This document shows positions 1 through 64,000 of a DNA stretch of 64,000 nucleotides, piece by piece. The stretch lies in the NCBI RefSeq assembly GCF_030547005.1, contig NZ_JAUOPN010000001.1:248001-312000 (forward strand). Direction: 5' to 3'. The notes beneath the pieces were generated by a model, which made no database searches, had not been told where the DNA came from, and worked only from the letters and a program-made list of their open reading frames with translations. This DNA comes from Maribacter sp. 1_MG-2023 (lineage in GTDB: Bacteria > Bacteroidota > Bacteroidia > Flavobacteriales > Flavobacteriaceae). How positions within the stretch are numbered: the stretch's first letter is position 1; each line of letters opens with the position of its first letter. Position numbers and translations under genes: made by a program.

Positions 1-287
1 ATACTGTACTACCAGATGTTTTATTAATCGGGACTTATGTATATGATAAGCTCAACGAACAAGAAAAGAAGTGGCTAAATGAATCGGTGAAAGAATCGGT
101 TAAATATCAGCGTATTCTTTGGGCAGAAGCAGAAGAGGAAGCTTTGCGAGAAGTTCAGAAAGCAGGTGTACAAATTATAAGGCCGGATAAAACAATTTTT
201 GCGGAAAAAGTAAAAAGCATTTTTGAAGGATATAAAGAGGATAAGGAAATGTATTCGCTTATCAAACAAATTCAAGAAACCAACTAA
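1..287 (+). CDS. TRAP transporter substrate-binding protein DctP, C-terminal part
   Basis: This is the 3' end of a gene that begins before the window; the reading frame is open from base 3 to the stop at 285-287, giving about 94 residues. The visible part is charged and helical (KLNEQEKKWLNESVKESVKY, then a segment rich in E, K and A), as in the C-terminal helices of DctP-type periplasmic solute-binding proteins. I could not identify the family from this fragment alone: the call rests mainly on the DctQ and DctM genes that follow 5 bp downstream. DctP proteins deliver organic acids, often sugar acids such as hexuronates, to the DctQM membrane complex. The ligand cannot be read here. Confidence 0.75.
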   Translation, partial: TVLPDVLLIGTYVYDKLNEQEKKWLNESVKESVKYQRILWAEAEEEALREVQKAGVQIIRPDKTIFAEKVKSIFEGYKEDKEMYSLIKQIQETN

Positions 288-292
288 TTACT

Positions 293-751
293 ATGCGAAA
301 CAAAATAGATTCCGTTTTGGGCAAGACATTGGTACTGATCATGTCGGTTATGGTCATAAATGTATTATGGCAAGTATTTACAAGATATGTAACGGGTAAC
401 CCAAGTTCATTTACAGATGAGTTAGCTCGTTATCTTATGATTTGGATCGGGGTTCTTGGCGCTGCATATGTATCGGGGCGAAACTTGCATGTGGCTATAG
501 ATATTTTACCGTTGCGACAGAGTAAGAAAACACAGAAGAAATTGAAGATAATAGTAACCATTTTAATTATACTATTTGTCTTCTTTGCTTTTGTAATCGG
601 CGGGTCAAGGTTGGTTTATATCTCTTATGTTCTAGGGCAACAATCACCGGCATTACAATTACCATTAGCACTAGTTTATCTTATAATCCCTATTAGCGGC
701 TTGTTGATTATGTATTACAAAATGTCAGACCTAAAAAATATCAGCTCATGA
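293..751 (+). CDS. dctQ: TRAP transporter small permease DctQ
   Basis: The 152-residue protein has about four hydrophobic segments (roughly residues 10-30, 48-65, 85-108 and 122-145) and the family sequence around FTRYVTGNPSSFTDELARYL, which is typical of the DctQ subunit. DctQ binds the large subunit DctM in the inner membrane and is needed for sodium-driven uptake of the solute handed over by DctP. It starts 5 bp after the DctP stop and its stop overlaps the DctM start (ATGA), so the three genes form one operon with translational coupling. Neighbouring LacI, SDR and UxuA genes make a sugar acid a reasonable substrate, but this is inference. Confidence 0.9.
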   Translation: MRNKIDSVLGKTLVLIMSVMVINVLWQVFTRYVTGNPSSFTDELARYLMIWIGVLGAAYVSGRNLHVAIDILPLRQSKKTQKKLKIIVTILIILFVFFAFVIGGSRLVYISYVLGQQSPALQLPLALVYLIIPISGLLIMYYKMSDLKNISS

Positions 752-2046
752 TGGAGCAACTACCAATTATTGTTTTAGTACTAAGCTTTATTTGTTTGTT
801 ATCTATAGGTACACCTGTAGCTTGGAGTATAGCAATTTCGTCTTTATTGACCATGTTGGTGAGTATACCTGCAATGCCGGCATTCACTACAGTATCGCAG
901 CGTATGGCGACCGGTTTAGATAGTTTTGCGTTGTTGGCAATTCCGTTTTTTGTATTATCGGGAGAACTCATGAACAAAGGCGGTATAGCTCATAGACTTA
1001 TTGCCTTTGCCAAGACCTTGGTTGGATCTTTCCCTGGCGGATTGGCTTTAATAAATGTCATAGCAGCCATGTTAATGGGAGCGATTGCGGGTTCTGCAAT
1101 GGCGTCTGCATCTGCAATGGGAAGCATCTTAGGCCCTGAGATGGAAAAAGAAGGTTATTCTAAAGAATTCGGTGCTGCTGTAAATATTACTTCTGCAACT
1201 ACAGGCTTAATTATTCCGCCAAGTAATGTATTAATCGTTTATTCATTGGCAAGTGGTGGTGCATCTATTGCAGCATTGTTCTTGGCAGGATACATTCCCG
1301 GAATAATGACAGGATTATTTCTTATGATTGTCGCATCTTTTTGGGCAAAAAAGAAGAAATATAAAGTTGGGAAACGCAGCAGTTTAAAAAAGGTGGGTAA
1401 AACATTTATTGATGCCTTACCTAGTCTATTTATGCTGGTTGTGGTAATTGGAGGTATTGTTACCGGAATATTTACAGCTACTGAGGCATCTGCTATTGCG
1501 GTATTATATAGTTTAATTCTTGGCTTTATTTATAAGGAGATTACCTTGCCGAAATTGCCACAAATATTATTAGATTCTTCAGCTACTACAGCAATTGTAA
1601 TGTTGCTGATAGGGTCATCTATGTGTATGTCTTGGGCTTTGTCTTATGAAAATATTCCGCAAGATATCAGCACAGGACTTTTAAGTTTAAGTGATAACAA
1701 GATTGTCATTCTTTTGATCATTAATTTGCTTTTATTGTTTGTAGGTATTTTTATGGATATGACTCCTGCAGTGCTCATTTTTACTCCGATATTCTTACCG
1801 GTAGTGACCAAATTAGGGCTAGACCCTGTACATTTCGGAATCATCATGGTATTGAATCTATGTATTGGCTTATGTACACCACCTGTTGGTTCGGTATTGT
1901 TTGTTGGAGTAGGTGTGGCTAAAACTACTATAGAAAAGGTCTTTAAACCCTTGTTGCCGTTATTTATAGCAATGATTGTTGCGCTATTTTTAGTTACTTA
2001 TATTCCGCAATTAAGCTTATGGTTGCCTAGTTTATTTGATTTGTAG
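748..2046 (+). CDS. dctM: TRAP transporter large permease DctM
   Basis: A 432-residue, very hydrophobic protein with about 12 membrane segments and DctM hallmarks: the N-terminal region with GTPVAWSIAISS, the segment LMGAIAGSAMASASAMGSIL, and the late NLCIGLCTPPVGSVLFVGVG motif. DctM forms the ion-coupled transport path of the TRAP complex. The length is normal for the family. The ATG at 748 lies inside the DctQ stop (ATGA overlap); an ATG at 751 directly after it is an equally good start. It is the last gene of the operon and faces the LacI gene across 57 bp; no strong terminator hairpin is visible there, only short AATTATAATT repeats. Confidence 0.93.
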   Translation: MMEQLPIIVLVLSFICLLSIGTPVAWSIAISSLLTMLVSIPAMPAFTTVSQRMATGLDSFALLAIPFFVLSGELMNKGGIAHRLIAFAKTLVGSFPGGLALINVIAAMLMGAIAGSAMASASAMGSILGPEMEKEGYSKEFGAAVNITSATTGLIIPPSNVLIVYSLASGGASIAALFLAGYIPGIMTGLFLMIVASFWAKKKKYKVGKRSSLKKVGKTFIDALPSLFMLVVVIGGIVTGIFTATEASAIAVLYSLILGFIYKEITLPKLPQILLDSSATTAIVMLLIGSSMCMSWALSYENIPQDISTGLLSLSDNKIVILLIINLLLLFVGIFMDMTPAVLIFTPIFLPVVTKLGLDPVHFGIIMVLNLCIGLCTPPVGSVLFVGVGVAKTTIEKVFKPLLPLFIAMIVALFLVTYIPQLSLWLPSLFDL

Positions 2047-2103
2047 CATTGCGCAATTATAATTAAAAGCTGAATTGAGATTGAAGGTAGATGTAATTAT
2101 AAT

Positions 2104-3126
2104 TTACTTGTGTTTGCTAGATGATTTTCTAATAATCAATTTAGCAGGTAGCACAACGTCTTTATGAGTTTTCACATCTTGATTACTTTCTATCTGCTCT
2201 AAGAATACTTTTGCAGCCATTTTTCCCATTTCAACGGGTGACTGATCTACAGAGCTAATAGAGGGTTCTAAAAATTGAGTAAAGGGTTCATTACTAAATC
2301 CTACTACACAAAAATCTTCTGGTATTTTTACAGCTATACTTTGTAGGTATTTTACAGCTCCCAACAATCCATTATCTGTAGAAGAGAAAATAGCATCGGG
2401 TGGTACTGCTAAGTTCATGAGTTTTTCAGCAGCTTCTTTACCTGCTTCTATATCACTTTTTAAGGTAATTACGTAATCGCTATTGTAGGCTACACCATGT
2501 TTTGCAAGTGCATCTTTATAGCCTTTAAATCTGTTGTTATACAGTTCAATATTTTGGTTTACATTAAAATGGGCTATTCTTTTGCAGCCTTGGCTTATTA
2601 AATGTTCGGTTGCATTAAAGCCACCTTGATAATCATCTATGGTTACCGTACTAATATCATCAAAATGTAAAACACGATCAAAAAATATAAAGGGAGAAGA
2701 TTTTTTTAAAACCTGATGTAATTGATTTTTATTCTCATTTGTAAAAGAGGTAGACACTAGAATGCCATCGACTTGAGCATTTATCAAATTTTGAATAATT
2801 TTCTTTTCACGATCATTTTCCTCATGAGTTTGAGAAATGATAACGTGAAATCCTTTAGGGTAGAGCTCTTCTTCAATACCGCGAATAACCGAGGCAAAAA
2901 AGTTTTTATTAATGAAAGGTACAACAACACCTACGTTGTTACTCTTACCACTTTTAAGTGCCACCGCGAGCCTATTTTGTTTGTAATTTAATTTTGTTGC
3001 TGCGGCAAGAACAAGATCACGAGTTTTCTCGCTTATTTTAGGATTATTGTTTAAAGCCCTAGAAACAGTAGCTGCGGTAATATTCAGCTCTTTTGCAATA
3101 TCGTAAATGGTAGCTTTCTTGCTCAT
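2104..3126 (-). CDS. LacI family transcriptional regulator
   Basis: A 340-residue LacI/GalR-type repressor. Residues 1-50 hold the DNA-binding helix-turn-helix (ATIYDIAKELNITAATVSRA) and a hinge helix around residues 50-62; the rest is a periplasmic-binding-protein-like sugar-sensing domain (NVGVVVPFINKNFFASVIRG, later DAIFSSTDNGLLGAVKYL). It faces the TRAP operon, ending 57 bp from the DctM stop, and reads away from the NUDIX-type regulator gene only in the sense that both are on the minus strand with 72 bp between them. It probably senses the solute taken up by the TRAP system or a catabolite of it, but no palindromic operator resembling the one at 55.6 kb could be found near it. Confidence 0.95.
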   Translation of the reverse strand: MSKKATIYDIAKELNITAATVSRALNNNPKISEKTRDLVLAAATKLNYKQNRLAVALKSGKSNNVGVVVPFINKNFFASVIRGIEEELYPKGFHVIISQTHEENDREKKIIQNLINAQVDGILVSTSFTNENKNQLHQVLKKSSPFIFFDRVLHFDDISTVTIDDYQGGFNATEHLISQGCKRIAHFNVNQNIELYNNRFKGYKDALAKHGVAYNSDYVITLKSDIEAGKEAAEKLMNLAVPPDAIFSSTDNGLLGAVKYLQSIAVKIPEDFCVVGFSNEPFTQFLEPSISSVDQSPVEMGKMAAKVFLEQIESNQDVKTHKDVVLPAKLIIRKSSSKHK

Positions 3127-3198
3127 AGATAAGTGTAGGCTAATTTACGATTATTGAATTATAAGGGATATTTAAACGGCTTAAAAATTATAGCTTTA

Positions 3199-3891
3199 TT
3201 AAATTTTAAAACTACAACCTTCTTCAATTTTCTTTTGATATTTATCTTCATCTACTTCAAATAGAAAAGCTCCTTTTTTAGAAGAGCTCATATCTTTTTC
3301 GTTCGTTTTCTTTAAAAGATCGAAAGAATTAAATTTATTGATGAAATTTCTTTTATCCAATTCAGTATCTAAAATGGCCTCATACATTTTTTGAAGTTGG
3401 CGCATGGTAAACTTTTCGGGTAAAAGTTCGAATCCGATGGGTTTATTGCTAATTTTATTTTGAAGTAATTTGAGAGCATCTTTTACCATGCCATTATGGT
3501 CAAAAATTAATTCAGGACAATCTTTAAGATCAAACCATTTAATAGGGTTTTGCTTTAAAAGATCTTTACAATGATGTGCGATATCAATTAACGCAAAATA
3601 AGATACAGATATAGTTCTTTCTTCGGGATCACGGTCTAATTTAGAATACGAGTGAACCTGATCCATGTAAATATTATTCAAACCCGTTAAATGGTTAAGA
3701 ATTCTTGTAGCTGCTGCATCTAAATCTTCCTCTTTTTTAAGAAAACCACCTATAAGGGACCATTCTCCCTTTGCTGGTTCAAAGTCCCTTTGAACGAGTA
3801 AAATTTTTAATTCTTCTTGATAAAATCCGAATATAATACAATCTACAGCAAGTAAGACTTTGTCTTCTTTGCGATAATTATTCAAAACCAT
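3199..3891 (-). CDS. NUDIX domain plus winged-helix transcriptional regulator (NrtR/AraR-type)
   Basis: The 230-residue protein has an N-terminal NUDIX fold (residues about 10-145) with the segment EWSLIGGFLKKEEDLDAAA in place of the Nudix box, followed by a winged-helix domain (about 150-228; FTMRQLQKMYEAILDTELDK and RNFINKFNSFDLL). The box lacks the full GX5EX7REUXEEXGU pattern: the REUXEE part reads AATRILNHLTG, so catalysis is unlikely and a sensor role is expected. Members of this family in Bacteroidota include AraR, the arabinose repressor, and NrtR regulators of NAD metabolism. Here it sits opposite the aldose epimerase gene across a 380-bp divergent spacer, so a sugar-responsive repressor is the better guess. 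Its ligand is unknown. Confidence 0.88.
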   Translation of the reverse strand: MVLNNYRKEDKVLLAVDCIIFGFYQEELKILLVQRDFEPAKGEWSLIGGFLKKEEDLDAAATRILNHLTGLNNIYMDQVHSYSKLDRDPEERTISVSYFALIDIAHHCKDLLKQNPIKWFDLKDCPELIFDHNGMVKDALKLLQNKISNKPIGFELLPEKFTMRQLQKMYEAILDTELDKRNFINKFNSFDLLKKTNEKDMSSSKKGAFLFEVDEDKYQKKIEEGCSFKI

Positions 3892-4271
3892 TTTTTAATT
3901 TTTGCTTGCCTAATTTAATAAGATTGAATCAAATAAAACTGCTTTAAATACGAAAAGGTTTGCGCATTTTCTTATATAGTTGCCTATTATTAAATGTGTT
4001 AATGAATTTTTTGATGTGTATTGCGGAATTTAATCTAAACGAAACGCTGCTGCAATATTACGTCAGTAAGTGTAAAATACAGCGCGCATCAAATTTTAAG
4101 TAATACTGTCCATAGCACTAATTTAACTTATTTCAAATATTTTATAATGAACTCAAATTAATTTATAATTTTTTAAAACAATCTTGTTATAAACTATCTT
4201 GAAGTATTAAATGTAGTTAGGTCAAAATAAAGTTTATCGATATATTTAAAATTCCACCAAGCCAAAATAGT
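3892..4271. other. Divergent intergenic region, regulator / aldose epimerase
   Basis: This 380-bp AT-rich spacer separates two divergently transcribed genes and must hold both promoters. I found no exact TAnnTTTG -7 element in the right place for either gene. Notable are a stretch with higher GC (GAAACGCTGCTGCAATATTACG, about 4037-4060) and TTATCGATATATT near 4233. No RNA gene or small ORF is supported. Confidence 0.5.
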
Positions 4272-5447
4272 ATGAGATTAGTAAAACATACCATACTTTC
4301 AATAGTAAGTTTAATTATTTTGATAGCGTATTTGTCTTGTAACGAGAAAGGGAAGAATAACGTAGTCGCGAAAAAAGAAAGTGTCATGCAAATCGAGAAA
4401 AGTAGTTATGGGACTACCACCAATAATGAAAAAGTAACACAGTTTAAACTGCGAAATATAGAAGGTATTGATGTCACTATTATTACTTACGGAGGTATAA
4501 TTACAGAAATTATTACTCACGATTCTGAAGGTAATATGAAAAATGTAACTCTTGGTTTTGACAGCCTTCAGCAATATGAAAAAGAGAACCCTTTTTTCGG
4601 AGCTCTTGTTGGTCGTTATGGAAATAGAATTGCAAAAGGAAAATTTAGTTTAGAAGATGTAGATTATACTTTGGCAAAGAATAACGGAGAAAATTCTTTA
4701 CATGGTGGATTAATGGGGTTTGATAAGGTTGTTTGGAAAGTAGAAGAGGAAAAAGAATCAGATTCGTCTGTCTCTTTAAAATTAAGCTACCTAAGTAAAG
4801 ATATGGAAGAGGGTTTTCCTGGAAATTTAAAAACAACAGTAACCTATACATTAAACAAAGACAATAGTTTAGATGTTTTGTATGAAGCGACTACAGATAA
4901 AACTACAATTGTCAATTTAACGCAACATTCTTATTTTAATTTATCAGGAAATTTCTCTGAATTAATTTTAGATCATGAAGTAGAAATTGATGCAGATAAA
5001 TTTGTGCCTGTTGACCCAACATTAATACCAATAGGTGATTTGGCTTCTGTAGAAAATTCTCCATTTGATTTTAGAAAGATGCGATTTATTGGTGATGCAA
5101 TTAATGCAGATAATGAACAGATTAAATTAGGGGTAGGTTACGATCATTGTTGGGTGCTTAATAGTCAAGAAAAAGGATACCGTTCTGTTGCAAAAGCATA
5201 TCACGCTGAGTCTGGGCGCTTAATGGAAGTGTTGACCGATCAACCTGGTATGCAATTATATACCGGTAACTTTTTAGACGGAACTTTACCTGTGCCAGGT
5301 GGTGGTGCTTATGTAAAAAGAAGCGGATTATGTTTTGAAACACAGCATTATCCCGATTCTCCAAATCAACCGCAATTTCCAAGTACTACTCTAAAACCAG
5401 GTGAAAAGTATGTCACTAAAACAACTTTTAAATTCTCTACAAAATAA
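4272..5447 (+). CDS. galM: Aldose 1-epimerase (galactose mutarotase), lipoprotein
   Basis: Interconverts the alpha and beta anomers of hexoses such as galactose. The 391-residue protein begins with a lipoprotein signal (hydrophobic residues 8-22, then LSC with Cys23), so it acts outside the cytoplasm, unlike E. coli GalM. Family motifs are present: NNGENSLHGG, VGRYGNRIAKGKF, NLTQHSYFNLSG with the catalytic His, and near the C-terminus LCFETQHYPDSPNQP with the catalytic Glu. The extra 45 residues at the N-terminus are the signal and a linker. It is followed 216 bp later by an SDR gene on the same strand. A periplasmic mutarotase fits a bacterium that releases much galactose by surface hydrolysis. 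Confidence 0.93.
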   Translation: MRLVKHTILSIVSLIILIAYLSCNEKGKNNVVAKKESVMQIEKSSYGTTTNNEKVTQFKLRNIEGIDVTIITYGGIITEIITHDSEGNMKNVTLGFDSLQQYEKENPFFGALVGRYGNRIAKGKFSLEDVDYTLAKNNGENSLHGGLMGFDKVVWKVEEEKESDSSVSLKLSYLSKDMEEGFPGNLKTTVTYTLNKDNSLDVLYEATTDKTTIVNLTQHSYFNLSGNFSELILDHEVEIDADKFVPVDPTLIPIGDLASVENSPFDFRKMRFIGDAINADNEQIKLGVGYDHCWVLNSQEKGYRSVAKAYHAESGRLMEVLTDQPGMQLYTGNFLDGTLPVPGGGAYVKRSGLCFETQHYPDSPNQPQFPSTTLKPGEKYVTKTTFKFSTK

Positions 5448-5663
5448 GTAGCGCACTTGAAATATGATAATTGCTGTAGTTTATAGTACTACGATTATTT
5501 TAGTGAGTATTATGAAATAGCTAAATGGAGAAAATTTTCTATTCCTGCCATAATTTCCTTTTGTAAGTTGTAATTTTTACATGGATTCGTTGTGCTAGTA
5601 ATTTTGGTTTTTGAGAAAATTAAAACCATGATTACAAGATATATTTATCTAATAAGAAACATC

Positions 5664-6482
5664 ATGCAAAAACCAAATAAAAGATTAGAAGGGCAAACGT
5701 GCATAGTCACTGGCTCTAGCGATGGTATCGGCGAAGCCGTTGCAAAAGCAATGGCAATGGAAGGTGCCAATATTGTAATTAATTACCATAGTAGTAAAGA
5801 AGAGGCTGAAGAGGTTGCAGACTGGATCAGTAAAAACTCTGATGCTGGCAATGCCATTGTAGTTAAATGTGATGTTAGTAAAGAAGATGAGGTTAAAAAC
5901 ATGTTCAAGAAAACGGTAACTGAATTTGGCACTGTAGATGTTTGTGTTGCCAATGCAGGCTTACAGTTGGATCACCCACTGCATGAAATGCCATTGAAAG
6001 ATTGGCAAAGAGTGATTGATGTAAACCTTACCGGACAGTTTCTTTGTGCTAAAGAAGCGATTATTGAATTTAAAAGAAGAGGAATGCGGCCAGAGGTTTC
6101 TAAATCTTTAGGAAAAATAATTCATATGAGTTCTGTTCATGAAGTTATCCCGTGGGCAGGTCATGCAAACTATACTGCCTCAAAAGGCGGATTGGTCATG
6201 TTAATGCAAACCATTTGTCAAGAATATGGTCCAGATAGAATTCGATGTAACTCTATCGCACCAGGTGCTATAAAAACAGATATCAATAAAGATGTGTGGA
6301 GCACACAAGAAGGTAGAGATGGCATGTTAAAATTAATACCCTATAAACAAATAGGAGTGCCAGACGATATTGGTAGTGTGGCTAGTTGGTTAGCATCAGA
6401 TGAATCTGAATACATCAACGGAACAACCATTTTCGTAGATGGTGGTATGACGTGTTACCCCGGGTTTACTGCGAATGGGTAA
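5664..6482 (+). CDS. SDR family oxidoreductase (glucose 1-dehydrogenase-like)
   Basis: A 272-residue classical short-chain dehydrogenase. It shows the cofactor motif TGSSDGIGEAVA near residue 15, the NAG motif (ANAGLQ), the catalytic Ser in MSSVHE and Tyr-x-x-x-Lys in YTASKGG, and the C-terminal SEYINGTTIFVDGG. The order and the AIKTDINKDVW segment resemble enzymes named glucose 1-dehydrogenase, but SDR substrates cannot be read from sequence. I chose the ATG at 5664 because it gives a standard SDR N-terminus (MQKPNKRLEGQ); the frame is open 72 bp further upstream, but that stretch has no family resemblance. A strong terminator follows directly. Association with GalM suggests sugar oxidation. 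Confidence 0.87.
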   Translation: MQKPNKRLEGQTCIVTGSSDGIGEAVAKAMAMEGANIVINYHSSKEEAEEVADWISKNSDAGNAIVVKCDVSKEDEVKNMFKKTVTEFGTVDVCVANAGLQLDHPLHEMPLKDWQRVIDVNLTGQFLCAKEAIIEFKRRGMRPEVSKSLGKIIHMSSVHEVIPWAGHANYTASKGGLVMLMQTICQEYGPDRIRCNSIAPGAIKTDINKDVWSTQEGRDGMLKLIPYKQIGVPDDIGSVASWLASDESEYINGTTIFVDGGMTCYPGFTANG

Positions 6483-6494
6483 AATGAAAACTAA

Positions 6495-6524
6495 AAAAGC
6501 CACCCAATTGGGTGGCTTTTTTTA
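6495..6524 (+). terminator. Rho-independent terminator
   Basis: A perfect 12-bp stem, AAAAAGCCACCC paired with GGGTGGCTTTTT around a 4-base AATT loop, followed by further T residues. It ends the SDR transcript and, being symmetric with A and T runs on both sides, can also end the convergent SYLF gene transcript. Confidence 0.93.
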
Positions 6525-6543
6525 TATCAAAAAGTGAAATGAA

Positions 6544-7080
6544 TTATTTCATCATTGGCTTGTAATCAAATTTTTGTCCGCCAACAGATGCATCTGCCAT
6601 TAATCCTGCTTTTGGTAAAGCGAAAACGGCAACTCCGTCTCTATATTTAGCATTTACTGCAACTCCAGATTTTAAAGCAACTGCTGAAGCTTCAGCAGAG
6701 AATTCAAAATCTCCATCTTTAAACTCAGCTAAATCATCTGCTGTTTCAAAAAATATTACTTCCGTAATCGCTTGTCCTCCTGCTTGTAGACCTACACTTA
6801 ATTTTTTTAAATCAGCCATACCTACCATAGTTCCGTTTTCGTATACAACACCATTACCTGATGCTCCGCCTATGATGAATCCGCCTTTACCAACATTTGG
6901 GAATATTACATACCCGGCAGAATTGGTGAAGAACTGGTCTAAACCAACTTCCATAGTCATTAATTTTTCTTTTGCATTTTCTGAATCTTTAATGATTTTC
7001 TTGTCTTTAGTGCTTTGAGCGTTTACTCCAACAGCTAAGAATAATAAGGTTACGAATGTTATTGATTTTAAAATTTTCAT
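6544..7080 (-). CDS. SYLF (YSC84-like) domain protein, secreted
   Basis: A 178-residue protein with a signal peptide (residues 1-21, cut after VNAQ) and a SYLF/Ysc84 domain over the rest: SAGYVIFPNVGKGGFIIGG, then GNGVVYENGTMVG, then SVGLQAGGQAITEVIFFE. SYLF domains bind lipids in eukaryotes; bacterial versions are small exported proteins of unclear role, often stress-related. It is monocistronic, with its own -7 element 40 bp upstream and a shared terminator downstream. Nothing links it to the polysaccharide genes. Confidence 0.9.
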   Translation of the reverse strand: MKILKSITFVTLLFLAVGVNAQSTKDKKIIKDSENAKEKLMTMEVGLDQFFTNSAGYVIFPNVGKGGFIIGGASGNGVVYENGTMVGMADLKKLSVGLQAGGQAITEVIFFETADDLAEFKDGDFEFSAEASAVALKSGVAVNAKYRDGVAVFALPKAGLMADASVGGQKFDYKPMMK

Positions 7081-7119
7081 TTGTTCTAGATTTTATATTT
7101 AATTATTGTTTTCTTACAA

Positions 7120-7127
7120 CAAAGGTA
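7120..7127 (-). promoter_or_regulatory. Bacteroidota -7 promoter element for the SYLF gene
   Basis: On the minus strand this reads TACCTTTG, an exact match to the Bacteroidota sigma-70 consensus TAnnTTTG, 40 bp before the start codon. No clear -33 TTTG lies at the usual distance of about 19 bp. Confidence 0.55.
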
Positions 7128-7348
7128 GATTTAAGCAAGGGTCTAGTTTGTCTTAAAACCTATATATTTTGATTCAAAAAAGTGTTAAATATATGTGAAT
7201 CAGTTAATTGTAAGTTAAATTTAGAAAATTCGAATTTCAACGATGTCATAACTGTTTCATTGAATGGAGATTATCTTACAAATCGATTTCTTAAAAATTT
7301 GTTAATTAATTGTATAAGTTTTATATTCATGAAATATTAAAACTCAAG

Positions 7349-7543
7349 ATGATGGAGAATAACGAGAACTTTTTAGATTCTAAGATGATTGCAAACTTTT
7401 TAATAGCATTTGCATTGATGATTACTGCCATCTATTACTTTAACTATTCTGATGAAATTGAAGGAGAGGTTAATTCTGTTATTGTAAATTCATTGAAAGA
7501 TGTAAATAATAGCTTGGCTGAGCAAGATACCGCTCGCAAATAA
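7349..7543 (+). CDS. Small single-span membrane protein, unknown function
   Basis: About 64 residues from the ATG at 7349 (or 7352). A charged N-terminus (MMENNENFLDSK) precedes one hydrophobic segment (MIANFLIAFALMITAIYYF), then a polar tail (about residues 35-64). The frame is open back to 7310 but that start adds an atypical extension. I do not recognise the family. It is a plausible gene because it has its own upstream space of more than 200 bp and a strong terminator 25 bp downstream. It could be a small inner-membrane protein; no role can be assigned. Confidence 0.6.
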   Translation: MMENNENFLDSKMIANFLIAFALMITAIYYFNYSDEIEGEVNSVIVNSLKDVNNSLAEQDTARK

Positions 7544-7568
7544 TTGAAATTTCTGACCATAACTATAG

Positions 7569-7602
7569 GCTGTCAATTCATTGCAATTGGCAGCTTTTTT
7601 TT
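7569..7602 (+). terminator. Rho-independent terminator
   Basis: Stem GCTGTCAATT with AATTGGCAGC (one T-G wobble), 6-base loop, then eight T residues. It closes the small membrane protein gene and lies 12 bp from the end of the convergent EamA gene. Confidence 0.88.
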
Positions 7603-7613
7603 ATACATACTAT

Positions 7614-8453
7614 TTAATTCGTTTGTTTCTTACCGATAATGACATTTGCTATTAAAGCTGCAACAATCATTACTATACCCAATAAACTCCATGGAGAGTA
7701 AATATCTCCGAACCAAAAAACACCCACCGATATGGTGAATATGACTTCAATATATTTTAGAGGAGCCACCAAATTTGTCTTCGCAATCTGAAAAGCCTTA
7801 GTCATAAATACCTGACCGAAAAAACCGAATATACCTAAGCTTGATAATAATAACCAATCTACACCCGCTGGGTTGACCCAATTATTAATACTTAATATTC
7901 CGCCAATAACAGTACCTGTAAACATAAAGTAATTAACGATTACCAGAGGGTGATCACTATTCCCGATTTTTCGAATTAGCACATATACTAATCCGCTGAA
8001 AACAGATGCAACCAATACTAATAGTAAACCAGTGGTATTTATATTATTATCAAACCCTTTTAAGACTAAAACGCCAGCAAAGGCTAATAAAAATAGAAAC
8101 CATTGAATTGGTTTTAATCTTTCTTTGAGTAAAAAAACAGCAAAAATTGCGGCATAGATAGGGGCAAGGTATCTTAAGGAAACAGCGGTACCCACGGGTA
8201 AATATTTCAACGACATAAAGAATAAACTCATTGCGGTTAAACCAGCAAGGGCTCTAAATATCATAAACTTTCGATTGTTTCCTAAAATGGGAATACCCTT
8301 TAGTAAGATGTATGATGTGCCTAGTATTAGCGAACCAATTGTTCTAAAGAATACAATTTCGAATGTGGGAAAATGATCTAGATATTTTACGAACGAGTTC
8401 ATTAAACTAAATGAAAACGTGCTTATAATCATAAATAAAACTGCCTTCTTCAT
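7614..8453 (-). CDS. EamA/DMT superfamily permease
   Basis: A 279-residue integral membrane protein with ten predicted segments and two EamA repeats (about residues 1-135 and 143-275). The repeat ends show the usual pattern: PVGTAVSLRYLAPIYAAIFAV in the first and NLVAPLKYIEVIFTISVGVFWFGD in the second. Drug/metabolite transporters of this kind export or exchange amino acids, nucleotides or metabolites; the substrate cannot be told. It is transcribed alone, convergent with the small membrane protein gene. No link to the sugar genes is visible. Confidence 0.9.
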   Translation of the reverse strand: MKKAVLFMIISTFSFSLMNSFVKYLDHFPTFEIVFFRTIGSLILGTSYILLKGIPILGNNRKFMIFRALAGLTAMSLFFMSLKYLPVGTAVSLRYLAPIYAAIFAVFLLKERLKPIQWFLFLLAFAGVLVLKGFDNNINTTGLLLVLVASVFSGLVYVLIRKIGNSDHPLVIVNYFMFTGTVIGGILSINNWVNPAGVDWLLLSSLGIFGFFGQVFMTKAFQIAKTNLVAPLKYIEVIFTISVGVFWFGDIYSPWSLLGIVMIVAALIANVIIGKKQTN

Positions 8454-8845
8454 TATCCAAAATTATCTTTACAAAGTTACTTGGCAGAATTAGAAATTTC
8501 TTAATCTATTCGTGATAATTGTGTTTCCATCAAAAGTTTTGTCATTCTCTTAATTAAATGGATTTATATGTAGCTGGTCAATTAGATAATGTGAGTTTAT
8601 AAATGAATTTGAAAATTTTAGAGCCTAATTTTTATGATCATCATTTTGGCAAAAAAATAATAAAGATCAATATTCTTGTCAAAGATGGGCTTTAGAACTA
8701 AACACATAAGTATTTGTTATAAAAAATAAACAGTAAAGGTCATTTTTAAGAAATCTATTAACTTGCCGTAACAAAATATATAGGTGAATTTCAGCTCTTT
8801 TTTAAGTGACCTGAATCACATTGAGATTGTTTAAAAAAAATAAAA
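8454..8845. other. Divergent intergenic region, EamA / SDR
   Basis: A 392-bp AT-rich spacer between divergent genes. I see no ORF, hairpin with a T run or exact -7 consensus. It should hold the promoters of the EamA gene and of the SDR-cytochrome operon. Confidence 0.5.
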
Positions 8846-9664
8846 ATGAACGAGTTACTTTCGCTGAAAAATAAAAATTATGCCCTCTCTGGTGGCACAG
8901 GAACCTTAGGTGGTTCAATTGCTCAATATTTAGTTGAGAATGGTGCGACAGTGCTACTTTTGGGCAGGTCTGAAGATAAATTGAAGAATAAACAAAATGA
9001 GTTAAATACACTAGTTCCTAATAGTACATTTATTTTCAAGGTAGATGTTATGGATGAAGCTGAACTAACCAATTTAAGAAACACCATAAAAAAGGATTTT
9101 AACCATTTAGACGGACTAGTAAATTTAGCGGGTGGTAATATACCTGGTGCTACTGTACAACCAGATCAGACGGTTAGAGATATTGCTATGGACGATACTA
9201 GAAAAGTTGTCGATATAAATTTATTCGGTACCGTAATACCTACAGTTATTTTAAGTGAGTTAATGGTGGAACAAGGTTATGGTTCTATTGTAAATATTTC
9301 TTCTATGGCTGCAAAACAAACTATTTCGAGAGTACTTGGGTATTCAATGGCTAAAAGTGCTGTTGATATTTTTACGAAATGGATGGCCAATGAATTAGCT
9401 TCTAAACATGGTGATAAAATAAGGGTGAATGCCGTGGCGCCTGGTTTCTTTATAGGTAATCAGAATAAACGTTTATTGACTAATGAAGATGGGTCTTTTA
9501 CAGAGAGAGGAAATAGTATCATAAAGAATACCCCAATGGGTCGTTTTGGCGATGCTTCTGAGCTAAATGGTATGGTTCATTACCTTTTAAGTGATGCATC
9601 AAGTTTTGTTACTGGAAGTATTTTTGATGTCGATGGCGGATTCACTTCATTTTCTGGAGTATAA
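8846..9664 (+). CDS. SDR family oxidoreductase, D-mannonate oxidoreductase-like
   Basis: A 272-residue short-chain dehydrogenase. The nucleotide motif reads SGGTGTLGGSIAQYL, followed by NLAGGNIPGAT (NAG-motif position), the catalytic Ser in NISSMA and Tyr-x-x-x-Lys in YSMAKSAVD, and SSFVTGSIFDVDGGF at the end. This shape matches SDR proteins that Bacteroidota carry next to uxuA and that are proposed to replace UxuB (fructuronate to mannonate). A mannonate dehydratase gene lies 2.3 kb away on the other strand, which supports the guess. The gene abuts the next one: the stop at 9662-9664 is followed at once by the TTG start of the PVC-type cytochrome gene, so the two are cotranscribed. Confidence 0.85.
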   Translation: MNELLSLKNKNYALSGGTGTLGGSIAQYLVENGATVLLLGRSEDKLKNKQNELNTLVPNSTFIFKVDVMDEAELTNLRNTIKKDFNHLDGLVNLAGGNIPGATVQPDQTVRDIAMDDTRKVVDINLFGTVIPTVILSELMVEQGYGSIVNISSMAAKQTISRVLGYSMAKSAVDIFTKWMANELASKHGDKIRVNAVAPGFFIGNQNKRLLTNEDGSFTERGNSIIKNTPMGRFGDASELNGMVHYLLSDASSFVTGSIFDVDGGFTSFSGV

Positions 9665-11950
9665 TTGATATTTCTATTTATCCATATTACACCTAATAAA
9701 AACTCTAAGTTGCTCTTATATACCAGGCTTTTTATCGTATTAATCGTTGGTTGCATTTTATGCTCTTGTGAGAATACATCTAATGAATCGATAAATTTAT
9801 TAGATGAGTATACCATAGAAGCCGGATTTAATTTAGAGTTAATTGCAGCTGAACCGCTGTTAAAAGCCCCCGTTGCTATCGATTTTGATGCAAAAGGTAG
9901 AATTTGGGTGGCTCAGATGCCCGGTTATATGGATGACTTACAAGGCTCAGGTGAAAAAGACCCTTCTGGTAGTATTGTCATTCTTGAAGATTTGGATAAT
10001 GATGGTATCGCAGACCATTCTAAAGTTTTTATGGATAGCTTGGTCATGCCAAGAGCATTGGCGCATGTGTATGGCGGTTTGCTATATGCTGAACCTCCTT
10101 ATTTATGGTTCGTTGATATTGAAGATGATAAACCAGTGAACAAGGTTATGGTCGATTCTATTTATGCGGTAGAGGGCAATCCTGAACATCAACCTAACGG
10201 ATTAGAATTAAATATTGATAATTGGATCTACAACGCGAAATCTAATTTTAGATATCGAAGAGAAGCGGGAGTTTGGAAAAAGGAAGCTACAACGTTTAGA
10301 GGTCAATGGGGAATTACTCATGATAATTTTGGGAGGCTATATTACAATGATAATTCTAGAATTCTATTAGGTGATTATGTGCTACCGAATACCTTAATCA
10401 GTAATGAATATTTTACTCCTAAATCTAGTGTAGATAAATTATTGACTATTGATCAAAGGGTTTACCCTGCATTTGCCGGGTCGGTAAATAGAGGGTATGC
10501 AAAAGGAATTTTGAATGCAGATAGTATTTTAGTAAATGCAACCGCTGCCTGTAGTCCCTTAGTATATCGTGGTGGCGAATTTACCCAATCTTACGATGAG
10601 AATGTTTTTGTCTGTATTCCTGAAGGAAATTTAGTTAAACGTACCCTTTTATCTTTTACCGGAGATTCTACTATTGCAAAACAAGCTTGGCAAGATAAAG
10701 AGTTCATTACCTCTACAGACGAAGGTTTTAGACCTGTAAGTTTAAAAAACGGTCCAGAAGGTAATATGTATGTGGTAGACATGCATAGAGGTATGATAGG
10801 TCATCATGCGTATATGAGTCCGTATCTAAGAGATAAGGCAAAAGCGAAGGAATTAGATACAATCGTAAATTTTGGAAGGATTTTAAAAGTTTCTCATGAA
10901 GATGCAAAAGTTGAGGTTATGCCAGATTTTGATGCTTTAAGTGGAAGTGAATTGGTTTCGTTACTAAAGAATGATAATGGTTGGATTCGTGATCGTGCCC
11001 AACATTTTTTGATTTTCAAAGAGCTTAAGAAACCTATTGAAGAGGTAAAAGAAGTTGGACTCTATACAGGTAATCAATGGAGTCAAATTCATGCTTTGTA
11101 TGTGTTGGAAGGTTGGAATGAATTGTCATTTGATTTTTTAACCAATGTGATTATTAATAGCAATGATAATGTTACGGCTCATGCTCTTGTGCTTCAAAAA
11201 GGATTTGCATCCGAAGAAAATATAGAAAAAGCAGCATCGATTTTCAAAATTGTTTTGGACCGTGATACTGTTGGTTTAGATCTTTATCTAGGTAATTTGT
11301 TAGGTAGTTATATTAAGATTGATGAAGAACGATTTTTACCTTTTATGATAGAAATTTTAAATAGAAGAGAAAACAATATTACCATTATAGAAGCAGTAAT
11401 TGCTGGATTGAGTGCCGTTGATTCAGATATTTATGCCAATACCGTTGTAATGGATAGTCTAAAACATACTCCTTTTGTAAATAAGTTGGTAAGAACTATT
11501 TCAAATAAAAAAGCAGGAAACATGAATGCTATTTTCACAAGAAAAGTTACCCATGAAGATACACGTACTAGCGGAGCTAAAATGTTCTTTCAAATCTGTG
11601 CTTCATGCCACGGAGCAAATGGTAAGGGTATAGATGGTTTGGCGCCTCCGCTTATGAGCTCTGAACACGTGAAAAATACAGAACGTTTGGCATTGATTAT
11701 TTTACATGGTCTAGAAGGTCCGGTTCATGTTAATGGCGAAGAGTACAATATAAACTTGGCAATGCCCGGGCTCATAAGAAATGAAAATATAAGCGATACC
11801 GACATTGCCAATATTATATCATATGTAACGAATGCTTTTTCAGATGAACCGAAAAGGCTAAGTACAAAACGAATACAAGAACTGAGAAGTGTGAAGTCTT
11901 CAACCGGTATGGAATTCACGGAAAAAGAACTTCAAGCACTTGATAATTAA
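9665..11950 (+). CDS. PVC-type beta-propeller dehydrogenase with C-terminal cytochrome c
   Basis: About 746-761 residues. The N-terminus is a lipoprotein signal ending in ILCSC. Residues about 45-400 form a propeller-type region of the planctomycete membrane-bound dehydrogenase family (GRIWVAQMPGYMD, LEDLDNDGIADHSKVF, EGNPEHQPNGLELNIDNWIY, PEGNMYVVDMHRG). HEAT-like helices follow, and a cytochrome c domain lies at the end with C645-A-S-C648-H649 and a likely Met ligand in NLAMPG. Such proteins are thought to oxidise sugars or related molecules in the periplasm and pass electrons to haem; direct data are few. No ATG exists between the previous stop and the signal, so TTG at 9665 or, more likely, TTG at 9710 is the start. 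It ends 9 bp from the convergent uxuA stop. Confidence 0.88.
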   Translation: MIFLFIHITPNKNSKLLLYTRLFIVLIVGCILCSCENTSNESINLLDEYTIEAGFNLELIAAEPLLKAPVAIDFDAKGRIWVAQMPGYMDDLQGSGEKDPSGSIVILEDLDNDGIADHSKVFMDSLVMPRALAHVYGGLLYAEPPYLWFVDIEDDKPVNKVMVDSIYAVEGNPEHQPNGLELNIDNWIYNAKSNFRYRREAGVWKKEATTFRGQWGITHDNFGRLYYNDNSRILLGDYVLPNTLISNEYFTPKSSVDKLLTIDQRVYPAFAGSVNRGYAKGILNADSILVNATAACSPLVYRGGEFTQSYDENVFVCIPEGNLVKRTLLSFTGDSTIAKQAWQDKEFITSTDEGFRPVSLKNGPEGNMYVVDMHRGMIGHHAYMSPYLRDKAKAKELDTIVNFGRILKVSHEDAKVEVMPDFDALSGSELVSLLKNDNGWIRDRAQHFLIFKELKKPIEEVKEVGLYTGNQWSQIHALYVLEGWNELSFDFLTNVIINSNDNVTAHALVLQKGFASEENIEKAASIFKIVLDRDTVGLDLYLGNLLGSYIKIDEERFLPFMIEILNRRENNITIIEAVIAGLSAVDSDIYANTVVMDSLKHTPFVNKLVRTISNKKAGNMNAIFTRKVTHEDTRTSGAKMFFQICASCHGANGKGIDGLAPPLMSSEHVKNTERLALIILHGLEGPVHVNGEEYNINLAMPGLIRNENISDTDIANIISYVTNAFSDEPKRLSTKRIQELRSVKSSTGMEFTEKELQALDN

Positions 11951-11959
11951 TAAAACTGA

Positions 11960-13135
11960 TTACAAACTTTTTCTAATACCCATTTCTAGTCCTCTTAATT
12001 CAGCTAAACCTCTAAGTCTGCCAATTCCTGAATACCCGGGATTTGTTTTCTTTCTCAGGTCATCTAACATTTTATGGCCGTGGTCTGGTCGCAAAGGCAT
12101 TCTTGTATCTTTTCTACCAGCGGCTTTTCTTTTATATTGTTCTTTTACCAATGCTTTCATTACGGAAAACATATCTACATTTCCTTCTAAATGATTTGCT
12201 TCATGAAAATTGTCGTCGGCATCACGTTGTGTGCTACGTAGATGAATAAAATGAATACGGTTGCCCAAACGTTCTACCATTCCCGGTAAATCATTATCTG
12301 GTCTTACCCCGAATGATCCAGTACAAAATGTTAATCCGTTGTTAGGGCTGTCAACTGCTTGATACAGATCAGCTATATCTTGCTCAGTACTTACCACGCG
12401 TGGTAGGCCTAAAATCGGGAACGGTGGGTCATCTGGGTGTATACACATGCGTATACCAGCCTTTTCAGCAACAGGTATAATTTCAGATAAAAACGCAAAT
12501 AAATGTGCTTTTAATTCTTTTGCTCCAATTGCACTATAGGTTGCTAAAATAGCATTGAACTCTTCTAACGAATAGCCTTCTTCAGCACCTGGTAATCCAG
12601 CTATAATATTGTTTATTAACTTCGTTTTACCTTCTTCAGAAAGATTATCATGGTATGTTTTAGCGGCAGATTTTTGAGATGTTGAATAGGTTTCTTCGGC
12701 ACCAGGTCTTTTTAAAAGGAATAACTCAAACGCTGCGAAAGCAGCAGCTTCAAAACGAAGGGCTTTAGAACCATCTTCAACTTCGTAATCTAAATTGGTT
12801 CTGGTCCAATCTAGCACAGGCATAAAGTTATAGCAGACTGTGTCTATGCCGCATTCACCTAAGTTGGTTAGTGTTTGCTTATAATTTTCGTAGTACGTTT
12901 TATAATCGCCTTTCTGCGTCTTAATTTGCTCGTGAATAGGTACGCTTTCTACGACAGACCAAGTTAAGCCTGCTGCTTCAATAATATTCTTGCGTTGCAT
13001 AATATCGTTTACAGGCCACACGACACCATTGGGTATGCTGTGTAATGCACTAACGACACCTGTTGCACCTGCTTGTTTTATATCTGCTAACGATACTGGG
13101 TCATTCGGACCGTACCAACGCCATGTTTGTTCCAT
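11960..13135 (-). CDS. uxuA: Mannonate dehydratase
   Basis: Converts D-mannonate to 2-keto-3-deoxygluconate in hexuronate catabolism; cytoplasmic, metal-dependent TIM barrel. The 391-residue protein has the family N-terminus ([20 protein letters not shown]), the [16 protein letters not shown] segment, and metal-site regions [34 protein letters not shown] and [11 protein letters not shown]. Length is normal. It is the last of three minus-strand genes (DUF1080, Gfo/Idh/MocA, uxuA) with 32 bp to its upstream neighbour. The company of exported oxidoreductases is unusual: it suggests that a sugar acid formed or released outside is finally dehydrated here. KdgK and Eda, the next pathway steps, are not in the window. 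Confidence 0.95.
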
Positions 13136-13167
13136 TAATTTATATTTTACTATGATGTGTTAGGGAA

Positions 13168-14523
13168 TTAAATATCTTTAATTTCCCATCCTGGTTCATA
13201 TGACCTTGACCATAACTTCATCGCTTCCCTATTAAATATACGACCTGTAGTTTCATCAATTTCAAAAGAGTCATCTATTCTATATGCAATATTAGCATAA
13301 TGGGTTAACATTTGGCTTATAGCACCTTCGTCAATTGGTGAAGTTAATTCAGCTTTTCCTCTTATGGCATCAAAAAAGTTTACAGTATGCAATGTAGACA
13401 TATCGCCACCACCGCCGAGTGCAGTGCCAGCTTCTTCGCCAGATGATAGGTTTTCTTTGATTAAGCCTCCTTTTTGATCAAATAATTTATAACCACCACG
13501 ATCTATGTAAGCCGTACCCTCAGATCCCGAAACTATAGTTCCTCTACCATGTTTGTTTCCATATTTATGATAGCCGGTTCTACTATTTCCATCCCATTTT
13601 ATAGTTTTGTTTCCGGCAAATTTAAAAGTAGCCTCCATGGTATCATACATTTCCCAGCCATCATCTTTGTAGTGATATTTTCCCGCGTCAACAGATACAT
13701 GTTCAGGGTAGGTTACACCCAATGCCCAACGGGCAATGTCGAGTTCATGGGTAGCATTATTCCCCATTTCTGCGGTACCATAATCCCATCCGTACCAATG
13801 CCAGTTATAATCCCAAGTGTTATCTGTGTACTCGCGCCTTGGAGCCGGACCTTGAAAAAGTTCCCAATCTAATCCCTCTGGTGGGTTGGTTTTTGTTTGG
13901 TGAGGTACACGACCTCTTCCACTTATGTAAAATGCAGTTGCTTTATACACATCGCCAATAATACCATCGTGAATTTCTTTTATAATTTCTTGTGATTCTA
14001 ATGCTGAGCGTTGTTGATTACCCATCTGAACCACTTTATTAAATTTCTTTTGATAGGCAACTACCAATTCACCTTCACGCGGATTATGGCTGCATGGTTT
14101 TTCTAGATACACATGCTTGCCAGCTTGCATTGCCATACATGCACCTGGTGCATGCCAATGATCTGGGGTAGCCATGAAAATGGCATCTACCTCTTTATCA
14201 TCTAAAATTTTACGTATGTCATTCTCTAATTTTGGCTTGTTACTTAATCTGTCACTTACTTCAGTCAAAGCTTTATCACGTTGACTTTTCATAACATCGC
14301 ATAGATAGGTAAGCTCTACATTGTTTTTCTTATGCGCTATTGCTGGTATATATGCCGAATATCTTCTTCCTAAACCTTGTATTGCAACATTAATACGATC
14401 ATTAGCACCAATTATTTTAGAATAACTTTTAGCTGTCATTGCATTTGCGCTAGTACTAGCGATTGTAGCACCTACGGCGCCAAGAGCAGTTTTCTTAATA
14501 AAATTTCTTCTGTTTGAACTCAT
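13168..14523 (-). CDS. Gfo/Idh/MocA family oxidoreductase, Tat-exported
   Basis: A 451-residue NAD(P)-dependent oxidoreductase. The N-terminus holds a twin-arginine signal (NRRNFIKKTALGAVGATIAS, cut near SANA), the Rossmann domain follows (RINVAIQGLGRRYSAYIPAI) with EKPCSHN, whose Lys is the conserved catalytic residue, and the C-terminal alpha/beta domain contains the GNNATHELDIARW motif. Tat export of a folded protein with tightly bound cofactor is known for Zymomonas glucose-fructose oxidoreductase, so periplasmic action is likely. It lies 5 bp after the DUF1080 gene and 32 bp before uxuA. The probable job is to oxidise or reduce a sugar or keto-sugar; the substrate is unknown. Confidence 0.93.
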   Translation of the reverse strand: MSSNRRNFIKKTALGAVGATIASTSANAMTAKSYSKIIGANDRINVAIQGLGRRYSAYIPAIAHKKNNVELTYLCDVMKSQRDKALTEVSDRLSNKPKLENDIRKILDDKEVDAIFMATPDHWHAPGACMAMQAGKHVYLEKPCSHNPREGELVVAYQKKFNKVVQMGNQQRSALESQEIIKEIHDGIIGDVYKATAFYISGRGRVPHQTKTNPPEGLDWELFQGPAPRREYTDNTWDYNWHWYGWDYGTAEMGNNATHELDIARWALGVTYPEHVSVDAGKYHYKDDGWEMYDTMEATFKFAGNKTIKWDGNSRTGYHKYGNKHGRGTIVSGSEGTAYIDRGGYKLFDQKGGLIKENLSSGEEAGTALGGGGDMSTLHTVNFFDAIRGKAELTSPIDEGAISQMLTHYANIAYRIDDSFEIDETTGRIFNREAMKLWSRSYEPGWEIKDI

Positions 14524-14528
14524 GGTAG

Positions 14529-15908
14529 TTATTCTTTAGTGTTGTTGATAGAACGAATTTTTACATTTTTGAAGGATACAAGATTGCCGTGGTCTTGAAG
14601 TAAAATTTGACCCTTTTCTAACTCTCCGAAATTTGGCCATTTCGCATATTTACTTTCAGCTACTAGCTTTCTGTATGCATCGCTCTTTCTTTCGTATTCA
14701 AGAACTTTTGTGCCGTTTAGCCAATGCTCAACGTGATTGTTTTTAGAAACAATGTGCGCAGTGTTCCACTCTCCAATTGGCTGAATTGGTTTATTGACAT
14801 CTGCCTGTATTAAATCATACAGAGAACTAACAGTTCTGCTACCTTCATGGTTACCCAGTTTTGCATCGGGGTGAAGGTTGTCGTCTAAAATTTGATATTC
14901 TAAACCTATAGAAGAGCCTTCGCCTTTGTTAATATTGGTGTCCACATAATATTTAATACCACTATTGGCACCTGGTGTTAATTTGAAGTCAACTTTTAAT
15001 TCAAAATCTCCATACAATTCTTCAGTAACAATATCGCCACCAGCAGTAGATTCTGCACCTCCAGAAGCCAATACACTTAAAACGCCGTCTTCAACTATCC
15101 ATCCTTTATCAGGAAATTCTTCTAACTTGGCACCTTTCCATCCATTAGTTGTTTTTCCATCCCAAAGTAATTTCCATCCATCTTTCTTTTCATCGATAGT
15201 TAATTGATTTTTGGTGGTGATAGGGGTTAAAGGAGAGGCTTTTGAATATTTGGACACACTATCGGTTACTATTTTTACATTTTTCCAAATAATATCTGTT
15301 CCGGCTTTTTGATCTTTAGAAATACTATGGACTTGTAAACTAATAAATCCCTTAGCTGTTTTGTCATCAATAAGATACGCAGCTGGTACATCGTTAACCC
15401 ATGTTTTTAAAGAATCACCAATAGCTTCGATTCGGTAGTGATTCCACTCATTTTGTTTAAAAGCTTTTTGTGCAGCAGGGTTATCTGTCATAGGATTTAA
15501 CCATCCTCGTCTGCCCTCATCATATATTCCGCCACTCCATGCTCTTTCAGAAGGGTCTATTTCAATTTGATAGCCATGCACTCTACCATTCTGATAATTA
15601 GGGCTGCTGTTACTTCTAATCTGAATACCTGAATTCATGGTAGAATCAACCTTGTAATCCAATTCTAAAATAAAATCATCATATAATTTTTCGGTAGATA
15701 GAAATGTGTTCGGTGTGCCGTGAGTGGTAGTGCCTATTATTGTACCATCTTTTATAGTATAAGTGGCTTCCCCGCCGAGCTTTTGCCAACCATTTAAAGT
15801 TTCGCCGTCAAAAAGGTCTACCCATGGCGTGTCATCTTTTGAATTTTCTTTACAGCTCGAAAAAATCAAAAGAATTAGGATAGCAATTGTGTTTGCTGTT
15901 GTTCGCAT
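14529..15908 (-). CDS. Lipoprotein with two DUF1080 (3-keto-disaccharide hydrolase-type) domains
   Basis: A 459-residue lipoprotein (signal ending in LIFSSC, Cys19). Two copies of the concanavalin-like DUF1080 fold are seen: residues about 28-212 ([18 protein letters not shown], later [18 protein letters not shown]) and about 235-455 ([18 protein letters not shown], later [12 protein letters not shown]). Each has the typical start LxDGxTxxGW and the NSGI motif. DUF1080 proteins include enzymes that cleave 3-keto-glycosides made by an oxidoreductase, which fits the Gfo/Idh/MocA gene 5 bp downstream. It is the first gene of a three-gene operon. Activity and substrate are inferred from family and context only. 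Confidence 0.9.
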
Positions 15909-16287
15909 CTTGTTCGTTTTAAATTTAGATATGGTTAAATTGTATTATTCAGATTTAATGTCGCAAGTAATTCAGTTTAATACGATATGTATAATGTGTA
16001 ATCGATAACTTCTGTGAATATCTTTAATTTTTGTTTAAAATATTGAAAATTTGATAACCTAAAAATATATTATTTTTTGTAGCTGAGTTCTTTTTTCGAT
16101 GTATTAACAAGATGTTAACAGTTGTGATTTTTCGATTTGTTTTTTTATATTAAAAAGTTATATAAAGATCATATATGGCATCTTTTTAATCATATCTATC
16201 ACCTGTACGATTTTGAATTATCTAGTTTTAATCACAACAAATTTTACAGCTCTTTAAGAGAGCTTAATTCATACAGAACTTAAAAGA
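15909..16287. promoter_or_regulatory. Divergent intergenic region with two small inverted repeats
   Basis: A 379-bp spacer between the DUF1080 operon and the second Gfo/Idh/MocA gene, very AT-rich. It holds an inverted repeat TTAACA-AGA-TGTTAA (16104-16118) and, in the leader of the downstream gene, AGCTCT-TTAAG-AGAGCT (16248-16264). The AraC gene 1.3 kb away is a candidate regulator. No exact -7 consensus was found. Confidence 0.45.
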
Positions 16288-17607
16288 ATGAAGAATGCTA
16301 AAAAATCTAAGAAAATTTCTGGTCAAACCCTTTCTCGAAGAGGTTTTTTGACTAAAACAACCCTGGCTGCTGGGGCAATTACCATTCTGCCAAGGCATGT
16401 TTTCGGCAGGGGTTTTACTGCACCTAGCGATCGAATTAATTTGGGTTTTATAGGCTTAGGTAAACAATGTAATGGGTTAGCTAAGAATTTTATAGGTAAT
16501 ACTAGTGCTCAAATTATTGCCGCCAGCGATGTTTGGTCTACTAAAAATGACTGGTTTAAAGGTCATGTAGAAAGTAATTACGCAGAAAAACGAAATCAAA
16601 AAAACTATAACTCTGTAAAAACATATTTAAATTATAAAGAGCTTTTAGAGCGCAGTGATATTGATGGCGTGGTCATCGCGACGCCTGATCATTGGCATGC
16701 CATACAGGCAATCGATGCTATGAAAGCTGGTAAAGATGTGTATTGTGAAAAGCCTTTAACGCATAATATTGAAGAAGGTATAGCACTTGTCAAGACAACC
16801 AAAAAGACAGGTCAAATTTTGCAAACGGGCAGTATGCAAAGATCATGGAGTTCTTTTAGAAAAGCATGTGAACTAATTCGTAATGGTTACTTGGGCGATA
16901 TTAAACAAGTGCTTGTAAATGTTGGTGACCCAGCTATTCCATATAATTTAAAAGCAGAAACAATGCCGTCTGAAGTTAACTGGAACAATTGGTGTGGTCC
17001 AGCTCCTTTGTTGGCTTATAATCATCGTTTGGCACCTTCTCGTAATGATGTTGATTTTTGGCCAGATTGGCGACTTTTTGAAGAAGTTGGCGGTGGTATT
17101 CTTTGTGATTGGGGTGCGCATATGTTCGATATTGTTCAATGGGCTTTAGATATGGATCGATCAGGACCTGTAAAATACGTTCCGCCAACTGATAAAAATG
17201 CAGTACGCGGATTGAAAATGTATTATGAAAACGGAATAGAAATGATACATGAAGATTTTGGTAGAGGATGGGGTGTGCGTTTTATTGGTTCTGAAGGCAC
17301 TATGGACGTAAGTAGATCGTATTTAGAAACTACTCCAGAAAATATTTTAACTACAGATTTATCTAATGCCAAAGTAAAACTATACAATACTGAGGGTAAT
17401 CATCTTCAAGATTGGTTAGATGCGATGAAGAATAGAACGCAGCCAATTTGCGATGTAGAAACTGGGCATAGATCTGCTACAGTATGCAACATTGCCAACA
17501 TTGCATATAATTTAGGTAGACCGTTAGAATGGAACCCAACAAAAGAGAAGTTTTTAAAAGATGCTGAAGCCAACAAAATGCGTGGTAGAAAAGCACGCAA
17601 GTTTTAA
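16288..17607 (+). CDS. Gfo/Idh/MocA family oxidoreductase, Tat-exported
   Basis: A 439-residue oxidoreductase of the same superfamily as the gene at 13.2 kb but clearly different in sequence. The signal carries a twin arginine (LSRRGFLTKTTLAAGAITIL), the Rossmann motif reads INLGFIGLGKQCNGLAK, and EKPLTHN contains the conserved Lys. The second domain has GGGILCDWGAHMFDIVQWAL, whose His is usually in the active site. The C-terminus is basic (RGRKARKF). It is transcribed alone between a divergent operon and the convergent AraC gene, with a terminator embedded in the AraC 3' end. Likely a periplasmic sugar or inositol-type oxidoreductase; substrate unknown. Confidence 0.93.
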   Translation: MKNAKKSKKISGQTLSRRGFLTKTTLAAGAITILPRHVFGRGFTAPSDRINLGFIGLGKQCNGLAKNFIGNTSAQIIAASDVWSTKNDWFKGHVESNYAEKRNQKNYNSVKTYLNYKELLERSDIDGVVIATPDHWHAIQAIDAMKAGKDVYCEKPLTHNIEEGIALVKTTKKTGQILQTGSMQRSWSSFRKACELIRNGYLGDIKQVLVNVGDPAIPYNLKAETMPSEVNWNNWCGPAPLLAYNHRLAPSRNDVDFWPDWRLFEEVGGGILCDWGAHMFDIVQWALDMDRSGPVKYVPPTDKNAVRGLKMYYENGIEMIHEDFGRGWGVRFIGSEGTMDVSRSYLETTPENILTTDLSNAKVKLYNTEGNHLQDWLDAMKNRTQPICDVETGHRSATVCNIANIAYNLGRPLEWNPTKEKFLKDAEANKMRGRKARKF

Positions 17608-17616
17608 ACAAATTAT

Positions 17617-18486
17617 TTAGATATTCACCTGCTCTTTTCTGAAAAAAGCAGGTGTTTTTCCTGTATGCTTTTTAAATAACCTTGAGAAATAAGAAATGTT
17701 ATTTAAACCCACTTTTTCAGCAATTTCGTTTAAAGAATCATTAGTGGTAAGAAGTAGCAATTGTGATCGCTCTATTCTTTTTTCTTGAATGAATTTATTG
17801 GGGTTAGACTTATATGCCTGTTTAAAAAGCTTTGAAAAATGATCAGGACTATAATTACAAATTTCAGCTAACTCAACTACTGTAATGGGTGATTGTAAAT
17901 TATTGTTGATATAATTCAATATGTTTTGCATTCCATAATTAGCAACCTGTATTTTATTTTGAACATTAAAACTGGTAATAAATTTTGAGAAGAGTACGGT
18001 AAGTAAACCTTGGGTTTCAAGAAAATCTTTTGTGCTCAACACCTCATTCTGCTTAATAAAATCTTGCAATGTAGGTTTATTGTCATATGTTTTTGGATCA
18101 CTATTCATTATTTCTCTATTGCTGTTTAAGGAAAGTAAACGTTCAAAATACTTTTTGTCGTTTTTATCTGCTTCAATTTCATAATTAAAATCTTTTATGC
18201 CGTAGATAGAAATTCCATTATTTACTTCTTCTAAAAAACTAATGTAAAATTGCTCATGGTAGTTGTCACAAGAGAATTTGGCATAACAATAACTTGGTAT
18301 CAAGTACATGTAGCCCGGCTTTAAAGTAAATATCTGATTGTTATGGTACACTTTAGCACTCCCCTTGGTGATGTAATACATTCGGGTGAACGGACTGATC
18401 ACATTTTCAAAATTCCATGATGTGTTAAGCTTGGCATAGCCAACATTCAAAAGAGTTAAGCGTAAAGATTGAAGAACTTGGATCAT
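17617..18486 (-). CDS. AraC family transcriptional regulator
   Basis: A 289-residue regulator with a cupin-like N-terminal sensor (residues about 25-150; SPFTRMYYITKGSAKVYHN, FTLKPGYMYLIPSY) and two C-terminal helix-turn-helix motifs (about 190-285; PITVVELAEICNYSPDHFSK and NEIAEKVGLNNISYFSRLFK). The cupin plus HTH order is that of AraC/RhaS-type sugar activators. It stands between the second Gfo/Idh/MocA gene and the cytochrome operon, and reads away from the latter across 237 bp, so it may control that operon. The target site is not recognisable. Confidence 0.93.
   Translation of the reverse strand: MIQVLQSLRLTLLNVGYAKLNTSWNFENVISPFTRMYYITKGSAKVYHNNQIFTLKPGYMYLIPSYCYAKFSCDNYHEQFYISFLEEVNNGISIYGIKDFNYEIEADKNDKKYFERLLSLNSNREIMNSDPKTYDNKPTLQDFIKQNEVLSTKDFLETQGLLTVLFSKFITSFNVQNKIQVANYGMQNILNYINNNLQSPITVVELAEICNYSPDHFSKLFKQAYKSNPNKFIQEKRIERSQLLLLTTNDSLNEIAEKVGLNNISYFSRLFKKHTGKTPAFFRKEQVNI
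17626..17659 (+). terminator. Rho-independent terminator inside the AraC 3' end
   Basis: CACCTGC pairs with GCAGGTG (extended inside by T/A pairs), followed by five T residues. It lies 18 bp after the Gfo/Idh/MocA stop, within the last coding bases of the convergent AraC gene. Confidence 0.85.
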
Positions 18487-18689
18487 TATTTTTTGCTTAA
18501 TTTTTTGTTTAAAGGAATTTTATAATACTGATTATCGTATTAGTGAAATTATAATATTCTTTCAACCATCAGCTGAAAGAGTTTAAAAATAAAGAATTTA
18601 CCCATAACATCAACTCGATATAATATGAACATATCGGAAATGTACATTTTATAAACTGATTTGTTACAGGCTTTGGGGTTATGATAATT

Positions 18690-18697
18690 TATTTTTG
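18690..18697 (+). promoter_or_regulatory. Possible -7 promoter element of the cytochrome operon
   Basis: TATTTTTG matches TAnnTTTG exactly and ends 26 bp before the start codon at 18724. A TTTG lies 14 bp upstream, closer than the usual spacing, so the assignment is tentative. Confidence 0.4.
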
Positions 18698-18723
18698 AAA
18701 GGTTACTTATTTTATAAATTATT

Positions 18724-21700
18724 ATGACAAATTTTAGCAAACTTATAATTTTAGGATTTTCTATTGTCGTATTATCATCTTGTGGTGGTACCGAGCTTCC
18801 TGAATTGGTTGCGGTAGCTTATGATAAACTGCCGGAAGAAGTAGATTTTAATCAACATGTAAAACCTATATTATCTGATAAATGCTATTTATGCCATGGT
18901 CCAGATAAAGGAAACATTAAAGGAGGTCTACAACTTCATGATGCAGAATTCGCATACGGCGAACTAAGTGAAACGCCTGGTAAGTTTGCGATTACACCTG
19001 GTAATTTAAAGAAGAGCGAATTTTTTCATCGTATTATAACAGATGATCAAGACTTAATCATGCCTGCACCAAGTTCTCATTTAACCCTTACCGCTTATGA
19101 AAAAGCGGTGTTAGTCAAGTGGATAGAAGATGGTGCCGAATACAAAGATCACTGGGCATTTTTGCAACCAGAAAAGTATGATATTCCTAAGGTAGACCAG
19201 AAACAATTCGTTAATAATGAAATTGACAATTTTGTATTGGCAAAGTTAGGTGAAGTCAATCTTAAGCCATCTGAAATGGCTTCGAAAGAGGTATTGTTGC
19301 GTAGAGCTTCTTTTGATTTAATAGGTTTGCCACCAACACCTGAAGAAATAGAATTGTTTTTAAAAGATACTTCTTCGAATGCATTTGAAAAACAAATAGA
19401 TAGATTGCTAGCTTCAACGCACTTCGGGGAACAAATGACCCTCGATTGGATGGATGTTTCGCGCTATGCAGATACCCATGGGTATAGTAATGATAGATAT
19501 AGAGACACTTCACCCTGGCGCGATTGGGTCATTAAATCATTCAATGAAAATATGCCATATGATGAATTTCTGACTTGGCAATTGGCGGGCGATTTGTTTG
19601 AGAATCCTACAATAGAACAAAAACTAGCAACTACATTTAATAGATTGCATCCGCAGAATTTAGAGGGTGGTATTATTGACGAAGAATTTAGGTCAGAATA
19701 TGTTGCCGATAGAACAGCTACAGTAAGTCAAGGTATTTTAGGCTTATCTTATGCCTGTGCAAAATGCCATGATCATAAATACGATCCCATCTCTCAGAAA
19801 AACTATTACGAGATGTATAGCTTTTTCAATAACATAGATGAAACAGGATTGATTCCTTGGGATTTGGCAACACCCGTACCGGCGATGTTATTACCAACTG
19901 AAGAGCAAGAAGGTGTTTTAGCTTATTTAGATGAAATTGTAAAAACCAGTGAGAAAAGACTGGCGGAAATAGAAACAACCGAAGTTAAGAAAGCAGATGT
20001 ATGGTTGGCCAATAACGAGTATAGTAATATTCCGGTGAATTCTAAACCAAATGGTTTGGTTGCTTCATTTAATTTTGATGAACAAAAGCTTATCAATACC
20101 ACTGGTGGTAATGGTCGTAATAAAATTCAAATGCGTCAGCAGTTTGTACAAAATGAAAAAGCGGTTTTTAAACAGGGTTCTTCGGGCAAAGGTTTAGCGA
20201 TGGATGGTGATACGTGGCTAGATTTGGATAAAATTGGAATTTATAAAAGAAATGAACCGTTTAGTGTTTCTATTGAAGTATTTATACCGACAGACTTAGA
20301 CGACGGGGTTATATTCCATAAAATGAATAGCTCAGAACTTCACTCGTTTAGAGGGTATCATCTAAAAATAAAAGAGAATAAAATAGAAGCATTATTAGCA
20401 CATGTGTATCCAGATAATGCGATAGTTATTGAGTCTTTAAACGATGTGCCTAAAGAGAAATGGGTTCAGTTAACGATGACTTATGATGGTTCTAGTAAAG
20501 CTGAAGGAATTTCAATTTATCAAGACGGCGAAAAGCTGAAAACCAAAACTACGTTCGATAATCTTTATAAAGATATTGTATTCAATGGCTTACAATTATA
20601 CGGGGCAAAGAGTCCAAAATTAGAACCTGGTTTAAGAGTAGGGGCTATTTGGCGAGATAAGGGTATTAGAGGGGCTGTAGTTGATAATTTATTGGTGTTC
20701 GATAGAGAAATTTCGGCTATTGAGGTGCTGCAAATAAAGAATTCTGATAAGTTAAAAGAGCTGCAACAAAAGCAATTTTCAAACTTAAGCGAAACTGAAA
20801 AAAAACTATTATCAGAATACTTTTTAAATACAAAATCTAAAGCATATGCAACTGTTCTTAAAGAGGTAGAGCTTAAAAGAAGAACTTTAGTAGATAGTAC
20901 AGAAAGGGTCAAACAAATAATGGTAATGAAAGAGCGTAAAACGCCTCGTCAAGCTTATATTTTAGATCGTGGAAATTACGATTCACCTACCGATTCGGTT
21001 TTTCCGAATGTGCCTGAAGATATTTTATCATGGAAAAAAGAATGGCCAAAAAACAGGCTGGGTTTAGCTAAATGGATAACAGATGAGAAAAATCCGTTGA
21101 CGGCTAGAGTAACGGTGAACAGGTACTGGCAAAATTTATTCGGTAGAGGGTTGGTATTAAGCTCAGAAGATTTTGGTAATCAAGGCGATTTACCTACTCA
21201 CCCTAAGTTGCTAGATTGGTTGGCTATTCGTTTTGTAGACTCAGGCTGGGATGTAAAGGCGTTATTGAAAACCATGATGATGTCAAGAACATACCAACAG
21301 AGTTCGGTTATAAGCGAAGAACTTCTTGCAGTCGATGGGGAAAACAAATGGTTGTCTCGAGGACCTTCTACACGATTATCAGGTGAGATGCTTCGAGATA
21401 ATGCGCTATATGCATCAGGGTTATTAAATGAAAAAATTGGAGGGGAAAGCGTAAAACCTTATCAACCCGAGGGATTATGGGAAGTGAACGGTGATACCTA
21501 TGTTCAAGATAGTGAAGAAGGGCTTTACAGAAGAAGCATGTATACTATTTGGAAGAGAACGGTTCCAAACCCAACTATAGCAACATTTGATGCACCCACA
21601 AGAGATTTATGTTCTTCTCGACGACAGAAAACAAATACGCCATTACAAGCCCTAGTTATACTTAACGATCCTACATACATAGAGGCTTCAAGAGTTCTAG

Positions 21701-21978
21701 GGAAACGAATTTCTGAAGCTACTTCTATTGAAAAGGGTATTCGCTCAGCGTTCAAAAAATTGACGGGTAGAGCACCTAATCAGAAAGAATTGTCATTATT
21801 GATGAATCTTCAGAAAGAAGAGTATTCGAAATTTCAGAAGAACATTGATAAAACAAAGGGCTGGATAAATACAGGAGTTTTTAAATTAAGCGAAGCAGAT
21901 GACAAAGCCCTTATTGCTGCAAATGCAGTAGTGGCAAGTACAATTATGAATGCAGATGCCACCATCACAAAAAGATAA
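18724..21978 (+). CDS. Planctomycete-type cytochrome protein (PSCyt1-DUF1549-LamG-DUF1553)
   Basis: A 1084-residue lipoprotein (signal ends VLSSC). In order: a PSCyt1 cytochrome domain with C54-Y-L-C57-H58; a DUF1549 domain (about residues 160-370; LKPSEMASKEVLLRRASFDL, LPPTPEEI) containing a second haem motif C345-A-K-C348-H349 followed by DHKYDPIS; a LamG/concanavalin-like region (about 445-640); and a DUF1553 domain (about 735-1060; NPLTARVTVNRYWQNLFGRG, RRQKTNTPLQALVILNDP). This architecture is abundant in Planctomycetes and Verrucomicrobia and rarer in Bacteroidota, where it accompanies polysaccharide genes. It probably takes part in periplasmic electron transfer or sugar oxidation; no member has a firm reaction. 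First gene of a five-gene operon; next gene 26 bp away. Confidence 0.92.
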   Translation: MTNFSKLIILGFSIVVLSSCGGTELPELVAVAYDKLPEEVDFNQHVKPILSDKCYLCHGPDKGNIKGGLQLHDAEFAYGELSETPGKFAITPGNLKKSEFFHRIITDDQDLIMPAPSSHLTLTAYEKAVLVKWIEDGAEYKDHWAFLQPEKYDIPKVDQKQFVNNEIDNFVLAKLGEVNLKPSEMASKEVLLRRASFDLIGLPPTPEEIELFLKDTSSNAFEKQIDRLLASTHFGEQMTLDWMDVSRYADTHGYSNDRYRDTSPWRDWVIKSFNENMPYDEFLTWQLAGDLFENPTIEQKLATTFNRLHPQNLEGGIIDEEFRSEYVADRTATVSQGILGLSYACAKCHDHKYDPISQKNYYEMYSFFNNIDETGLIPWDLATPVPAMLLPTEEQEGVLAYLDEIVKTSEKRLAEIETTEVKKADVWLANNEYSNIPVNSKPNGLVASFNFDEQKLINTTGGNGRNKIQMRQQFVQNEKAVFKQGSSGKGLAMDGDTWLDLDKIGIYKRNEPFSVSIEVFIPTDLDDGVIFHKMNSSELHSFRGYHLKIKENKIEALLAHVYPDNAIVIESLNDVPKEKWVQLTMTYDGSSKAEGISIYQDGEKLKTKTTFDNLYKDIVFNGLQLYGAKSPKLEPGLRVGAIWRDKGIRGAVVDNLLVFDREISAIEVLQIKNSDKLKELQQKQFSNLSETEKKLLSEYFLNTKSKAYATVLKEVELKRRTLVDSTERVKQIMVMKERKTPRQAYILDRGNYDSPTDSVFPNVPEDILSWKKEWPKNRLGLAKWITDEKNPLTARVTVNRYWQNLFGRGLVLSSEDFGNQGDLPTHPKLLDWLAIRFVDSGWDVKALLKTMMMSRTYQQSSVISEELLAVDGENKWLSRGPSTRLSGEMLRDNALYASGLLNEKIGGESVKPYQPEGLWEVNGDTYVQDSEEGLYRRSMYTIWKRTVPNPTIATFDAPTRDLCSSRRQKTNTPLQALVILNDPTYIEASRVLGKRISEATSIEKGIRSAFKKLTGRAPNQKELSLLMNLQKEEYSKFQKNIDKTKGWINTGVFKLSEADDKALIAANAVVASTIMNADATITKR

Positions 21979-22004
21979 ATTGGTAACTTTATAAGTATAA
22001 AGCT

Positions 22005-23519
22005 ATGTGTAACGATCATCAACATAAATTAAGGTCTAATAATAAAGATTTACAAAAACTAGAAAGCCAGCTAGATAGAAGGCATTTCTTAAAGAGAACT
22101 TCTTTGGGTATTGGAGCTCTAGCTTTAGGTAGTCTTTTGGGTACCGAAAAATTATTTGCCGGTATTGGAAAGCACAGTGCTCCCGAAGATATTTTAAAGG
22201 CATACAATAAGAATAGATTAGGATTGCCACATCATTTGCCAAAGGCGAAAAGAATCATCTACCTTTTTCAAAGTGGCGGACCATCACAAATGGATCTCTT
22301 CGATTACAAGCCAAAACTTTCAGATATGTTCGGTAAAGAACTACCTGATTCTGTAATGAGCGGTCAACGCTTAACAGGTATGAGCGGTAATCAAAGTACC
22401 TTACCTATTGCACCATCAACTTTTAATTTTAAACAATATGGAGAGTCAAGAGCTTGGGTAAGTGATGCTATGCCATATTTATCTGAGGTGGTAGACGATT
22501 TGTGTTTTATAAAAGGTATGCAAACTGATCAAATTAATCATACACCGGCAATTACTTTTATGCAAACGGGTAATCAGTTACCGGGCAGACCGTCTATTGG
22601 TTCTTGGTTGAGTTATGGTCTTGGTTCTGATAATGAAAACCTACCTACGTTTATTACGCTGGTTTCTAAAAATGGAAAAGGACAACCATTAAAAGCTAGT
22701 TTATGGGGTAACGGATTTTTACCTACCGAACACCAAGGCGTGCAATTTCGCTCGGGTAAAGACCCAGTGTTGTACCTAAGTGATCCAGAGAATTACGATG
22801 GTAATGATCGTAGGCATATGTTAGATTATTTGGGTGATCTTAATAACCTTCAACACGATGCTTATGGTGATCCAGAAATTCAGGCTAGAATGTCGCAGTA
22901 CGAAATGGCTTTTAAAATGCAAACTTCTGTACCTGAGGTTTCAGATCTTTCAGACGAATCAGACAGCACTTTTGAGATGTATGGTAAAGATAGTAGGGAT
23001 CCAGGTACCTATGCCGCAAACTGTCTAATGGCAAGAAAACTATTAGAAAAGGGCGTAAAATTTGTGCAGCTGTATCACCAAGGTTGGGATCAGCACAACT
23101 ACTGTCCGGGTGGGGTTAAAAGTCAATCACAGAAAACAGACCAAGCTACTGCTGCATTGGTTAAAGATTTAAAACAACGTGGTATGCTAGATGATACCTT
23201 GGTAGTTTGGGGTGGTGAATTTGGTAGAACGGTCTATTCTCAAGGTCAACTTACAAAAGAAAACTATGGTCGAGATCATCACCCAAAAGCATTTACCATG
23301 TGGATGGCAGGTGCAGGTGTAAAGCCAGGTTTTAGCTATGGTGAAACTGATGATTTTAGCTATAATGTGGTTAAAGACCCTGTACATGTGCACGATTTTC
23401 ATGCAACGCTTTTATATCTATTCGGTGTTGACCATGAACGATTAACTTTTAAACATCAGGGTAGACGATACCGTTTAACCGATGTTCATGGTAACGTAGT
23501 TAAAGATTTATTAACCTAA
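22005..23519 (+). CDS. DUF1501 domain protein, Tat-exported
   Basis: A 504-residue protein with a twin-arginine signal at residues 27-50 (LDRRHFLKRTSLGIGALALG) and a DUF1501 domain over the rest. DUF1501 has an alkaline-phosphatase/sulfatase-like fold; visible markers are IYLFQSGGPSQMDLFDYKP, QLYHQGWDQHNYCPGG and VVWGGEFGRTVYSQG, and near the end GRDHHPKAFTMWMAGAG. The Asp and His residues in these motifs would be the metal ligands of the fold. It nearly always follows a DUF1549/DUF1553 gene in genomes, as here (26 bp), so the two probably form a functional pair. The reaction is unknown. Confidence 0.93.
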   Translation: MCNDHQHKLRSNNKDLQKLESQLDRRHFLKRTSLGIGALALGSLLGTEKLFAGIGKHSAPEDILKAYNKNRLGLPHHLPKAKRIIYLFQSGGPSQMDLFDYKPKLSDMFGKELPDSVMSGQRLTGMSGNQSTLPIAPSTFNFKQYGESRAWVSDAMPYLSEVVDDLCFIKGMQTDQINHTPAITFMQTGNQLPGRPSIGSWLSYGLGSDNENLPTFITLVSKNGKGQPLKASLWGNGFLPTEHQGVQFRSGKDPVLYLSDPENYDGNDRRHMLDYLGDLNNLQHDAYGDPEIQARMSQYEMAFKMQTSVPEVSDLSDESDSTFEMYGKDSRDPGTYAANCLMARKLLEKGVKFVQLYHQGWDQHNYCPGGVKSQSQKTDQATAALVKDLKQRGMLDDTLVVWGGEFGRTVYSQGQLTKENYGRDHHPKAFTMWMAGAGVKPGFSYGETDDFSYNVVKDPVHVHDFHATLLYLFGVDHERLTFKHQGRRYRLTDVHGNVVKDLLT

Positions 23520-23537
23520 TAATCAACCAATACCCTT

Positions 23538-24644
23538 ATGCCAACCAGAAGAAATTTCATAAAAAGAACCACTATTGCAGGTGCAGCTATAACCTCTGTA
23601 CCGACATTCGGATTCAATATACTGAAAAAGAATAAACCGACTGATACCATATTAGGCCATGGCGATTATCAATACAAGGTGCATAACGATTGGGCGCAAA
23701 TAAGTTCGGTTAGAACACCCTTGTTGAACTGCCATGAAATGGAAATGGATAGTAAAGGTCGTTTAATTATGATCGGTGATCACCCACAGAACAATGTATT
23801 GATCTTTGATAAATCTGGGAAATTATTGGACTATTGGGGAACCGCCTACCCAGGTGGTCATGGGTTGACTATTTCAAATGAAGGTGGCGAAGATTTTCTA
23901 TTCTTGGCAGATTCTGGGTGGTACCTAAATAAAACAGGAAAATTGATAAAGCATAACGGTAGAGTTTCAAAGACTACGATAGACGGTAAAGTGCTTTTTG
24001 ATATTGGGCATCCACAAACTATTGGTGTTTATGAACCGGGACTAAATTATTGCCCTACAGAAGTTGCTGTGGGTCCTAATGGTGATATCTACGTTGCAGA
24101 CGGTTATGGGCAAGATTTTATTTTACAGTATAATTATAAGGGCGAGTTTATTCGCAAATGGGGCGGTCACGAAAATGAAGATTCAAATTATAATCTTCAA
24201 AATGCACATGGTATAGCAATAGATTATAGAGATAAAAATAACCCTATGGTGGTCTGTACTTCTAGAAACGAACAATCGTTTAAGTGGTTTACCCTAGAGG
24301 GTACCTATGTTAAAACACTTAAACTCCCTAATATGCAGGTATGTAGACCTGTTTTTGATGATACTAATTTGTACGCCGGCGTATGTTGGTCTCAACCTAA
24401 AATTGGAAAAACAAATTGGAAAGATCATACTGGCTTTGTTACCATTTTACAAGGTGATAAAGTAGTTTCTAACCCAGGTGGTACTTCGCCCGAATATAAA
24501 AATGGTGAACTGCAAAAATCATATCAGTTAGAGAATAAGCCTATTCTACATGGTCATGATGTATGTGTAGATGAAGATAAAAATTTATACATCTGCCAAT
24601 GGAATGCCAATAAAACGGCACCCATTAAATTAGAACGTGTTTAA
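23538..24644 (+). CDS. NHL-repeat beta-propeller protein, Tat-exported
   Basis: A 368-residue protein with a twin-arginine signal (PTRRNFIKRTTIAGAAITSV). The mature part shows propeller blades of the NHL or peptidylglycine-lyase-like type: MDSKGRLIMIGDHPQNNVLI, GHGLTISNEGGEDFLFLADS, EVAVGPNGDIYVADGYGQDF and GHDVCVDEDKNLYICQW. No haem motif is present. In the cytochrome operons of this type such a propeller may be a carbohydrate-binding or oxidising partner, but the ligand cannot be read. Gene spacing is 18 bp upstream and 21 bp downstream. Confidence 0.88.
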   Translation: MPTRRNFIKRTTIAGAAITSVPTFGFNILKKNKPTDTILGHGDYQYKVHNDWAQISSVRTPLLNCHEMEMDSKGRLIMIGDHPQNNVLIFDKSGKLLDYWGTAYPGGHGLTISNEGGEDFLFLADSGWYLNKTGKLIKHNGRVSKTTIDGKVLFDIGHPQTIGVYEPGLNYCPTEVAVGPNGDIYVADGYGQDFILQYNYKGEFIRKWGGHENEDSNYNLQNAHGIAIDYRDKNNPMVVCTSRNEQSFKWFTLEGTYVKTLKLPNMQVCRPVFDDTNLYAGVCWSQPKIGKTNWKDHTGFVTILQGDKVVSNPGGTSPEYKNGELQKSYQLENKPILHGHDVCVDEDKNLYICQWNANKTAPIKLERV

Positions 24645-24665
24645 AGTGATTTTGAAGAAATAGTT

Positions 24666-26057
24666 ATGGAGAATAGTGTTCCAGATTTTGTATTGTTCTT
24701 AGGTAGATTTCATCCGCTTGTGGTGCATTTACCTATTGGGTTTTTATTCTTTGCGTTTGTATTGGAAGTTTTTAGTAGGTGGAAAAAGAACCCTGTGCTG
24801 ACCTCAGGTACTCCGTTGGCTTTATTTTTAGGTGGACTTAGTGGTGCCGTTGCGTGTATTTTAGGGTATATGTTATCATTAAGTGGCGATTATGAAGAGG
24901 CTGCTTTAGATACTCATTTTTGGTTTGGTATTGCAACCACTGCTATTGCATTTTTAGCATGGGGTATACGAATCGAAAAAATTAAAGTACCAAGTTTAAA
25001 AAAGTTACAGACAAATATTTCATTTTTAACCCTATTGGTAATTCTATTAAGTGTTACGGGTCATTACGGTGGTAACCTTACACATGGTAGTGATTATTTG
25101 GTGAAATATATGCCTTTTGGTGGTGCAGAAAAACAAGAATTGGTTGCGGTCACTAAAGTTGAAGATGCTGAGGTGTTTGGTCATCTGGTAAATCCTATTT
25201 TGCAGAATAAATGCGCAAGTTGCCATAATTCAAGTAAAAAGAAAGGCGGACTTTCAATTGCAGATAGTCTTGCTATTCTTGATGGCGGAAAAAACGGTGA
25301 CATATTAATTCCTGGTGATGCATCGAATTCTGAAATGCTGAAAAGAGTATTGTTAGATCCGCATCACGATGATTTTATGCCGCCCGAAGGTAAAACACCC
25401 TTAACCGAAGAAGAGATAGCTATTTTGACGTATTGGATTGATAATGCGCAGGCGAATTTCAAAACTAAAGTAGCGTCGGTTGAAACAGATGAGAATATTA
25501 TGGGTATAGCTAGCACTATGCTTGGCTTGTCAGCAGGTTCTTCTGATGGTTCAGAGATACCGATTCCGAGTGTGAGTTTAGTTGCTGACGATAAAATAAC
25601 TGAACTACAGGTAGAAGGCTTTAGATTACGTGAACTAGCATTTGAATCTGGATTGTATGAAGCTGTATTAGCGCCAAATTCAAATGAAAATGGTACAACG
25701 GATGCCTTGTCTAAAAAACTAGAAAAATTACTTTCTATAAAAGAGAATATTCTTTGGTTATCATTAGAGAATAATCATATTAAAGATGACCATATAAAAT
25801 TGATTGCTCAGTTTATAAATGTTCAAAAATTGAAGTTGAACGATAATCCGTTGTCAGATGCAGCAGTTGCTCAATTAACGCAGCTAGAGAATTTAACGAG
25901 TGTAAATTTATTAGGTACTGAAATAACGGCTAAAAGTATCCCTTCTTTTTCTGAAATGAAGCAGCTTAAATATGCCTATGTTTGGAAAACGAATATCAAA
26001 AAAGAAGATTTAGAGAAGAAGGGGGTCAATGATTATCCTAAAATTATAATTGATTAA
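24666..26057 (+). CDS. DUF2231 membrane domain fused to cytochrome c and LRR-like region
   Basis: A 463-residue protein in three parts. Residues 1-150 are a membrane domain with about four helices starting FLGRFHPLVVHLPIGFLFFA, the DUF2231 signature with two His that could bind haem or metal. Residues about 165-270 are a planctomycete-type cytochrome c with C183-A-S-C186-H187 and DFMPPEGKTPLTEEEIAILT as the distal part. Residues about 345-460 resemble leucine-rich repeats (LSLENNHIKDDHIKLIAQF, KLKLNDNPLSDAAVAQL). It could anchor the electron chain of the operon in the inner membrane. No signal peptide is separate from the first helix. Confidence 0.87.
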   Translation: MENSVPDFVLFLGRFHPLVVHLPIGFLFFAFVLEVFSRWKKNPVLTSGTPLALFLGGLSGAVACILGYMLSLSGDYEEAALDTHFWFGIATTAIAFLAWGIRIEKIKVPSLKKLQTNISFLTLLVILLSVTGHYGGNLTHGSDYLVKYMPFGGAEKQELVAVTKVEDAEVFGHLVNPILQNKCASCHNSSKKKGGLSIADSLAILDGGKNGDILIPGDASNSEMLKRVLLDPHHDDFMPPEGKTPLTEEEIAILTYWIDNAQANFKTKVASVETDENIMGIASTMLGLSAGSSDGSEIPIPSVSLVADDKITELQVEGFRLRELAFESGLYEAVLAPNSNENGTTDALSKKLEKLLSIKENILWLSLENNHIKDDHIKLIAQFINVQKLKLNDNPLSDAAVAQLTQLENLTSVNLLGTEITAKSIPSFSEMKQLKYAYVWKTNIKKEDLEKKGVNDYPKIIID

Positions 26058-26082
26058 AGCTCAATTAAGAGTACATACGCAC

Positions 26083-27576
26083 ATGAAGAAAGGTATATTT
26101 TTTAGTTGCATTGCTGTTTTAATGTTGAAAGGTTGTTCTGCACAAAAAGTTGTTACCGATACTGAAATTAATAAACAACATTATACAGCCGATTGGGAGT
26201 CGTTGCAGCAATATGAGGTGCCTGAATGGTACAAAGATTTAAAATTCGGAATCTATTTTCACTGGGGACCGTATTCTGTGCCTGCTTATGAAAATGAATG
26301 GTATTCTCGGTGGATGTATGTTGAAGGGCACCCAATAAATACCTACCATAAAGAAACATACGGTTCATTAGATACATTCGGTTACAAAGATTTTGTACCC
26401 ATGTTTAAGGCTGAAGAGTTTGATGCCGATGTTTGGGCAGATTTATTCGTAAAAGCTGGTGCACAATTTGCAGGTCCTATTGCCGAACACGCTGATGGTT
26501 TTGCGATGTGGGATAGCAAACTGACACAATGGGATGCGAAGGATATGGGACCAAAAATTGATGTAGTCGGTGCTATGGAAAAAGCCGTAAAATCTCGGGG
26601 ACTTAAATTTATTACCACCTTTCATCGTCATTGGTTGTATGCATGGTACCCAACTTGGAATGACAATACAGATGCTTCAAATCCACTGTTTGAAGGGCTT
26701 TATGGTCCGAAAGTTCTCGAGGGTACATTTGTTATGGCAAATAAACCTACAAACCCCTTACCTGATGAAAAGTTTAATCAAGATTGGTTAGATCGGCTTA
26801 CGGAATTAACCACTAAGTATGATCCTGATATTGTTTGGTTTGATAACAAAATGGATATTATAGGTGAAGATTATAGAAAGCAATTCTTAGCAGGTTTTTA
26901 TAATAGAGGCCTTGAAAAAGGGAAAGATGTAGTCGTCACCTATAAGTTTACCGATTTAGCGGTGGGCTCTGCAGTTTTAGATTTAGAGCGCTCTAGAATG
27001 AGCGAGAAAAAAGAGTTTACTTGGTTAACTGACGATTCTATAGATTGGAAAGCATGGAGCAACATTGAAAATCCTGAATATAAATCTACCAATAGACTAA
27101 TAGATTTTTTAGTTGATGTGGTTAGTAAAAATGGTGCGGTACTTTTAAATATTACGCCGACCGCTGAAGGTAAAATACCCACGGAGGTTGAAGAACGTTT
27201 GTTGCAAATGGGGGAGTGGCTGGCTATAAATGGAGAAGCTATTTATGGAACTAGACCTTGGAAAATTTATGGAGAAGGACCAGCAGAAGTAATTGAAGGT
27301 CATTTGAGTGAGCATAAAAATGCCGATAATACAGCAGAGGATATTAGATTCACTACTAAAGATGACACGCTTTATGCCATAGTTCTAGATTGCCCACAAA
27401 AAGAAATACATATAAGGGCTCTAGGTAAACAGGAACGAAAAATAAGAAGTATTCAACTTTTAGGGAATCCTGAGAAAATCTCTTGGGCACAAAATGAGAC
27501 TGAACTAATTATTCAAGCTTCTAAAAATAAAAATGGGGATTATGCATTTGCTTATAAGATTGAGTTTGTGAAATAA
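26083..27576 (+). CDS. GH29 alpha-L-fucosidase / alpha-L-galactosidase, lipoprotein (variant active site)
   Basis: A 497-residue GH29 retaining exo-hydrolase with a lipoprotein signal (LMLKGCSA, Cys18). The TIM-barrel domain carries FGIYFHWGPYSVPAY, the nucleophile in VWFDN (Asp254), and the C-terminal beta-sandwich starts near residue 390. The usual His-His-Asp-Gly-Phe motif, whose His residues bind the sugar, reads EHADGF here (His136-Ala137), a change not seen in the other two GH29 proteins of the window. I chose the ATG at 26083; the frame opens at a TTG 33 bp before it that overlaps the previous stop. It is the last gene of the cytochrome operon, 25 bp after it. GH29 removes alpha-L-fucose; some members in red-algal galactan loci remove alpha-L-galactose. 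Confidence 0.9.
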   Translation: MKKGIFFSCIAVLMLKGCSAQKVVTDTEINKQHYTADWESLQQYEVPEWYKDLKFGIYFHWGPYSVPAYENEWYSRWMYVEGHPINTYHKETYGSLDTFGYKDFVPMFKAEEFDADVWADLFVKAGAQFAGPIAEHADGFAMWDSKLTQWDAKDMGPKIDVVGAMEKAVKSRGLKFITTFHRHWLYAWYPTWNDNTDASNPLFEGLYGPKVLEGTFVMANKPTNPLPDEKFNQDWLDRLTELTTKYDPDIVWFDNKMDIIGEDYRKQFLAGFYNRGLEKGKDVVVTYKFTDLAVGSAVLDLERSRMSEKKEFTWLTDDSIDWKAWSNIENPEYKSTNRLIDFLVDVVSKNGAVLLNITPTAEGKIPTEVEERLLQMGEWLAINGEAIYGTRPWKIYGEGPAEVIEGHLSEHKNADNTAEDIRFTTKDDTLYAIVLDCPQKEIHIRALGKQERKIRSIQLLGNPEKISWAQNETELIIQASKNKNGDYAFAYKIEFVK

Positions 27577-27739
27577 TGTATTTCATAAAACACTAGAAAG
27601 CTATATTTATAGATAGCAATTGGTTAATCGGGAATAAAGCTTTTTAAGTTTTATGATGAAAGATCATATGTTATAGTGTAAAAAACATTTGAAAAGATAT
27701 TTCTTTAGTGGTCGATTAACTTTATATAAAACAAAAAGA

Positions 27740-28930
27740 ATGAAGTTTTATATGTTGAATTATACGATATTTTATGCACTAGCTGTATTTGTATTTACCT
27801 CTTGCAGTAGTGGCGATGACTCCGCTAATAAGGTTGAGCTAGATACTGTAGCCCCTACAATAAATTGTCAAGAATCTATAACTATAAACGTTGAGTCTTT
27901 CGTAGATGGTGCTGAGGTTACTTATGAAACTCCCAAAGGCAGCGATAACGTAAGCGCAATTACATCTCAAATTGAGGGTTTGGCAACAGGAGCAAAATTT
28001 CCGATAGGTACAACAATCAATACTTTTGAGGCTAGAGATGCAGCAGGAAATAAAACGACATGTAGTTTTGAAATTACCGTTGTACAGAATGATCCATCTG
28101 TAAACCTGCCTTATTTTATCAATGCAAACCCTACACCTGAAGGCAAAAAATGGACAAAAGTCGAGAATATGTCAGATGAATTTAATGGAACCACTTTCGA
28201 TGATGACAAGTGGCATAGAAGCCCATCGACCGATGGCTTTAATTGGATCGGTCGCCCACCGGGCTTATTTGAGTCTGATAATGTTTCTGTTAATGAAGGT
28301 AACATGAATGTTACTACCGAAGAATTTGAAATTCCAAAAACAGTTAATGGTATAGAGTTTACTCATGGTGGTGCAATAGTACGTTCTAAGTTAAATGCAA
28401 AACATGGGCATTATTATGAATGTAGAATGCAAGCGAATAAAACAATTATGTCTTCTACTTTTTGGATTTCTTTTCAACAGAATTGTAATACTGGTCCTCT
28501 AAGAAAACTCGAATTAGATATACAGGAATGTGTGGGTAGACTTACAACGACCGCGGCTTGGGCTGCAGATTTTGATCATATATATGCTTCTAATACTTGG
28601 AGACATGAAAGGGAATGTGATACCGAAGTTACCGGGTCATTACAAAGTCCCGCCAAAACAGTTTTAGAAGAAAAAAATAATTCTAGATACTTTGTATACG
28701 GATGCTGGTGGAAATCGCCAACTGAGATATTATTTTACTTGGATGGACAATTAGCACATACCATTACAAATCCTCCTGCTGATTTTGATTTAGAGGGTCA
28801 TTTAACCATGGCAATAGAAACCTATGACTGGAACCCGATAGATTCTGAAACCATCTTTGAAACAGGTTCTTTTGATGATTTAACCACAAAATATGATTGG
28901 ATTAGGTCTTGGAAATTAGAGGATGAATAA
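27740..28930 (+). CDS. GH16 endo-galactanase with HYR domain, lipoprotein
   Basis: About 396 residues from the ATG at 27740 (an in-frame TTG at 27689 is less likely). Lipoprotein signal ending FTSCSSGDDS; the Ser/Asp-rich start after Cys22 is like the export signal that places lipoproteins on the Bacteroidota surface. Residues 36-115 form a HYR/immunoglobulin-like domain (DTVAPTINCQESITINVES, ARDAAGNKTTCSFEITV). Residues about 135-396 form GH16 with the catalytic ELDIQE (Glu258 nucleophile, Asp260, Glu263 acid/base). Related GH16 groups cut agar, porphyran or furcellaran-type galactans; the exact one cannot be told. A strong terminator follows 42 bp later. Confidence 0.9.
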   Translation: MKFYMLNYTIFYALAVFVFTSCSSGDDSANKVELDTVAPTINCQESITINVESFVDGAEVTYETPKGSDNVSAITSQIEGLATGAKFPIGTTINTFEARDAAGNKTTCSFEITVVQNDPSVNLPYFINANPTPEGKKWTKVENMSDEFNGTTFDDDKWHRSPSTDGFNWIGRPPGLFESDNVSVNEGNMNVTTEEFEIPKTVNGIEFTHGGAIVRSKLNAKHGHYYECRMQANKTIMSSTFWISFQQNCNTGPLRKLELDIQECVGRLTTTAAWAADFDHIYASNTWRHERECDTEVTGSLQSPAKTVLEEKNNSRYFVYGCWWKSPTEILFYLDGQLAHTITNPPADFDLEGHLTMAIETYDWNPIDSETIFETGSFDDLTTKYDWIRSWKLEDE

Positions 28931-28972
28931 GTAAAGCCCTATTACATTTTTATTTCAAAGGATAATTACAAT

Positions 28973-29011
28973 AAAAAAGACGGAGTTGGTAAAACAACTT
29001 CGTCTTTTTTT
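28973..29011 (+). terminator. Bidirectional rho-independent terminator
   Basis: AAAAAAGACGGAGTTG pairs with CAACTTCGTCTTTTTT (one G-T wobble) around a 6-base loop. It lies between the GH16 gene and the convergent FG-GAP protein gene and can serve both. Confidence 0.9.
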
Positions 29012-29050
29012 ATTGCATGTTTTGAACTATTATTTAGATGCGATTGTTAT

Positions 29051-32000
29051 TTATTGTTCTGTAAATAGGCGAAGCTTATCATCATTAATAGCACTTAGAA
29101 TTCCAGTTTTGTCACCAATAGTTATTTTTTCAATTCCTTTAACATTGTATGGAAGTAAAATTCCACTTTCCAAGTAATTTAAAGCGTTAAAACTTCCATT
29201 GTCCGTACCAATAAATAGTTGACCTATTGATGCATCTGCTCTTGTAGTTTCAACTTCAACTTCAAACTTGTTTCCCGCTATTAAAATATCAAGAATATCA
29301 TCGTTATTAAAGTCATCTATAATAATGCCGTTAATGACCGAAAACTGAGCTTCTTTTGGTAAGGCTTTGATCCGTAATTCTCCATTGTTGTTTTCTAATA
29401 TGATGCTTTCAAAAATTTGAGTTTCATATTTCAATGCATTTTTAATATCAGGTAAAATATCGTCAATATCTGCTTTTGCAAACTGTTGATAGGTTCTGAA
29501 TTTTCGGCTTATCTCTGGTAATTGTTGAGAAGAACATTCTTTACCACGCACAGGTACAAGCCTATCTTTGTAGTGCTTAGTCAGAAAAATATCATTGGTG
29601 CCATTGCGATCAAAATCATTTGCATAAATAGTAAATGGTTTTTCAACGCTAGCCGTAAATTTGTAGTTAAGTCCAAGGTTTCCTATTATAAAATCAGTAT
29701 CTCCGTCTTTGTCGATATCCGTGGCAACAATTTTGTTCCACCAACCACTTGTTTTCGTTAAATTAAAGGATGTTGTTGCATTGATGAATTCTTGACCTTG
29801 TTTTTTGAAAATGGTAATAGGCATCCATTCACCAACGACGATAAGCTCTTCTGTAGAATCACCATCAATATCGTTCCAAGTAGCCGAAGTAACCATGCCG
29901 ATCTTTGATAGTTCAGGGGCAATTTTTTCCGTTACATCTGTAAAAATACCCTTATCATTTTCGAGTAAAAAGCTGTTTGGTGCGTTAGGGTAAGAATTAG
30001 GAATCAGTCTACCGCCAACGAACAAATCTAAATCACCATCCTTATCAAAATCTAAAGGAATAACGCATGAACCACTCTGTGTTAGCTTTGGTAAATTGTC
30101 TGATAACTCAAAATTACCTACACCGTTATTTAAGTATAATCGATCTTGTAGGGTGGGGGAGTTTTGTGAAAATTCATTACCGCCACTTACAACATACAAA
30201 TCTAAATCAAGATCCCCATCTGCATCAAAGAACACTGCACCAACATCTTCGTTTTGGGCGTTTGTTTCAAAAGCAGATTGTTCTAATGGTATAAACTTGC
30301 CTTTTATATCTTGTACATATATCGAAGCTTTCTGATTTGCCGCGCCACCTACGTAAAAATCTTCTAAGCCATCGTTATTAACATCACCAACAGTTATACA
30401 TGGACCATTTTGAGATAATTTATGTGGTAATAGAATCTGCTTTTTAAAATCATCATAATCGTTTTCATGATGAACAAAGGGTGAACTGAACTTTGAATCG
30501 GTAACTTCTGTAAAAATAGTTTTATTAAGGGTTTTAGGGGCTGTTTTATTTTTTGCGGCATCATAATTAATTTCTAGCATTTGGTTAGCCTGTACATGCT
30601 GTAGCCTGTATTCTTTACCATCTGTCCATATAATATCTAATACATCTATAGTATCTATTTTTCCCAATCCAAAATGATTGATTGGTTCAACAGATGATAA
30701 ATAGCCTCTTACAGTTTTAAACTCATGATGTTGTATTTCGTTGTTGTACTTTAAAGTTATTTTGGCACCTAAACCCGTTGGGTTGTTCTTAGGACCGTTC
30801 AATTTTATTTTTAGATAATTATTTTCTAATTTTTCAGAAGTATTTTTATAGATAAATGCGGTACCATCTATATTATTAACAATGATATCGAGATCACCAT
30901 CATTGTCTAAATCACCTAAAGATGCACCGTTAGATAAACTTTCTTTATCTAGACCCCATTCTTTGGTTTTTTTGGTAAATGTTAGGTCGCCATTATTTTT
31001 AAAAATATAATTTGGTTTTTTATTTTCTTTGAATTGATTTACAATGTAAGCCACATTTTCTTGAGTGGTCTTTTTACGAGCTTCCATACTTTGCATGTAT
31101 TGCCCTATTTTAGCATTCGTGTCTTTGTCCCAAATATCTCTTTTAAATCCGTTAGTGATAAAGAGATCATTGAAGCCATCATTATCAAAATCACTACCTA
31201 AACAAGACCAGCTCCAATCGGTTTTTCCTACGCCTGAGTATGCACTGATTTCACTATACATACCGTTACCCCTGTTCAAGTGCAACATGTTATGCATGTA
31301 TTGGTAATGAAAACCGCTCGTGGTCATATCGCTGAATAATTTTGTATTCATCGAAGCCATTGTAGTTTTAGAGCGCTCGTAATCTTCTGGTAACATTTCT
31401 AATTGAATGATATCTTCAAAACCATCGTTGTTAAAGTCCACAATATCTACACCCATTGCGTAAAACGGAACGTGGTTAAAACGCTTGGTAAGTTCATCGT
31501 TAAAAGTATTGTTGCCTTTATTGATGTACGCATAATCTCTTTCTAAATAATCATTTGAAACATAGATATCTATTTTACCGTCGCTATTTATGTCAGATGT
31601 AACCAAACCTAATCCATAACCGTAATTATTATTTATACCGGCCTTTAGCCCAATTTCTTCATAATTACCATTATCATTAATGTATAATTTATCTCTATAG
31701 ATATTATCTTCGTTTGCTTTACCTTCTAGAACTTGAGTGTAGTTTTGAAAGAATTTTTCAGGTCTGTTAGTAAGGTACATGTCTAAATCATTATCATTAT
31801 CGGCATCAAAGAATGAAGCCATTATCGAATAGCCAGCATCATTTAAACCAAAAGATGCCGCGTCTTCTTTGAAGGTCAAATCGCCTTGATTTATAAAAAG
31901 TAAATTTTCTCTGTCTTCCTTTTTGTTTCGAAACCCACCTCGGCATACATAAATATCAAGTAGATTATCTCCATTAATATCGACCATGACAACACCGTTA

Positions 32001-32365
32001 TGCCATCCTTTATTTTTATCAATATTCGCTTTTGCAGTGATGTCTTCAAATTCAAAATTACCTTTGTTCAGGTAAAGTTTGTTTTCAACTTCGTTCCCTA
32101 CAAAATAAATATCTGATAAGCCATCATTATTAATATCGCCAACGGCAACCCCTGCACCATTGTATACATAGTTGAAGAATTCATAAAAGTGTTCAAAATT
32201 CTCTTCAATGTCATTACTAAAAGTTATTCCGCTATTTTGTGAAGCTACTAACTCAAACAATGGTGAGTCATTTTCTTCTTTTAGTATATCTTCTTTAGTA
32301 ACATCTTTTTTGCATGTAAAGAATGAGAGACAAGCAAATATTAAAGCTACAAACTTGTATTTCAT
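29051..32365 (-). CDS. FG-GAP/VCBS repeat protein with ASPIC/UnbV domain, lipoprotein
   Basis: A 1104-residue lipoprotein (signal ends FFTCKK, Cys18). It is built from many calcium-binding FG-GAP/VCBS repeats with D-x-N-x-D-G-x-x-D cores (VGDINNDGLSDIYFVGN, VDINGDNLLDIYVCRGG, LDFDKDGDLDLFVGG and more than ten others) forming integrin-like propellers. Around residues 505-585 lies an ASPIC/UnbV domain (GLGAKITLKYNNEIQHHEFK, ending GLGKIDTIDVLDIIWTDGK). Proteins of this kind are common beside SusCD pairs in marine flavobacteria and are thought to bind glycans at the surface. It lies 102 bp after the SusCD-PKD operon, behind a terminator. No catalytic function is known. Confidence 0.93.
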   Translation of the reverse strand: MKYKFVALIFACLSFFTCKKDVTKEDILKEENDSPLFELVASQNSGITFSNDIEENFEHFYEFFNYVYNGAGVAVGDINNDGLSDIYFVGNEVENKLYLNKGNFEFEDITAKANIDKNKGWHNGVVMVDINGDNLLDIYVCRGGFRNKKEDRENLLFINQGDLTFKEDAASFGLNDAGYSIMASFFDADNDNDLDMYLTNRPEKFFQNYTQVLEGKANEDNIYRDKLYINDNGNYEEIGLKAGINNNYGYGLGLVTSDINSDGKIDIYVSNDYLERDYAYINKGNNTFNDELTKRFNHVPFYAMGVDIVDFNNDGFEDIIQLEMLPEDYERSKTTMASMNTKLFSDMTTSGFHYQYMHNMLHLNRGNGMYSEISAYSGVGKTDWSWSCLGSDFDNDGFNDLFITNGFKRDIWDKDTNAKIGQYMQSMEARKKTTQENVAYIVNQFKENKKPNYIFKNNGDLTFTKKTKEWGLDKESLSNGASLGDLDNDGDLDIIVNNIDGTAFIYKNTSEKLENNYLKIKLNGPKNNPTGLGAKITLKYNNEIQHHEFKTVRGYLSSVEPINHFGLGKIDTIDVLDIIWTDGKEYRLQHVQANQMLEINYDAAKNKTAPKTLNKTIFTEVTDSKFSSPFVHHENDYDDFKKQILLPHKLSQNGPCITVGDVNNDGLEDFYVGGAANQKASIYVQDIKGKFIPLEQSAFETNAQNEDVGAVFFDADGDLDLDLYVVSGGNEFSQNSPTLQDRLYLNNGVGNFELSDNLPKLTQSGSCVIPLDFDKDGDLDLFVGGRLIPNSYPNAPNSFLLENDKGIFTDVTEKIAPELSKIGMVTSATWNDIDGDSTEELIVVGEWMPITIFKKQGQEFINATTSFNLTKTSGWWNKIVATDIDKDGDTDFIIGNLGLNYKFTASVEKPFTIYANDFDRNGTNDIFLTKHYKDRLVPVRGKECSSQQLPEISRKFRTYQQFAKADIDDILPDIKNALKYETQIFESIILENNNGELRIKALPKEAQFSVINGIIIDDFNNDDILDILIAGNKFEVEVETTRADASIGQLFIGTDNGSFNALNYLESGILLPYNVKGIEKITIGDKTGILSAINDDKLRLFTEQ

Positions 32366-32401
32366 AATTTAATTGGTGTTTTATTTAGAGGAAAGGAAAA
32401 T

Positions 32402-32443
32402 AAAAAAAACTGCCTGAAATATTAATTTTCCAGACAGTTTTTT
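32402..32443 (-). terminator. Terminator of the SusCD operon
   Basis: On either strand AAAAAACTG and CAGTTTTTT pair, with a second CTG/CAG pair and a short AT loop inside; T run follows. It lies just downstream of the PKD protein gene and before the FG-GAP gene, so it separates the two transcripts, perhaps partly. Confidence 0.8.
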
Positions 32444-32467
32444 ATCTATTCTTATATAAAAATTTTA

Positions 32468-33952
32468 TTATGGTCGTGCTTCATCAGATTCAATTACTAT
32501 ATCGTCAATATAGAAATCAGCATAGGCAGCCCAAGCTGATACTATATTAAATTTGCCAGCATGGGTTGCTAATGCAGTAAATTTAAATTCAGATTCTAGC
32601 CATCTGTCAACTAAGTTTGGATCTCCTGCCATAGCGTTAAAAGAAAGCTGATTGGCACCACCTTGATTATTAAAGCGGAATAAAATATTAGGAGAATTTG
32701 TTGTCATATAGCGTTTAAACTTTATAACATAATTTCTGCCTTCTACTAAATTAACCTCAGCAGAAGCAGTTTCAGAATTAGCATTACCTAGTGTGGCACC
32801 ACCATTTCTATTTAAAGCTAAGTTGATTACCTTACCTGAGGGGACTACACCTGTTGGTTCACCTGTTGGAGGATCTACTAATAGTACCTCTGTAATTCCA
32901 TCAATTGTAGCATTTTGAGGTAATTTAATCCAATCAGTATCTAATGCTTCTTCAAATTGACCTTCAGAAATTAAAAACTGTTCTTTAAAAGACGCTACAG
33001 GTAAGTCTGTAAAAGTTTCTGGAGCCCTTGTATCCATAGCCACAATATTACTTCCTGGCAATAATGATACAGTAACATCATCATCTTGATAAATTGCATC
33101 TTGTAACTTAATGTTTAAAAAACCTGCATCAGTGTCATCAACAGATAAACTTTCTACAATAAAATTAACACCATTCACTTTAACCTCAATGAAAGCTTCT
33201 TGACCTGTAACAGGTTCAAAATCTCCATTAAAAGAAATGCTTATTGTTTCGTCTTCTAATTCCACAGCAGCATCTGGTACTAAAGGTACAGGCTCTGTAA
33301 CAGTAATAAATCCTTCAACACTTTTAGTAGCCTCACTTAGCGGAGACTCTCTATGTGCAGTTAATGTTACCCTGTATGTACCTAATGTGTTGTAGGTTAC
33401 GGTTGGATTTTCAGTGTTAGAAGTAGCGGGCGTACCACCTTCAAATGTCCATTCTAAAAAATCTTCTTCTCTTGCTTCTTCAAATAACGATCGTAAATTC
33501 TCAACTACAGGTGTAAAAGTAGTACTAGCACCGATAATAACTTCAGTATCTTCAGCTTCAAAATCAACTTTTACTTTATTATAAACACGAACTAAAAATT
33601 CACCTTCTTCAACCGTACCATCATCATGTGTTACTGATAATGATGTAAGATAACCTGGTAGAACACCCTCTGCATTTAAAGATTGCCCAGTTAGGTAATC
33701 AACATCTACCGTTGCTTGATCTGAGGTAGGAATGCTACCTTCTTCAAATGTCCATAATCTACTGGTAACATTTGTTGATGAATCAATATAAGTCACGGTA
33801 CCTCCTTCGGTTATATTTCTGTTTTTTGCTGTTGCTTTAAAGCTTACATCTCTTATGCCGTCTCTAACATTACCATCTTCTTCACAACTTATAAATGTTG
33901 CTAAAAGTGCTAGTGTTAAAACCCACAGGCTATAATATTTTTTATTTTTCAT
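32468..33952 (-). CDS. PKD-domain surface glycan-binding lipoprotein (SusE-position)
   Basis: A 494-residue lipoprotein (signal ends ATFISCEEDG, acidic after Cys23, as for surface lipoproteins). Residues about 35-120 and 125-225 resemble PKD domains (TVTYIDSSTNVTSRLWTFEE, STFTPVVENLRSLF, TLGTYRVTLTAHRES); a middle immunoglobulin-like region follows (about 230-325), and the C-terminal 150 residues look like a jelly-roll carbohydrate-binding module (NYVIKFKRYMTTNSPNILFR, FYIDDIVIES). It is third in the SusC-SusD operon, 17 bp after SusD, the usual place of surface glycan-binding proteins. It should help hold the polysaccharide at the cell surface. Ligand not readable. Confidence 0.88.
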   Translation of the reverse strand: MKNKKYYSLWVLTLALLATFISCEEDGNVRDGIRDVSFKATAKNRNITEGGTVTYIDSSTNVTSRLWTFEEGSIPTSDQATVDVDYLTGQSLNAEGVLPGYLTSLSVTHDDGTVEEGEFLVRVYNKVKVDFEAEDTEVIIGASTTFTPVVENLRSLFEEAREEDFLEWTFEGGTPATSNTENPTVTYNTLGTYRVTLTAHRESPLSEATKSVEGFITVTEPVPLVPDAAVELEDETISISFNGDFEPVTGQEAFIEVKVNGVNFIVESLSVDDTDAGFLNIKLQDAIYQDDDVTVSLLPGSNIVAMDTRAPETFTDLPVASFKEQFLISEGQFEEALDTDWIKLPQNATIDGITEVLLVDPPTGEPTGVVPSGKVINLALNRNGGATLGNANSETASAEVNLVEGRNYVIKFKRYMTTNSPNILFRFNNQGGANQLSFNAMAGDPNLVDRWLESEFKFTALATHAGKFNIVSAWAAYADFYIDDIVIESDEARP

Positions 33953-33969
33953 TTTTATTATGTTTTTGT

Positions 33970-35523
33970 TTAGTAACCTGGGTTTTGAACTAGGTTAGGG
34001 TTTAATTGCATTTGAGCATCTGGTATAGGCCATCTGATTTCGAAATCTTCATATTGAGTAATAGGGTCACCTGCATTCGGTCCACCTTGGGTAATGCCTG
34101 AGATAGACTCTTTATATTTTCCAAATCTGATTAAATCATTACGTCTCCAACCTTCAAAACACAATTCTTTTCTTCTTTCAGATAACAATTCTGTAGCATT
34201 ATCTTCTTGTGAACCTAAAGTCATCATATCTGCTGTTGATAGACCGGCTCTTGTTCTTAAACGATTAACCGTATTGTCAATAACACCCTGTGTTAATTTG
34301 TTTTGACCATTTAAAGATTCTGCGTAAAGCAATAAAACATCTGCATATCTTATGTATGGGTAGTCAAAAGGAGTATCATTGGCATAACCATTTGGGCTTT
34401 CAGCATGCCATTTCCAACCCCTCCAAGTATTTTTACCTACCGTCCATGAAGCTGGGTCTGTTACAGCTGTTTCAGGGTCGGTATTATTTGCATTATGTCG
34501 CGCTATGTTGTTGATCATACGCACATCATTGTCAATATCGTAACTATCTGCAAAACTATGGTTTATATGGCAAGTTCCCCAGCCTCCACCATTCTGAACG
34601 CTTCCTTGAGGACCAAAAAATGTACTTAATAGACCGCCCTCACCTAGGGCAGGGCCATCAATTCCTACAGCAAATACCATCTCTGTACTTTGTTCATTAT
34701 CTAATGTAAAAACATCTCGATATACTGGTAAAAGCTCATAAACGCCACTGTCCATAACATTTTTTAATGCTTGTTCAGCTAAAGGAAACTTATCGGTCTG
34801 GTTTAATGGAAAACCAGTCATTTGTAGGTAAATTTTCCCTAATAATGCATTTGCAGCACCTGCCGTTACACGACCGCCACCTTGCTCTGTGGGTAAGTAT
34901 GGTAAAGCAGAAATTAAATCTGATACCATAAAGTCATACACTTCTGAAGGTGCAGCTTGCGTTACATTGATGTCATCTAATGAAATAACTTCATTTTTGA
35001 GTAAAGGAACATTTTCCCATGAACTTACCAAAGCGAAATTTAAAGTTGTTCTAAGAAATTTTGCTTCGGCCACGTATTGGTTTTTTAGATCACTTTCTAT
35101 TTGATCTGGTGACATAGCATCAATTCTATCTACAACACTGTTTATTCTATTTAAAGACTCATAATATTTTACCCATGCTGAGTTAATTGCACCAGTTGTT
35201 GGGGTTACTTGATGTAAGTAAATCAATTTACGCTCACCGCCCCAGTTAGGAAAAACCACTTCGTCTGCAGCGGTTGTACCCCAAAAAATAGACCAAGGTG
35301 CAGGGTTACTGCCACCGGTTGGTGCAATAGATTGCTGTACGGCATCATACGCACCGTTTAAATATGTTTGTGCACCTTCTTCATTTACCAAAAGTAAAGG
35401 TGGAGATACAAAGGTATCTGGGTCTTCTGATAAAAATGTATCACTACATGAGCTAAGGGTAATAATAGCTCCGAGTAGAATAAATGGTTTTAGGTAATTT
35501 GTTTTATATTTTTTCATAATCAT
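33970..35523 (-). CDS. SusD-like nutrient-binding lipoprotein
   Basis: A 517-residue RagB/SusD family protein with a lipoprotein signal (ITLSSCSDTFLSEDP, Cys26). It shows family features: the AYDAVQ-type first helix (YLNGAYDAVQQS), the TPR-like helices, GAANALLGKIYLQMTGF, YIRYADVLLLYAESLN, and the C-terminal ELLSERRKELCFEGWRRNDL followed by the RWPIPDAQMQLNPNLVQNPGY ending. SusD covers the SusC barrel and captures oligosaccharides. The gene begins 6 bp after the SusC stop. Met1 and Met3 are both possible starts. Confidence 0.96.
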   Translation of the reverse strand: MIMKKYKTNYLKPFILLGAIITLSSCSDTFLSEDPDTFVSPPLLLVNEEGAQTYLNGAYDAVQQSIAPTGGSNPAPWSIFWGTTAADEVVFPNWGGERKLIYLHQVTPTTGAINSAWVKYYESLNRINSVVDRIDAMSPDQIESDLKNQYVAEAKFLRTTLNFALVSSWENVPLLKNEVISLDDINVTQAAPSEVYDFMVSDLISALPYLPTEQGGGRVTAGAANALLGKIYLQMTGFPLNQTDKFPLAEQALKNVMDSGVYELLPVYRDVFTLDNEQSTEMVFAVGIDGPALGEGGLLSTFFGPQGSVQNGGGWGTCHINHSFADSYDIDNDVRMINNIARHNANNTDPETAVTDPASWTVGKNTWRGWKWHAESPNGYANDTPFDYPYIRYADVLLLYAESLNGQNKLTQGVIDNTVNRLRTRAGLSTADMMTLGSQEDNATELLSERRKELCFEGWRRNDLIRFGKYKESISGITQGGPNAGDPITQYEDFEIRWPIPDAQMQLNPNLVQNPGY

Positions 35524-35529
35524 TTTTTT

Positions 35530-38500
35530 TTAAAATCCAATATTAAGTCCAACTCTAAAAGTTCTGGCTCTTGGATAAGAGTCTGAGTCTAAACCAGGTG
35601 TTAGTTGGTTATTGCCAACACTTACCTCAGGATCGTATCCTGAATAATTGGTCCACACATATAAGTTATCTGCGGCAGCATAAAGTCTAAAGCTTTTAAC
35701 ACCTAAGCTTTGTGTTACTTTATTAGGTAATTTATAACCAATTGTAACATTGCTCAGCCTAAAGAAAGAGCCATCTTCTACATAATCTGAGTATGCATTA
35801 CCACTTACACCTGCATCACCCAAACCATTTATAATAGGCACATTGGTGTCAGTGTTTACAGGTGTCCACCTATCTCTTATAGAACCGTATTTATTAAAGA
35901 ACGGAATGTTTTGACCAGTACCCCTTACAAGGTTTTTATTGTAAACGTCATTTCCATAAGACCATGATGTTAACACAGATAAGTCGAAGTTTTTATACGT
36001 AAAATTATTGGTGAATCCTCCAAAATGCTTTGGTACGGTACGTCCAATAATCGTTCTATCATCTGAATTTATAATACCATCACCACTATCTAGTATACCA
36101 TCACCATCGCTATCTACTGTTATTTGATCTTTAAGCTTAGGTAAACCCGGTCTATATGTTGCAGTATCGGTTCTACCAGAAGATACGACTACACCATCTT
36201 TTAGTTGGTAATTGAGTGCATAAAGAGGTAACCCGGTATCAGATGCATCTTGCGCCATTTTTTGAGCAGCTTCAGCGTCGGTTAATCCGTCAAAATCAAC
36301 AAAATCAGAATATTGGTATATACCATCGTTTTGGATACCGTAAATAGAACCAACAGGTTCACCAACACGAGTAACATAGTCGATAGGAATTTGATTGTCA
36401 CCAATAGCTCTTGTAAAGAATTCTGTTGCGCCTCCTAAATCTGTAACCTCATTGTCGTTGAAACTAATATTGAAACTAGAGTTCCATGAAAAGTTTTCAT
36501 TATCGACGTTTACTGTATTAACAACGAATTCCAATCCTTCGTTTACTAAACTTCCAACATTCGTAAATACGGTTTCAAAACCTGTAGTACCTGGTATAGG
36601 TTTGTCTAGTAATAAGTTTGTTGTTTCTTTGTTATAGTATTCGGCATCTATAGAAATTCTATTTTTGAAAAGACCTAACGAGATACCACCATCAAATTGA
36701 GAAGTAGTTTCCCATGTTAACCCATCAACAACAAGATTTCCAATTGCAACACCAATGGCTAATTGATTACCATTGAAAATGGCTGAAGATGTAGCTGTTT
36801 GTGGTAATGATCTATAAGATCCTATAGCTGTATTACCAGTTTTACCATAACTTGCTTTTAATTTTAAGTTACTTATTGTTTGGTTATCCTTTAAGAATTT
36901 TTCGTTTGATACTTTCCATGCTACACCAGCTGAAGGAAAGAAACCCCATTTGTAACCTTCGGCAAATCTAGATGAGCCATCATATCGTGCACTTAGGTTT
37001 AAAACATAGCGATCGTCAAAATCATATTGTACACGACCTAAAACCGATCTTAAAGAGTTTTTATTAAAAGTTGATAATGTAGCAAGGGTTTCTTGTGCCG
37101 TACCCAAGTTATTCAAGTTAACGCCTGGTAAATCAAAACCTGTAGATCTAGAATTGGTAAATTCAAAAGAAGACTCTTGTTGTTCGTATACTGCAGTCGC
37201 ATTTAACCTATGCTTACCGTACGTTTTATTGAACGATAAGTTTTGCTCTGTTGTAAGACCAACATTCATACTGTTATTGGTAAAAGCTCTTCCGCCAACA
37301 GATTGGCCATAACCAAATTTCTCTGAGAAATATGCCTGACCTTTACTAGAACCAAAATTACCTCTAAGTGATGATGTGAATTTTAAACCGTCTGCTAGTT
37401 GATATTCTAAGTAAACGTTTCCGAAAGAATTGAAACGTAATGAACGGTTGGTGTTTCCTTCTAATATTCTATTTGGGTTAACAACATCGCCCGAACGTAA
37501 TGATACAATTCTACCATCTTCATCATATTCTGCATCATCATAACGTGTTAAACCTTGTACTGGGCTAAAAAGAATAGCACTAGTAACAATACCAGATTGA
37601 CCGTTAGCATTTGAACTCGCAGCGGTTACCACACCTTTAGATTGTGTGAAACCCATATTTAAATTTACACCTGCCTTTAATTTTTTTGAAATATTCTGAT
37701 TCAATCTTAAGCTAGCATTATATCGTTCAAAATCTGTGGTCTTAATAACACCTTCACTATTTAAGTATGAAAAAGATGCAGCGTAAGAGTTGGTATCAGA
37801 TCCACCAGTCATAGAAAGGTTATAGTTACTTGTAATGGCAGTTCTAGAAATTTCGTCTTGCCAATCTGTAAGAATAATTCTAGGGTCATTTAAATTAATA
37901 TCGTTGCCGAATTCATCTCTATAAGCTGAAACTTGTGGTTCTGTACTATATGGATCCCATGGAAAATATTCATTCCACCAATCTACATATTCTTGCCCTT
38001 TTAATAGGTCAATTTTTCTTGCTAGTGTTCCAACAGATGTATAGGTTTCAAAGTTTAAGGTCGACCTTCCTTTTTTACCGCCTTTAGTAGTTATTATGAT
38101 AACACCATTTGCACCTCTAGAACCATAAATTGCGGTAGCAGAAGCATCTTTTAATACTTCTATTGATTCAATTGTACTAGGATCAATTGTAGATAAAGGG
38201 CTCGTAGTCGAATTTCCAAGTCCAACACCTGTACTTTGGTTGTCGCCTTGTAACGCAAACCCATCAATTACATATAAAGGGTCGCTGCTTGCATTAATTG
38301 ATGTCCCACCACGTACACGTACTTTTAAACCTGCATCGGGACCACCTTCTGAGGCAACTACCTGAACACCTGCTGCCTTACCTGCAATACCAGCTTCGAA
38401 TGAAATGGGTTTTATCCTATTTAACTCTTCAGCCTTAATAGATACTATGGATCCTGTAAGATCTTTTCGTCTTGCAGAACCATACCCTATAACAACTACC

Positions 38501-38829
38501 TCGTCAAGAGCAGAAACATCTTCAGCTAAGTTTGTGTTGATGGTTGTTTTTCCATTAACGGCGATTTCCTTTTTAGTATAACCGATATAGGTAAAGACCA
38601 AAACATCATCGCTATTTACATTAATGCTATACAGCCCGTCAAAATCAGTAACAGTACCGTTTGTAGTACCTTTTACTACTACACTAACACCAGGTAAAGG
38701 ACCATCATCTGATGTTACCGTTCCTCGAATGCTGCTCGTTTGAGCGTTCATCGAACCCATACCCAATAGCACCAGAATTGCTATCAGTAGGGTTCCGGAT
38801 TTCCGTTTAAAATAGATTTTCATTTTCAT
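35530..38829 (-). CDS. SusC-like TonB-dependent outer-membrane transporter
   Basis: A 1099-residue SusC/RagA protein. A signal peptide (cut after NAQ near residue 30) is followed by a carboxypeptidase-regulatory-like domain (SIRGTVTSDDGPLPGVSVVV), the conserved DEVVVIGYGSARRKDLTGS segment that includes the TonB box region, the plug domain (GGTSINASSDPLYVIDGFAL, YGSRGANGVIIITTK) and a 22-strand barrel ending FRVGLNIGF with the terminal Phe. There is no N-terminal signalling extension, so it is not directly coupled to an anti-sigma factor. It imports oligosaccharides with SusD. It leads the minus-strand operon; its long promoter region is shared with the sulfatase gene. Confidence 0.97.
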   Translation of the reverse strand: MKMKIYFKRKSGTLLIAILVLLGMGSMNAQTSSIRGTVTSDDGPLPGVSVVVKGTTNGTVTDFDGLYSINVNSDDVLVFTYIGYTKKEIAVNGKTTINTNLAEDVSALDEVVVIGYGSARRKDLTGSIVSIKAEELNRIKPISFEAGIAGKAAGVQVVASEGGPDAGLKVRVRGGTSINASSDPLYVIDGFALQGDNQSTGVGLGNSTTSPLSTIDPSTIESIEVLKDASATAIYGSRGANGVIIITTKGGKKGRSTLNFETYTSVGTLARKIDLLKGQEYVDWWNEYFPWDPYSTEPQVSAYRDEFGNDINLNDPRIILTDWQDEISRTAITSNYNLSMTGGSDTNSYAASFSYLNSEGVIKTTDFERYNASLRLNQNISKKLKAGVNLNMGFTQSKGVVTAASSNANGQSGIVTSAILFSPVQGLTRYDDAEYDEDGRIVSLRSGDVVNPNRILEGNTNRSLRFNSFGNVYLEYQLADGLKFTSSLRGNFGSSKGQAYFSEKFGYGQSVGGRAFTNNSMNVGLTTEQNLSFNKTYGKHRLNATAVYEQQESSFEFTNSRSTGFDLPGVNLNNLGTAQETLATLSTFNKNSLRSVLGRVQYDFDDRYVLNLSARYDGSSRFAEGYKWGFFPSAGVAWKVSNEKFLKDNQTISNLKLKASYGKTGNTAIGSYRSLPQTATSSAIFNGNQLAIGVAIGNLVVDGLTWETTSQFDGGISLGLFKNRISIDAEYYNKETTNLLLDKPIPGTTGFETVFTNVGSLVNEGLEFVVNTVNVDNENFSWNSSFNISFNDNEVTDLGGATEFFTRAIGDNQIPIDYVTRVGEPVGSIYGIQNDGIYQYSDFVDFDGLTDAEAAQKMAQDASDTGLPLYALNYQLKDGVVVSSGRTDTATYRPGLPKLKDQITVDSDGDGILDSGDGIINSDDRTIIGRTVPKHFGGFTNNFTYKNFDLSVLTSWSYGNDVYNKNLVRGTGQNIPFFNKYGSIRDRWTPVNTDTNVPIINGLGDAGVSGNAYSDYVEDGSFFRLSNVTIGYKLPNKVTQSLGVKSFRLYAAADNLYVWTNYSGYDPEVSVGNNQLTPGLDSDSYPRARTFRVGLNIGF

Positions 38830-39413
38830 AAGTTGTGAATGTAATTAAGTTTAGTTCAGCAAATATTTAATTATTCCACCGGGTCCAGGATAACAAATGT
38901 TTTTTAAAGGGTAACAAATGTGTTTGTCTAAAAAAAAATGTTAAAGTGGTTGCTACTTTTTATTTTTAGGGCTTTTTAATTCCATTTTCACAATTATCAT
39001 GCTTAATTATTATGAAATTTGTTTTTTTTGATAGCAACTGCAGGATTAAATAATTTAGCGTGTAATTCATTATTGGTAGTGGTATAAACAATCTCAAATG
39101 CAAGGAGCATTTTTATGTAAATAGGTTACGTGTAAGTTTATTTGTGAAATTGTTATGCTACATCTATTTGGTAATCGATATATGTAAAAAGCTACCTTTA
39201 ATAAGTATACTCTTGGGTAATAGAATGAAGAAAACATCACTTTTAAAATAGAGAATTATGTCTTTATAAAGTGATTATCTTATTGCATATAGCTCATATG
39301 TTTTGTTCATAAAATCATTTGTTATTCCATAGTTCTAAAAAATAGGTAACTTTTGTAAAGCGTGTAATGCGTATCATGTATTGCAAATTCTGACCTTAAA
39401 AACTCTCTTAAAA
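38830..39413. promoter_or_regulatory. Divergent control region between SusC and the first sulfatase
   Basis: A 584-bp AT-rich spacer, the longest non-coding stretch of the window, between the SusCD operon (minus) and the sulfatase/GH29 operon (plus). Two direct repeats of TAACAAATG lie at 38891-38899 and 38912-38920, 21 bp apart, and one inverted copy at 39316-39324. A TAACTTTTG near 39357 is close to a -7 element for the plus-strand genes. No small ORF is supported. Confidence 0.55.
38888..38922. repeat. Tandem repeat GGRTAACAAATG, 21-bp spacing
   Basis: Copies GGATAACAAATGTT (38888-38901) and GGGTAACAAATGTG (38909-38922) match at 12 of 14 positions and start exactly 21 bp apart, two turns of the helix. 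They lie 59-93 bp before the SusC start, a fit for regulator binding. Confidence 0.6.
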
Positions 39414-41075
39414 ATGTTCAAAAAACTCTTTTTTATTTTTCTGATAGGTGTATTTTTTTCTGCTTGTGAAGAAGCTCCTAAAGAAACTGTTGAGGCTAAA
39501 AAACCAAACATCATTTATATAATGGCCGATGATCATACGACTCAGGCCTTTGGTATTTATGGTAGTAGATTGGCGACCTTAAACCCGACACCGGCTTTAG
39601 ATCAGTTAGCGAATGAGGGAATGGTCTTTGATAATTGTTTTGTTACAAATGCGATTTGTACGCCAAGTAGAGCTACAATAATAACAGGTCAATATAGCCA
39701 AGCAAACGGTGTGTTAGATCTAGAAGGTCATATACCACCAGATAGGCAATATTTGCCTCAAGAAATGGGCAAGTTAGGTTATGAGTCTGCTATTGTGGGT
39801 AAATGGCACTTAGAAGAAGAACCTGCATCATTTGATTATTATGCGGTTTTACCTGGGCAAGGTAAATACCATGATCCCGAGTTTATTGTACAAGGTGAGG
39901 AAGAATGGCCTAAAAATAGAATTGAAACTACGGGGCACTCCAGTGATAATATCACCGATTTAACTATTGAATGGTTAAAGGATAAAAGAAATAAAGACAA
40001 GCCATTTTTCTTAATGCACCACTATAAAGCGCCGCATGATGATTTTGAGTATGCGCCTAGATATAAAGATTATTTAGAAGATGCATATATACCAGAGCCG
40101 GCCAGCTTGTATGTAAATGGTAATAATGGTTCTGTTGCAACTAGAGGAAATAATGATTCGTTGTTAACTGTTATAGGCTCGTCTGTTTCTAAACGAAATA
40201 CCATTAGAAGTATGGGTATGCGATTATGGAGCGATGAGTTCACGAAAATCTCTAATCCTGAGTTTAATGCTTCTTTTCAAAAGAAACTAAACTTAAGTGA
40301 TAGAGAATATACGCATGCCACTTATCAAGAATATTTAAAAAGATACTTACGTTGTGTGAAAGGTGTAGATGATAATGTGGCGCGATTAATCAAATTTTTA
40401 AAAGAAGAGGGGCTTTATGATAATACTATAATTGTGTATACGGGTGATCAAGGGTTTATGCTAGGGGAACATGATTATATTGATAAAAGATGGATGTATG
40501 AAGAATCTATGCGTATGCCATTCTTTGTACGTTATCCTGAAAAAATAAAAGCAGGTACTAGAACTGATGCCATTATCAATAATGCCGATTTTGCACCTAC
40601 TTTAATTGATATGGCTGGTGGTACAGCACCTGAACAAATGCAGGGACATAGTTTTAAAACTATTCTAGAAACGGGAAAAGAGCCAGAGGGCTGGCAACAA
40701 TCTACCTACTATAGATATTGGATGCATATGGCGCATGCGCATGCTAACCCAGCGCATTTTGGTATTCGTACAAAACAATATAAACTTATCTTTTTCTATG
40801 GTAAGTATTGGGTAGATACAAAAGATCTGAAGGCAACGTGGAATAAAAAAAGTTGGGGTAATAGGTTTGAGATAGATACACCTGTCGCGTGGGAGTTTTA
40901 TGATTTAGGTAAGGATCCTGAAGAAATGAACAATGCATATGATAACCCTGTTTACAAAGATGTAATTGCAGATTTAAAAAATCAACTTTTACAAAAGCGA
41001 AAGAGTTTAAATGAAGAGGATGGCGATAAGTATCCACATATTCAGAAGGTAATAGATGAACACTGGAATGATTAA
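39414..41075 (+). CDS. S1 family sulfatase, lipoprotein
   Basis: A 553-residue formylglycine-dependent sulfatase. Lipoprotein signal (GVFFSACEE, Cys18), metal-binding start YIMADDHTTQAFG, and the maturation motif C82-T-P-S-R86, in which Cys becomes formylglycine. Further metal-site motifs are GKWHLEE and VYTGDQGFMLGEH. The region MHHYKAPHDDFEYAPRYKDYL is like exo-sulfatases acting on 6-sulfated sugars, but I cannot assign the S1 subfamily. I chose the ATG at 39414; the frame opens at a TTG 33 bp earlier. First gene of a plus-strand operon (next gene 38 bp away). It presumably removes sulfate from the algal galactan outside the cytoplasm. Confidence 0.94.
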   Translation: MFKKLFFIFLIGVFFSACEEAPKETVEAKKPNIIYIMADDHTTQAFGIYGSRLATLNPTPALDQLANEGMVFDNCFVTNAICTPSRATIITGQYSQANGVLDLEGHIPPDRQYLPQEMGKLGYESAIVGKWHLEEEPASFDYYAVLPGQGKYHDPEFIVQGEEEWPKNRIETTGHSSDNITDLTIEWLKDKRNKDKPFFLMHHYKAPHDDFEYAPRYKDYLEDAYIPEPASLYVNGNNGSVATRGNNDSLLTVIGSSVSKRNTIRSMGMRLWSDEFTKISNPEFNASFQKKLNLSDREYTHATYQEYLKRYLRCVKGVDDNVARLIKFLKEEGLYDNTIIVYTGDQGFMLGEHDYIDKRWMYEESMRMPFFVRYPEKIKAGTRTDAIINNADFAPTLIDMAGGTAPEQMQGHSFKTILETGKEPEGWQQSTYYRYWMHMAHAHANPAHFGIRTKQYKLIFFYGKYWVDTKDLKATWNKKSWGNRFEIDTPVAWEFYDLGKDPEEMNNAYDNPVYKDVIADLKNQLLQKRKSLNEEDGDKYPHIQKVIDEHWND

Positions 41076-41113
41076 ACGGTACTTCTTTTAAACTAATTAT
41101 AATTCAATTTTGT

Positions 41114-42736
41114 ATGAAAGCCATTTTTAGAACAGTAGTGTTTTTATGTATTATCGTATCAACTAATGGCTTTGCCCAATTAAAAAAGCAGAACTATAGC
41201 ACAAAAGCTATCGCTGTGCAAAAATGGGAAGTTCTTGATATTAACTTTCAAGCTAACTCAAAAGATTCATCTCCTTTTACGGCTGAATTTTCGGCCGTTT
41301 TCACTCATGAAAATGGTATGCAACAGAAGGTGCCTGGTTTTTTTAATGGAAAAAATGAATGGATTCTTAGGTTCTCAAGTGCTGCAGAAGGTAATTATAC
41401 ATATGTAACTTCTTCAGAAATAAAGGCATTAAATAATAAAAAGGGTAAGATAACGGTAACAACAGCCCAGACCAATAATCACGGTGGTATTGTAGTTAAC
41501 GATGATGATTCTCAACATTTTTATTATGAAGATGGTACACCATATTTTTTATTGGCATTTGAATGCGATTGGTTGTATGCGCTCGATTATCATAATAAAA
41601 AAGAATTACCTAAAACCGAACATTTGTTAAACCTTATTTCAGAAAATGGCTTCAACCAGATTGTAATGAACGTCTTTTCTTATGATGTAAGTTGGGATAA
41701 AGATGAAAAGCTTAAAAATCACCCTGAACATGAATTTGGAGGGGCAGATGATATTTTTCCTTTCTTGGGGAACAACGAGAATCCAGATTACTCTGCTTTA
41801 AACCCTATTTTCTTTCAAAGATTAGATCGTACTATTAGTATGATGCATGACAAGCGTATAGCATCACATCTTATGATCTATGTATGGAATAAATTGGTTG
41901 CTTGGCCAGATATGAACAGTGAGGCCGATAATATGTATTTCGATTATGTGGTAAAACGGTATCAGGCTTTCCCGAATATGATTTGGGACATTTCTAAAGA
42001 AGCGCTTTATTATGGTAGGGCAGATGAAGATTATATACATGGTAGAATTGATAGAATACGAGAAAATGACCACTTTAATAGATTGGTCTCGGTACACGAC
42101 TTTAAATACTGCTCTAACTTTCCTGATAAAGTAGATTTTATTTCTACTCAAAATTGGTCGCATAATATCTATGATAAAATGCTAGATGCCAAGATTAAGT
42201 TTAAAGACAAACCGATTTTTAATATTGAACATGGAGGTTATGAAGAGTCCCCATATACTGTGTTTACTGGAGATTATGTAAATGCTGAAACTTGCTTGCG
42301 AAGAAATTATATGTGCTTGTTTGCAGGTGTTTATACTACTTATTATTGGCAAGGCGCTTCATGGAATGTTATCATTTATAACCCTTTTGAACAGCCAGAA
42401 GATTTCATAAAACCAAAATTTGAATATTTTGAGCATATGCAAAAGTTATTTGCAGAATTTGACTTTACCAAGTTAAAACCCACTCCTTGGCATAATGGCA
42501 GCGCATACAATTTAACTGATGACAATGAAACTGTTCTATTGTATATGCACAAAGAAAATTATGGCATAGATGCGGCTTTTCTAAAAAGGGAAAGCTCAAA
42601 AAGATCATTACAATGGTTCAATACATTAACAGGTGAGTTTAGTCAAACTATCGGACTTCCAAAAACAGGGAAATTAATATCGCCATGGCAAGGAAAAGCC
42701 GATGCAGTATTGATTTCTAGGCTTAATTCACTTTAA
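41114..42736 (+). CDS. DUF5060 / apiosidase-like TIM-barrel glycoside hydrolase candidate
   Basis: A 540-residue secreted protein (signal cut near GFAQ, residue 21). Residues about 25-120 are a DUF5060 beta-sandwich (KWEVLDINFQANSKDSSPFT, KVPGFFNGKNEWILRFSS); about 130-430 form a TIM barrel of the DUF4038/GH140 apiosidase-like type (FYYEDGTPYFLLAFECDWLY, IWDISKEALYYGR, IFNIEHGGYEESPY); the end is a collagen-binding-like sandwich. Candidate acidic residues are the Glu in DISKEAL and in NIEHGG, the positions of a retaining pair in clan GH-A enzymes. The operon suggests an exo-acting glycosidase on a galactan fragment; no family can be fixed. Confidence 0.8.
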   Translation: MKAIFRTVVFLCIIVSTNGFAQLKKQNYSTKAIAVQKWEVLDINFQANSKDSSPFTAEFSAVFTHENGMQQKVPGFFNGKNEWILRFSSAAEGNYTYVTSSEIKALNNKKGKITVTTAQTNNHGGIVVNDDDSQHFYYEDGTPYFLLAFECDWLYALDYHNKKELPKTEHLLNLISENGFNQIVMNVFSYDVSWDKDEKLKNHPEHEFGGADDIFPFLGNNENPDYSALNPIFFQRLDRTISMMHDKRIASHLMIYVWNKLVAWPDMNSEADNMYFDYVVKRYQAFPNMIWDISKEALYYGRADEDYIHGRIDRIRENDHFNRLVSVHDFKYCSNFPDKVDFISTQNWSHNIYDKMLDAKIKFKDKPIFNIEHGGYEESPYTVFTGDYVNAETCLRRNYMCLFAGVYTTYYWQGASWNVIIYNPFEQPEDFIKPKFEYFEHMQKLFAEFDFTKLKPTPWHNGSAYNLTDDNETVLLYMHKENYGIDAAFLKRESSKRSLQWFNTLTGEFSQTIGLPKTGKLISPWQGKADAVLISRLNSL

Positions 42737-42853
42737 AAAGCAGCATATAAATCATTTGATCTATTATAAAAGACATACGTTTTAATGCTTTCTCCAAGAT
42801 AATTCGAATTTCGCTTCAAGGGAATTAAAAAAAACTAATAAGAGATATTTACC

Positions 42854-44401
42854 ATGAATTTAAAAAGATATAAGTTATTCGCTTTTATGGTCTGTACAGC
42901 AACATTCTTTTCTTGTGCTGATAAAAAAGAAAAGAAAGAAACGGTAGTACAAGCGAAACCAGTTTACGAAGCAAACTGGGAATCTATAAAAGCTAACTAT
43001 AAAGATCCTGCATGGTTTAATAAACAAAAATTCGGAATTTTTATTCACTGGGGTGCTTACACTGTACCAGCTTATAGCTCTGAATGGTACCCTCGAAAAA
43101 TGTATATGGATTCTGCTACCTTTTCTGCACAATTAGAACTTGGACAAAAAGGACCATCAGATGTGTATTTACATCACAAAGAAAAATGGGGTGATCAGAA
43201 AGAATTCGGTTATAAAGATTTCATACCAATGTTTAAAGGAGAAAATTTCGATGCCAACCAATGGATCGATATTTTTGAGAAAGCTGGGGCTAAGTATGTA
43301 ATACCAGTTGCAGAACATCATGATGGTTTTGCAATGTACAAGTCTAACGTAACCCGTTGGAATTCTGTTGACATGGGACCTAAAAAAGATATTTTAGGAG
43401 AATTATTTAAAGCTGGTCGTGAAAAAGGCATGATTATGGGGGCTTCTTCGCATTTCGCCTTCAACTGGTCTTTTTATAATAAGAAAGATAAATTTGATAC
43501 TACTGATCCTGCAAACGCCGATTTATACTCTACAAAAGGTAAAGACTTAAATGAACCGGTTTCTGAAGAGTTCAAAGAGTTATGGTGGGCACGAACTAAA
43601 GATATTATCGATAATTACCAACCAGATATCTTGTGGTTCGATTTTTACCTTGACATTCCTGACTTTGCAGATCAAAGGCCAAAGTTAGCGGCATACTACT
43701 ATAATAAAGGTATAGAATGGAATAAAGAGGTGGTGTTACAAGATAAGAACTTCTCTCATGAGGCTTTTCCTGAAGGTACGGTTGTTTACGATCTAGAAAG
43801 AGGTAAGCTGCCTGGTATTCGCAAATTACCATGGCAGACAGATACTTCAATCGGTAAAAATTCTTGGAGCCATGTTACCAATTGGGAGTCTAAAACAGCC
43901 AATGAAATTGTAGATGATTTAGTAGATATTGTAAGTAAAAACGGAAATCTATTGTTAAATGTGGGTCCTAAATCTGACGGTACGATCCCAGAAGATCAGC
44001 AGGCTATATTATTTCAAATCGGAGATTGGCTAAAGATTAATGGCGATGCTATTTATGATACTACATACTGGAAAACATTTGGAGAGGGTCCGACAGAGGT
44101 AAAAAAAGGACATCATTCTGAGGGTAATAATGAAGGTTTATCATCAAAAGACATCAGGTTTACCATAAAAGATAATAAGTTGTTCGCCATTGTTTTGGAT
44201 TGGCCAGAAGACGGTATGGTAAATATTGAGTCTTTAGCTAAAGATTCTGAATATGTAAAAGATTTAGAAATTACCAATGCAAAAGTATTGGGTAGTACAG
44301 ATAAAATTAAGTGGAGTCAAGAGACTGACGGTTTAAAGGTTACTATGCCTAAAGAAAAACCAGGAGATTTCGCGTATGTTATTCAGTTCGATTTACGATA
44401 G
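42854..44401 (+). CDS. GH29 alpha-L-fucosidase / alpha-L-galactosidase, lipoprotein
   Basis: A 515-residue GH29 protein with a lipoprotein signal (FFSCADKK, Cys21). Motifs: FGIFIHWGAYTVPAY (residues 60-74), EHHDGF with the complete His155-His156-Asp157, and WFDFYLD with the nucleophile Asp263. The C-terminal region from about residue 395 (WKTFGEGPTEV, DIRFTIKDNKLFAIVLDWPE) is the beta-sandwich. It is a paralogue of the GH29 proteins at 26 and 47 kb. It lies 117 bp after the DUF5060 gene and is followed by a terminator. It should release terminal alpha-L-fucose or, in this context, alpha-L-galactose. Confidence 0.94.
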   Translation: MNLKRYKLFAFMVCTATFFSCADKKEKKETVVQAKPVYEANWESIKANYKDPAWFNKQKFGIFIHWGAYTVPAYSSEWYPRKMYMDSATFSAQLELGQKGPSDVYLHHKEKWGDQKEFGYKDFIPMFKGENFDANQWIDIFEKAGAKYVIPVAEHHDGFAMYKSNVTRWNSVDMGPKKDILGELFKAGREKGMIMGASSHFAFNWSFYNKKDKFDTTDPANADLYSTKGKDLNEPVSEEFKELWWARTKDIIDNYQPDILWFDFYLDIPDFADQRPKLAAYYYNKGIEWNKEVVLQDKNFSHEAFPEGTVVYDLERGKLPGIRKLPWQTDTSIGKNSWSHVTNWESKTANEIVDDLVDIVSKNGNLLLNVGPKSDGTIPEDQQAILFQIGDWLKINGDAIYDTTYWKTFGEGPTEVKKGHHSEGNNEGLSSKDIRFTIKDNKLFAIVLDWPEDGMVNIESLAKDSEYVKDLEITNAKVLGSTDKIKWSQETDGLKVTMPKEKPGDFAYVIQFDLR

Positions 44402-44426
44402 TTTGTTAGTTTAATTTAATTGTTCG

Positions 44427-44464
44427 CCAAGACTTTTGTTGTTAGAGGTCTTGGTTTTTTTTTA
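44427..44464 (+). terminator. Rho-independent terminator
   Basis: CCAAGAC pairs with GTCTTGG around a 14-base loop and is followed by about ten T residues. It ends the sulfatase-DUF5060-GH29 transcript and shows that translation of the next gene starts after it, at 44480. Confidence 0.85.
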
Positions 44465-44479
44465 TTAAAATCGATTATT

Positions 44480-45403
44480 ATGAAATTACATAAGCAGTGT
44501 TTGTCTTACCAACTATTAATTTGTTCAATCTTATTTTTCGCTTTGCTTTTCGGATGCAAATCGACAATAGATATAGATGCAAAAAACAGCCTAGATAATG
44601 ATTCTATACATATGCTAGATTCTACGTTGTCTAAATGGGAAGTTTGGATGGGCGCTGTGCATACCTCAGTTGATTTAGATGTAGAAAAGTTTGATAATGT
44701 GCAAACCGGAAAACCTTTAGGATTAAATAAAGATCCTAAGAATGTATTTTCTGTACAAAAAGAAAATGGAGAAACTATATTAAAAATTACAGGAGAAATT
44801 TATGGAGGTTTAACCACCAAAAATGAATATGGTAATTATCACCTTTCGGTACATTTTAAATGGGGAGATAAGAAATGGGAACCAAGGCTGAATACAAAAA
44901 GAGATAGTGGAATACTTTACCATGCTCAAGGTCCGCACGGTGCATTTTGGAACGTATGGATGGCTAGTTTAGAATTTCAAGTTCAAGAAGGTGATTGTGG
45001 TGATTTTATTGCTTTAGGTAATGTATATGGTGATGGACCGGTAGAGAGAAAAATAAAGGATGGTGATAAGCCATTTTTTATGTATAATCCAAAGGGTACT
45101 GTTACTCCTTTAAAATACGGACCAGAATTTGAGGCTAGTCAATCAAGTAAATCTGAGCTTCATGAAAAGCCACATGGTCAGTGGAATACATTAGAAATCT
45201 ATTGTTTGGGCAGTGAGAGTATTCATCTTGTAAATGGTATTGTGGTAAACAGGGTAAAAAATGCTAGGTATGACATAGATGGTTCAACGATACCAGTTGT
45301 TAAAGGTAAGATTCAATTACAATCAGAAGCTGCTGAGGTTTACTATAAGAACCTTACACTTACTCCGATAAGCAGCTTTCCTTCAAAATACGCTGATTTT
45401 TAA
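44480..45403 (+). CDS. DUF1080-like lipoprotein (keto-sugar lyase/hydrolase fold)
   Basis: A 307-residue lipoprotein (signal ends LLFGCKS). One concanavalin-like domain covers residues about 45-300: LDSTLSKWEVWMGAVHTSVD, YGGLTTKNEYGNYHLSVHF, RDSGILYHAQGPHGAFWNVW, WNTLEIYCLGSESIHLVNG. The DSGI motif matches NSGI of DUF1080 proteins. I reject the upstream ATG at 44420 because it would translate across the terminator and add 20 residues before the signal. This family includes 3-keto-glycoside cleaving proteins; a second member (two domains) lies at 14.5 kb. It stands between two hydrolase groups in the same direction. Confidence 0.85.
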   Translation: MKLHKQCLSYQLLICSILFFALLFGCKSTIDIDAKNSLDNDSIHMLDSTLSKWEVWMGAVHTSVDLDVEKFDNVQTGKPLGLNKDPKNVFSVQKENGETILKITGEIYGGLTTKNEYGNYHLSVHFKWGDKKWEPRLNTKRDSGILYHAQGPHGAFWNVWMASLEFQVQEGDCGDFIALGNVYGDGPVERKIKDGDKPFFMYNPKGTVTPLKYGPEFEASQSSKSELHEKPHGQWNTLEIYCLGSESIHLVNGIVVNRVKNARYDIDGSTIPVVKGKIQLQSEAAEVYYKNLTLTPISSFPSKYADF

Positions 45404-45515
45404 TCTGTTTAATCATCCGTTCTAGTTTCAGAATCATACGTTATTAGCTATAGTGTGCTATTAAATTATTTTTGAGTGTATTACTATTCTAGTAATCCCA
45501 TTATAAAATAATTGA

Positions 45516-47024
45516 ATGAAAAATTTTGCTACTGCTTGCCTTTTTGTAATAACAGCAATTTTATCGGCTCAAGAAAAGCCAAATGTTATTGTGATTTTAG
45601 CTGATGATATAGGTGTAGGCGATGTTTCTTATTATAGAAAAATGCACTCTGAAAATATTGTGGTAGAAACACCTGCTTTAGATCAACTTGCTAAAGAAGG
45701 TATGGTTTTTACAGATGCACATTCACCTGCTGCCCTTTGTGCTCCTTCAAGATATGCAATTATGACAGGTAATAATTGTTACCGCAGTTATGCGCCGTGG
45801 GGTGTTTGGGGTGCCTACCAACCTTCACCAATTGAACCAGATCAATTGACCTTGGGTAAGTTGATGAAAAATGCAGGCTACCAAACTGCTTTTTTAGGTA
45901 AATGGGGTTTTGGAATGGACTTCTATAAAAAAGGAGATTCTACTCAAATACATGAAGGCCCACGCAAACATGTAGAACTTGATGTTGATGTTCGGCAAAT
46001 AGCAGGTAAAGGACCAATACAAAACGGATTTGATTATAGCCTAACTTTCCCTGCCGGAATCCAGAATGTACCTTACGTAGTCTATGAGAACCAAAAATGG
46101 ATGCCTTTGAGTGAGAATTCTGAAATAGGTTATATTTCTCAAGAGAACATGACCAAACTTGGTGTTAAGCTAGATAAAGATGAAGGTTTAGGTGACACCG
46201 CTTGGGATCCTCATAATATGGGGCCTCTATTAGTAAATAAAGCCATAGATTTTATTGAAACTACCAATAAAGATAAACCCTTCTTTATGTATTACTGTTC
46301 TCTTGCGGTGCATTTGCCACATACACCTACCAAAGAGCTTAATGATATAAAAATAGTGGAAACGACACCATCGCACCATTTAGATTTGGTGAAAGAATTA
46401 GATATACAAATGGCGATGCTAATAGAAACGCTTAAAAAGAAAGGTATATACGAGAATACATTAATCATTTTTACTTCTGATAATGGTGGTCTGCAAAGAA
46501 AGGAAACTATGGCCTCTGGTCACCGATCTAATGATATTTATCGTGGCGGTAAAAACCAACCTTATGAAGGTGGTCAACGAGTTCCATTTATTGCCTCTTG
46601 GGCGGGTAAAATTGAACCGGGTTCTATTTCTAACACGCCTGTTTTAGGTCTCGATGTATTAGGCACGCTTGCTGCAATTACAAACCAAGAAATTGAAGAA
46701 AACCAAGCCAACGATTCGGCTAATTTATTACCAACGCTTTTAGGGCAAACTTCTAGAGAGGTACATCCATACTTAATAAATCAATCGGGTACTAGTCGAG
46801 AAGCTATGATTGTTAAAGACGGTTATAAATTGATAATTGCTTTCGATAAAAAAGATAAAACCGACAATACAAGAAAGCCGTTGGCATTATTCAATTTAAA
46901 AAATAATAGCGAAGAGAATGAAAAATTCAATTTGGTAAATAAGCCTAAATACAAAGAAAAGATAGAAGAACTTTTTAATGCCTACAATACACTTCGATCT
47001 AGTGGTGAAGGAACAAAAATATAA
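45516..47024 (+). CDS. S1 family sulfatase, secreted
   Basis: A 502-residue sulfatase of the arylsulfatase A type. Signal peptide of about 18 residues (AILSAQ), metal residues in ILADDIGVGD, maturation motif C75-A-P-S-R79, and FTSDNGGLQRKET with the further Asp/Asn metal ligands. GKWGFGMDFYKKGD and the phrase MYYCSLAVHLPHTP occur in sulfatases of the exo type acting on galactans. It lies 112 bp after the DUF1080 gene and 83 bp before the next GH29. The sulfate position it cuts is not readable. Confidence 0.94.
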   Translation: MKNFATACLFVITAILSAQEKPNVIVILADDIGVGDVSYYRKMHSENIVVETPALDQLAKEGMVFTDAHSPAALCAPSRYAIMTGNNCYRSYAPWGVWGAYQPSPIEPDQLTLGKLMKNAGYQTAFLGKWGFGMDFYKKGDSTQIHEGPRKHVELDVDVRQIAGKGPIQNGFDYSLTFPAGIQNVPYVVYENQKWMPLSENSEIGYISQENMTKLGVKLDKDEGLGDTAWDPHNMGPLLVNKAIDFIETTNKDKPFFMYYCSLAVHLPHTPTKELNDIKIVETTPSHHLDLVKELDIQMAMLIETLKKKGIYENTLIIFTSDNGGLQRKETMASGHRSNDIYRGGKNQPYEGGQRVPFIASWAGKIEPGSISNTPVLGLDVLGTLAAITNQEIEENQANDSANLLPTLLGQTSREVHPYLINQSGTSREAMIVKDGYKLIIAFDKKDKTDNTRKPLALFNLKNNSEENEKFNLVNKPKYKEKIEELFNAYNTLRSSGEGTKI

Positions 47025-47107
47025 TTAATAGATACACTTTAGGCTACGTCGCTTTTTCTGATAGAATAATCAGTTAAGATAATGGGCTAAACATAATTCA
47101 ATTTAAA

Positions 47108-48676
47108 ATGAAAAAAATAAAATTTACGCTATGCCTGTCCGTGTTGTTTTCTCTTGCTTATGGTCAAGATAGTAATACGGTAGATAAAAGCAAGAGCCCT
47201 AAATTTGAAGAAAATTGGGAATCCCTAGAAAAAGTGAATGCTAGCCCTGATTGGTTTCAAGATGCAAAATTTGGTATCTATGCTCATTGGGGACCCGTTT
47301 CTTCAGCTTTTGAAGGTACAGAACCCGATAAATTCTACTCAGGTTGGCACGGCATGAAAATGTATGAAGATGGTAAAAGAGTACCAACTAAAAACGGCAA
47401 CCCTACCTCTAATTTTGAACATCATTCTAAAAAATATGGAAATCCTAAAAAATATGGATATAAACATATCATAGAACAATTTGATCCATCAGCATTTGAT
47501 GCGAAACAATGGGCAGAGCTGTTTGTAAAATCGGGAGCTAAATTTGCAGGACCTGTGGCTATGCACCATGATAATTTTGCCATGTGGGATAGCAAAACTA
47601 CAAGATGGAATTCTATGAATTATGGGGGAATAGACCCTTCGGCAGAGTTAAAGAAAGAAATTGAAGCTAAAGGCTTAAAATTTATGGCTTCTTTTCATCA
47701 TGCATTTACATGGAAATATTTTGCTCCAGCCCATAAGTACGGTGGTGTGAACGCTGAAGATTATGACTTGTATACCAACCCACACTCGTTAGAATCTGAT
47801 ACTCCAGATGAACAATTTTATAAAGATTGGTGGGCAAAAATGAAGGAGTACATAGATGTATATCAGCCAGAATTAATTTGGTTTGATTGGTGGCTAGAAA
47901 ATATGACCGAAGAGTCTCGACTAGAGTTCTTAGCTTATTATTATAACAAAGGTATAGAATGGAATAAAGAGGTTGTGGTATCTTATAAAGAAACTACTTT
48001 TCCTGAAACGGTTGCTGTTAAAGATTATGAACGTGGCAGACCAAATCAGCCAAAGTCTCCTTCGTGGTTAACAGATACTTCCCCTGGTGCCTGGTTTTAT
48101 AGACCAAATGCGAAATTTAAAACTCCAAATGAACTTGTTGATATCTTGGTGGATATTGTTTCTAAAAATGGATTGATGCTTTTAAACGTTCCTCCAAATC
48201 CAGATGGTTCTATTCCTCAAGAGATGCAAGACCTATTAATTGATATGGGAGCTTGGTTGGCTATTAATGGAGATGCTATTTACGGCACTAGACCTTGGAC
48301 GATATTCGGAGAAGGACCTACCCGTTTACCGGAAGGCGGACATAAAGTAGAGAAATTCAAAATAGAATATAAGAATACGGATATCAGATTTACTAAAAAA
48401 TCGGATAAGGAATTTTACATTATCGTAATGGACACCCCTGATACTGAAATTGTGGTGAAATCATTATCTACTGATATTGGAGTTTTAAATTCTAAAATAG
48501 AAAGTATATCGCTTTTAGGAAGCAAAGAAGAAATCAACTGGGTTAAAGACGAAAGAGGTTTAGTTATACAAGCTCCATCAAAATTACCTTCTGATTATGC
48601 TCACGCTTTTAAAGTGTTGCTAGAAGGCTATAAAGAAAATAATATTGGAGGTAATATTGATGCTCATGTAGATTAG
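47108..48676 (+). CDS. GH29 alpha-L-fucosidase / alpha-L-galactosidase, secreted
   Basis: A 522-residue GH29 protein with a cleavable signal (LAYGQDS, about 20 residues) rather than a lipoprotein one. HWGPVSSAFEGTEPDKFY replaces the HWGxYSVPAY form of the other two, AMHHDNFAMWDSKTTRW keeps both His (153 and 154), and LIWFDWWLE carries the nucleophile Asp260. The NPNP-like loop HHDNF instead of HHDGF and the different first loop suggest a different specificity from the paralogues. It closes the plus-strand group; a strong hairpin terminator follows. Confidence 0.93.
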   Translation: MKKIKFTLCLSVLFSLAYGQDSNTVDKSKSPKFEENWESLEKVNASPDWFQDAKFGIYAHWGPVSSAFEGTEPDKFYSGWHGMKMYEDGKRVPTKNGNPTSNFEHHSKKYGNPKKYGYKHIIEQFDPSAFDAKQWAELFVKSGAKFAGPVAMHHDNFAMWDSKTTRWNSMNYGGIDPSAELKKEIEAKGLKFMASFHHAFTWKYFAPAHKYGGVNAEDYDLYTNPHSLESDTPDEQFYKDWWAKMKEYIDVYQPELIWFDWWLENMTEESRLEFLAYYYNKGIEWNKEVVVSYKETTFPETVAVKDYERGRPNQPKSPSWLTDTSPGAWFYRPNAKFKTPNELVDILVDIVSKNGLMLLNVPPNPDGSIPQEMQDLLIDMGAWLAINGDAIYGTRPWTIFGEGPTRLPEGGHKVEKFKIEYKNTDIRFTKKSDKEFYIIVMDTPDTEIVVKSLSTDIGVLNSKIESISLLGSKEEINWVKDERGLVIQAPSKLPSDYAHAFKVLLEGYKENNIGGNIDAHVD

Positions 48677-48702
48677 TTATTAAAAACTAAACTGATAAGA
48701 AT

Positions 48703-48756
48703 AAATATGATTTTTTGGATTAATAAAAATCCCAAAAAATCATATTTTTCTTTTTT
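48703..48756 (+). terminator. Rho-independent terminator, long stem
   Basis: AAATATGATTTTTTGG pairs with CCAAAAAATCATATTT (16 bp) with a short inner ATT/AAT pair, followed by T5CT6. It separates the plus-strand GH29 gene from the convergent GH117 gene and can act on both. Confidence 0.92.
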
Positions 48757-48761
48757 GTTAC

Positions 48762-50006
48762 TTATTCTATTAGTGTTTCATTCTGTAAACGAATGCGTTC
48801 TTGTTGCTCTTTATTTAATCCCTGCTTATAATAAAATTCGGGCTTATGGTATACATGGGCTTTTTTCATGTCTTGGTCATCGATATCTAAACTTAGATCA
48901 CAATCAAATCGTGTTAAAATGGCGTGATTTGTACTCCAACCATTTACGCTAGTAAAATGTGATATTCCCCAAGTAATGCCTCTACCATCTTTGGTGTCTG
49001 TAAATGCATCTGGAATAAAAGGACCTGCCGCATCTGGCATTAATTCTGTAATAGCAGCAATATTAAAATTGATACCGTCCTCTGAATATTGTATGGTATT
49101 GTGTTCATTTCCATCTCTAATACTTAGGGCAGCTATACCCGTTTTAAAAGGAAAAAGGGTAGTCTCGTGCCCAGAGGTTAAAACTGGGTTCAAAGGGTTT
49201 TTAGTAAATGGTCCGTATGGATCATCGGCAGTCGCTAAACCTTGCATTCTTACCAAATTTGGTTGCCCATCAAAATCAGATTTGTAGTACAGGTAAATTT
49301 TGCCTTTATATACTAATGGATATGGATCGTGTATAGAGAATTGATCCCAAGCGTTTTTTGTGCCATTTGGGATAACAATTTTGTTCGTTGCCGTCCATGG
49401 TCCGTCTGGTGAATCTGCGAAAGACATTAGAACTGGGCAATCATCGCCTCTTGTTCCACTGGGCTCACTAAAACCTTGGTAATACATATAATACTTTCCT
49501 TTCCATTTTAAAATATCTGCTGTTGATATGGAACGGTGTCCTAAATTAGGTTTTGATGGGCGTGGTATGGCAACACCTTGCTCTTCCCAAGTAAAACCAT
49601 CTGTACTTGTGGCATACCATATTTCAGCCAAATCCCAATCTGCAGAAGGAATAGTTTCTGTTGCTAATTTTGCTCCTTTAGGTGAGGTTACAGTATTTCT
49701 GTAAGTGTACCAAACATAATATTTTCCGTTTTCAAAAATCACTTTTGATGGATCTCTTCTACTTATCGTACCGTCATGATTATTATAATCTAAGCCTTTT
49801 AGTTCGGTGTATTTAAATTGAGTATAGAGCTCGTTGTCTTCAGGTCTTGGCGCCATATAGCCGTCGTAATTACGTTGCATGGATGCACTTAATGGTATAT
49901 CTGGTTTCTCTTTTGGTAATTTAAAAGGGAATGATTGTGAGGTAGCTTTGCATGATAGTAAAAGCAATAATGTAACTATAGGCAATAATGATGATTGATT
50001 TTTCAT
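48762..50006 (-). CDS. GH117 alpha-1,3-(3,6-anhydro)-L-galactosidase-like protein
   Basis: A 414-residue lipoprotein (signal ends LLLLSCK, Cys19). The five-bladed beta-propeller and the family N-terminus match GH117: ELYTQFKYTELKGLDYNN, SRRDPSKVIFENGKYYVWYT, SIHDPYPLVYKGKIYLYYKS, GHETTLFPFKTGIAALS. GH117 removes 3,6-anhydro-L-galactose from neoagaro-oligosaccharides. Candidate catalytic residues are Asp85 (RRDPS), Asp227 (IHDPYP) and a His or Glu further on; I cannot align them exactly. It is last of three minus-strand genes and points to agar-type substrates. Confidence 0.9.
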   Translation of the reverse strand: MKNQSSLLPIVTLLLLLSCKATSQSFPFKLPKEKPDIPLSASMQRNYDGYMAPRPEDNELYTQFKYTELKGLDYNNHDGTISRRDPSKVIFENGKYYVWYTYRNTVTSPKGAKLATETIPSADWDLAEIWYATSTDGFTWEEQGVAIPRPSKPNLGHRSISTADILKWKGKYYMYYQGFSEPSGTRGDDCPVLMSFADSPDGPWTATNKIVIPNGTKNAWDQFSIHDPYPLVYKGKIYLYYKSDFDGQPNLVRMQGLATADDPYGPFTKNPLNPVLTSGHETTLFPFKTGIAALSIRDGNEHNTIQYSEDGINFNIAAITELMPDAAGPFIPDAFTDTKDGRGITWGISHFTSVNGWSTNHAILTRFDCDLSLDIDDQDMKKAHVYHKPEFYYKQGLNKEQQERIRLQNETLIE

Positions 50007-50187
50007 GTTTGTTATTCTATAATTAGTGTTTTGTTCTTTTGTTTAAATTTGTCTTGTAAAGACATTTCTTGTATTTATAATTCTAGTGTTAGTCTGAATA
50101 ATGTTATCCTACATTTTCAGTTAATAGATGGTAATATTTCTCCAAAAAAATAGTACTATAATTTAATAGGTAATTTGGGGATGCGGT

Positions 50188-51078
50188 TTACTTGCTTTCT
50201 ACTAATTCCCAAGACCGTACCCAATTGTAAGTGGTCGTTCTTTCGGCTTCAGTGCCATTCATTCCGCCATCTGCTGGAACCGGATTCCAGTTGTAGGTTT
50301 CAACTACCATTCTCAAGTACATTTCTATATCATAATCTGCAGGAGGGGTAACTTGAGCTAGAAATTTACCGTCTAAAAAGAATAGTACTTCATCTTTAGA
50401 TTTCCACCATACGCCATACACATGAAAATCATCATATACTTTTCCTCCAACTAAAGCGCCAGATTTATTAGAACCTTTTTCATAGTCACACCCATCAGGA
50501 ATATTTCTGCTGTGTGTGTTCGAGTTCATAGATTGGTCAAAATTCTTCATCCATTCGGCATCATTTGTAATTTGACCAACGCTTTCTTGAATATCTAATT
50601 CTGTTGTTCTTTTGTCGCATCCTTCTAATTCACTAGATTCGTTAATCAGCCAAAAAGTAGAGGACATAAAGGTTTTATTGGCTTTCATTTCGCATTCGTA
50701 ATACCCATAGGTCATGGCGTTTCTAGAGCCAACATAACCGCCACCATGGGTGTATTCTTTACTTTGTTTTGTTACTGGTTGCGGTAGCAGTTTTGTAGTA
50801 ATCTTTAAACCGCCATCTTCAACTTTTATATTTTCTGCCTGAAATAATCCTGGTGCTCTACCGATCCAACCTTGCCCTGAAATTTGCCATTTTTTCTCGT
50901 CTACTTTTTTGCCCTCAAATTCATCGGACATATTTTTTACCAATTTCCATTTTTGAGTAGTTGGTTTTGGATCTTCACCATCATTAAAGTGTGGAGATTT
51001 CTGAGCAACCATGGTTCCAACAGTTAATATCAAGCTCGTAAATAGTAGTTGCTTTAAAGTGATATAGTTTGATTTCAT
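50188..51078 (-). CDS. GH16 endo-galactanase, secreted
   Basis: A 296-residue single-domain GH16 enzyme with a signal peptide (about 25 residues, TMVAQK). The catalytic signature is ELDIQE (Glu160, Asp162, Glu165), the same as in the GH16 lipoprotein at 27.7 kb, and the loops GWIGRAPGLFQAENI and PPADYDIEMYLRMVVETYNW match it well, so the two are close relatives without being recent duplicates. They probably cut the same class of galactan, one fixed to the surface and the other free. It lies 22 bp after the sulfatase gene; GH117 follows 181 bp later. Confidence 0.93.
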   Translation of the reverse strand: MKSNYITLKQLLFTSLILTVGTMVAQKSPHFNDGEDPKPTTQKWKLVKNMSDEFEGKKVDEKKWQISGQGWIGRAPGLFQAENIKVEDGGLKITTKLLPQPVTKQSKEYTHGGGYVGSRNAMTYGYYECEMKANKTFMSSTFWLINESSELEGCDKRTTELDIQESVGQITNDAEWMKNFDQSMNSNTHSRNIPDGCDYEKGSNKSGALVGGKVYDDFHVYGVWWKSKDEVLFFLDGKFLAQVTPPADYDIEMYLRMVVETYNWNPVPADGGMNGTEAERTTTYNWVRSWELVESK

Positions 51079-51100
51079 TTGTATAGGTTTTTGTAAGATT

Positions 51101-52939
51101 TTAATTATTTAAATAGGTAACTCTTTCTTGAATAAGTTTGTTTTTGAAAACAGCCTTGTCTAATTTTTTGATGTCTATATTAAATTGGTATTTCTGATAA
51201 TAGTCTTGTAGTAAAGCGATAGTATTGAGTATTAACAGCGCTTCTTTTTCATTGGTAGATTCATATAATATTTCTGTTAAATACTTAGAGCTATCCAATA
51301 TTCCGATAATACCTAAAAACTCTGCAGCGCGCATTTTATTTATCAACAATGGATCAGACTTCATTATTTGTTTAATTTGATTGGTAAATGCACCTGCTTG
51401 TGCTCCAAAACTAGAGCACGATATCAACGCCCAATAGCGTTCCAATTCATCGGTAGATTTTAAATACTTTTTCAATTTGTGTTGCGCCTTGTGAAAAGGT
51501 ATTACCTGTAGATTAGCAATTTTCAGGTATTTTGAAATTTCTGTTTTATGTGCTTGTCCAAACGCAATAGGATCATTAAAAGCCTCGTCAATAATATAAT
51601 TTTCAGGAAATAATGACAGGTCTGGCATTGAACTCATCCAACCATTTAGGTTTTTTCTAAGCTGTTTTAAGCTTTTTTGATATGCAGGATTGTTCGCAAG
51701 GTTGATGGTTTCATAAGGGTCATTTTCTACATCATATAATTCTTCAGGGGCTTTTGGTTTAAAAAATTGTGACTGTATTTCGTTTAGTTTTCCATTATCA
51801 AAAAGTGTTTTCCATTCTCTATACGCCAATTGTTTATATCTATATTGGTTCATTAAAGCATCAACAGTAAATGGTTGAAAATTTCGTATGTATTTTAAGT
51901 TCCCCTTGCGTAAGCTTCTGACCATGTCATACTTTTCGTCAAACCGATCTGCATAACCGTAAGTCTCGTTATTCTTTAGGGTGGTTTTAGAGACGTTTGC
52001 GCCTAAAAAAGGGCTACCGTCTATAGTTTCTGGTATTGCAATACCAGCTAAGTTTAATACCGTTGCACTAAAATCAATGAAGCTAACAAAGGTGTTCGTT
52101 GAGGTACCGGCAGTAAAAGGAGATAAATTTTTGAACTTTTCTGGAATATAGATCACTAGCGGAACATGTAAACCGGTTTCTTTTAAATAGCCTTTACTGT
52201 TAGGTAAAACGCCGCCGTGGTCGCCATAATAAAACACAATAGTATTTTCGAGTAGATTATCATCTTGTAATTGGTCGATGACTTCTCCTATTTGTCCGTC
52301 CATTTTTACGATTAAATCGCGATAAATAGCATTGGTGTGTTTAAATGTTTCGGTTTGAGGATGATTAGGTTGTACGAAGACGGTTTCAATATTTGTTTTC
52401 GTTTTTATAGACTCAACATCTTTTTCAGAAAAATGTAGTTGCCCTTCATGAGTAGTTCCAATATTAAACACATGAAAAAAGGGTTGTCCTTTTTTTCTGT
52501 TTCTCCAACTTGCTTTCTTTGAAGAATCGTCCCAAACATCGTCATTTTTTAAAATATTATAATCTTCCTTTGCATTATTGCTCGTATAATACCCGGCATC
52601 TCGCAGATATTCAGGAAACATCTTTATGTTTTCGGGTAGTGTTACTTTTTGTTCTGATCTATGGTAATGTGTTGCTAGTTTCGGACCAAAAACACCTGTA
52701 ATAATACTAGACCTTGCAGCACTGCATACAGCAGCATTTGAAAAAGCCCTGTTGAATTGAACTACTTTTTTTGCTAGCTTTTCAATGTTGGGTGTTGCTA
52801 CACCGTTTTTATCAAAAAGTTTCATGTAGTGCTTTGAATTATCTTCTGATACAATCCAAACTACATTGGGTTTTTCTTGAGCTCTGAGAAAAGTTGAAAG
52901 TCCAATAATAACGCTGAATATAATAGACTTAAAATTCAT
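51101..52939 (-). CDS. S1 family sulfatase with HEAT-like C-terminal region
   Basis: A 612-residue sulfatase with a signal peptide (residues 1-20). The maturation motif is C72-S-A-A-R76, and the first metal pair reads SED (Glu32-Asp33) instead of the usual Asp-Asp. YYGDHGGVLPNSKG holds the second metal pair. After the sulfatase domain (to about residue 450) the last 150 residues (KAQHKLKKYLKSTDELERYW, LISCSSFGAQAGAFTNQIKQ, AAEFLGIIGILDSSKYLTEI) look like HEAT-type helical repeats. This arrangement resembles heparan-type N-sulfatases of Bacteroidota. Between two genes at 22 and 78 bp, in one minus-strand row. Confidence 0.92.
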   Translation of the reverse strand: MNFKSIIFSVIIGLSTFLRAQEKPNVVWIVSEDNSKHYMKLFDKNGVATPNIEKLAKKVVQFNRAFSNAAVCSAARSSIITGVFGPKLATHYHRSEQKVTLPENIKMFPEYLRDAGYYTSNNAKEDYNILKNDDVWDDSSKKASWRNRKKGQPFFHVFNIGTTHEGQLHFSEKDVESIKTKTNIETVFVQPNHPQTETFKHTNAIYRDLIVKMDGQIGEVIDQLQDDNLLENTIVFYYGDHGGVLPNSKGYLKETGLHVPLVIYIPEKFKNLSPFTAGTSTNTFVSFIDFSATVLNLAGIAIPETIDGSPFLGANVSKTTLKNNETYGYADRFDEKYDMVRSLRKGNLKYIRNFQPFTVDALMNQYRYKQLAYREWKTLFDNGKLNEIQSQFFKPKAPEELYDVENDPYETINLANNPAYQKSLKQLRKNLNGWMSSMPDLSLFPENYIIDEAFNDPIAFGQAHKTEISKYLKIANLQVIPFHKAQHKLKKYLKSTDELERYWALISCSSFGAQAGAFTNQIKQIMKSDPLLINKMRAAEFLGIIGILDSSKYLTEILYESTNEKEALLILNTIALLQDYYQKYQFNIDIKKLDKAVFKNKLIQERVTYLNN

Positions 52940-52984
52940 TGGTAATCCTGTTTTTATTTAATGTGTATTTATAGTTTTTAAAAT

Positions 52985-53010
52985 TACGGTTGAGTTTAAA
53001 AGAAACCGTA
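52985..53010 (-). terminator. Weak hairpin between two sulfatase genes
   Basis: TACGGTT pairs with AACCGTA around a 12-base loop, in the 78 bp between the sulfatase genes; read on the minus strand it is followed by ATTTTAAAAA, not a clean T run. Attenuation or a partial terminator is possible. Confidence 0.35.
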
Positions 53011-53017
53011 GCCATAT

Positions 53018-54325
53018 TTATTTCAGGTTATATTTTGAATAGATGTCGCTTAAATCTGTTTTGTCTAAAGTTTTCAATTGCCATTCTTTAAGTTGAGTCA
53101 AAAGATGGGTTATGGTAGATTTTGATATCTTTTTAGTACTTAAGTTCGTTGTTTCCCAAGGGTCATCGGTCAAATTGTATAATTCTAGATTTCCTGTTTT
53201 AGGATAAACAATCAGTTTCTTATTTTTTGAAATGATGCCTCGTTGATCATCGAACATCGCCAAATAAATAGATGGTCTTGTTTCTTTATCTTCAGCTAAG
53301 AGTGGAACTAAGCTTTTAAAATCTATAGTATCGGTTGTTTCTAAATCGATTAAATCAAATAGAGTAGGTACTACATCTTGTAAATACACACGAGATGTAA
53401 TTTTGGTGTTTGGCTTCGCCGAGGGAGCTTTAATAATTAATGGAGCGGTAACACTGGGTTCATAAAGACAAACCTTACCTGCAACTCCGTTTTCGCCAAA
53501 ATTAATACCGTGGTCAGAAGTAAAAACAATAATCGTATTGTCATAGATATTTTTATCTTTTAGGGCCTGTATAATGTCACCAATGCGTGCATCCATATGT
53601 GTTACCATTGCATTGTTTTGCTGTACACGTTGCTGCATCGTTTTAATTCTTAACGGGTCTGGTGCATATTGGTATTTTACATTTTTGTTCAGAGGCATTT
53701 TATCAGAAAAACTAGCTGGTAATTTTATGTTATCCGCAGGATACAAGTCATAATATTTTTGCTTGGTCTGTCTTGGAACATGTGGTGCATTAAAAGCTAC
53801 ATAAGCAAAAAATGGCCTGTCGTTATTGTAAGTCTTCACAAAGTAAACTGCTTCATTTGCCGTAATATCGGTAATGTGACCTGCAGGCGAATTATAGGTT
53901 TTTAACTGACCTGGCTGTATGCTTCCGGTTTCATCGAAAATTTCTTTTACATTTTTTCCCATGGCATGCCACTTACCTGTCATAAAAGTATAATAGCCAC
54001 TATCATGTAATCTCTCTGGCAATGACTTTGGGGCATTTTGTTTATTTATTTCTTGAGATTCCCATAGATATTTGCCGTAGATAAGCATTGTTCTGCTTGG
54101 GATACAAACTGCAGGAGACCAGCACCCCATGTTATATGCAGCCGTAAATGATGTGCCTTCTTTTGCAAGTTCATCAATATAAGGCGTGATCATTGTTGAG
54201 TTACCATAAGCTGCCACGGTCTGATTGCTCTGGTCATCAGATTCTATGAACAGAATATTCATTTGCGCATAGGAGCTTATTGCAAAACCAAAAAAAAGTA
54301 TAGTAAGAAGAAATGTTTTTTTCAT
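53018..54325 (-). CDS. S1 family sulfatase, secreted
   Basis: A 435-residue sulfatase with a signal peptide (residues 1-20, ISSYAQ). Metal start ILFIESDDQSNQ, maturation motif C74-I-P-S-R78, and VFTSDHGINFGENG for the second metal site. It is one of the shorter S1 sulfatases and shows no extra domain. It heads the minus-strand row that goes on to the HEAT-type sulfatase, GH16 and GH117, and lies 213 bp from the LacI gene, on the same strand. Sulfate position unknown. Confidence 0.94.
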   Translation of the reverse strand: MKKTFLLTILFFGFAISSYAQMNILFIESDDQSNQTVAAYGNSTMITPYIDELAKEGTSFTAAYNMGCWSPAVCIPSRTMLIYGKYLWESQEINKQNAPKSLPERLHDSGYYTFMTGKWHAMGKNVKEIFDETGSIQPGQLKTYNSPAGHITDITANEAVYFVKTYNNDRPFFAYVAFNAPHVPRQTKQKYYDLYPADNIKLPASFSDKMPLNKNVKYQYAPDPLRIKTMQQRVQQNNAMVTHMDARIGDIIQALKDKNIYDNTIIVFTSDHGINFGENGVAGKVCLYEPSVTAPLIIKAPSAKPNTKITSRVYLQDVVPTLFDLIDLETTDTIDFKSLVPLLAEDKETRPSIYLAMFDDQRGIISKNKKLIVYPKTGNLELYNLTDDPWETTNLSTKKISKSTITHLLTQLKEWQLKTLDKTDLSDIYSKYNLK

Positions 54326-54538
54326 TTATCGTATTCTTTTAACCGACCAAAAACATATAGTTCTCAAAACATGTAATTGGCTATTCTTTAAAAAAATAAA
54401 TATATCAATTGATAAATGGGAAGAGGATAATGGATAAGTAGAAAACTACCATATATGATTTATTTTTAAATTCAGGGGAATTTGGTTTGGATGTAAGAAA
54501 TTGAAAATCAGAGTGTAAATAGGAGTATTATGATTTTT

Positions 54539-55549
54539 CTATTTTATGATAACTGAAGATTCTCTAATATTCAATCGTCCATTAAGTATAATAGTTTGTG
54601 GTACAAATATTCCTTTATTATTAATTTGATCTAATAATAATTTAGCTGCTGTTTGCCCAATATCATGTGTAGGCTGCTCAACAGATGTTAATGAAGGTGC
54701 TGTATGCTTTGCAAGAGATGATTCTGTAAAACCAACAATGGCAATATCATTGGGAATTTGATAACCATGCTTTTTAAAAACTGTCATGGCGCCAATAGCA
54801 CAAGAATCATTTGCTGCAAAAATAGCCCTAGGTATGGTGTTATTATCAATCATTTCTTGAGCAATTCGTTCACCATCTTCCATTTTAAAACCACATGAAA
54901 TTATTTTACCTACTGGGCGTTTGTGTTTTTTATGGGCATCTTCAAAACCTCTTTGTCTGTTTTTTGTTAGGGTCAAATTTGTGGTGCCCGTTAAGTGAAC
55001 AATATCATTGTACCCTTGTACAATTAAATGTTCGGTAGCAAAAAGTGCCCATTTATAATCATCAAAAAGTACTTTTGATGCCTTGATTTCGTCTACAGCT
55101 CTATTAAAGAAAACAATAGGTATATCAGATTTTAATAAACTTGTGTAGTATTCATTATTATCTATTTCCGATGTTAACGAAACAATTAGTCCATCGACCA
55201 TGTTATCCACCAAGGTTTCAACATTTTTTCTCTCGATTTCCCATGAATAGTTAGACTGCATTATTAGCACTTGATACCCTTTTTCGTGCAATATTTGTTG
55301 GGCTCCGAGCATTACTTCAGGAAAAAAATTGGTACTGAATTCAGGTACTACAATACCAATATTAAAAGAACGCTGCTGGCTTAATTTTCTCGCAATTGGG
55401 TTTGGTCTGTAGCCCAACTCTTTTGCGGTTTTGAGAATTAATTTTTTTGTTTCTTCATTAATATCGTACTTATCGTTGAAAGCTCTGGATACTGTTGAAA
55501 TAGAAACGTTTAATTTTTTTGCGACGTCTTTTATGGTAACGTGTTTCAT
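54539..55549 (-). CDS. LacI family transcriptional regulator
   Basis: A 336-residue LacI-type repressor from the ATG at 55549. HTH: VTIKDVAKKLNVSISTVSRA, hinge helix around NPIARKLSQQ, and a sugar-binding core (FNIGIVVPEFSTNFFPEVML, AIFAANDSCAIGAMTVFKKH). An upstream ATG at 55648 would run through the operators and add 33 unrelated residues, so I reject it. It is divergent from the symporter operon; two perfect palindromes lie between them, the first 39 bp before this start. The core probably senses galactose, L-galactose or anhydrogalactose; the effector is unknown. Confidence 0.95.
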   Translation of the reverse strand: MKHVTIKDVAKKLNVSISTVSRAFNDKYDINEETKKLILKTAKELGYRPNPIARKLSQQRSFNIGIVVPEFSTNFFPEVMLGAQQILHEKGYQVLIMQSNYSWEIERKNVETLVDNMVDGLIVSLTSEIDNNEYYTSLLKSDIPIVFFNRAVDEIKASKVLFDDYKWALFATEHLIVQGYNDIVHLTGTTNLTLTKNRQRGFEDAHKKHKRPVGKIISCGFKMEDGERIAQEMIDNNTIPRAIFAANDSCAIGAMTVFKKHGYQIPNDIAIVGFTESSLAKHTAPSLTSVEQPTHDIGQTAAKLLLDQINNKGIFVPQTIILNGRLNIRESSVIIK

Positions 55550-55588
55550 GTGGTAATGATACCAAAATATTAATGTTTCGGCAAATTT

Positions 55589-55602
55589 CGGAAACGTTTC
55601 CG
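55589..55602. promoter_or_regulatory. LacI-type operator 1
   Basis: CGGAAACGTTTCCG, a perfect 14-bp palindrome with central CG, the usual symmetry of LacI family operators. It starts 40 bp before the LacI start codon and 117 bp before the symporter start. Confidence 0.9.
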
Positions 55603-55618
55603 GAAATAAAATGTGTTT

Positions 55619-55632
55619 CGGAAACGTTTCCG
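55619..55632. promoter_or_regulatory. LacI-type operator 2
   Basis: A second CGGAAACGTTTCCG, extended to TTCGGAAACGTTTCCGAA, starting exactly 30 bp after operator 1 and 87 bp before the symporter start. The spacing of about three helical turns favours cooperative binding of two repressor units to one face of the DNA. Confidence 0.9.
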
Positions 55633-55705
55633 AAGGCTTATTTCTCATGATGGATTAAAAAATAAAAAGTTTTACTCTACTTTAACAATCAATCTATTTC
55701 TAGTT

Positions 55706-57358
55706 ATGGGTAATATCGATATTTCGGTAATATTAATTTTTGTTGCTCTTATTTTTGTATGCGGAATAAGTTTTTCCAAATCAGGTAAGGATATGAAGTC
55801 TTATTTTTCTGCTGGGGGTGCATTGCCTTGGTGGATGAGCGGACTCTCATTATTTATGAGTTTCTTCTCTGCCGGTACTTTCGTGGTCTGGGGAGCAATT
55901 GCCTACCAAAGTGGGTGGGTAGCAATATCCATTCAATGGACAATGTGCATATCTGGAATTATTATTGGTTTTGTTATTGCACCAAAATGGCAAAAAACAA
56001 AAGCCATGACGGCAGCTGAGTTTATTACAGATCGGCTTGGGTATAAAACACAAAGAATCTATACCTACCTATTTTTGTTGATTTCTATTTTCACCATGGG
56101 AGCATTTTTATATCCTGTGGCAAAAATTGTAGAGGTTTCTACCTCAATACCTATTACCACAAGTATAATTGGTTTGGGTATTTTAATTCTTATCTATACT
56201 TCTGTAGGCGGTTTATGGGCTGTTATCGTTACAGATGTGCTTCAATTTGTTGTTTTAACCGCTGTGGTATTAATTGTAGTACCCCTTTCTTTTGATAAAA
56301 TTGGAGGTATAGATAATTTCATTGACAAAGCTCCAGATAATTTTTTTCAGTTCGTAAATGAAGAGTATTCGCCTCTGTTTTTAGTTGCTTTCGGCTTGTA
56401 TAATTTATTTTTCATAGCAGGTAATTGGGCTTATGTACAACGTTACACTAGTGTAGCTACACCAAAAGATGCCAAAAAAGTAGGATGGCTTTTTGCTGCC
56501 CTGTATGCGGTTAGCCCTTTGGTTTGGATGTTGCCACCAATGATATATCGCATTCTAAATCCGGAGTTAAGTGGCTTAGCCAATGAGGGTGCTTATCTAT
56601 TAATGTGTAAAGAGGTATTGCCTGTTGGTATGTTAGGCTTAATGCTTGGGGGAATGATTTTTGCAACATCAAGTTCTGTAAATACTACTTTGAATATTTC
56701 TGCAGGTGTTTTGGCTAATGATGTTTACAAGCATTTTAGACCTGGAACAAGTGATGAAAGTTTGGTGAAGGTAGGTAAACTGGCAACTATTATACTAGGT
56801 GTAATTACCATTTTCATCGCTTTAATGGTGCCTTATTTTGGGGGGATAGTAGAGGTAGTAATGACATTGGCCGGACTTACTGGTGGTGCTATGTTCTTGC
56901 CGCCAATTTGGGCATTGTTCTCTCAAAAACAAACTGGTGCAAGCATACTTTCTGTTACCCTAATTTCTCTTTCTATTAATGCGTTTTTTAAATTTTTAAG
57001 TCCGGCGGTATTTAATTTAAAATTAGATAGAGCTACTGAAATGGGTCTTGGGATTGGTGTACCTATAGTTTTGCTGGTCATGTTTGAACTCTATTTTACT
57101 TATCAACAAAAAGGCAATAATCAATATACTGTTTACTTAGAGAAAATGAAGCATAAGTCTGGTGTCGTTATTGACGATACTAGTAAAGACAATAAAAAAG
57201 GTGCCCGTGTTATTGGCATTGGAGTAGCAGCTACAGGATTAATAATATTGGTGCTTTCGTTCATTGCAGAAACTGGTGCGGTATTGGTAGGTGCAATGGG
57301 TTTACTTGTAAGTATTCTTGGTTGTTTTATTATTTATAAAAACTTAAATAATCGGTAG
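55706..57358 (+). CDS. Sodium:solute symporter (SSS family), sugar-type
   Basis: A 550-residue membrane protein with 13-14 helices of the SGLT/PutP fold: VALIFVCGISFSKSGKDMKS, SYFSAGGALPWWMSGLSLFM, GGLWAVIVTDVLQFVVL and LMLGGMIFATSSSVNTTLNI. The DMKSYFSAG segment is the sodium-symporter signature. The start at 55706 was chosen over 55613 because the longer form would be made from the operator sequence. It is the first gene of an operon that goes on, 3 bp later, with the FAD oxidoreductase, GH2 and a GH43-like protein, so its substrate is probably a monosaccharide freed from the algal galactan. Confidence 0.94.
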   Translation: MGNIDISVILIFVALIFVCGISFSKSGKDMKSYFSAGGALPWWMSGLSLFMSFFSAGTFVVWGAIAYQSGWVAISIQWTMCISGIIIGFVIAPKWQKTKAMTAAEFITDRLGYKTQRIYTYLFLLISIFTMGAFLYPVAKIVEVSTSIPITTSIIGLGILILIYTSVGGLWAVIVTDVLQFVVLTAVVLIVVPLSFDKIGGIDNFIDKAPDNFFQFVNEEYSPLFLVAFGLYNLFFIAGNWAYVQRYTSVATPKDAKKVGWLFAALYAVSPLVWMLPPMIYRILNPELSGLANEGAYLLMCKEVLPVGMLGLMLGGMIFATSSSVNTTLNISAGVLANDVYKHFRPGTSDESLVKVGKLATIILGVITIFIALMVPYFGGIVEVVMTLAGLTGGAMFLPPIWALFSQKQTGASILSVTLISLSINAFFKFLSPAVFNLKLDRATEMGLGIGVPIVLLVMFELYFTYQQKGNNQYTVYLEKMKHKSGVVIDDTSKDNKKGARVIGIGVAATGLIILVLSFIAETGAVLVGAMGLLVSILGCFIIYKNLNNR

Positions 57359-57361
57359 TAA

Positions 57362-59641
57362 ATGTTAGTAGAAAAATACAGCGCTAAAGAAAGAAGTAAT
57401 AATACCCTTGAAATAGCTACTGATTTTGTCATCATTGGTGGTGGAATAGCGGGAGTATGTGCGGCAATAACTGCTGCAAGAGAAGGAATAAAAACGGTAC
57501 TTATTCAAGATCGACCAGTATTGGGGGGTAATGCTTCTTCTGAAGTTAGACTATGGATTTTAGGCGCTACATCGCATATGGGGAATAATAATCGTTGGGC
57601 TCGTGAAGGAGGTGTTATTGATGAAATTCTTGTTGAGAATATGTATCGTAATAAAGAAGGTAATGCGGTAATTTTTGATACGGTTTTATTAGAAAAAATT
57701 TTGAACGAAACCAACATCACATTATTACTTAACAATAGTGTCTATGATGTTGAGAAATCTAGTGATAGCAGCATCAAATCAGTAACAGCATTTAATTCTC
57801 AAAATTCAACTACCTATATTGTTAATGCACCCTTGTTTTGTGATGCTTCTGGCGATGGTATTGTTGCTTTTAAAGTAGGTGCTTCTTTTAGAATGGGTGC
57901 TGAAACTAAAGAAGAGTTTGGCGAGTTATTTGCTCCAGATACAGCATATGGTGAGTTACTTGGGCACTCTATGTATTTTTATAGCAAACGAGAGAATCAT
58001 CCTGTAACCTATAGACCTCCTGCTTTTGCACTTAAAGATATTACCGAAATACCAAGGTATAAATCAATTGGTAAAGATGATAAGGGGTGTCGGTTTTGGT
58101 GGTTTGAATATGGAGGCAGAAAAGATACCATTCACGATACCGAAGAAATAAAATATGAACTGTGGAAAGTCATATATGGTGTATGGGATTATATTAAAAA
58201 TTCTGGTGAATTTGAAGATGTAGATAACCATACACTTGAATGGGTAGGTACAGTACCGGGCAAACGAGAAAGTAGACGTTTTAATGGGTTGTATATGATA
58301 AAGCAACAAGATGTAATTGAACAAAAAACGTTTTATGATGCCATTGCTTTTGGGGGCTGGGCAATAGATTTACACCCTGCAGATGGTGTTTATAGTAAGC
58401 TTTCTGGGTGCACGCAATGGCACTCTAAAGGCATTTACCAAATTCCGTATCGCTCTTTTGTAAGTAAGGATATTGATAATCTTTTTTATGCAGGTAGAAT
58501 TATTAGCGCAACACATGTAGCATTTGGCTCTACCAGAGTAATGGCTACAACAGGTTTTTGTGCGCAGGCAGTAGGTATGGCAGCAGTTGTATGTTCTAAA
58601 AACAATATACTACCAAAAGAGGTTCTTGATCAAAAGTATTTAGAAATATTACAGAACAAATTGAATATTAACGGACAGAGCATTCCAGATATTCCCATTA
58701 AATCATCATCAAATTTGATTACTTCTGGTGCCGTTTCTGCATCTACAGAGTTGAATTTAAGTAAAATTCCGTTTGACGGTGGGTGGACAAATTTAGGTAC
58801 TGCCGCTGCTCAATTTCTCCCGTTAACTGCTCATACAAAATATGAATTTACCTTATGTGTCAATGCAGATGAAGATACCACTTTAATTGTGCAGCTACGT
58901 AGCTCAGCAAATGCTAAAAGTTATACACCAGATGTACTTTTAGAAACTTCGACGATTAAATTAAAAAAAGGAGAACAACGTGTTTCTTTTTTATTTAATG
59001 AAAGTGTGAATGAAATGCAATATGCTTTCGTAACCTTTTTGAAAAATGAAAAGATAAATTTAAAGAACTCTACCAAGCGCTATTCCGGAGTGCTATCCGT
59101 TTTTAATGGGGTGAATAAGGCAGTTTCTAATAACGGAAAACAAACTCCGCCTGAAGGTTTGGGAGTCGATACTTTTGAATTTTGGATACCACAGCGTAGA
59201 CCAGAAGGGCATAATATTGCTATGGAAATTTCCCCTGCAATAGCAGCATTTGACGCTGCCAATATTGGTAATGGGTATGTACGACCTTGGGGTGCAACAA
59301 ATGCTTGGGTTGCAGATTTGGAAGATGAAAATCCGAAGCTTACCATATCTTGGAAAGAGGAAATAGCACTACAAGAAATTAAAATTTTCTTTGATACAGA
59401 TTATGATCACCCCATGGAATCTACTTTAATGGGTCATCCAGAAGATGTAACTCCGTTTTGTGTTCGCAATTATACTATAAAAGATAATATAGGGAATGTG
59501 TTATTTAAAAAGGAAGGGAACTATCAAACTATAAATACTGTCACTTTTGAATCTTCTATAAAAATATCGGGACTGGTAATAGAAATGGAACATCCTTCTG
59601 AAAATGTACCTGCTTCAATTTTTGAAATCTTATGTATGTAA
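57362..59641 (+). CDS. FAD-dependent oxidoreductase with C-terminal beta-sandwich
   Basis: A 759-residue protein. The N-terminal FAD domain has GGGIAG (residues 26-31) and the family segment LGGNASSEVRLWILGA; AGRIISATHVAFGSTRVMAT near residue 380 closes the FAD-dependent part. Residues about 460-590 and 640-759 form two beta-sandwich regions, the last one discoidin-like (LQEIKIFFDTDYDHPMESTL). I see no signal peptide, so it is probably cytoplasmic, and it lies 3 bp after the symporter gene. Such flavoproteins are frequent in polysaccharide loci of Bacteroidota; an oxidation of imported sugar is a reasonable guess without evidence for a substrate. Confidence 0.87.
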   Translation: MLVEKYSAKERSNNTLEIATDFVIIGGGIAGVCAAITAAREGIKTVLIQDRPVLGGNASSEVRLWILGATSHMGNNNRWAREGGVIDEILVENMYRNKEGNAVIFDTVLLEKILNETNITLLLNNSVYDVEKSSDSSIKSVTAFNSQNSTTYIVNAPLFCDASGDGIVAFKVGASFRMGAETKEEFGELFAPDTAYGELLGHSMYFYSKRENHPVTYRPPAFALKDITEIPRYKSIGKDDKGCRFWWFEYGGRKDTIHDTEEIKYELWKVIYGVWDYIKNSGEFEDVDNHTLEWVGTVPGKRESRRFNGLYMIKQQDVIEQKTFYDAIAFGGWAIDLHPADGVYSKLSGCTQWHSKGIYQIPYRSFVSKDIDNLFYAGRIISATHVAFGSTRVMATTGFCAQAVGMAAVVCSKNNILPKEVLDQKYLEILQNKLNINGQSIPDIPIKSSSNLITSGAVSASTELNLSKIPFDGGWTNLGTAAAQFLPLTAHTKYEFTLCVNADEDTTLIVQLRSSANAKSYTPDVLLETSTIKLKKGEQRVSFLFNESVNEMQYAFVTFLKNEKINLKNSTKRYSGVLSVFNGVNKAVSNNGKQTPPEGLGVDTFEFWIPQRRPEGHNIAMEISPAIAAFDAANIGNGYVRPWGATNAWVADLEDENPKLTISWKEEIALQEIKIFFDTDYDHPMESTLMGHPEDVTPFCVRNYTIKDNIGNVLFKKEGNYQTINTVTFESSIKISGLVIEMEHPSENVPASIFEILCM

Positions 59642-59643
59642 TT

Positions 59644-62643
59644 ATGAAAAATTGCTATCTATTATTGTTTTTTCTTGTCGGTGTATTGGGCTATGCACAG
59701 AACAATACAGGCTTGAAAGCTGCTGAAGAAAGGCTGGATTTAAATGGTAATTGGCGATTTAATGCTATTTATGGCGAAGGATCAAACTATAATAACATAA
59801 AGGCTCAGAAAGAAGACTTAGTTATTGATAATACAGATGAACATCAAATTGAAATTAAAGGAGATTGGATCGTTGCTACAAAAGGAGAAAGGGAATCTCG
59901 TTTTTATGGCGCATCATATTTAAAACATCACTTTAGTAGTTTGCAAGATGATGCTAGTGTAACATATATTCCTAAGTTACCTGCATCTGGATATTATGAA
60001 GCTTTTGTGCGGTTTCCTTTTGCTATAAATTTAAATACAAAGATAAATATACATCACTCTAAAGGAATAGATGTACAGTTCTTTAATCAGCGTACACGTT
60101 GCGACGAATGGTTGAGTTTAGGAATTTTCACCTTTGAAAAAGATAAACGCACTGCTATAGAAATTACTTCAGATATAGCGGTTGTGGGTGTATCCGCAGA
60201 TGCTGTATTTTTTAGACCTGTATCAAACCAAAAGATAGCGCAAGCTAATTTGGAGAAAAAGACTATTTTTTTAAGTGATTTTGATGATTCCCGATGGGAT
60301 AACTTGAAAGTTCCTGGGCATTACGGAATGATTAATGAATTTTCTAATTACACTGGTAAGGCATGGTATAGAAGAACATTTGAAACTCCTGCAGCTTGGC
60401 AAACTTCTCCTCAAAAAAGAATTCGATTAAAATTTGATGGCGTTTACCATATAGCTAAAGTGTATTTAAATGGAGCGTTTGTCGGCACACATCAAGGTGG
60501 TTTTACGCCTTTCGAAATAGATGTTACTGAAAATATAAGTTTAGACAACCATAACGTATTGGCTGTTGAAACCGATAATAATGCCTTGGTAGGTGCTACT
60601 TGGAATTGGGGTGGTATTATCAGAGATGTAACTTTGGTTAGAAATGATGAGGTGCGCATAAAGCATCAATACATACATGCAGAGCCAGATTTAAAAACGG
60701 GTACAGCAGAGTTGCATTTAAAAATTAAGATAGAGAATAGTGGTACTACGGCTAGAACACTAACGGTGAATAGTCAAATTTTAAATGAAAAAAAAGTAAT
60801 ACAGTTTACTAAAAAAGTAACAGTACCAGCAAATTCTATGAGTGAAGTTGTTTTCACTGGTGAGTTGTCTTCAGCTGATGTTGAGCTTTGGCATTTTGAT
60901 AATCCGCACTTATACCAAATAGCAAGTACTATTTCAGAAAACGAGAAAGTAGTACATGAGTTAAAGGATAGATTCGGAATTAGGAAAGTTACATTGACCA
61001 AAGATAATTTGATATTAAATGGTGAGCCCGTTCGGTTGTCAGGCTATAATAGAGTTAGTGATCACCGCTATTGGGGGTCTTCAGAGCCACAAGAGCTTAT
61101 TGATCAAGATGTAGATTTAATGAAAAATGCAGGAGCAAACTTTATGCGTATCATGCATGGAACTCAGAATAAAAAATTGATTGAACGTTGCGACGAAAAG
61201 GGAATTTTACTGTTTGAAGAAGTCAATGTTCGCGATTTGGATAATGCAGAATTTACAGCTCCAGAATATCCTTTGATAAAATCATGGATTAAAGGTATGA
61301 TAGAAAGAGATAGCAACAGTCCTAGTATTATAGGTTGGAGTGTTGGTAATGAATTGTCTGATCATTATGATTATGCTACGATGATGATGGATTATGTGAG
61401 AGCACTAGATCCGTATAGATTAGTGACTTGTGTAAGCAATACTGGTGGGCGTGAAGATGCAACAAGAACTACAGATCCAAATTCTAATGTAGATATCATT
61501 ATGCATAATTTGTATCCGTTTCAAGGAACACCGCAAGAAGTAATTTCTAGTATTAGAAGTAAATGGCCTAACAAACCTGTTTTTATTTCAGAATATGGAG
61601 TAAAGCTAAATGGGATTACATTAGATGAAGATCGTGAAGAAAATTCGACCTGGAACGATAATTTTAGGGGACAGAATGATTTTGTTATTGGTACTTCATT
61701 ATGGACGTATAATGATTACCGAAGTGGATACATAGGAACAAATATAGAAGAAAATAGAACGTGGGGAATTGTAAATGCATGGAGGCAAAAACGAAAGTTT
61801 TATTCTCGATTACAAAAAGAAACCAGTCCTGTAAAAGATATTGATGTTGTCTTTCATAAAAGGAAAGCGACAATAACGATTCCCATAAGAGCAAGAAATG
61901 ACTTTCCTAGTTTTACCATGAAAGACTATCAATTGGTTTGGGAATTTATAAATGATGAAGGAGAAATAAGTGTAAGACAAACTCAAGATTTACCAGTATT
62001 ACATCCTGAGAATGGTGTGTGGACAGGAGAAATTCCTATATCTGTAAAAAACAAAAAATCGGTAGCCATGCATATTGCTTTATTAAGTCCGAATGGGTAC
62101 ACACGGTTTAAAAAAAATATTGACCTAAAAAAACCTGTAGCTCCTAAAGTTACAGCAATAGTTGGGGGTAAAAATTCAGCCAGGGTATATTTTGAGGAAG
62201 TGGCAGGGGCAAAGGAATATTTTATACAATTCCAAAACTTAAAAGGCGAAACGGTTACAACTGCTAAAACGATATCCAATTATATTACTGTTGATAGTCT
62301 ACCCAACTCTTCTGTAAAAGCAGAACTAATAGCAGTAAATGGTAAGGGATCTGAGTCTGTCATGGTCAACTTAACAAGGAGTGAGCAAGAATTACCACCT
62401 GTTATTTGGGATGCTTTTATACGAGATAATCGTATTGTGGTTGGATATTCTGGAGAATTAAATGATGAAGCGTATACCGTACGTTACGGAACTTCGCCAT
62501 TAAACTTAAATCAAGAAATTACAACGTACACTAAAGGTATGATGACCATCCCCATTAAAGAAAGTGAAATATACTACCTGCAAATACAAAAAAAGGATAG
62601 TTACGGATTGAGCAATTGGTCTCCAGTTAAAAAAATAAATTAA
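59644..62643 (+). CDS. GH2 beta-galactosidase-like enzyme with inserted carbohydrate-binding-like domain
   Basis: A 999-residue secreted protein (signal cut after GYAQ, residue 19). The start at 59644 was chosen over 59632. The GH2 N-terminal sandwich begins LDLNGNWRFNAIYG (31-44), is interrupted by about 140 residues (57-193) that resemble the golvesin/xanthan-lyase-type domain (ASVTYIPKLPASGYYEAFVR, EWLSLGIFTFEKDKRTAIEI, ADAVFF), and resumes with DSRWDNLKVPGHYG. The TIM barrel has Glu570 in SVGNELSDH (acid/base) and Glu650 in FISEYG (nucleophile). Fibronectin-like domains fill the last 200 residues. It probably removes beta-galactose from galactan oligosaccharides. Confidence 0.93.
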   Translation: MKNCYLLLFFLVGVLGYAQNNTGLKAAEERLDLNGNWRFNAIYGEGSNYNNIKAQKEDLVIDNTDEHQIEIKGDWIVATKGERESRFYGASYLKHHFSSLQDDASVTYIPKLPASGYYEAFVRFPFAINLNTKINIHHSKGIDVQFFNQRTRCDEWLSLGIFTFEKDKRTAIEITSDIAVVGVSADAVFFRPVSNQKIAQANLEKKTIFLSDFDDSRWDNLKVPGHYGMINEFSNYTGKAWYRRTFETPAAWQTSPQKRIRLKFDGVYHIAKVYLNGAFVGTHQGGFTPFEIDVTENISLDNHNVLAVETDNNALVGATWNWGGIIRDVTLVRNDEVRIKHQYIHAEPDLKTGTAELHLKIKIENSGTTARTLTVNSQILNEKKVIQFTKKVTVPANSMSEVVFTGELSSADVELWHFDNPHLYQIASTISENEKVVHELKDRFGIRKVTLTKDNLILNGEPVRLSGYNRVSDHRYWGSSEPQELIDQDVDLMKNAGANFMRIMHGTQNKKLIERCDEKGILLFEEVNVRDLDNAEFTAPEYPLIKSWIKGMIERDSNSPSIIGWSVGNELSDHYDYATMMMDYVRALDPYRLVTCVSNTGGREDATRTTDPNSNVDIIMHNLYPFQGTPQEVISSIRSKWPNKPVFISEYGVKLNGITLDEDREENSTWNDNFRGQNDFVIGTSLWTYNDYRSGYIGTNIEENRTWGIVNAWRQKRKFYSRLQKETSPVKDIDVVFHKRKATITIPIRARNDFPSFTMKDYQLVWEFINDEGEISVRQTQDLPVLHPENGVWTGEIPISVKNKKSVAMHIALLSPNGYTRFKKNIDLKKPVAPKVTAIVGGKNSARVYFEEVAGAKEYFIQFQNLKGETVTTAKTISNYITVDSLPNSSVKAELIAVNGKGSESVMVNLTRSEQELPPVIWDAFIRDNRIVVGYSGELNDEAYTVRYGTSPLNLNQEITTYTKGMMTIPIKESEIYYLQIQKKDSYGLSNWSPVKKIN

Positions 62644-62650
62644 TCCTTAA

Positions 62651-63763
62651 ATGAAAAATATAATTTCCATAGTATTATTCATTGCCTTGTTTGGAGCTTG
62701 TGCTCAAAAACCAAAACAAAAAGCATCAGAAAAGGTAGAAAATTATAAGATAGTATTAGGGAAAGTATCTAAATCTTCTGTATTCAAAGAAGAGGGCAAA
62801 AGTGTTTGGGGAGGTACATTAACCAAAGGTGAAGATGGCTTATACCATATGTTTTACTCTAGATGGCCAAAAGAGATTGGTTGGGAATGGGTTAATTATT
62901 CTGAAATAGCGCATGCCACGGCTACTAGTCCATTTGGACCGTTTTCTTTTCAAGATGTGGCTTTGGGTGATAGGGGTGAAAAATTCTGGGACGGAGCGAC
63001 TACGCATAACCCTACCATCCTTAAAATTAAAGGAAAGTACTACTTATATTATATGGGCAATACCGGAAATAAAGAAATTGTAAGTATTCCCGGAAACCCT
63101 AAATTAAATTGGGAGCATAGAAACAACCAAAGAATAGGAGTTGCCGTTGCCGATGGTCCTAACGGACCGTGGAAAAGATTTGATACGCCTGTTTTAGATA
63201 TTGCTCATGGAGATGATAAGGCACATGACGCCTTGATGACTTCGAACCCATCTGTATGCGAAATGCCAGATGGTAAAATACTAATGGTATACAAAGCGGT
63301 AGGGAAAGCATTTAAATTACCAGCTGGTGGTCCTGTAGTACATATGGTGGCTATTGCAGATTCGCCAACCGGACCTTTTAAAAAGTATCCTGATCCAATA
63401 TTTGTGTTTGAAGGAGAAACATTTCCTGCCGAAGACCCTTACATCTGGTACCAAGATGGTAAATATCATGCTATAGTAAAACGAATGAAGCATGAAGGAA
63501 ATAAGCGTTTATTCTCATTAGTCCATTATGAATCTGAAGATGGAATTAAATGGGACAAAGCAAAATATTTTGAAGTTTCAGATAGAACGGTTACTTGGGA
63601 AGATGGTACCCGTACCAAGTTTAATCATTTAGAGCGTCCGCAAGTTTTTATGGAAAATGGAGCTCCTGTTGCTTTGTTATGTGCAGCAGATACTATTGAT
63701 GTGAATAATGTCAGGCATTCCTTCAATATTCAAATTCCATTACAGATCACTAAAGAAAAATAA
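62651..63763 (+). CDS. GH43-like beta-propeller glycoside hydrolase, lipoprotein
   Basis: A 370-residue lipoprotein (signal ends LFGACAQK, Cys17). The five-bladed propeller pattern is clear: GGTLTKGEDGLYHMFYSRWP, THNPTILKIKGKYYLYYMGN, MTSNPSVCEMPDGKILMVYK, FPAEDPYIWYQDGKYHAIVK, ending with GAPVALLCAAD. Asp and Glu residues in these strands could be catalytic, but the family (GH43, GH117-like or an unclassified propeller) cannot be fixed by eye. It starts 7 bp after the GH2 stop and is followed 3 bp later by another GH2 gene, so it is in the middle of the operon. Confidence 0.85.
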   Translation: MKNIISIVLFIALFGACAQKPKQKASEKVENYKIVLGKVSKSSVFKEEGKSVWGGTLTKGEDGLYHMFYSRWPKEIGWEWVNYSEIAHATATSPFGPFSFQDVALGDRGEKFWDGATTHNPTILKIKGKYYLYYMGNTGNKEIVSIPGNPKLNWEHRNNQRIGVAVADGPNGPWKRFDTPVLDIAHGDDKAHDALMTSNPSVCEMPDGKILMVYKAVGKAFKLPAGGPVVHMVAIADSPTGPFKKYPDPIFVFEGETFPAEDPYIWYQDGKYHAIVKRMKHEGNKRLFSLVHYESEDGIKWDKAKYFEVSDRTVTWEDGTRTKFNHLERPQVFMENGAPVALLCAADTIDVNNVRHSFNIQIPLQITKEK

Positions 63764-63766
63764 AGT

Positions 63767-64000
63767 ATGAATAAGAAGCTCTTTTTACTGTTATCTATTA
63801 TTGTTTTATGGGGTGTTTCCTGTAAAAAAGTAAGCCCCCTAAACGATTTTAATACCTATGAGAAGAATAAATCTTTAGATGGTACTTGGCAATTTTTAGC
63901 ATCAAATACTATAGCAGAAACAGCAGTGTTGTCGCAAACAGACCAGCAATGGGATACCATTACTGTGCCTGGCAATTGGGATACTAGAGAAAAATACGGC
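63767..64000 (+). CDS. GH2 family glycoside hydrolase, N-terminal part, lipoprotein
   Basis: The window ends after 78 codons. The start at 63767 gives a lipoprotein signal (LWGVSCKK, Cys19) and then the GH2 N-terminal sandwich opening (KSLDGTWQFLAS, later WDTITVPGNWDTREKYG). This is the same domain as in the preceding GH2 but without the inserted binding domain in the visible part. It continues the symporter operon, only 3 bp after the propeller gene. No catalytic residue is within view. Confidence 0.9.
   Translation, partial: MNKKLFLLLSIIVLWGVSCKKVSPLNDFNTYEKNKSLDGTWQFLASNTIAETAVLSQTDQQWDTITVPGNWDTREKYG

What the first reader, a model, noticed from the sequence alone, without database searches (positions are those of the whole stretch)
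18724..27576. A planctomycete-type cytochrome operon that ends in a GH29 glycosidase
Five genes, 18-26 bp apart, read PSCyt/DUF1549/DUF1553, DUF1501, NHL-type propeller, DUF2231-cytochrome-LRR and GH29. Seen directly: four CxxCH-type haem motifs in two proteins (two in the first and one in the fourth, plus the neighbouring PVC cytochrome at 9.7 kb) and a hydrolase in the same operon. Inference: the hydrolase releases alpha-L-fucose or L-galactose and the cytochrome proteins oxidise it on the outer side of the inner membrane, a coupled hydrolysis-oxidation unit not described for this family.
Basis: partly seen in the sequence, partly recalled or inferred. Interest (0 to 1): 0.7.

Follow-up and report, generated by a model that had tools for sequence, protein, structure and literature searches.

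The report
Cytochrome cassette tied to L-galactose release
In a seaweed-degrading marine bacterium, a set of electron-carrying proteins of unknown job sits next to an unusual enzyme that probably frees L-galactose from red-algal sugar chains, and the two tend to travel together in related bacteria, which suggests a job that can now be tested.

Summary
The neighbourhood is a porphyran-type locus. Genes 1, 2 and 4 recur together in 42 further Flavobacteriaceae loci (NHL gene in 33). GH29 follows directly in only 5 of the 42, but on two branches of the cassette tree (AU p = 3e-14 against one clade). In 349 Flavobacteriaceae genomes the close cassette co-occurs with this GH29 clade (12 of 17 against 6 of 332 genomes) and with the exo-L-galactose-6-sulfatase family (14 of 17 against 19 of 332); an alginate-lyase control is weaker (10 of 17 against 78 of 332). 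The 21 members of this GH29 clade that I read carry EHADGF where BpGH29 has EHHDGF. No GH29 was found in 60 planctomycete DUF1501 neighbourhoods. So the pairing is real but clade-limited, and L-galactose is the likelier sugar. Nothing shows that the cassette oxidises it. Best guess: GH29 frees L-galactose in the periplasm and the cassette oxidises it into the respiratory chain. A bolder reading, oxidation before cleavage, is not excluded.

The parts
17617..18486 (-). AraC-type regulator, divergent from gene 1; an AraC-type ORF lies in the fetched flank of 39 of 42 cassette loci
   Evidence: Pfam; census
18724..21978 (+). Gene 1: PSCyt1-PSCyt2-LamG-PSD1 protein, lipobox-like Cys, two CxxCH (18883-18897 and 19756-19770)
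22005..23519 (+). Gene 2: DUF1501 with twin-arginine motif and invariant His/Asp/Glu residues
23538..24644 (+). Gene 3: NHL propeller with twin-arginine motif; found in 33 of 42 cassette loci
24666..26057 (+). Gene 4: DUF2231 membrane domain (five invariant His), c-type cytochrome (CxxCH 25212-25226), LRR-like tail
26083..27576 (+). Gene 5: GH29 of the EHADGF clade, lipobox-like Cys; Asp at 26842-26844 and Glu at 26986-26988 are the likely catalytic pair, Ala at 26491-26493 replaces a His
27689..28930 (+). GH16, porphyranase-B-like, 112 bp downstream; possibly in the same transcript
39381..41075 (+). S1_11-type sulfatase, homologue of exo-L-galactose-6-sulfatase 7lha; co-occurs with the cassette
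16288..17607 (+). Gfo/Idh/MocA protein with twin-arginine motif, associated and not surely part: relatives lie near the cassette in L001, L002, L029 and inside the operon in L046, L048

Best explanation
A periplasmic cytochrome cassette (genes 1-4), probably under a divergent AraC regulator, is coupled to the breakdown of L-galactose-rich red-algal galactan (porphyran). Likely order: the S1_11 enzyme removes the 6-sulfate from terminal L-galactose; the GH29 lipoprotein removes the L-galactose in the periplasm; the PSCyt and DUF1501 proteins, with the NHL protein, oxidise the freed sugar; electrons pass through the c-haems of protein 1 to the c-haem of protein 4 and its membrane domain and on to the quinone pool. 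Shown: the genes, haem motifs, signal motifs, conservation, the operonic joining on two tree branches, and genome-level co-occurrence with this GH29 clade and with S1_11. Inferred: the substrate of GH29, that the cassette is an oxidising system at all, which carbon is oxidised, the direction of electrons and the last acceptor.
For: Three invariant CxxCH motifs. Co-occurrence in 349 genomes: GH29 clade 12 of 17 against 6 of 332 (odds ratio 130), S1_11 14 of 17 against 19 of 332 (77), PL7 control 10 of 17 against 78 of 332 (4.7); the GH29 link holds among PL7-positive, PL7-negative and S1_11-positive genomes. 27 of 29 named cassette genomes hold an S1_11 at 68% or better, 16 of 29 the GH29 clade. 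Operonic GH29 on two cassette branches. S1_11 directly behind the cassette in 4 of 42 loci. Porphyran-type neighbourhood.
Against: No reaction is shown. 5 of 17 cassette genomes lack the GH29 clade, 3 of 17 lack S1_11, and 6 genomes have the GH29 clade without the cassette. Two close copies (L040, L042) lack NHL and show no polysaccharide genes by my labels apart from a DUF1080 gene by L042. Distant cassettes also associate with S1_11 (13 of 70 against 6 of 262), so part of the link may be lifestyle. Genomes are not independent. No dehydrogenase cofactor domain is seen in genes 1-4.
Confidence: 0.42

Rival explanations
1. Shared lifestyle only: the cassette serves another sugar or a general periplasmic redox task in red-algal degraders, and GH29 sits behind it for common regulation, without metabolic coupling.
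For: The gene behind the cassette varies widely: GH29 5, S1_11 4, GH2 2, MauG-type 5 or 6, a second PSCyt gene 9, others 16 of 42. S1_11 also associates with distant cassettes. PL7 is enriched too (odds ratio 4.7).
Against: The GH29 link holds within PL7-positive, PL7-negative and S1_11-positive genomes and is not significant for distant cassettes (3 of 70 against 3 of 262, p 0.11).
Confidence: 0.28
2. Oxidise first, cleave second: the cassette oxidises the terminal L-galactosyl residue (for instance to a keto sugar), and the GH29 with the changed His-His motif, or the exported protein of slot 3, cleaves the oxidised residue, a periplasmic 3-keto-type route for an algal L-sugar.
For: EHADGF in 21 of 21 clade members read against EHHDGF in GH29_B, L006, L007 and BpGH29. 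In distant cassettes slot 3 holds a xylose-isomerase-like protein (L050, L062 below the Pfam cut-off, L069 above) or another propeller (L056). Gfo/Idh/MocA inside the operon in L046, L048. DUF1080 and Gfo genes near by in the window. A periplasmic 3-ketolactose route is proposed in PMC9007349 (passages).
Against: No enzyme activity known; the Gfo proteins score far below the glycoside 3-dehydrogenase cut-off (165 against 750 bits); the change in the pocket may fit another modification or another sugar.
Confidence: 0.13
3. DUF1501 is a sulfatase- or phosphatase-like metal hydrolase, so the cassette works on sulfate or other esters and the haems have a side role.
For: Invariant His/Asp/Glu residues in DUF1501 recall metal sites of the alkaline-phosphatase superfamily (recalled, not tested).
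Against: The only PDB sequence hit is a non-significant arylsulfatase, E 0.47; my model was too poor to use (pLDDT 39).
Confidence: 0.1
4. The cassette demethylates 6-O-methyl-D-galactose of porphyran.
For: Porphyran carries this sugar and its known removal is oxidative (PMC10033563, abstract in the listing).
Against: The window's genome holds a P450 gene followed by a ferredoxin-like ORF, the kind of enzyme known for that step; the GH29 link would be unexplained.
Confidence: 0.03

Closest known systems
PSCyt/PSD + partner gene pairs of Planctomycetes and Verrucomicrobia
   Same: PSCyt1-PSCyt2-PSD1 protein beside DUF1501; sulfatases and carbohydrate-binding domains near by are reported for Verrucomicrobia (He et al. 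2017, PMC5615132, passages). In 60 planctomycete regions a PSCyt-type gene was seen in 51.
   Different: Here an NHL and a DUF2231-cytochrome gene follow, with an AraC gene and in 6 of 43 loci GH29; no GH29 in the 60 planctomycete regions.
Porphyran locus PUL-PorB of Bacteroides plebeius (S1_11, GH29, GH16, SusCD, GH2)
   Same: Homologues of S1_11, GH29, GH16, SusC, SusD and GH2 (PMC12316285, passages).
   Different: The passages that I read name no cytochrome cassette there; the GH29 next to the cassette has EHADGF, not EHHDGF.
BpGH29 exo-alpha-L-galactosidase (7ljj, 7snk)
   Same: Best PDB matches of GH29_A; Asp and Glu of the likely active site aligned.
   Different: Second His of the pocket motif is Ala; WFDN for WFDW.
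LacABC and DUF1080 3-ketolactose route of Caulobacter
   Same: Proposed periplasmic sugar oxidation beside DUF1080 genes (PMC9007349, passages); DUF1080 genes also lie in this window.
   Different: No GMC-type or LacA-like gene was named by Pfam among the 38 of 40 window ORFs scanned; the cassette proteins match other families.

Membership tests
PSCyt1-PSCyt2-PSD1 proteins (PF07635, PF07583, PF07587) | All three domains above the Pfam cut-offs, with haem motifs | tested here: met
   46.4, 281 and 339 bits against 22, 29.8 and 28.5; CxxCH at 54 and 345
DUF1501 (PF07394) | Full-length match above cut-off, beside a PSCyt gene | tested here: met
   524.9 bits against 27, profile 1-390 of 390
GH29 | Alpha_L_fucos match and conserved catalytic Asp and Glu | tested here: met
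   321.7 bits against 25.2; Asp265 and Glu313 (508-aa numbering) align with BpGH29; their role is recalled
BpGH29-type exo-alpha-L-galactosidase | EHHDGF pocket motif as in BpGH29 | tested here: not met
   EHADGF
BpGH29-type exo-alpha-L-galactosidase | Activity on alpha-L-galactosides | not testable with these tools
   needs the protein
Porphyran utilisation locus | Porphyranase-type GH16, S1_11, GH29 and SusCD homologues together | tested here: met
   by similarity only, no growth data
Glycoside 3-dehydrogenase (NF058561) | The neighbouring Gfo protein reaches the model cut-off | tested here: not met
   165 against 750 bits
Coupled hydrolysis-oxidation unit | Sugar-dependent haem reduction | not testable with these tools
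   needs experiment

The most novel reading that the evidence does not exclude
The cassette and the EHADGF clade of GH29 form a co-evolved two-step system: the PSCyt/DUF1501 complex is an extracytoplasmic, respiration-linked dehydrogenase for L-galactosyl ends, and the altered GH29 (or the slot-3 protein) cleaves the oxidised residue. This would give a reaction to the PSCyt-DUF1501 families, of which some planctomycetes hold dozens of copies.
Probability: 0.13. Interest if true: 0.88.

Novelty: new variant of a known kind. Interest (0 to 1): 0.6.

Why it matters
PSCyt/DUF1501 genes are among the expanded families of some planctomycetes (38 DUF1501 matches in G650; at least 43 in G675, where only 43 of 129 candidates were scored). 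He et al. 2017 write that nothing is known about the function of the PSCyt genes (passages). Here one version is tied by operon, tree and co-occurrence to one sugar and one enzyme clade, in cultured Maribacter, Cellulophaga and Algibacter. That gives a small, testable case of what these proteins do and how marine bacteria use algal L-galactose.

Tried and rejected
AlphaFold of DUF1501 on 26 close rows gave pLDDT 39 and was not used. The PSCyt model (pLDDT 69) was searched against the PDB with Foldseek; the 50 hits shown are mostly lectin-like domains, which I take to match the LamG insert (the listing gives no query range), so the haem parts stay unexplained. I suspected a zinc site of the peptidylglycine-lyase kind in the NHL protein: phmmer gave 3fvz at E 4e-5, but the profile search at 1e-8 returned only four TRIM-type sequences; left as a lead. 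The isomerase-like slot-3 protein of L050 had no PDB sequence hit at 0.01. The demethylation rival was weakened by the P450 and ferredoxin-like ORFs (only the own-genome locus was read). I first read GH29_A as BpGH29-type; the pocket motif and 40% identity to the window's other two GH29s made me withdraw that. The GH117-type gene 48762 was not used as agar control because its two best PDB kin are called hypothetical proteins; alginate lyase served as lifestyle control. The promoter and terminator scan is at chance level.

Choices behind counts. Loci were found with protein 4, so loci without it are not seen. L034, L036, L039 and L045 were left out of the 42 as the same places as L008, L014, L019 and L026; L030-L032 were left out as weak hits; L042 is a second copy in the genome of L019. 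Close cassette in the 349-genome sample means E 1e-130 or better with protein 4; the next hit is 6e-91. Searches scored at most 4 candidates per genome, so misses are possible. Of the 33 S1_11 genomes, G625 and G630 have only a 60-65% copy. L049's downstream gene is counted as MauG-like by length only. The 15 GH29 relatives read are a choice from those found (G304 and others not fetched). The 60 planctomycete regions are high-scoring sites from 7 of the 16 genomes that matched, of 30 searched, not a random draw, and the profiles were trained on flavobacterial sequences. The AU test ran on 23 of the loci and a quick LG+G4 tree; the 44-row tree shows the same two places.

Literature: searches. 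Ten papers hold DUF1501; of them I read passages of one. The library lacks preprints and most subscription papers, so absence there is weak evidence.
Full report
What is there. Five + strand genes run from 18724 to 27576 with gaps of 26, 18, 21 and 25 bp once the GH29 start is set at the ATG 26083. Pfam names them PSCyt1/PSCyt2/PSD1 with a LamG insert, DUF1501, NHL, DUF2231 with a second PSCyt1, and GH29. Three CxxCH motifs lie in genes 1 and 4 and a fourth in the protein at 9665; 31 other ORFs and the remaining operon genes have none. Proteins 2 and 3 begin with twin-arginine motifs, proteins 1 and 5 have lipobox-like cysteines (seen directly), so the parts should lie outside the cytoplasm or in the membrane. 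An AraC gene (17617-18486) diverges from gene 1.

Where it lies. The window is a porphyran-type locus: a GH16 nearest to porphyranase B, a sulfatase nearest to exo-L-galactose-6-sulfatase, a GH117-like protein, two more GH29s, three more sulfatases, GH2, SusC and SusD. The nearest named kin is Maribacter spongiicola (97% in protein 4).

Conservation. A scan with protein 4 gave 29 named loci of Flavobacteriaceae and 3 weak ones; 13 more close loci came from a sample of 349 Flavobacteriaceae. These 42 hold the PSCyt, DUF1501 and protein 4 genes; 33 hold the NHL gene and 39 an AraC-type ORF in the fetched flank by my profiles. The gene directly behind protein 4 varies: GH29 in 5 (L001-L004, L029), S1_11 sulfatase in 4 (L006, L007, L011, L033), GH2 in 2, a di-haem CCP_MauG enzyme in 5 by Pfam plus 1 by length, a second PSCyt gene in 9 Arenibacter loci, something else in 16. 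An S1_11 at 60% or better lies within the fetched flanks of 9 of 42. Versions of protein 4, mostly distant, occur in 25 of 213 Bacteroidota genomes at E 1e-30, own genome included. In some distant cassettes slot 3 holds a xylose-isomerase-like protein or another propeller.

Is the GH29 pairing more than chance? A tree of proteins 1+2 puts the six GH29-bearing loci in two places: window, M. spongiicola, C. baltica and C. fucicola together; the two Algibacter loci beside a MauG-bearing Tamlana. One clade is rejected (lnL 105.9 lower, AU p 3e-14). The six GH29s are 75-96% alike, and the Algibacter copies (81%) are nearer to the window's than the C. fucicola copy (75%) is. So either GH29 joined twice or the cassette was exchanged beside it. 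In 349 genomes, 17 hold the close cassette, 18 this GH29 clade, 33 S1_11 and 88 alginate lyase PL7. Overlaps with the cassette are 12, 14 and 10 (odds ratios 130, 77 and 4.7; one-sided Fisher p 2e-14, 1e-13 and 0.003); without the own genome 11, 13 and 9 of 16. The GH29 link holds among PL7 positives (9 of 10 against 5 of 78), PL7 negatives (3 of 7 against 1 of 254) and S1_11 positives (12 of 14 against 6 of 19). The 18 GH29-clade genomes are all in the S1_11 list. In 4 of the 12 genomes with both, GH29 and cassette lie within 35 kb (own, G334, G403, G531). Among the 29 named genomes, 27 hold an S1_11 at 68% or better and 16 this GH29 clade at 61% or better. Against: 5 of 17 cassette genomes lack the GH29 clade, 6 have it without the cassette; genomes with only distant cassettes also associate with S1_11 (13 of 70 against 6 of 262, p 6e-6) but not significantly with this GH29 (3 of 70 against 3 of 262, p 0.11). 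Genomes are related, so the p values are too small, and four sampled genomes (G251, G342, G403, G484) are ones already named.

Other phyla. In 60 regions around DUF1501 from 7 planctomycete genomes, DUF1501 was seen in 59, a PSCyt-type gene in 51, a sulfatase in 4, Gfo in 3, DUF1080 in 2 and GH29 in none. The PSCyt-DUF1501 pair is shared; the GH29 link was not seen there. Verrucomicrobia were not tested; He et al. 2017 describe PSCyt genes near sulfatases in them and call their function unknown (PMC5615132, passages).

The GH29 itself. Its best PDB matches are exo-alpha-L-galactosidase entries, but it is only about 40% identical to the window's other two GH29s, and its pocket motif is EHADGF where BpGH29, the window's GH29_B and the GH29s of L006 and L007 have EHHDGF (GH29_C and the GH29 of L062 do not match the pattern at all). 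The window copy, 5 operonic orthologues and 15 relatives at 57-62% by BLAST share EHADGF, WFDN and DLER: 21 of 21 read. The Asp and Glu expected to do catalysis are kept. This looks like a separate GH29 clade with a changed sugar pocket. In G303, G304, G305 and G550 a member lies within 300 bp of S1_11, which again points to L-galactose. What the lost His touches in the pocket I did not test.

How it most likely works. S1_11 removes the sulfate, GH29 removes L-galactose in the periplasm, and the cassette oxidises the sugar and feeds electrons to the membrane through the c-haems and perhaps the five invariant histidines of the DUF2231 part. The first two steps rest on homology and context, the last on anatomy alone. 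The changed pocket and the varied slot-3 proteins leave room for the reverse order, oxidation before cleavage, as in the 3-ketolactose route proposed for Caulobacter (PMC9007349, passages).

Verdict. The pairing is real, limited to a clade, and points to L-galactose rather than fucose; the chemistry is open. It is a new variant of a known but unexplained gene pair, and it offers a practical way to find out what that pair does.

Noticed in passing
window 16288-17607; L046:1334-2671; L048:16998-18338: A Gfo/Idh/MocA protein with a twin-arginine motif lies next to the AraC gene in the window and inside the cassette operon in two other genomes.
   Followed up: partly
L014:11416-12585, L035:10530-11732, L038:10632-11810, L043:10338-11510, L047:10047-11198: A di-haem CCP_MauG enzyme follows the cassette by 1-25 bp in these loci, the place that GH29 takes in the window.
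   Followed up: partly
L050:7642-8550, L062:10647-11555, L069:11078-11956, L056:8227-9147: In distant cassettes the NHL slot holds a xylose-isomerase-like protein (first two below the Pfam cut-off) or a Mal s 1-like propeller.
   Followed up: partly
L012, L017, L018, L022, L027: Arenibacter loci carry a second PSCyt-DUF1501-protein 4 set in tandem behind the first.
   Followed up: no
L040 and L042: Close copies of the cassette without NHL, among what look by eye like housekeeping genes, so the cassette can stand alone.
   Followed up: no
window 8846-13135: A PVC-type cytochrome (9665-11950) sits between a D-mannonate oxidoreductase-like gene and mannonate dehydratase, perhaps another periplasmic cytochrome linked to sugar acids.
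   Followed up: no
L161:1064-2547 (own genome, C1 about 376 kb): A P450 followed by a ferredoxin-like ORF, about 63 kb beyond the window, as known for 6-O-methyl-galactose removal.
   Followed up: partly
window 14529-15908 and 44420-45403: Two DUF1080 (3-keto-disaccharide hydrolase family) genes, one with two domains, in the same window.
   Followed up: no
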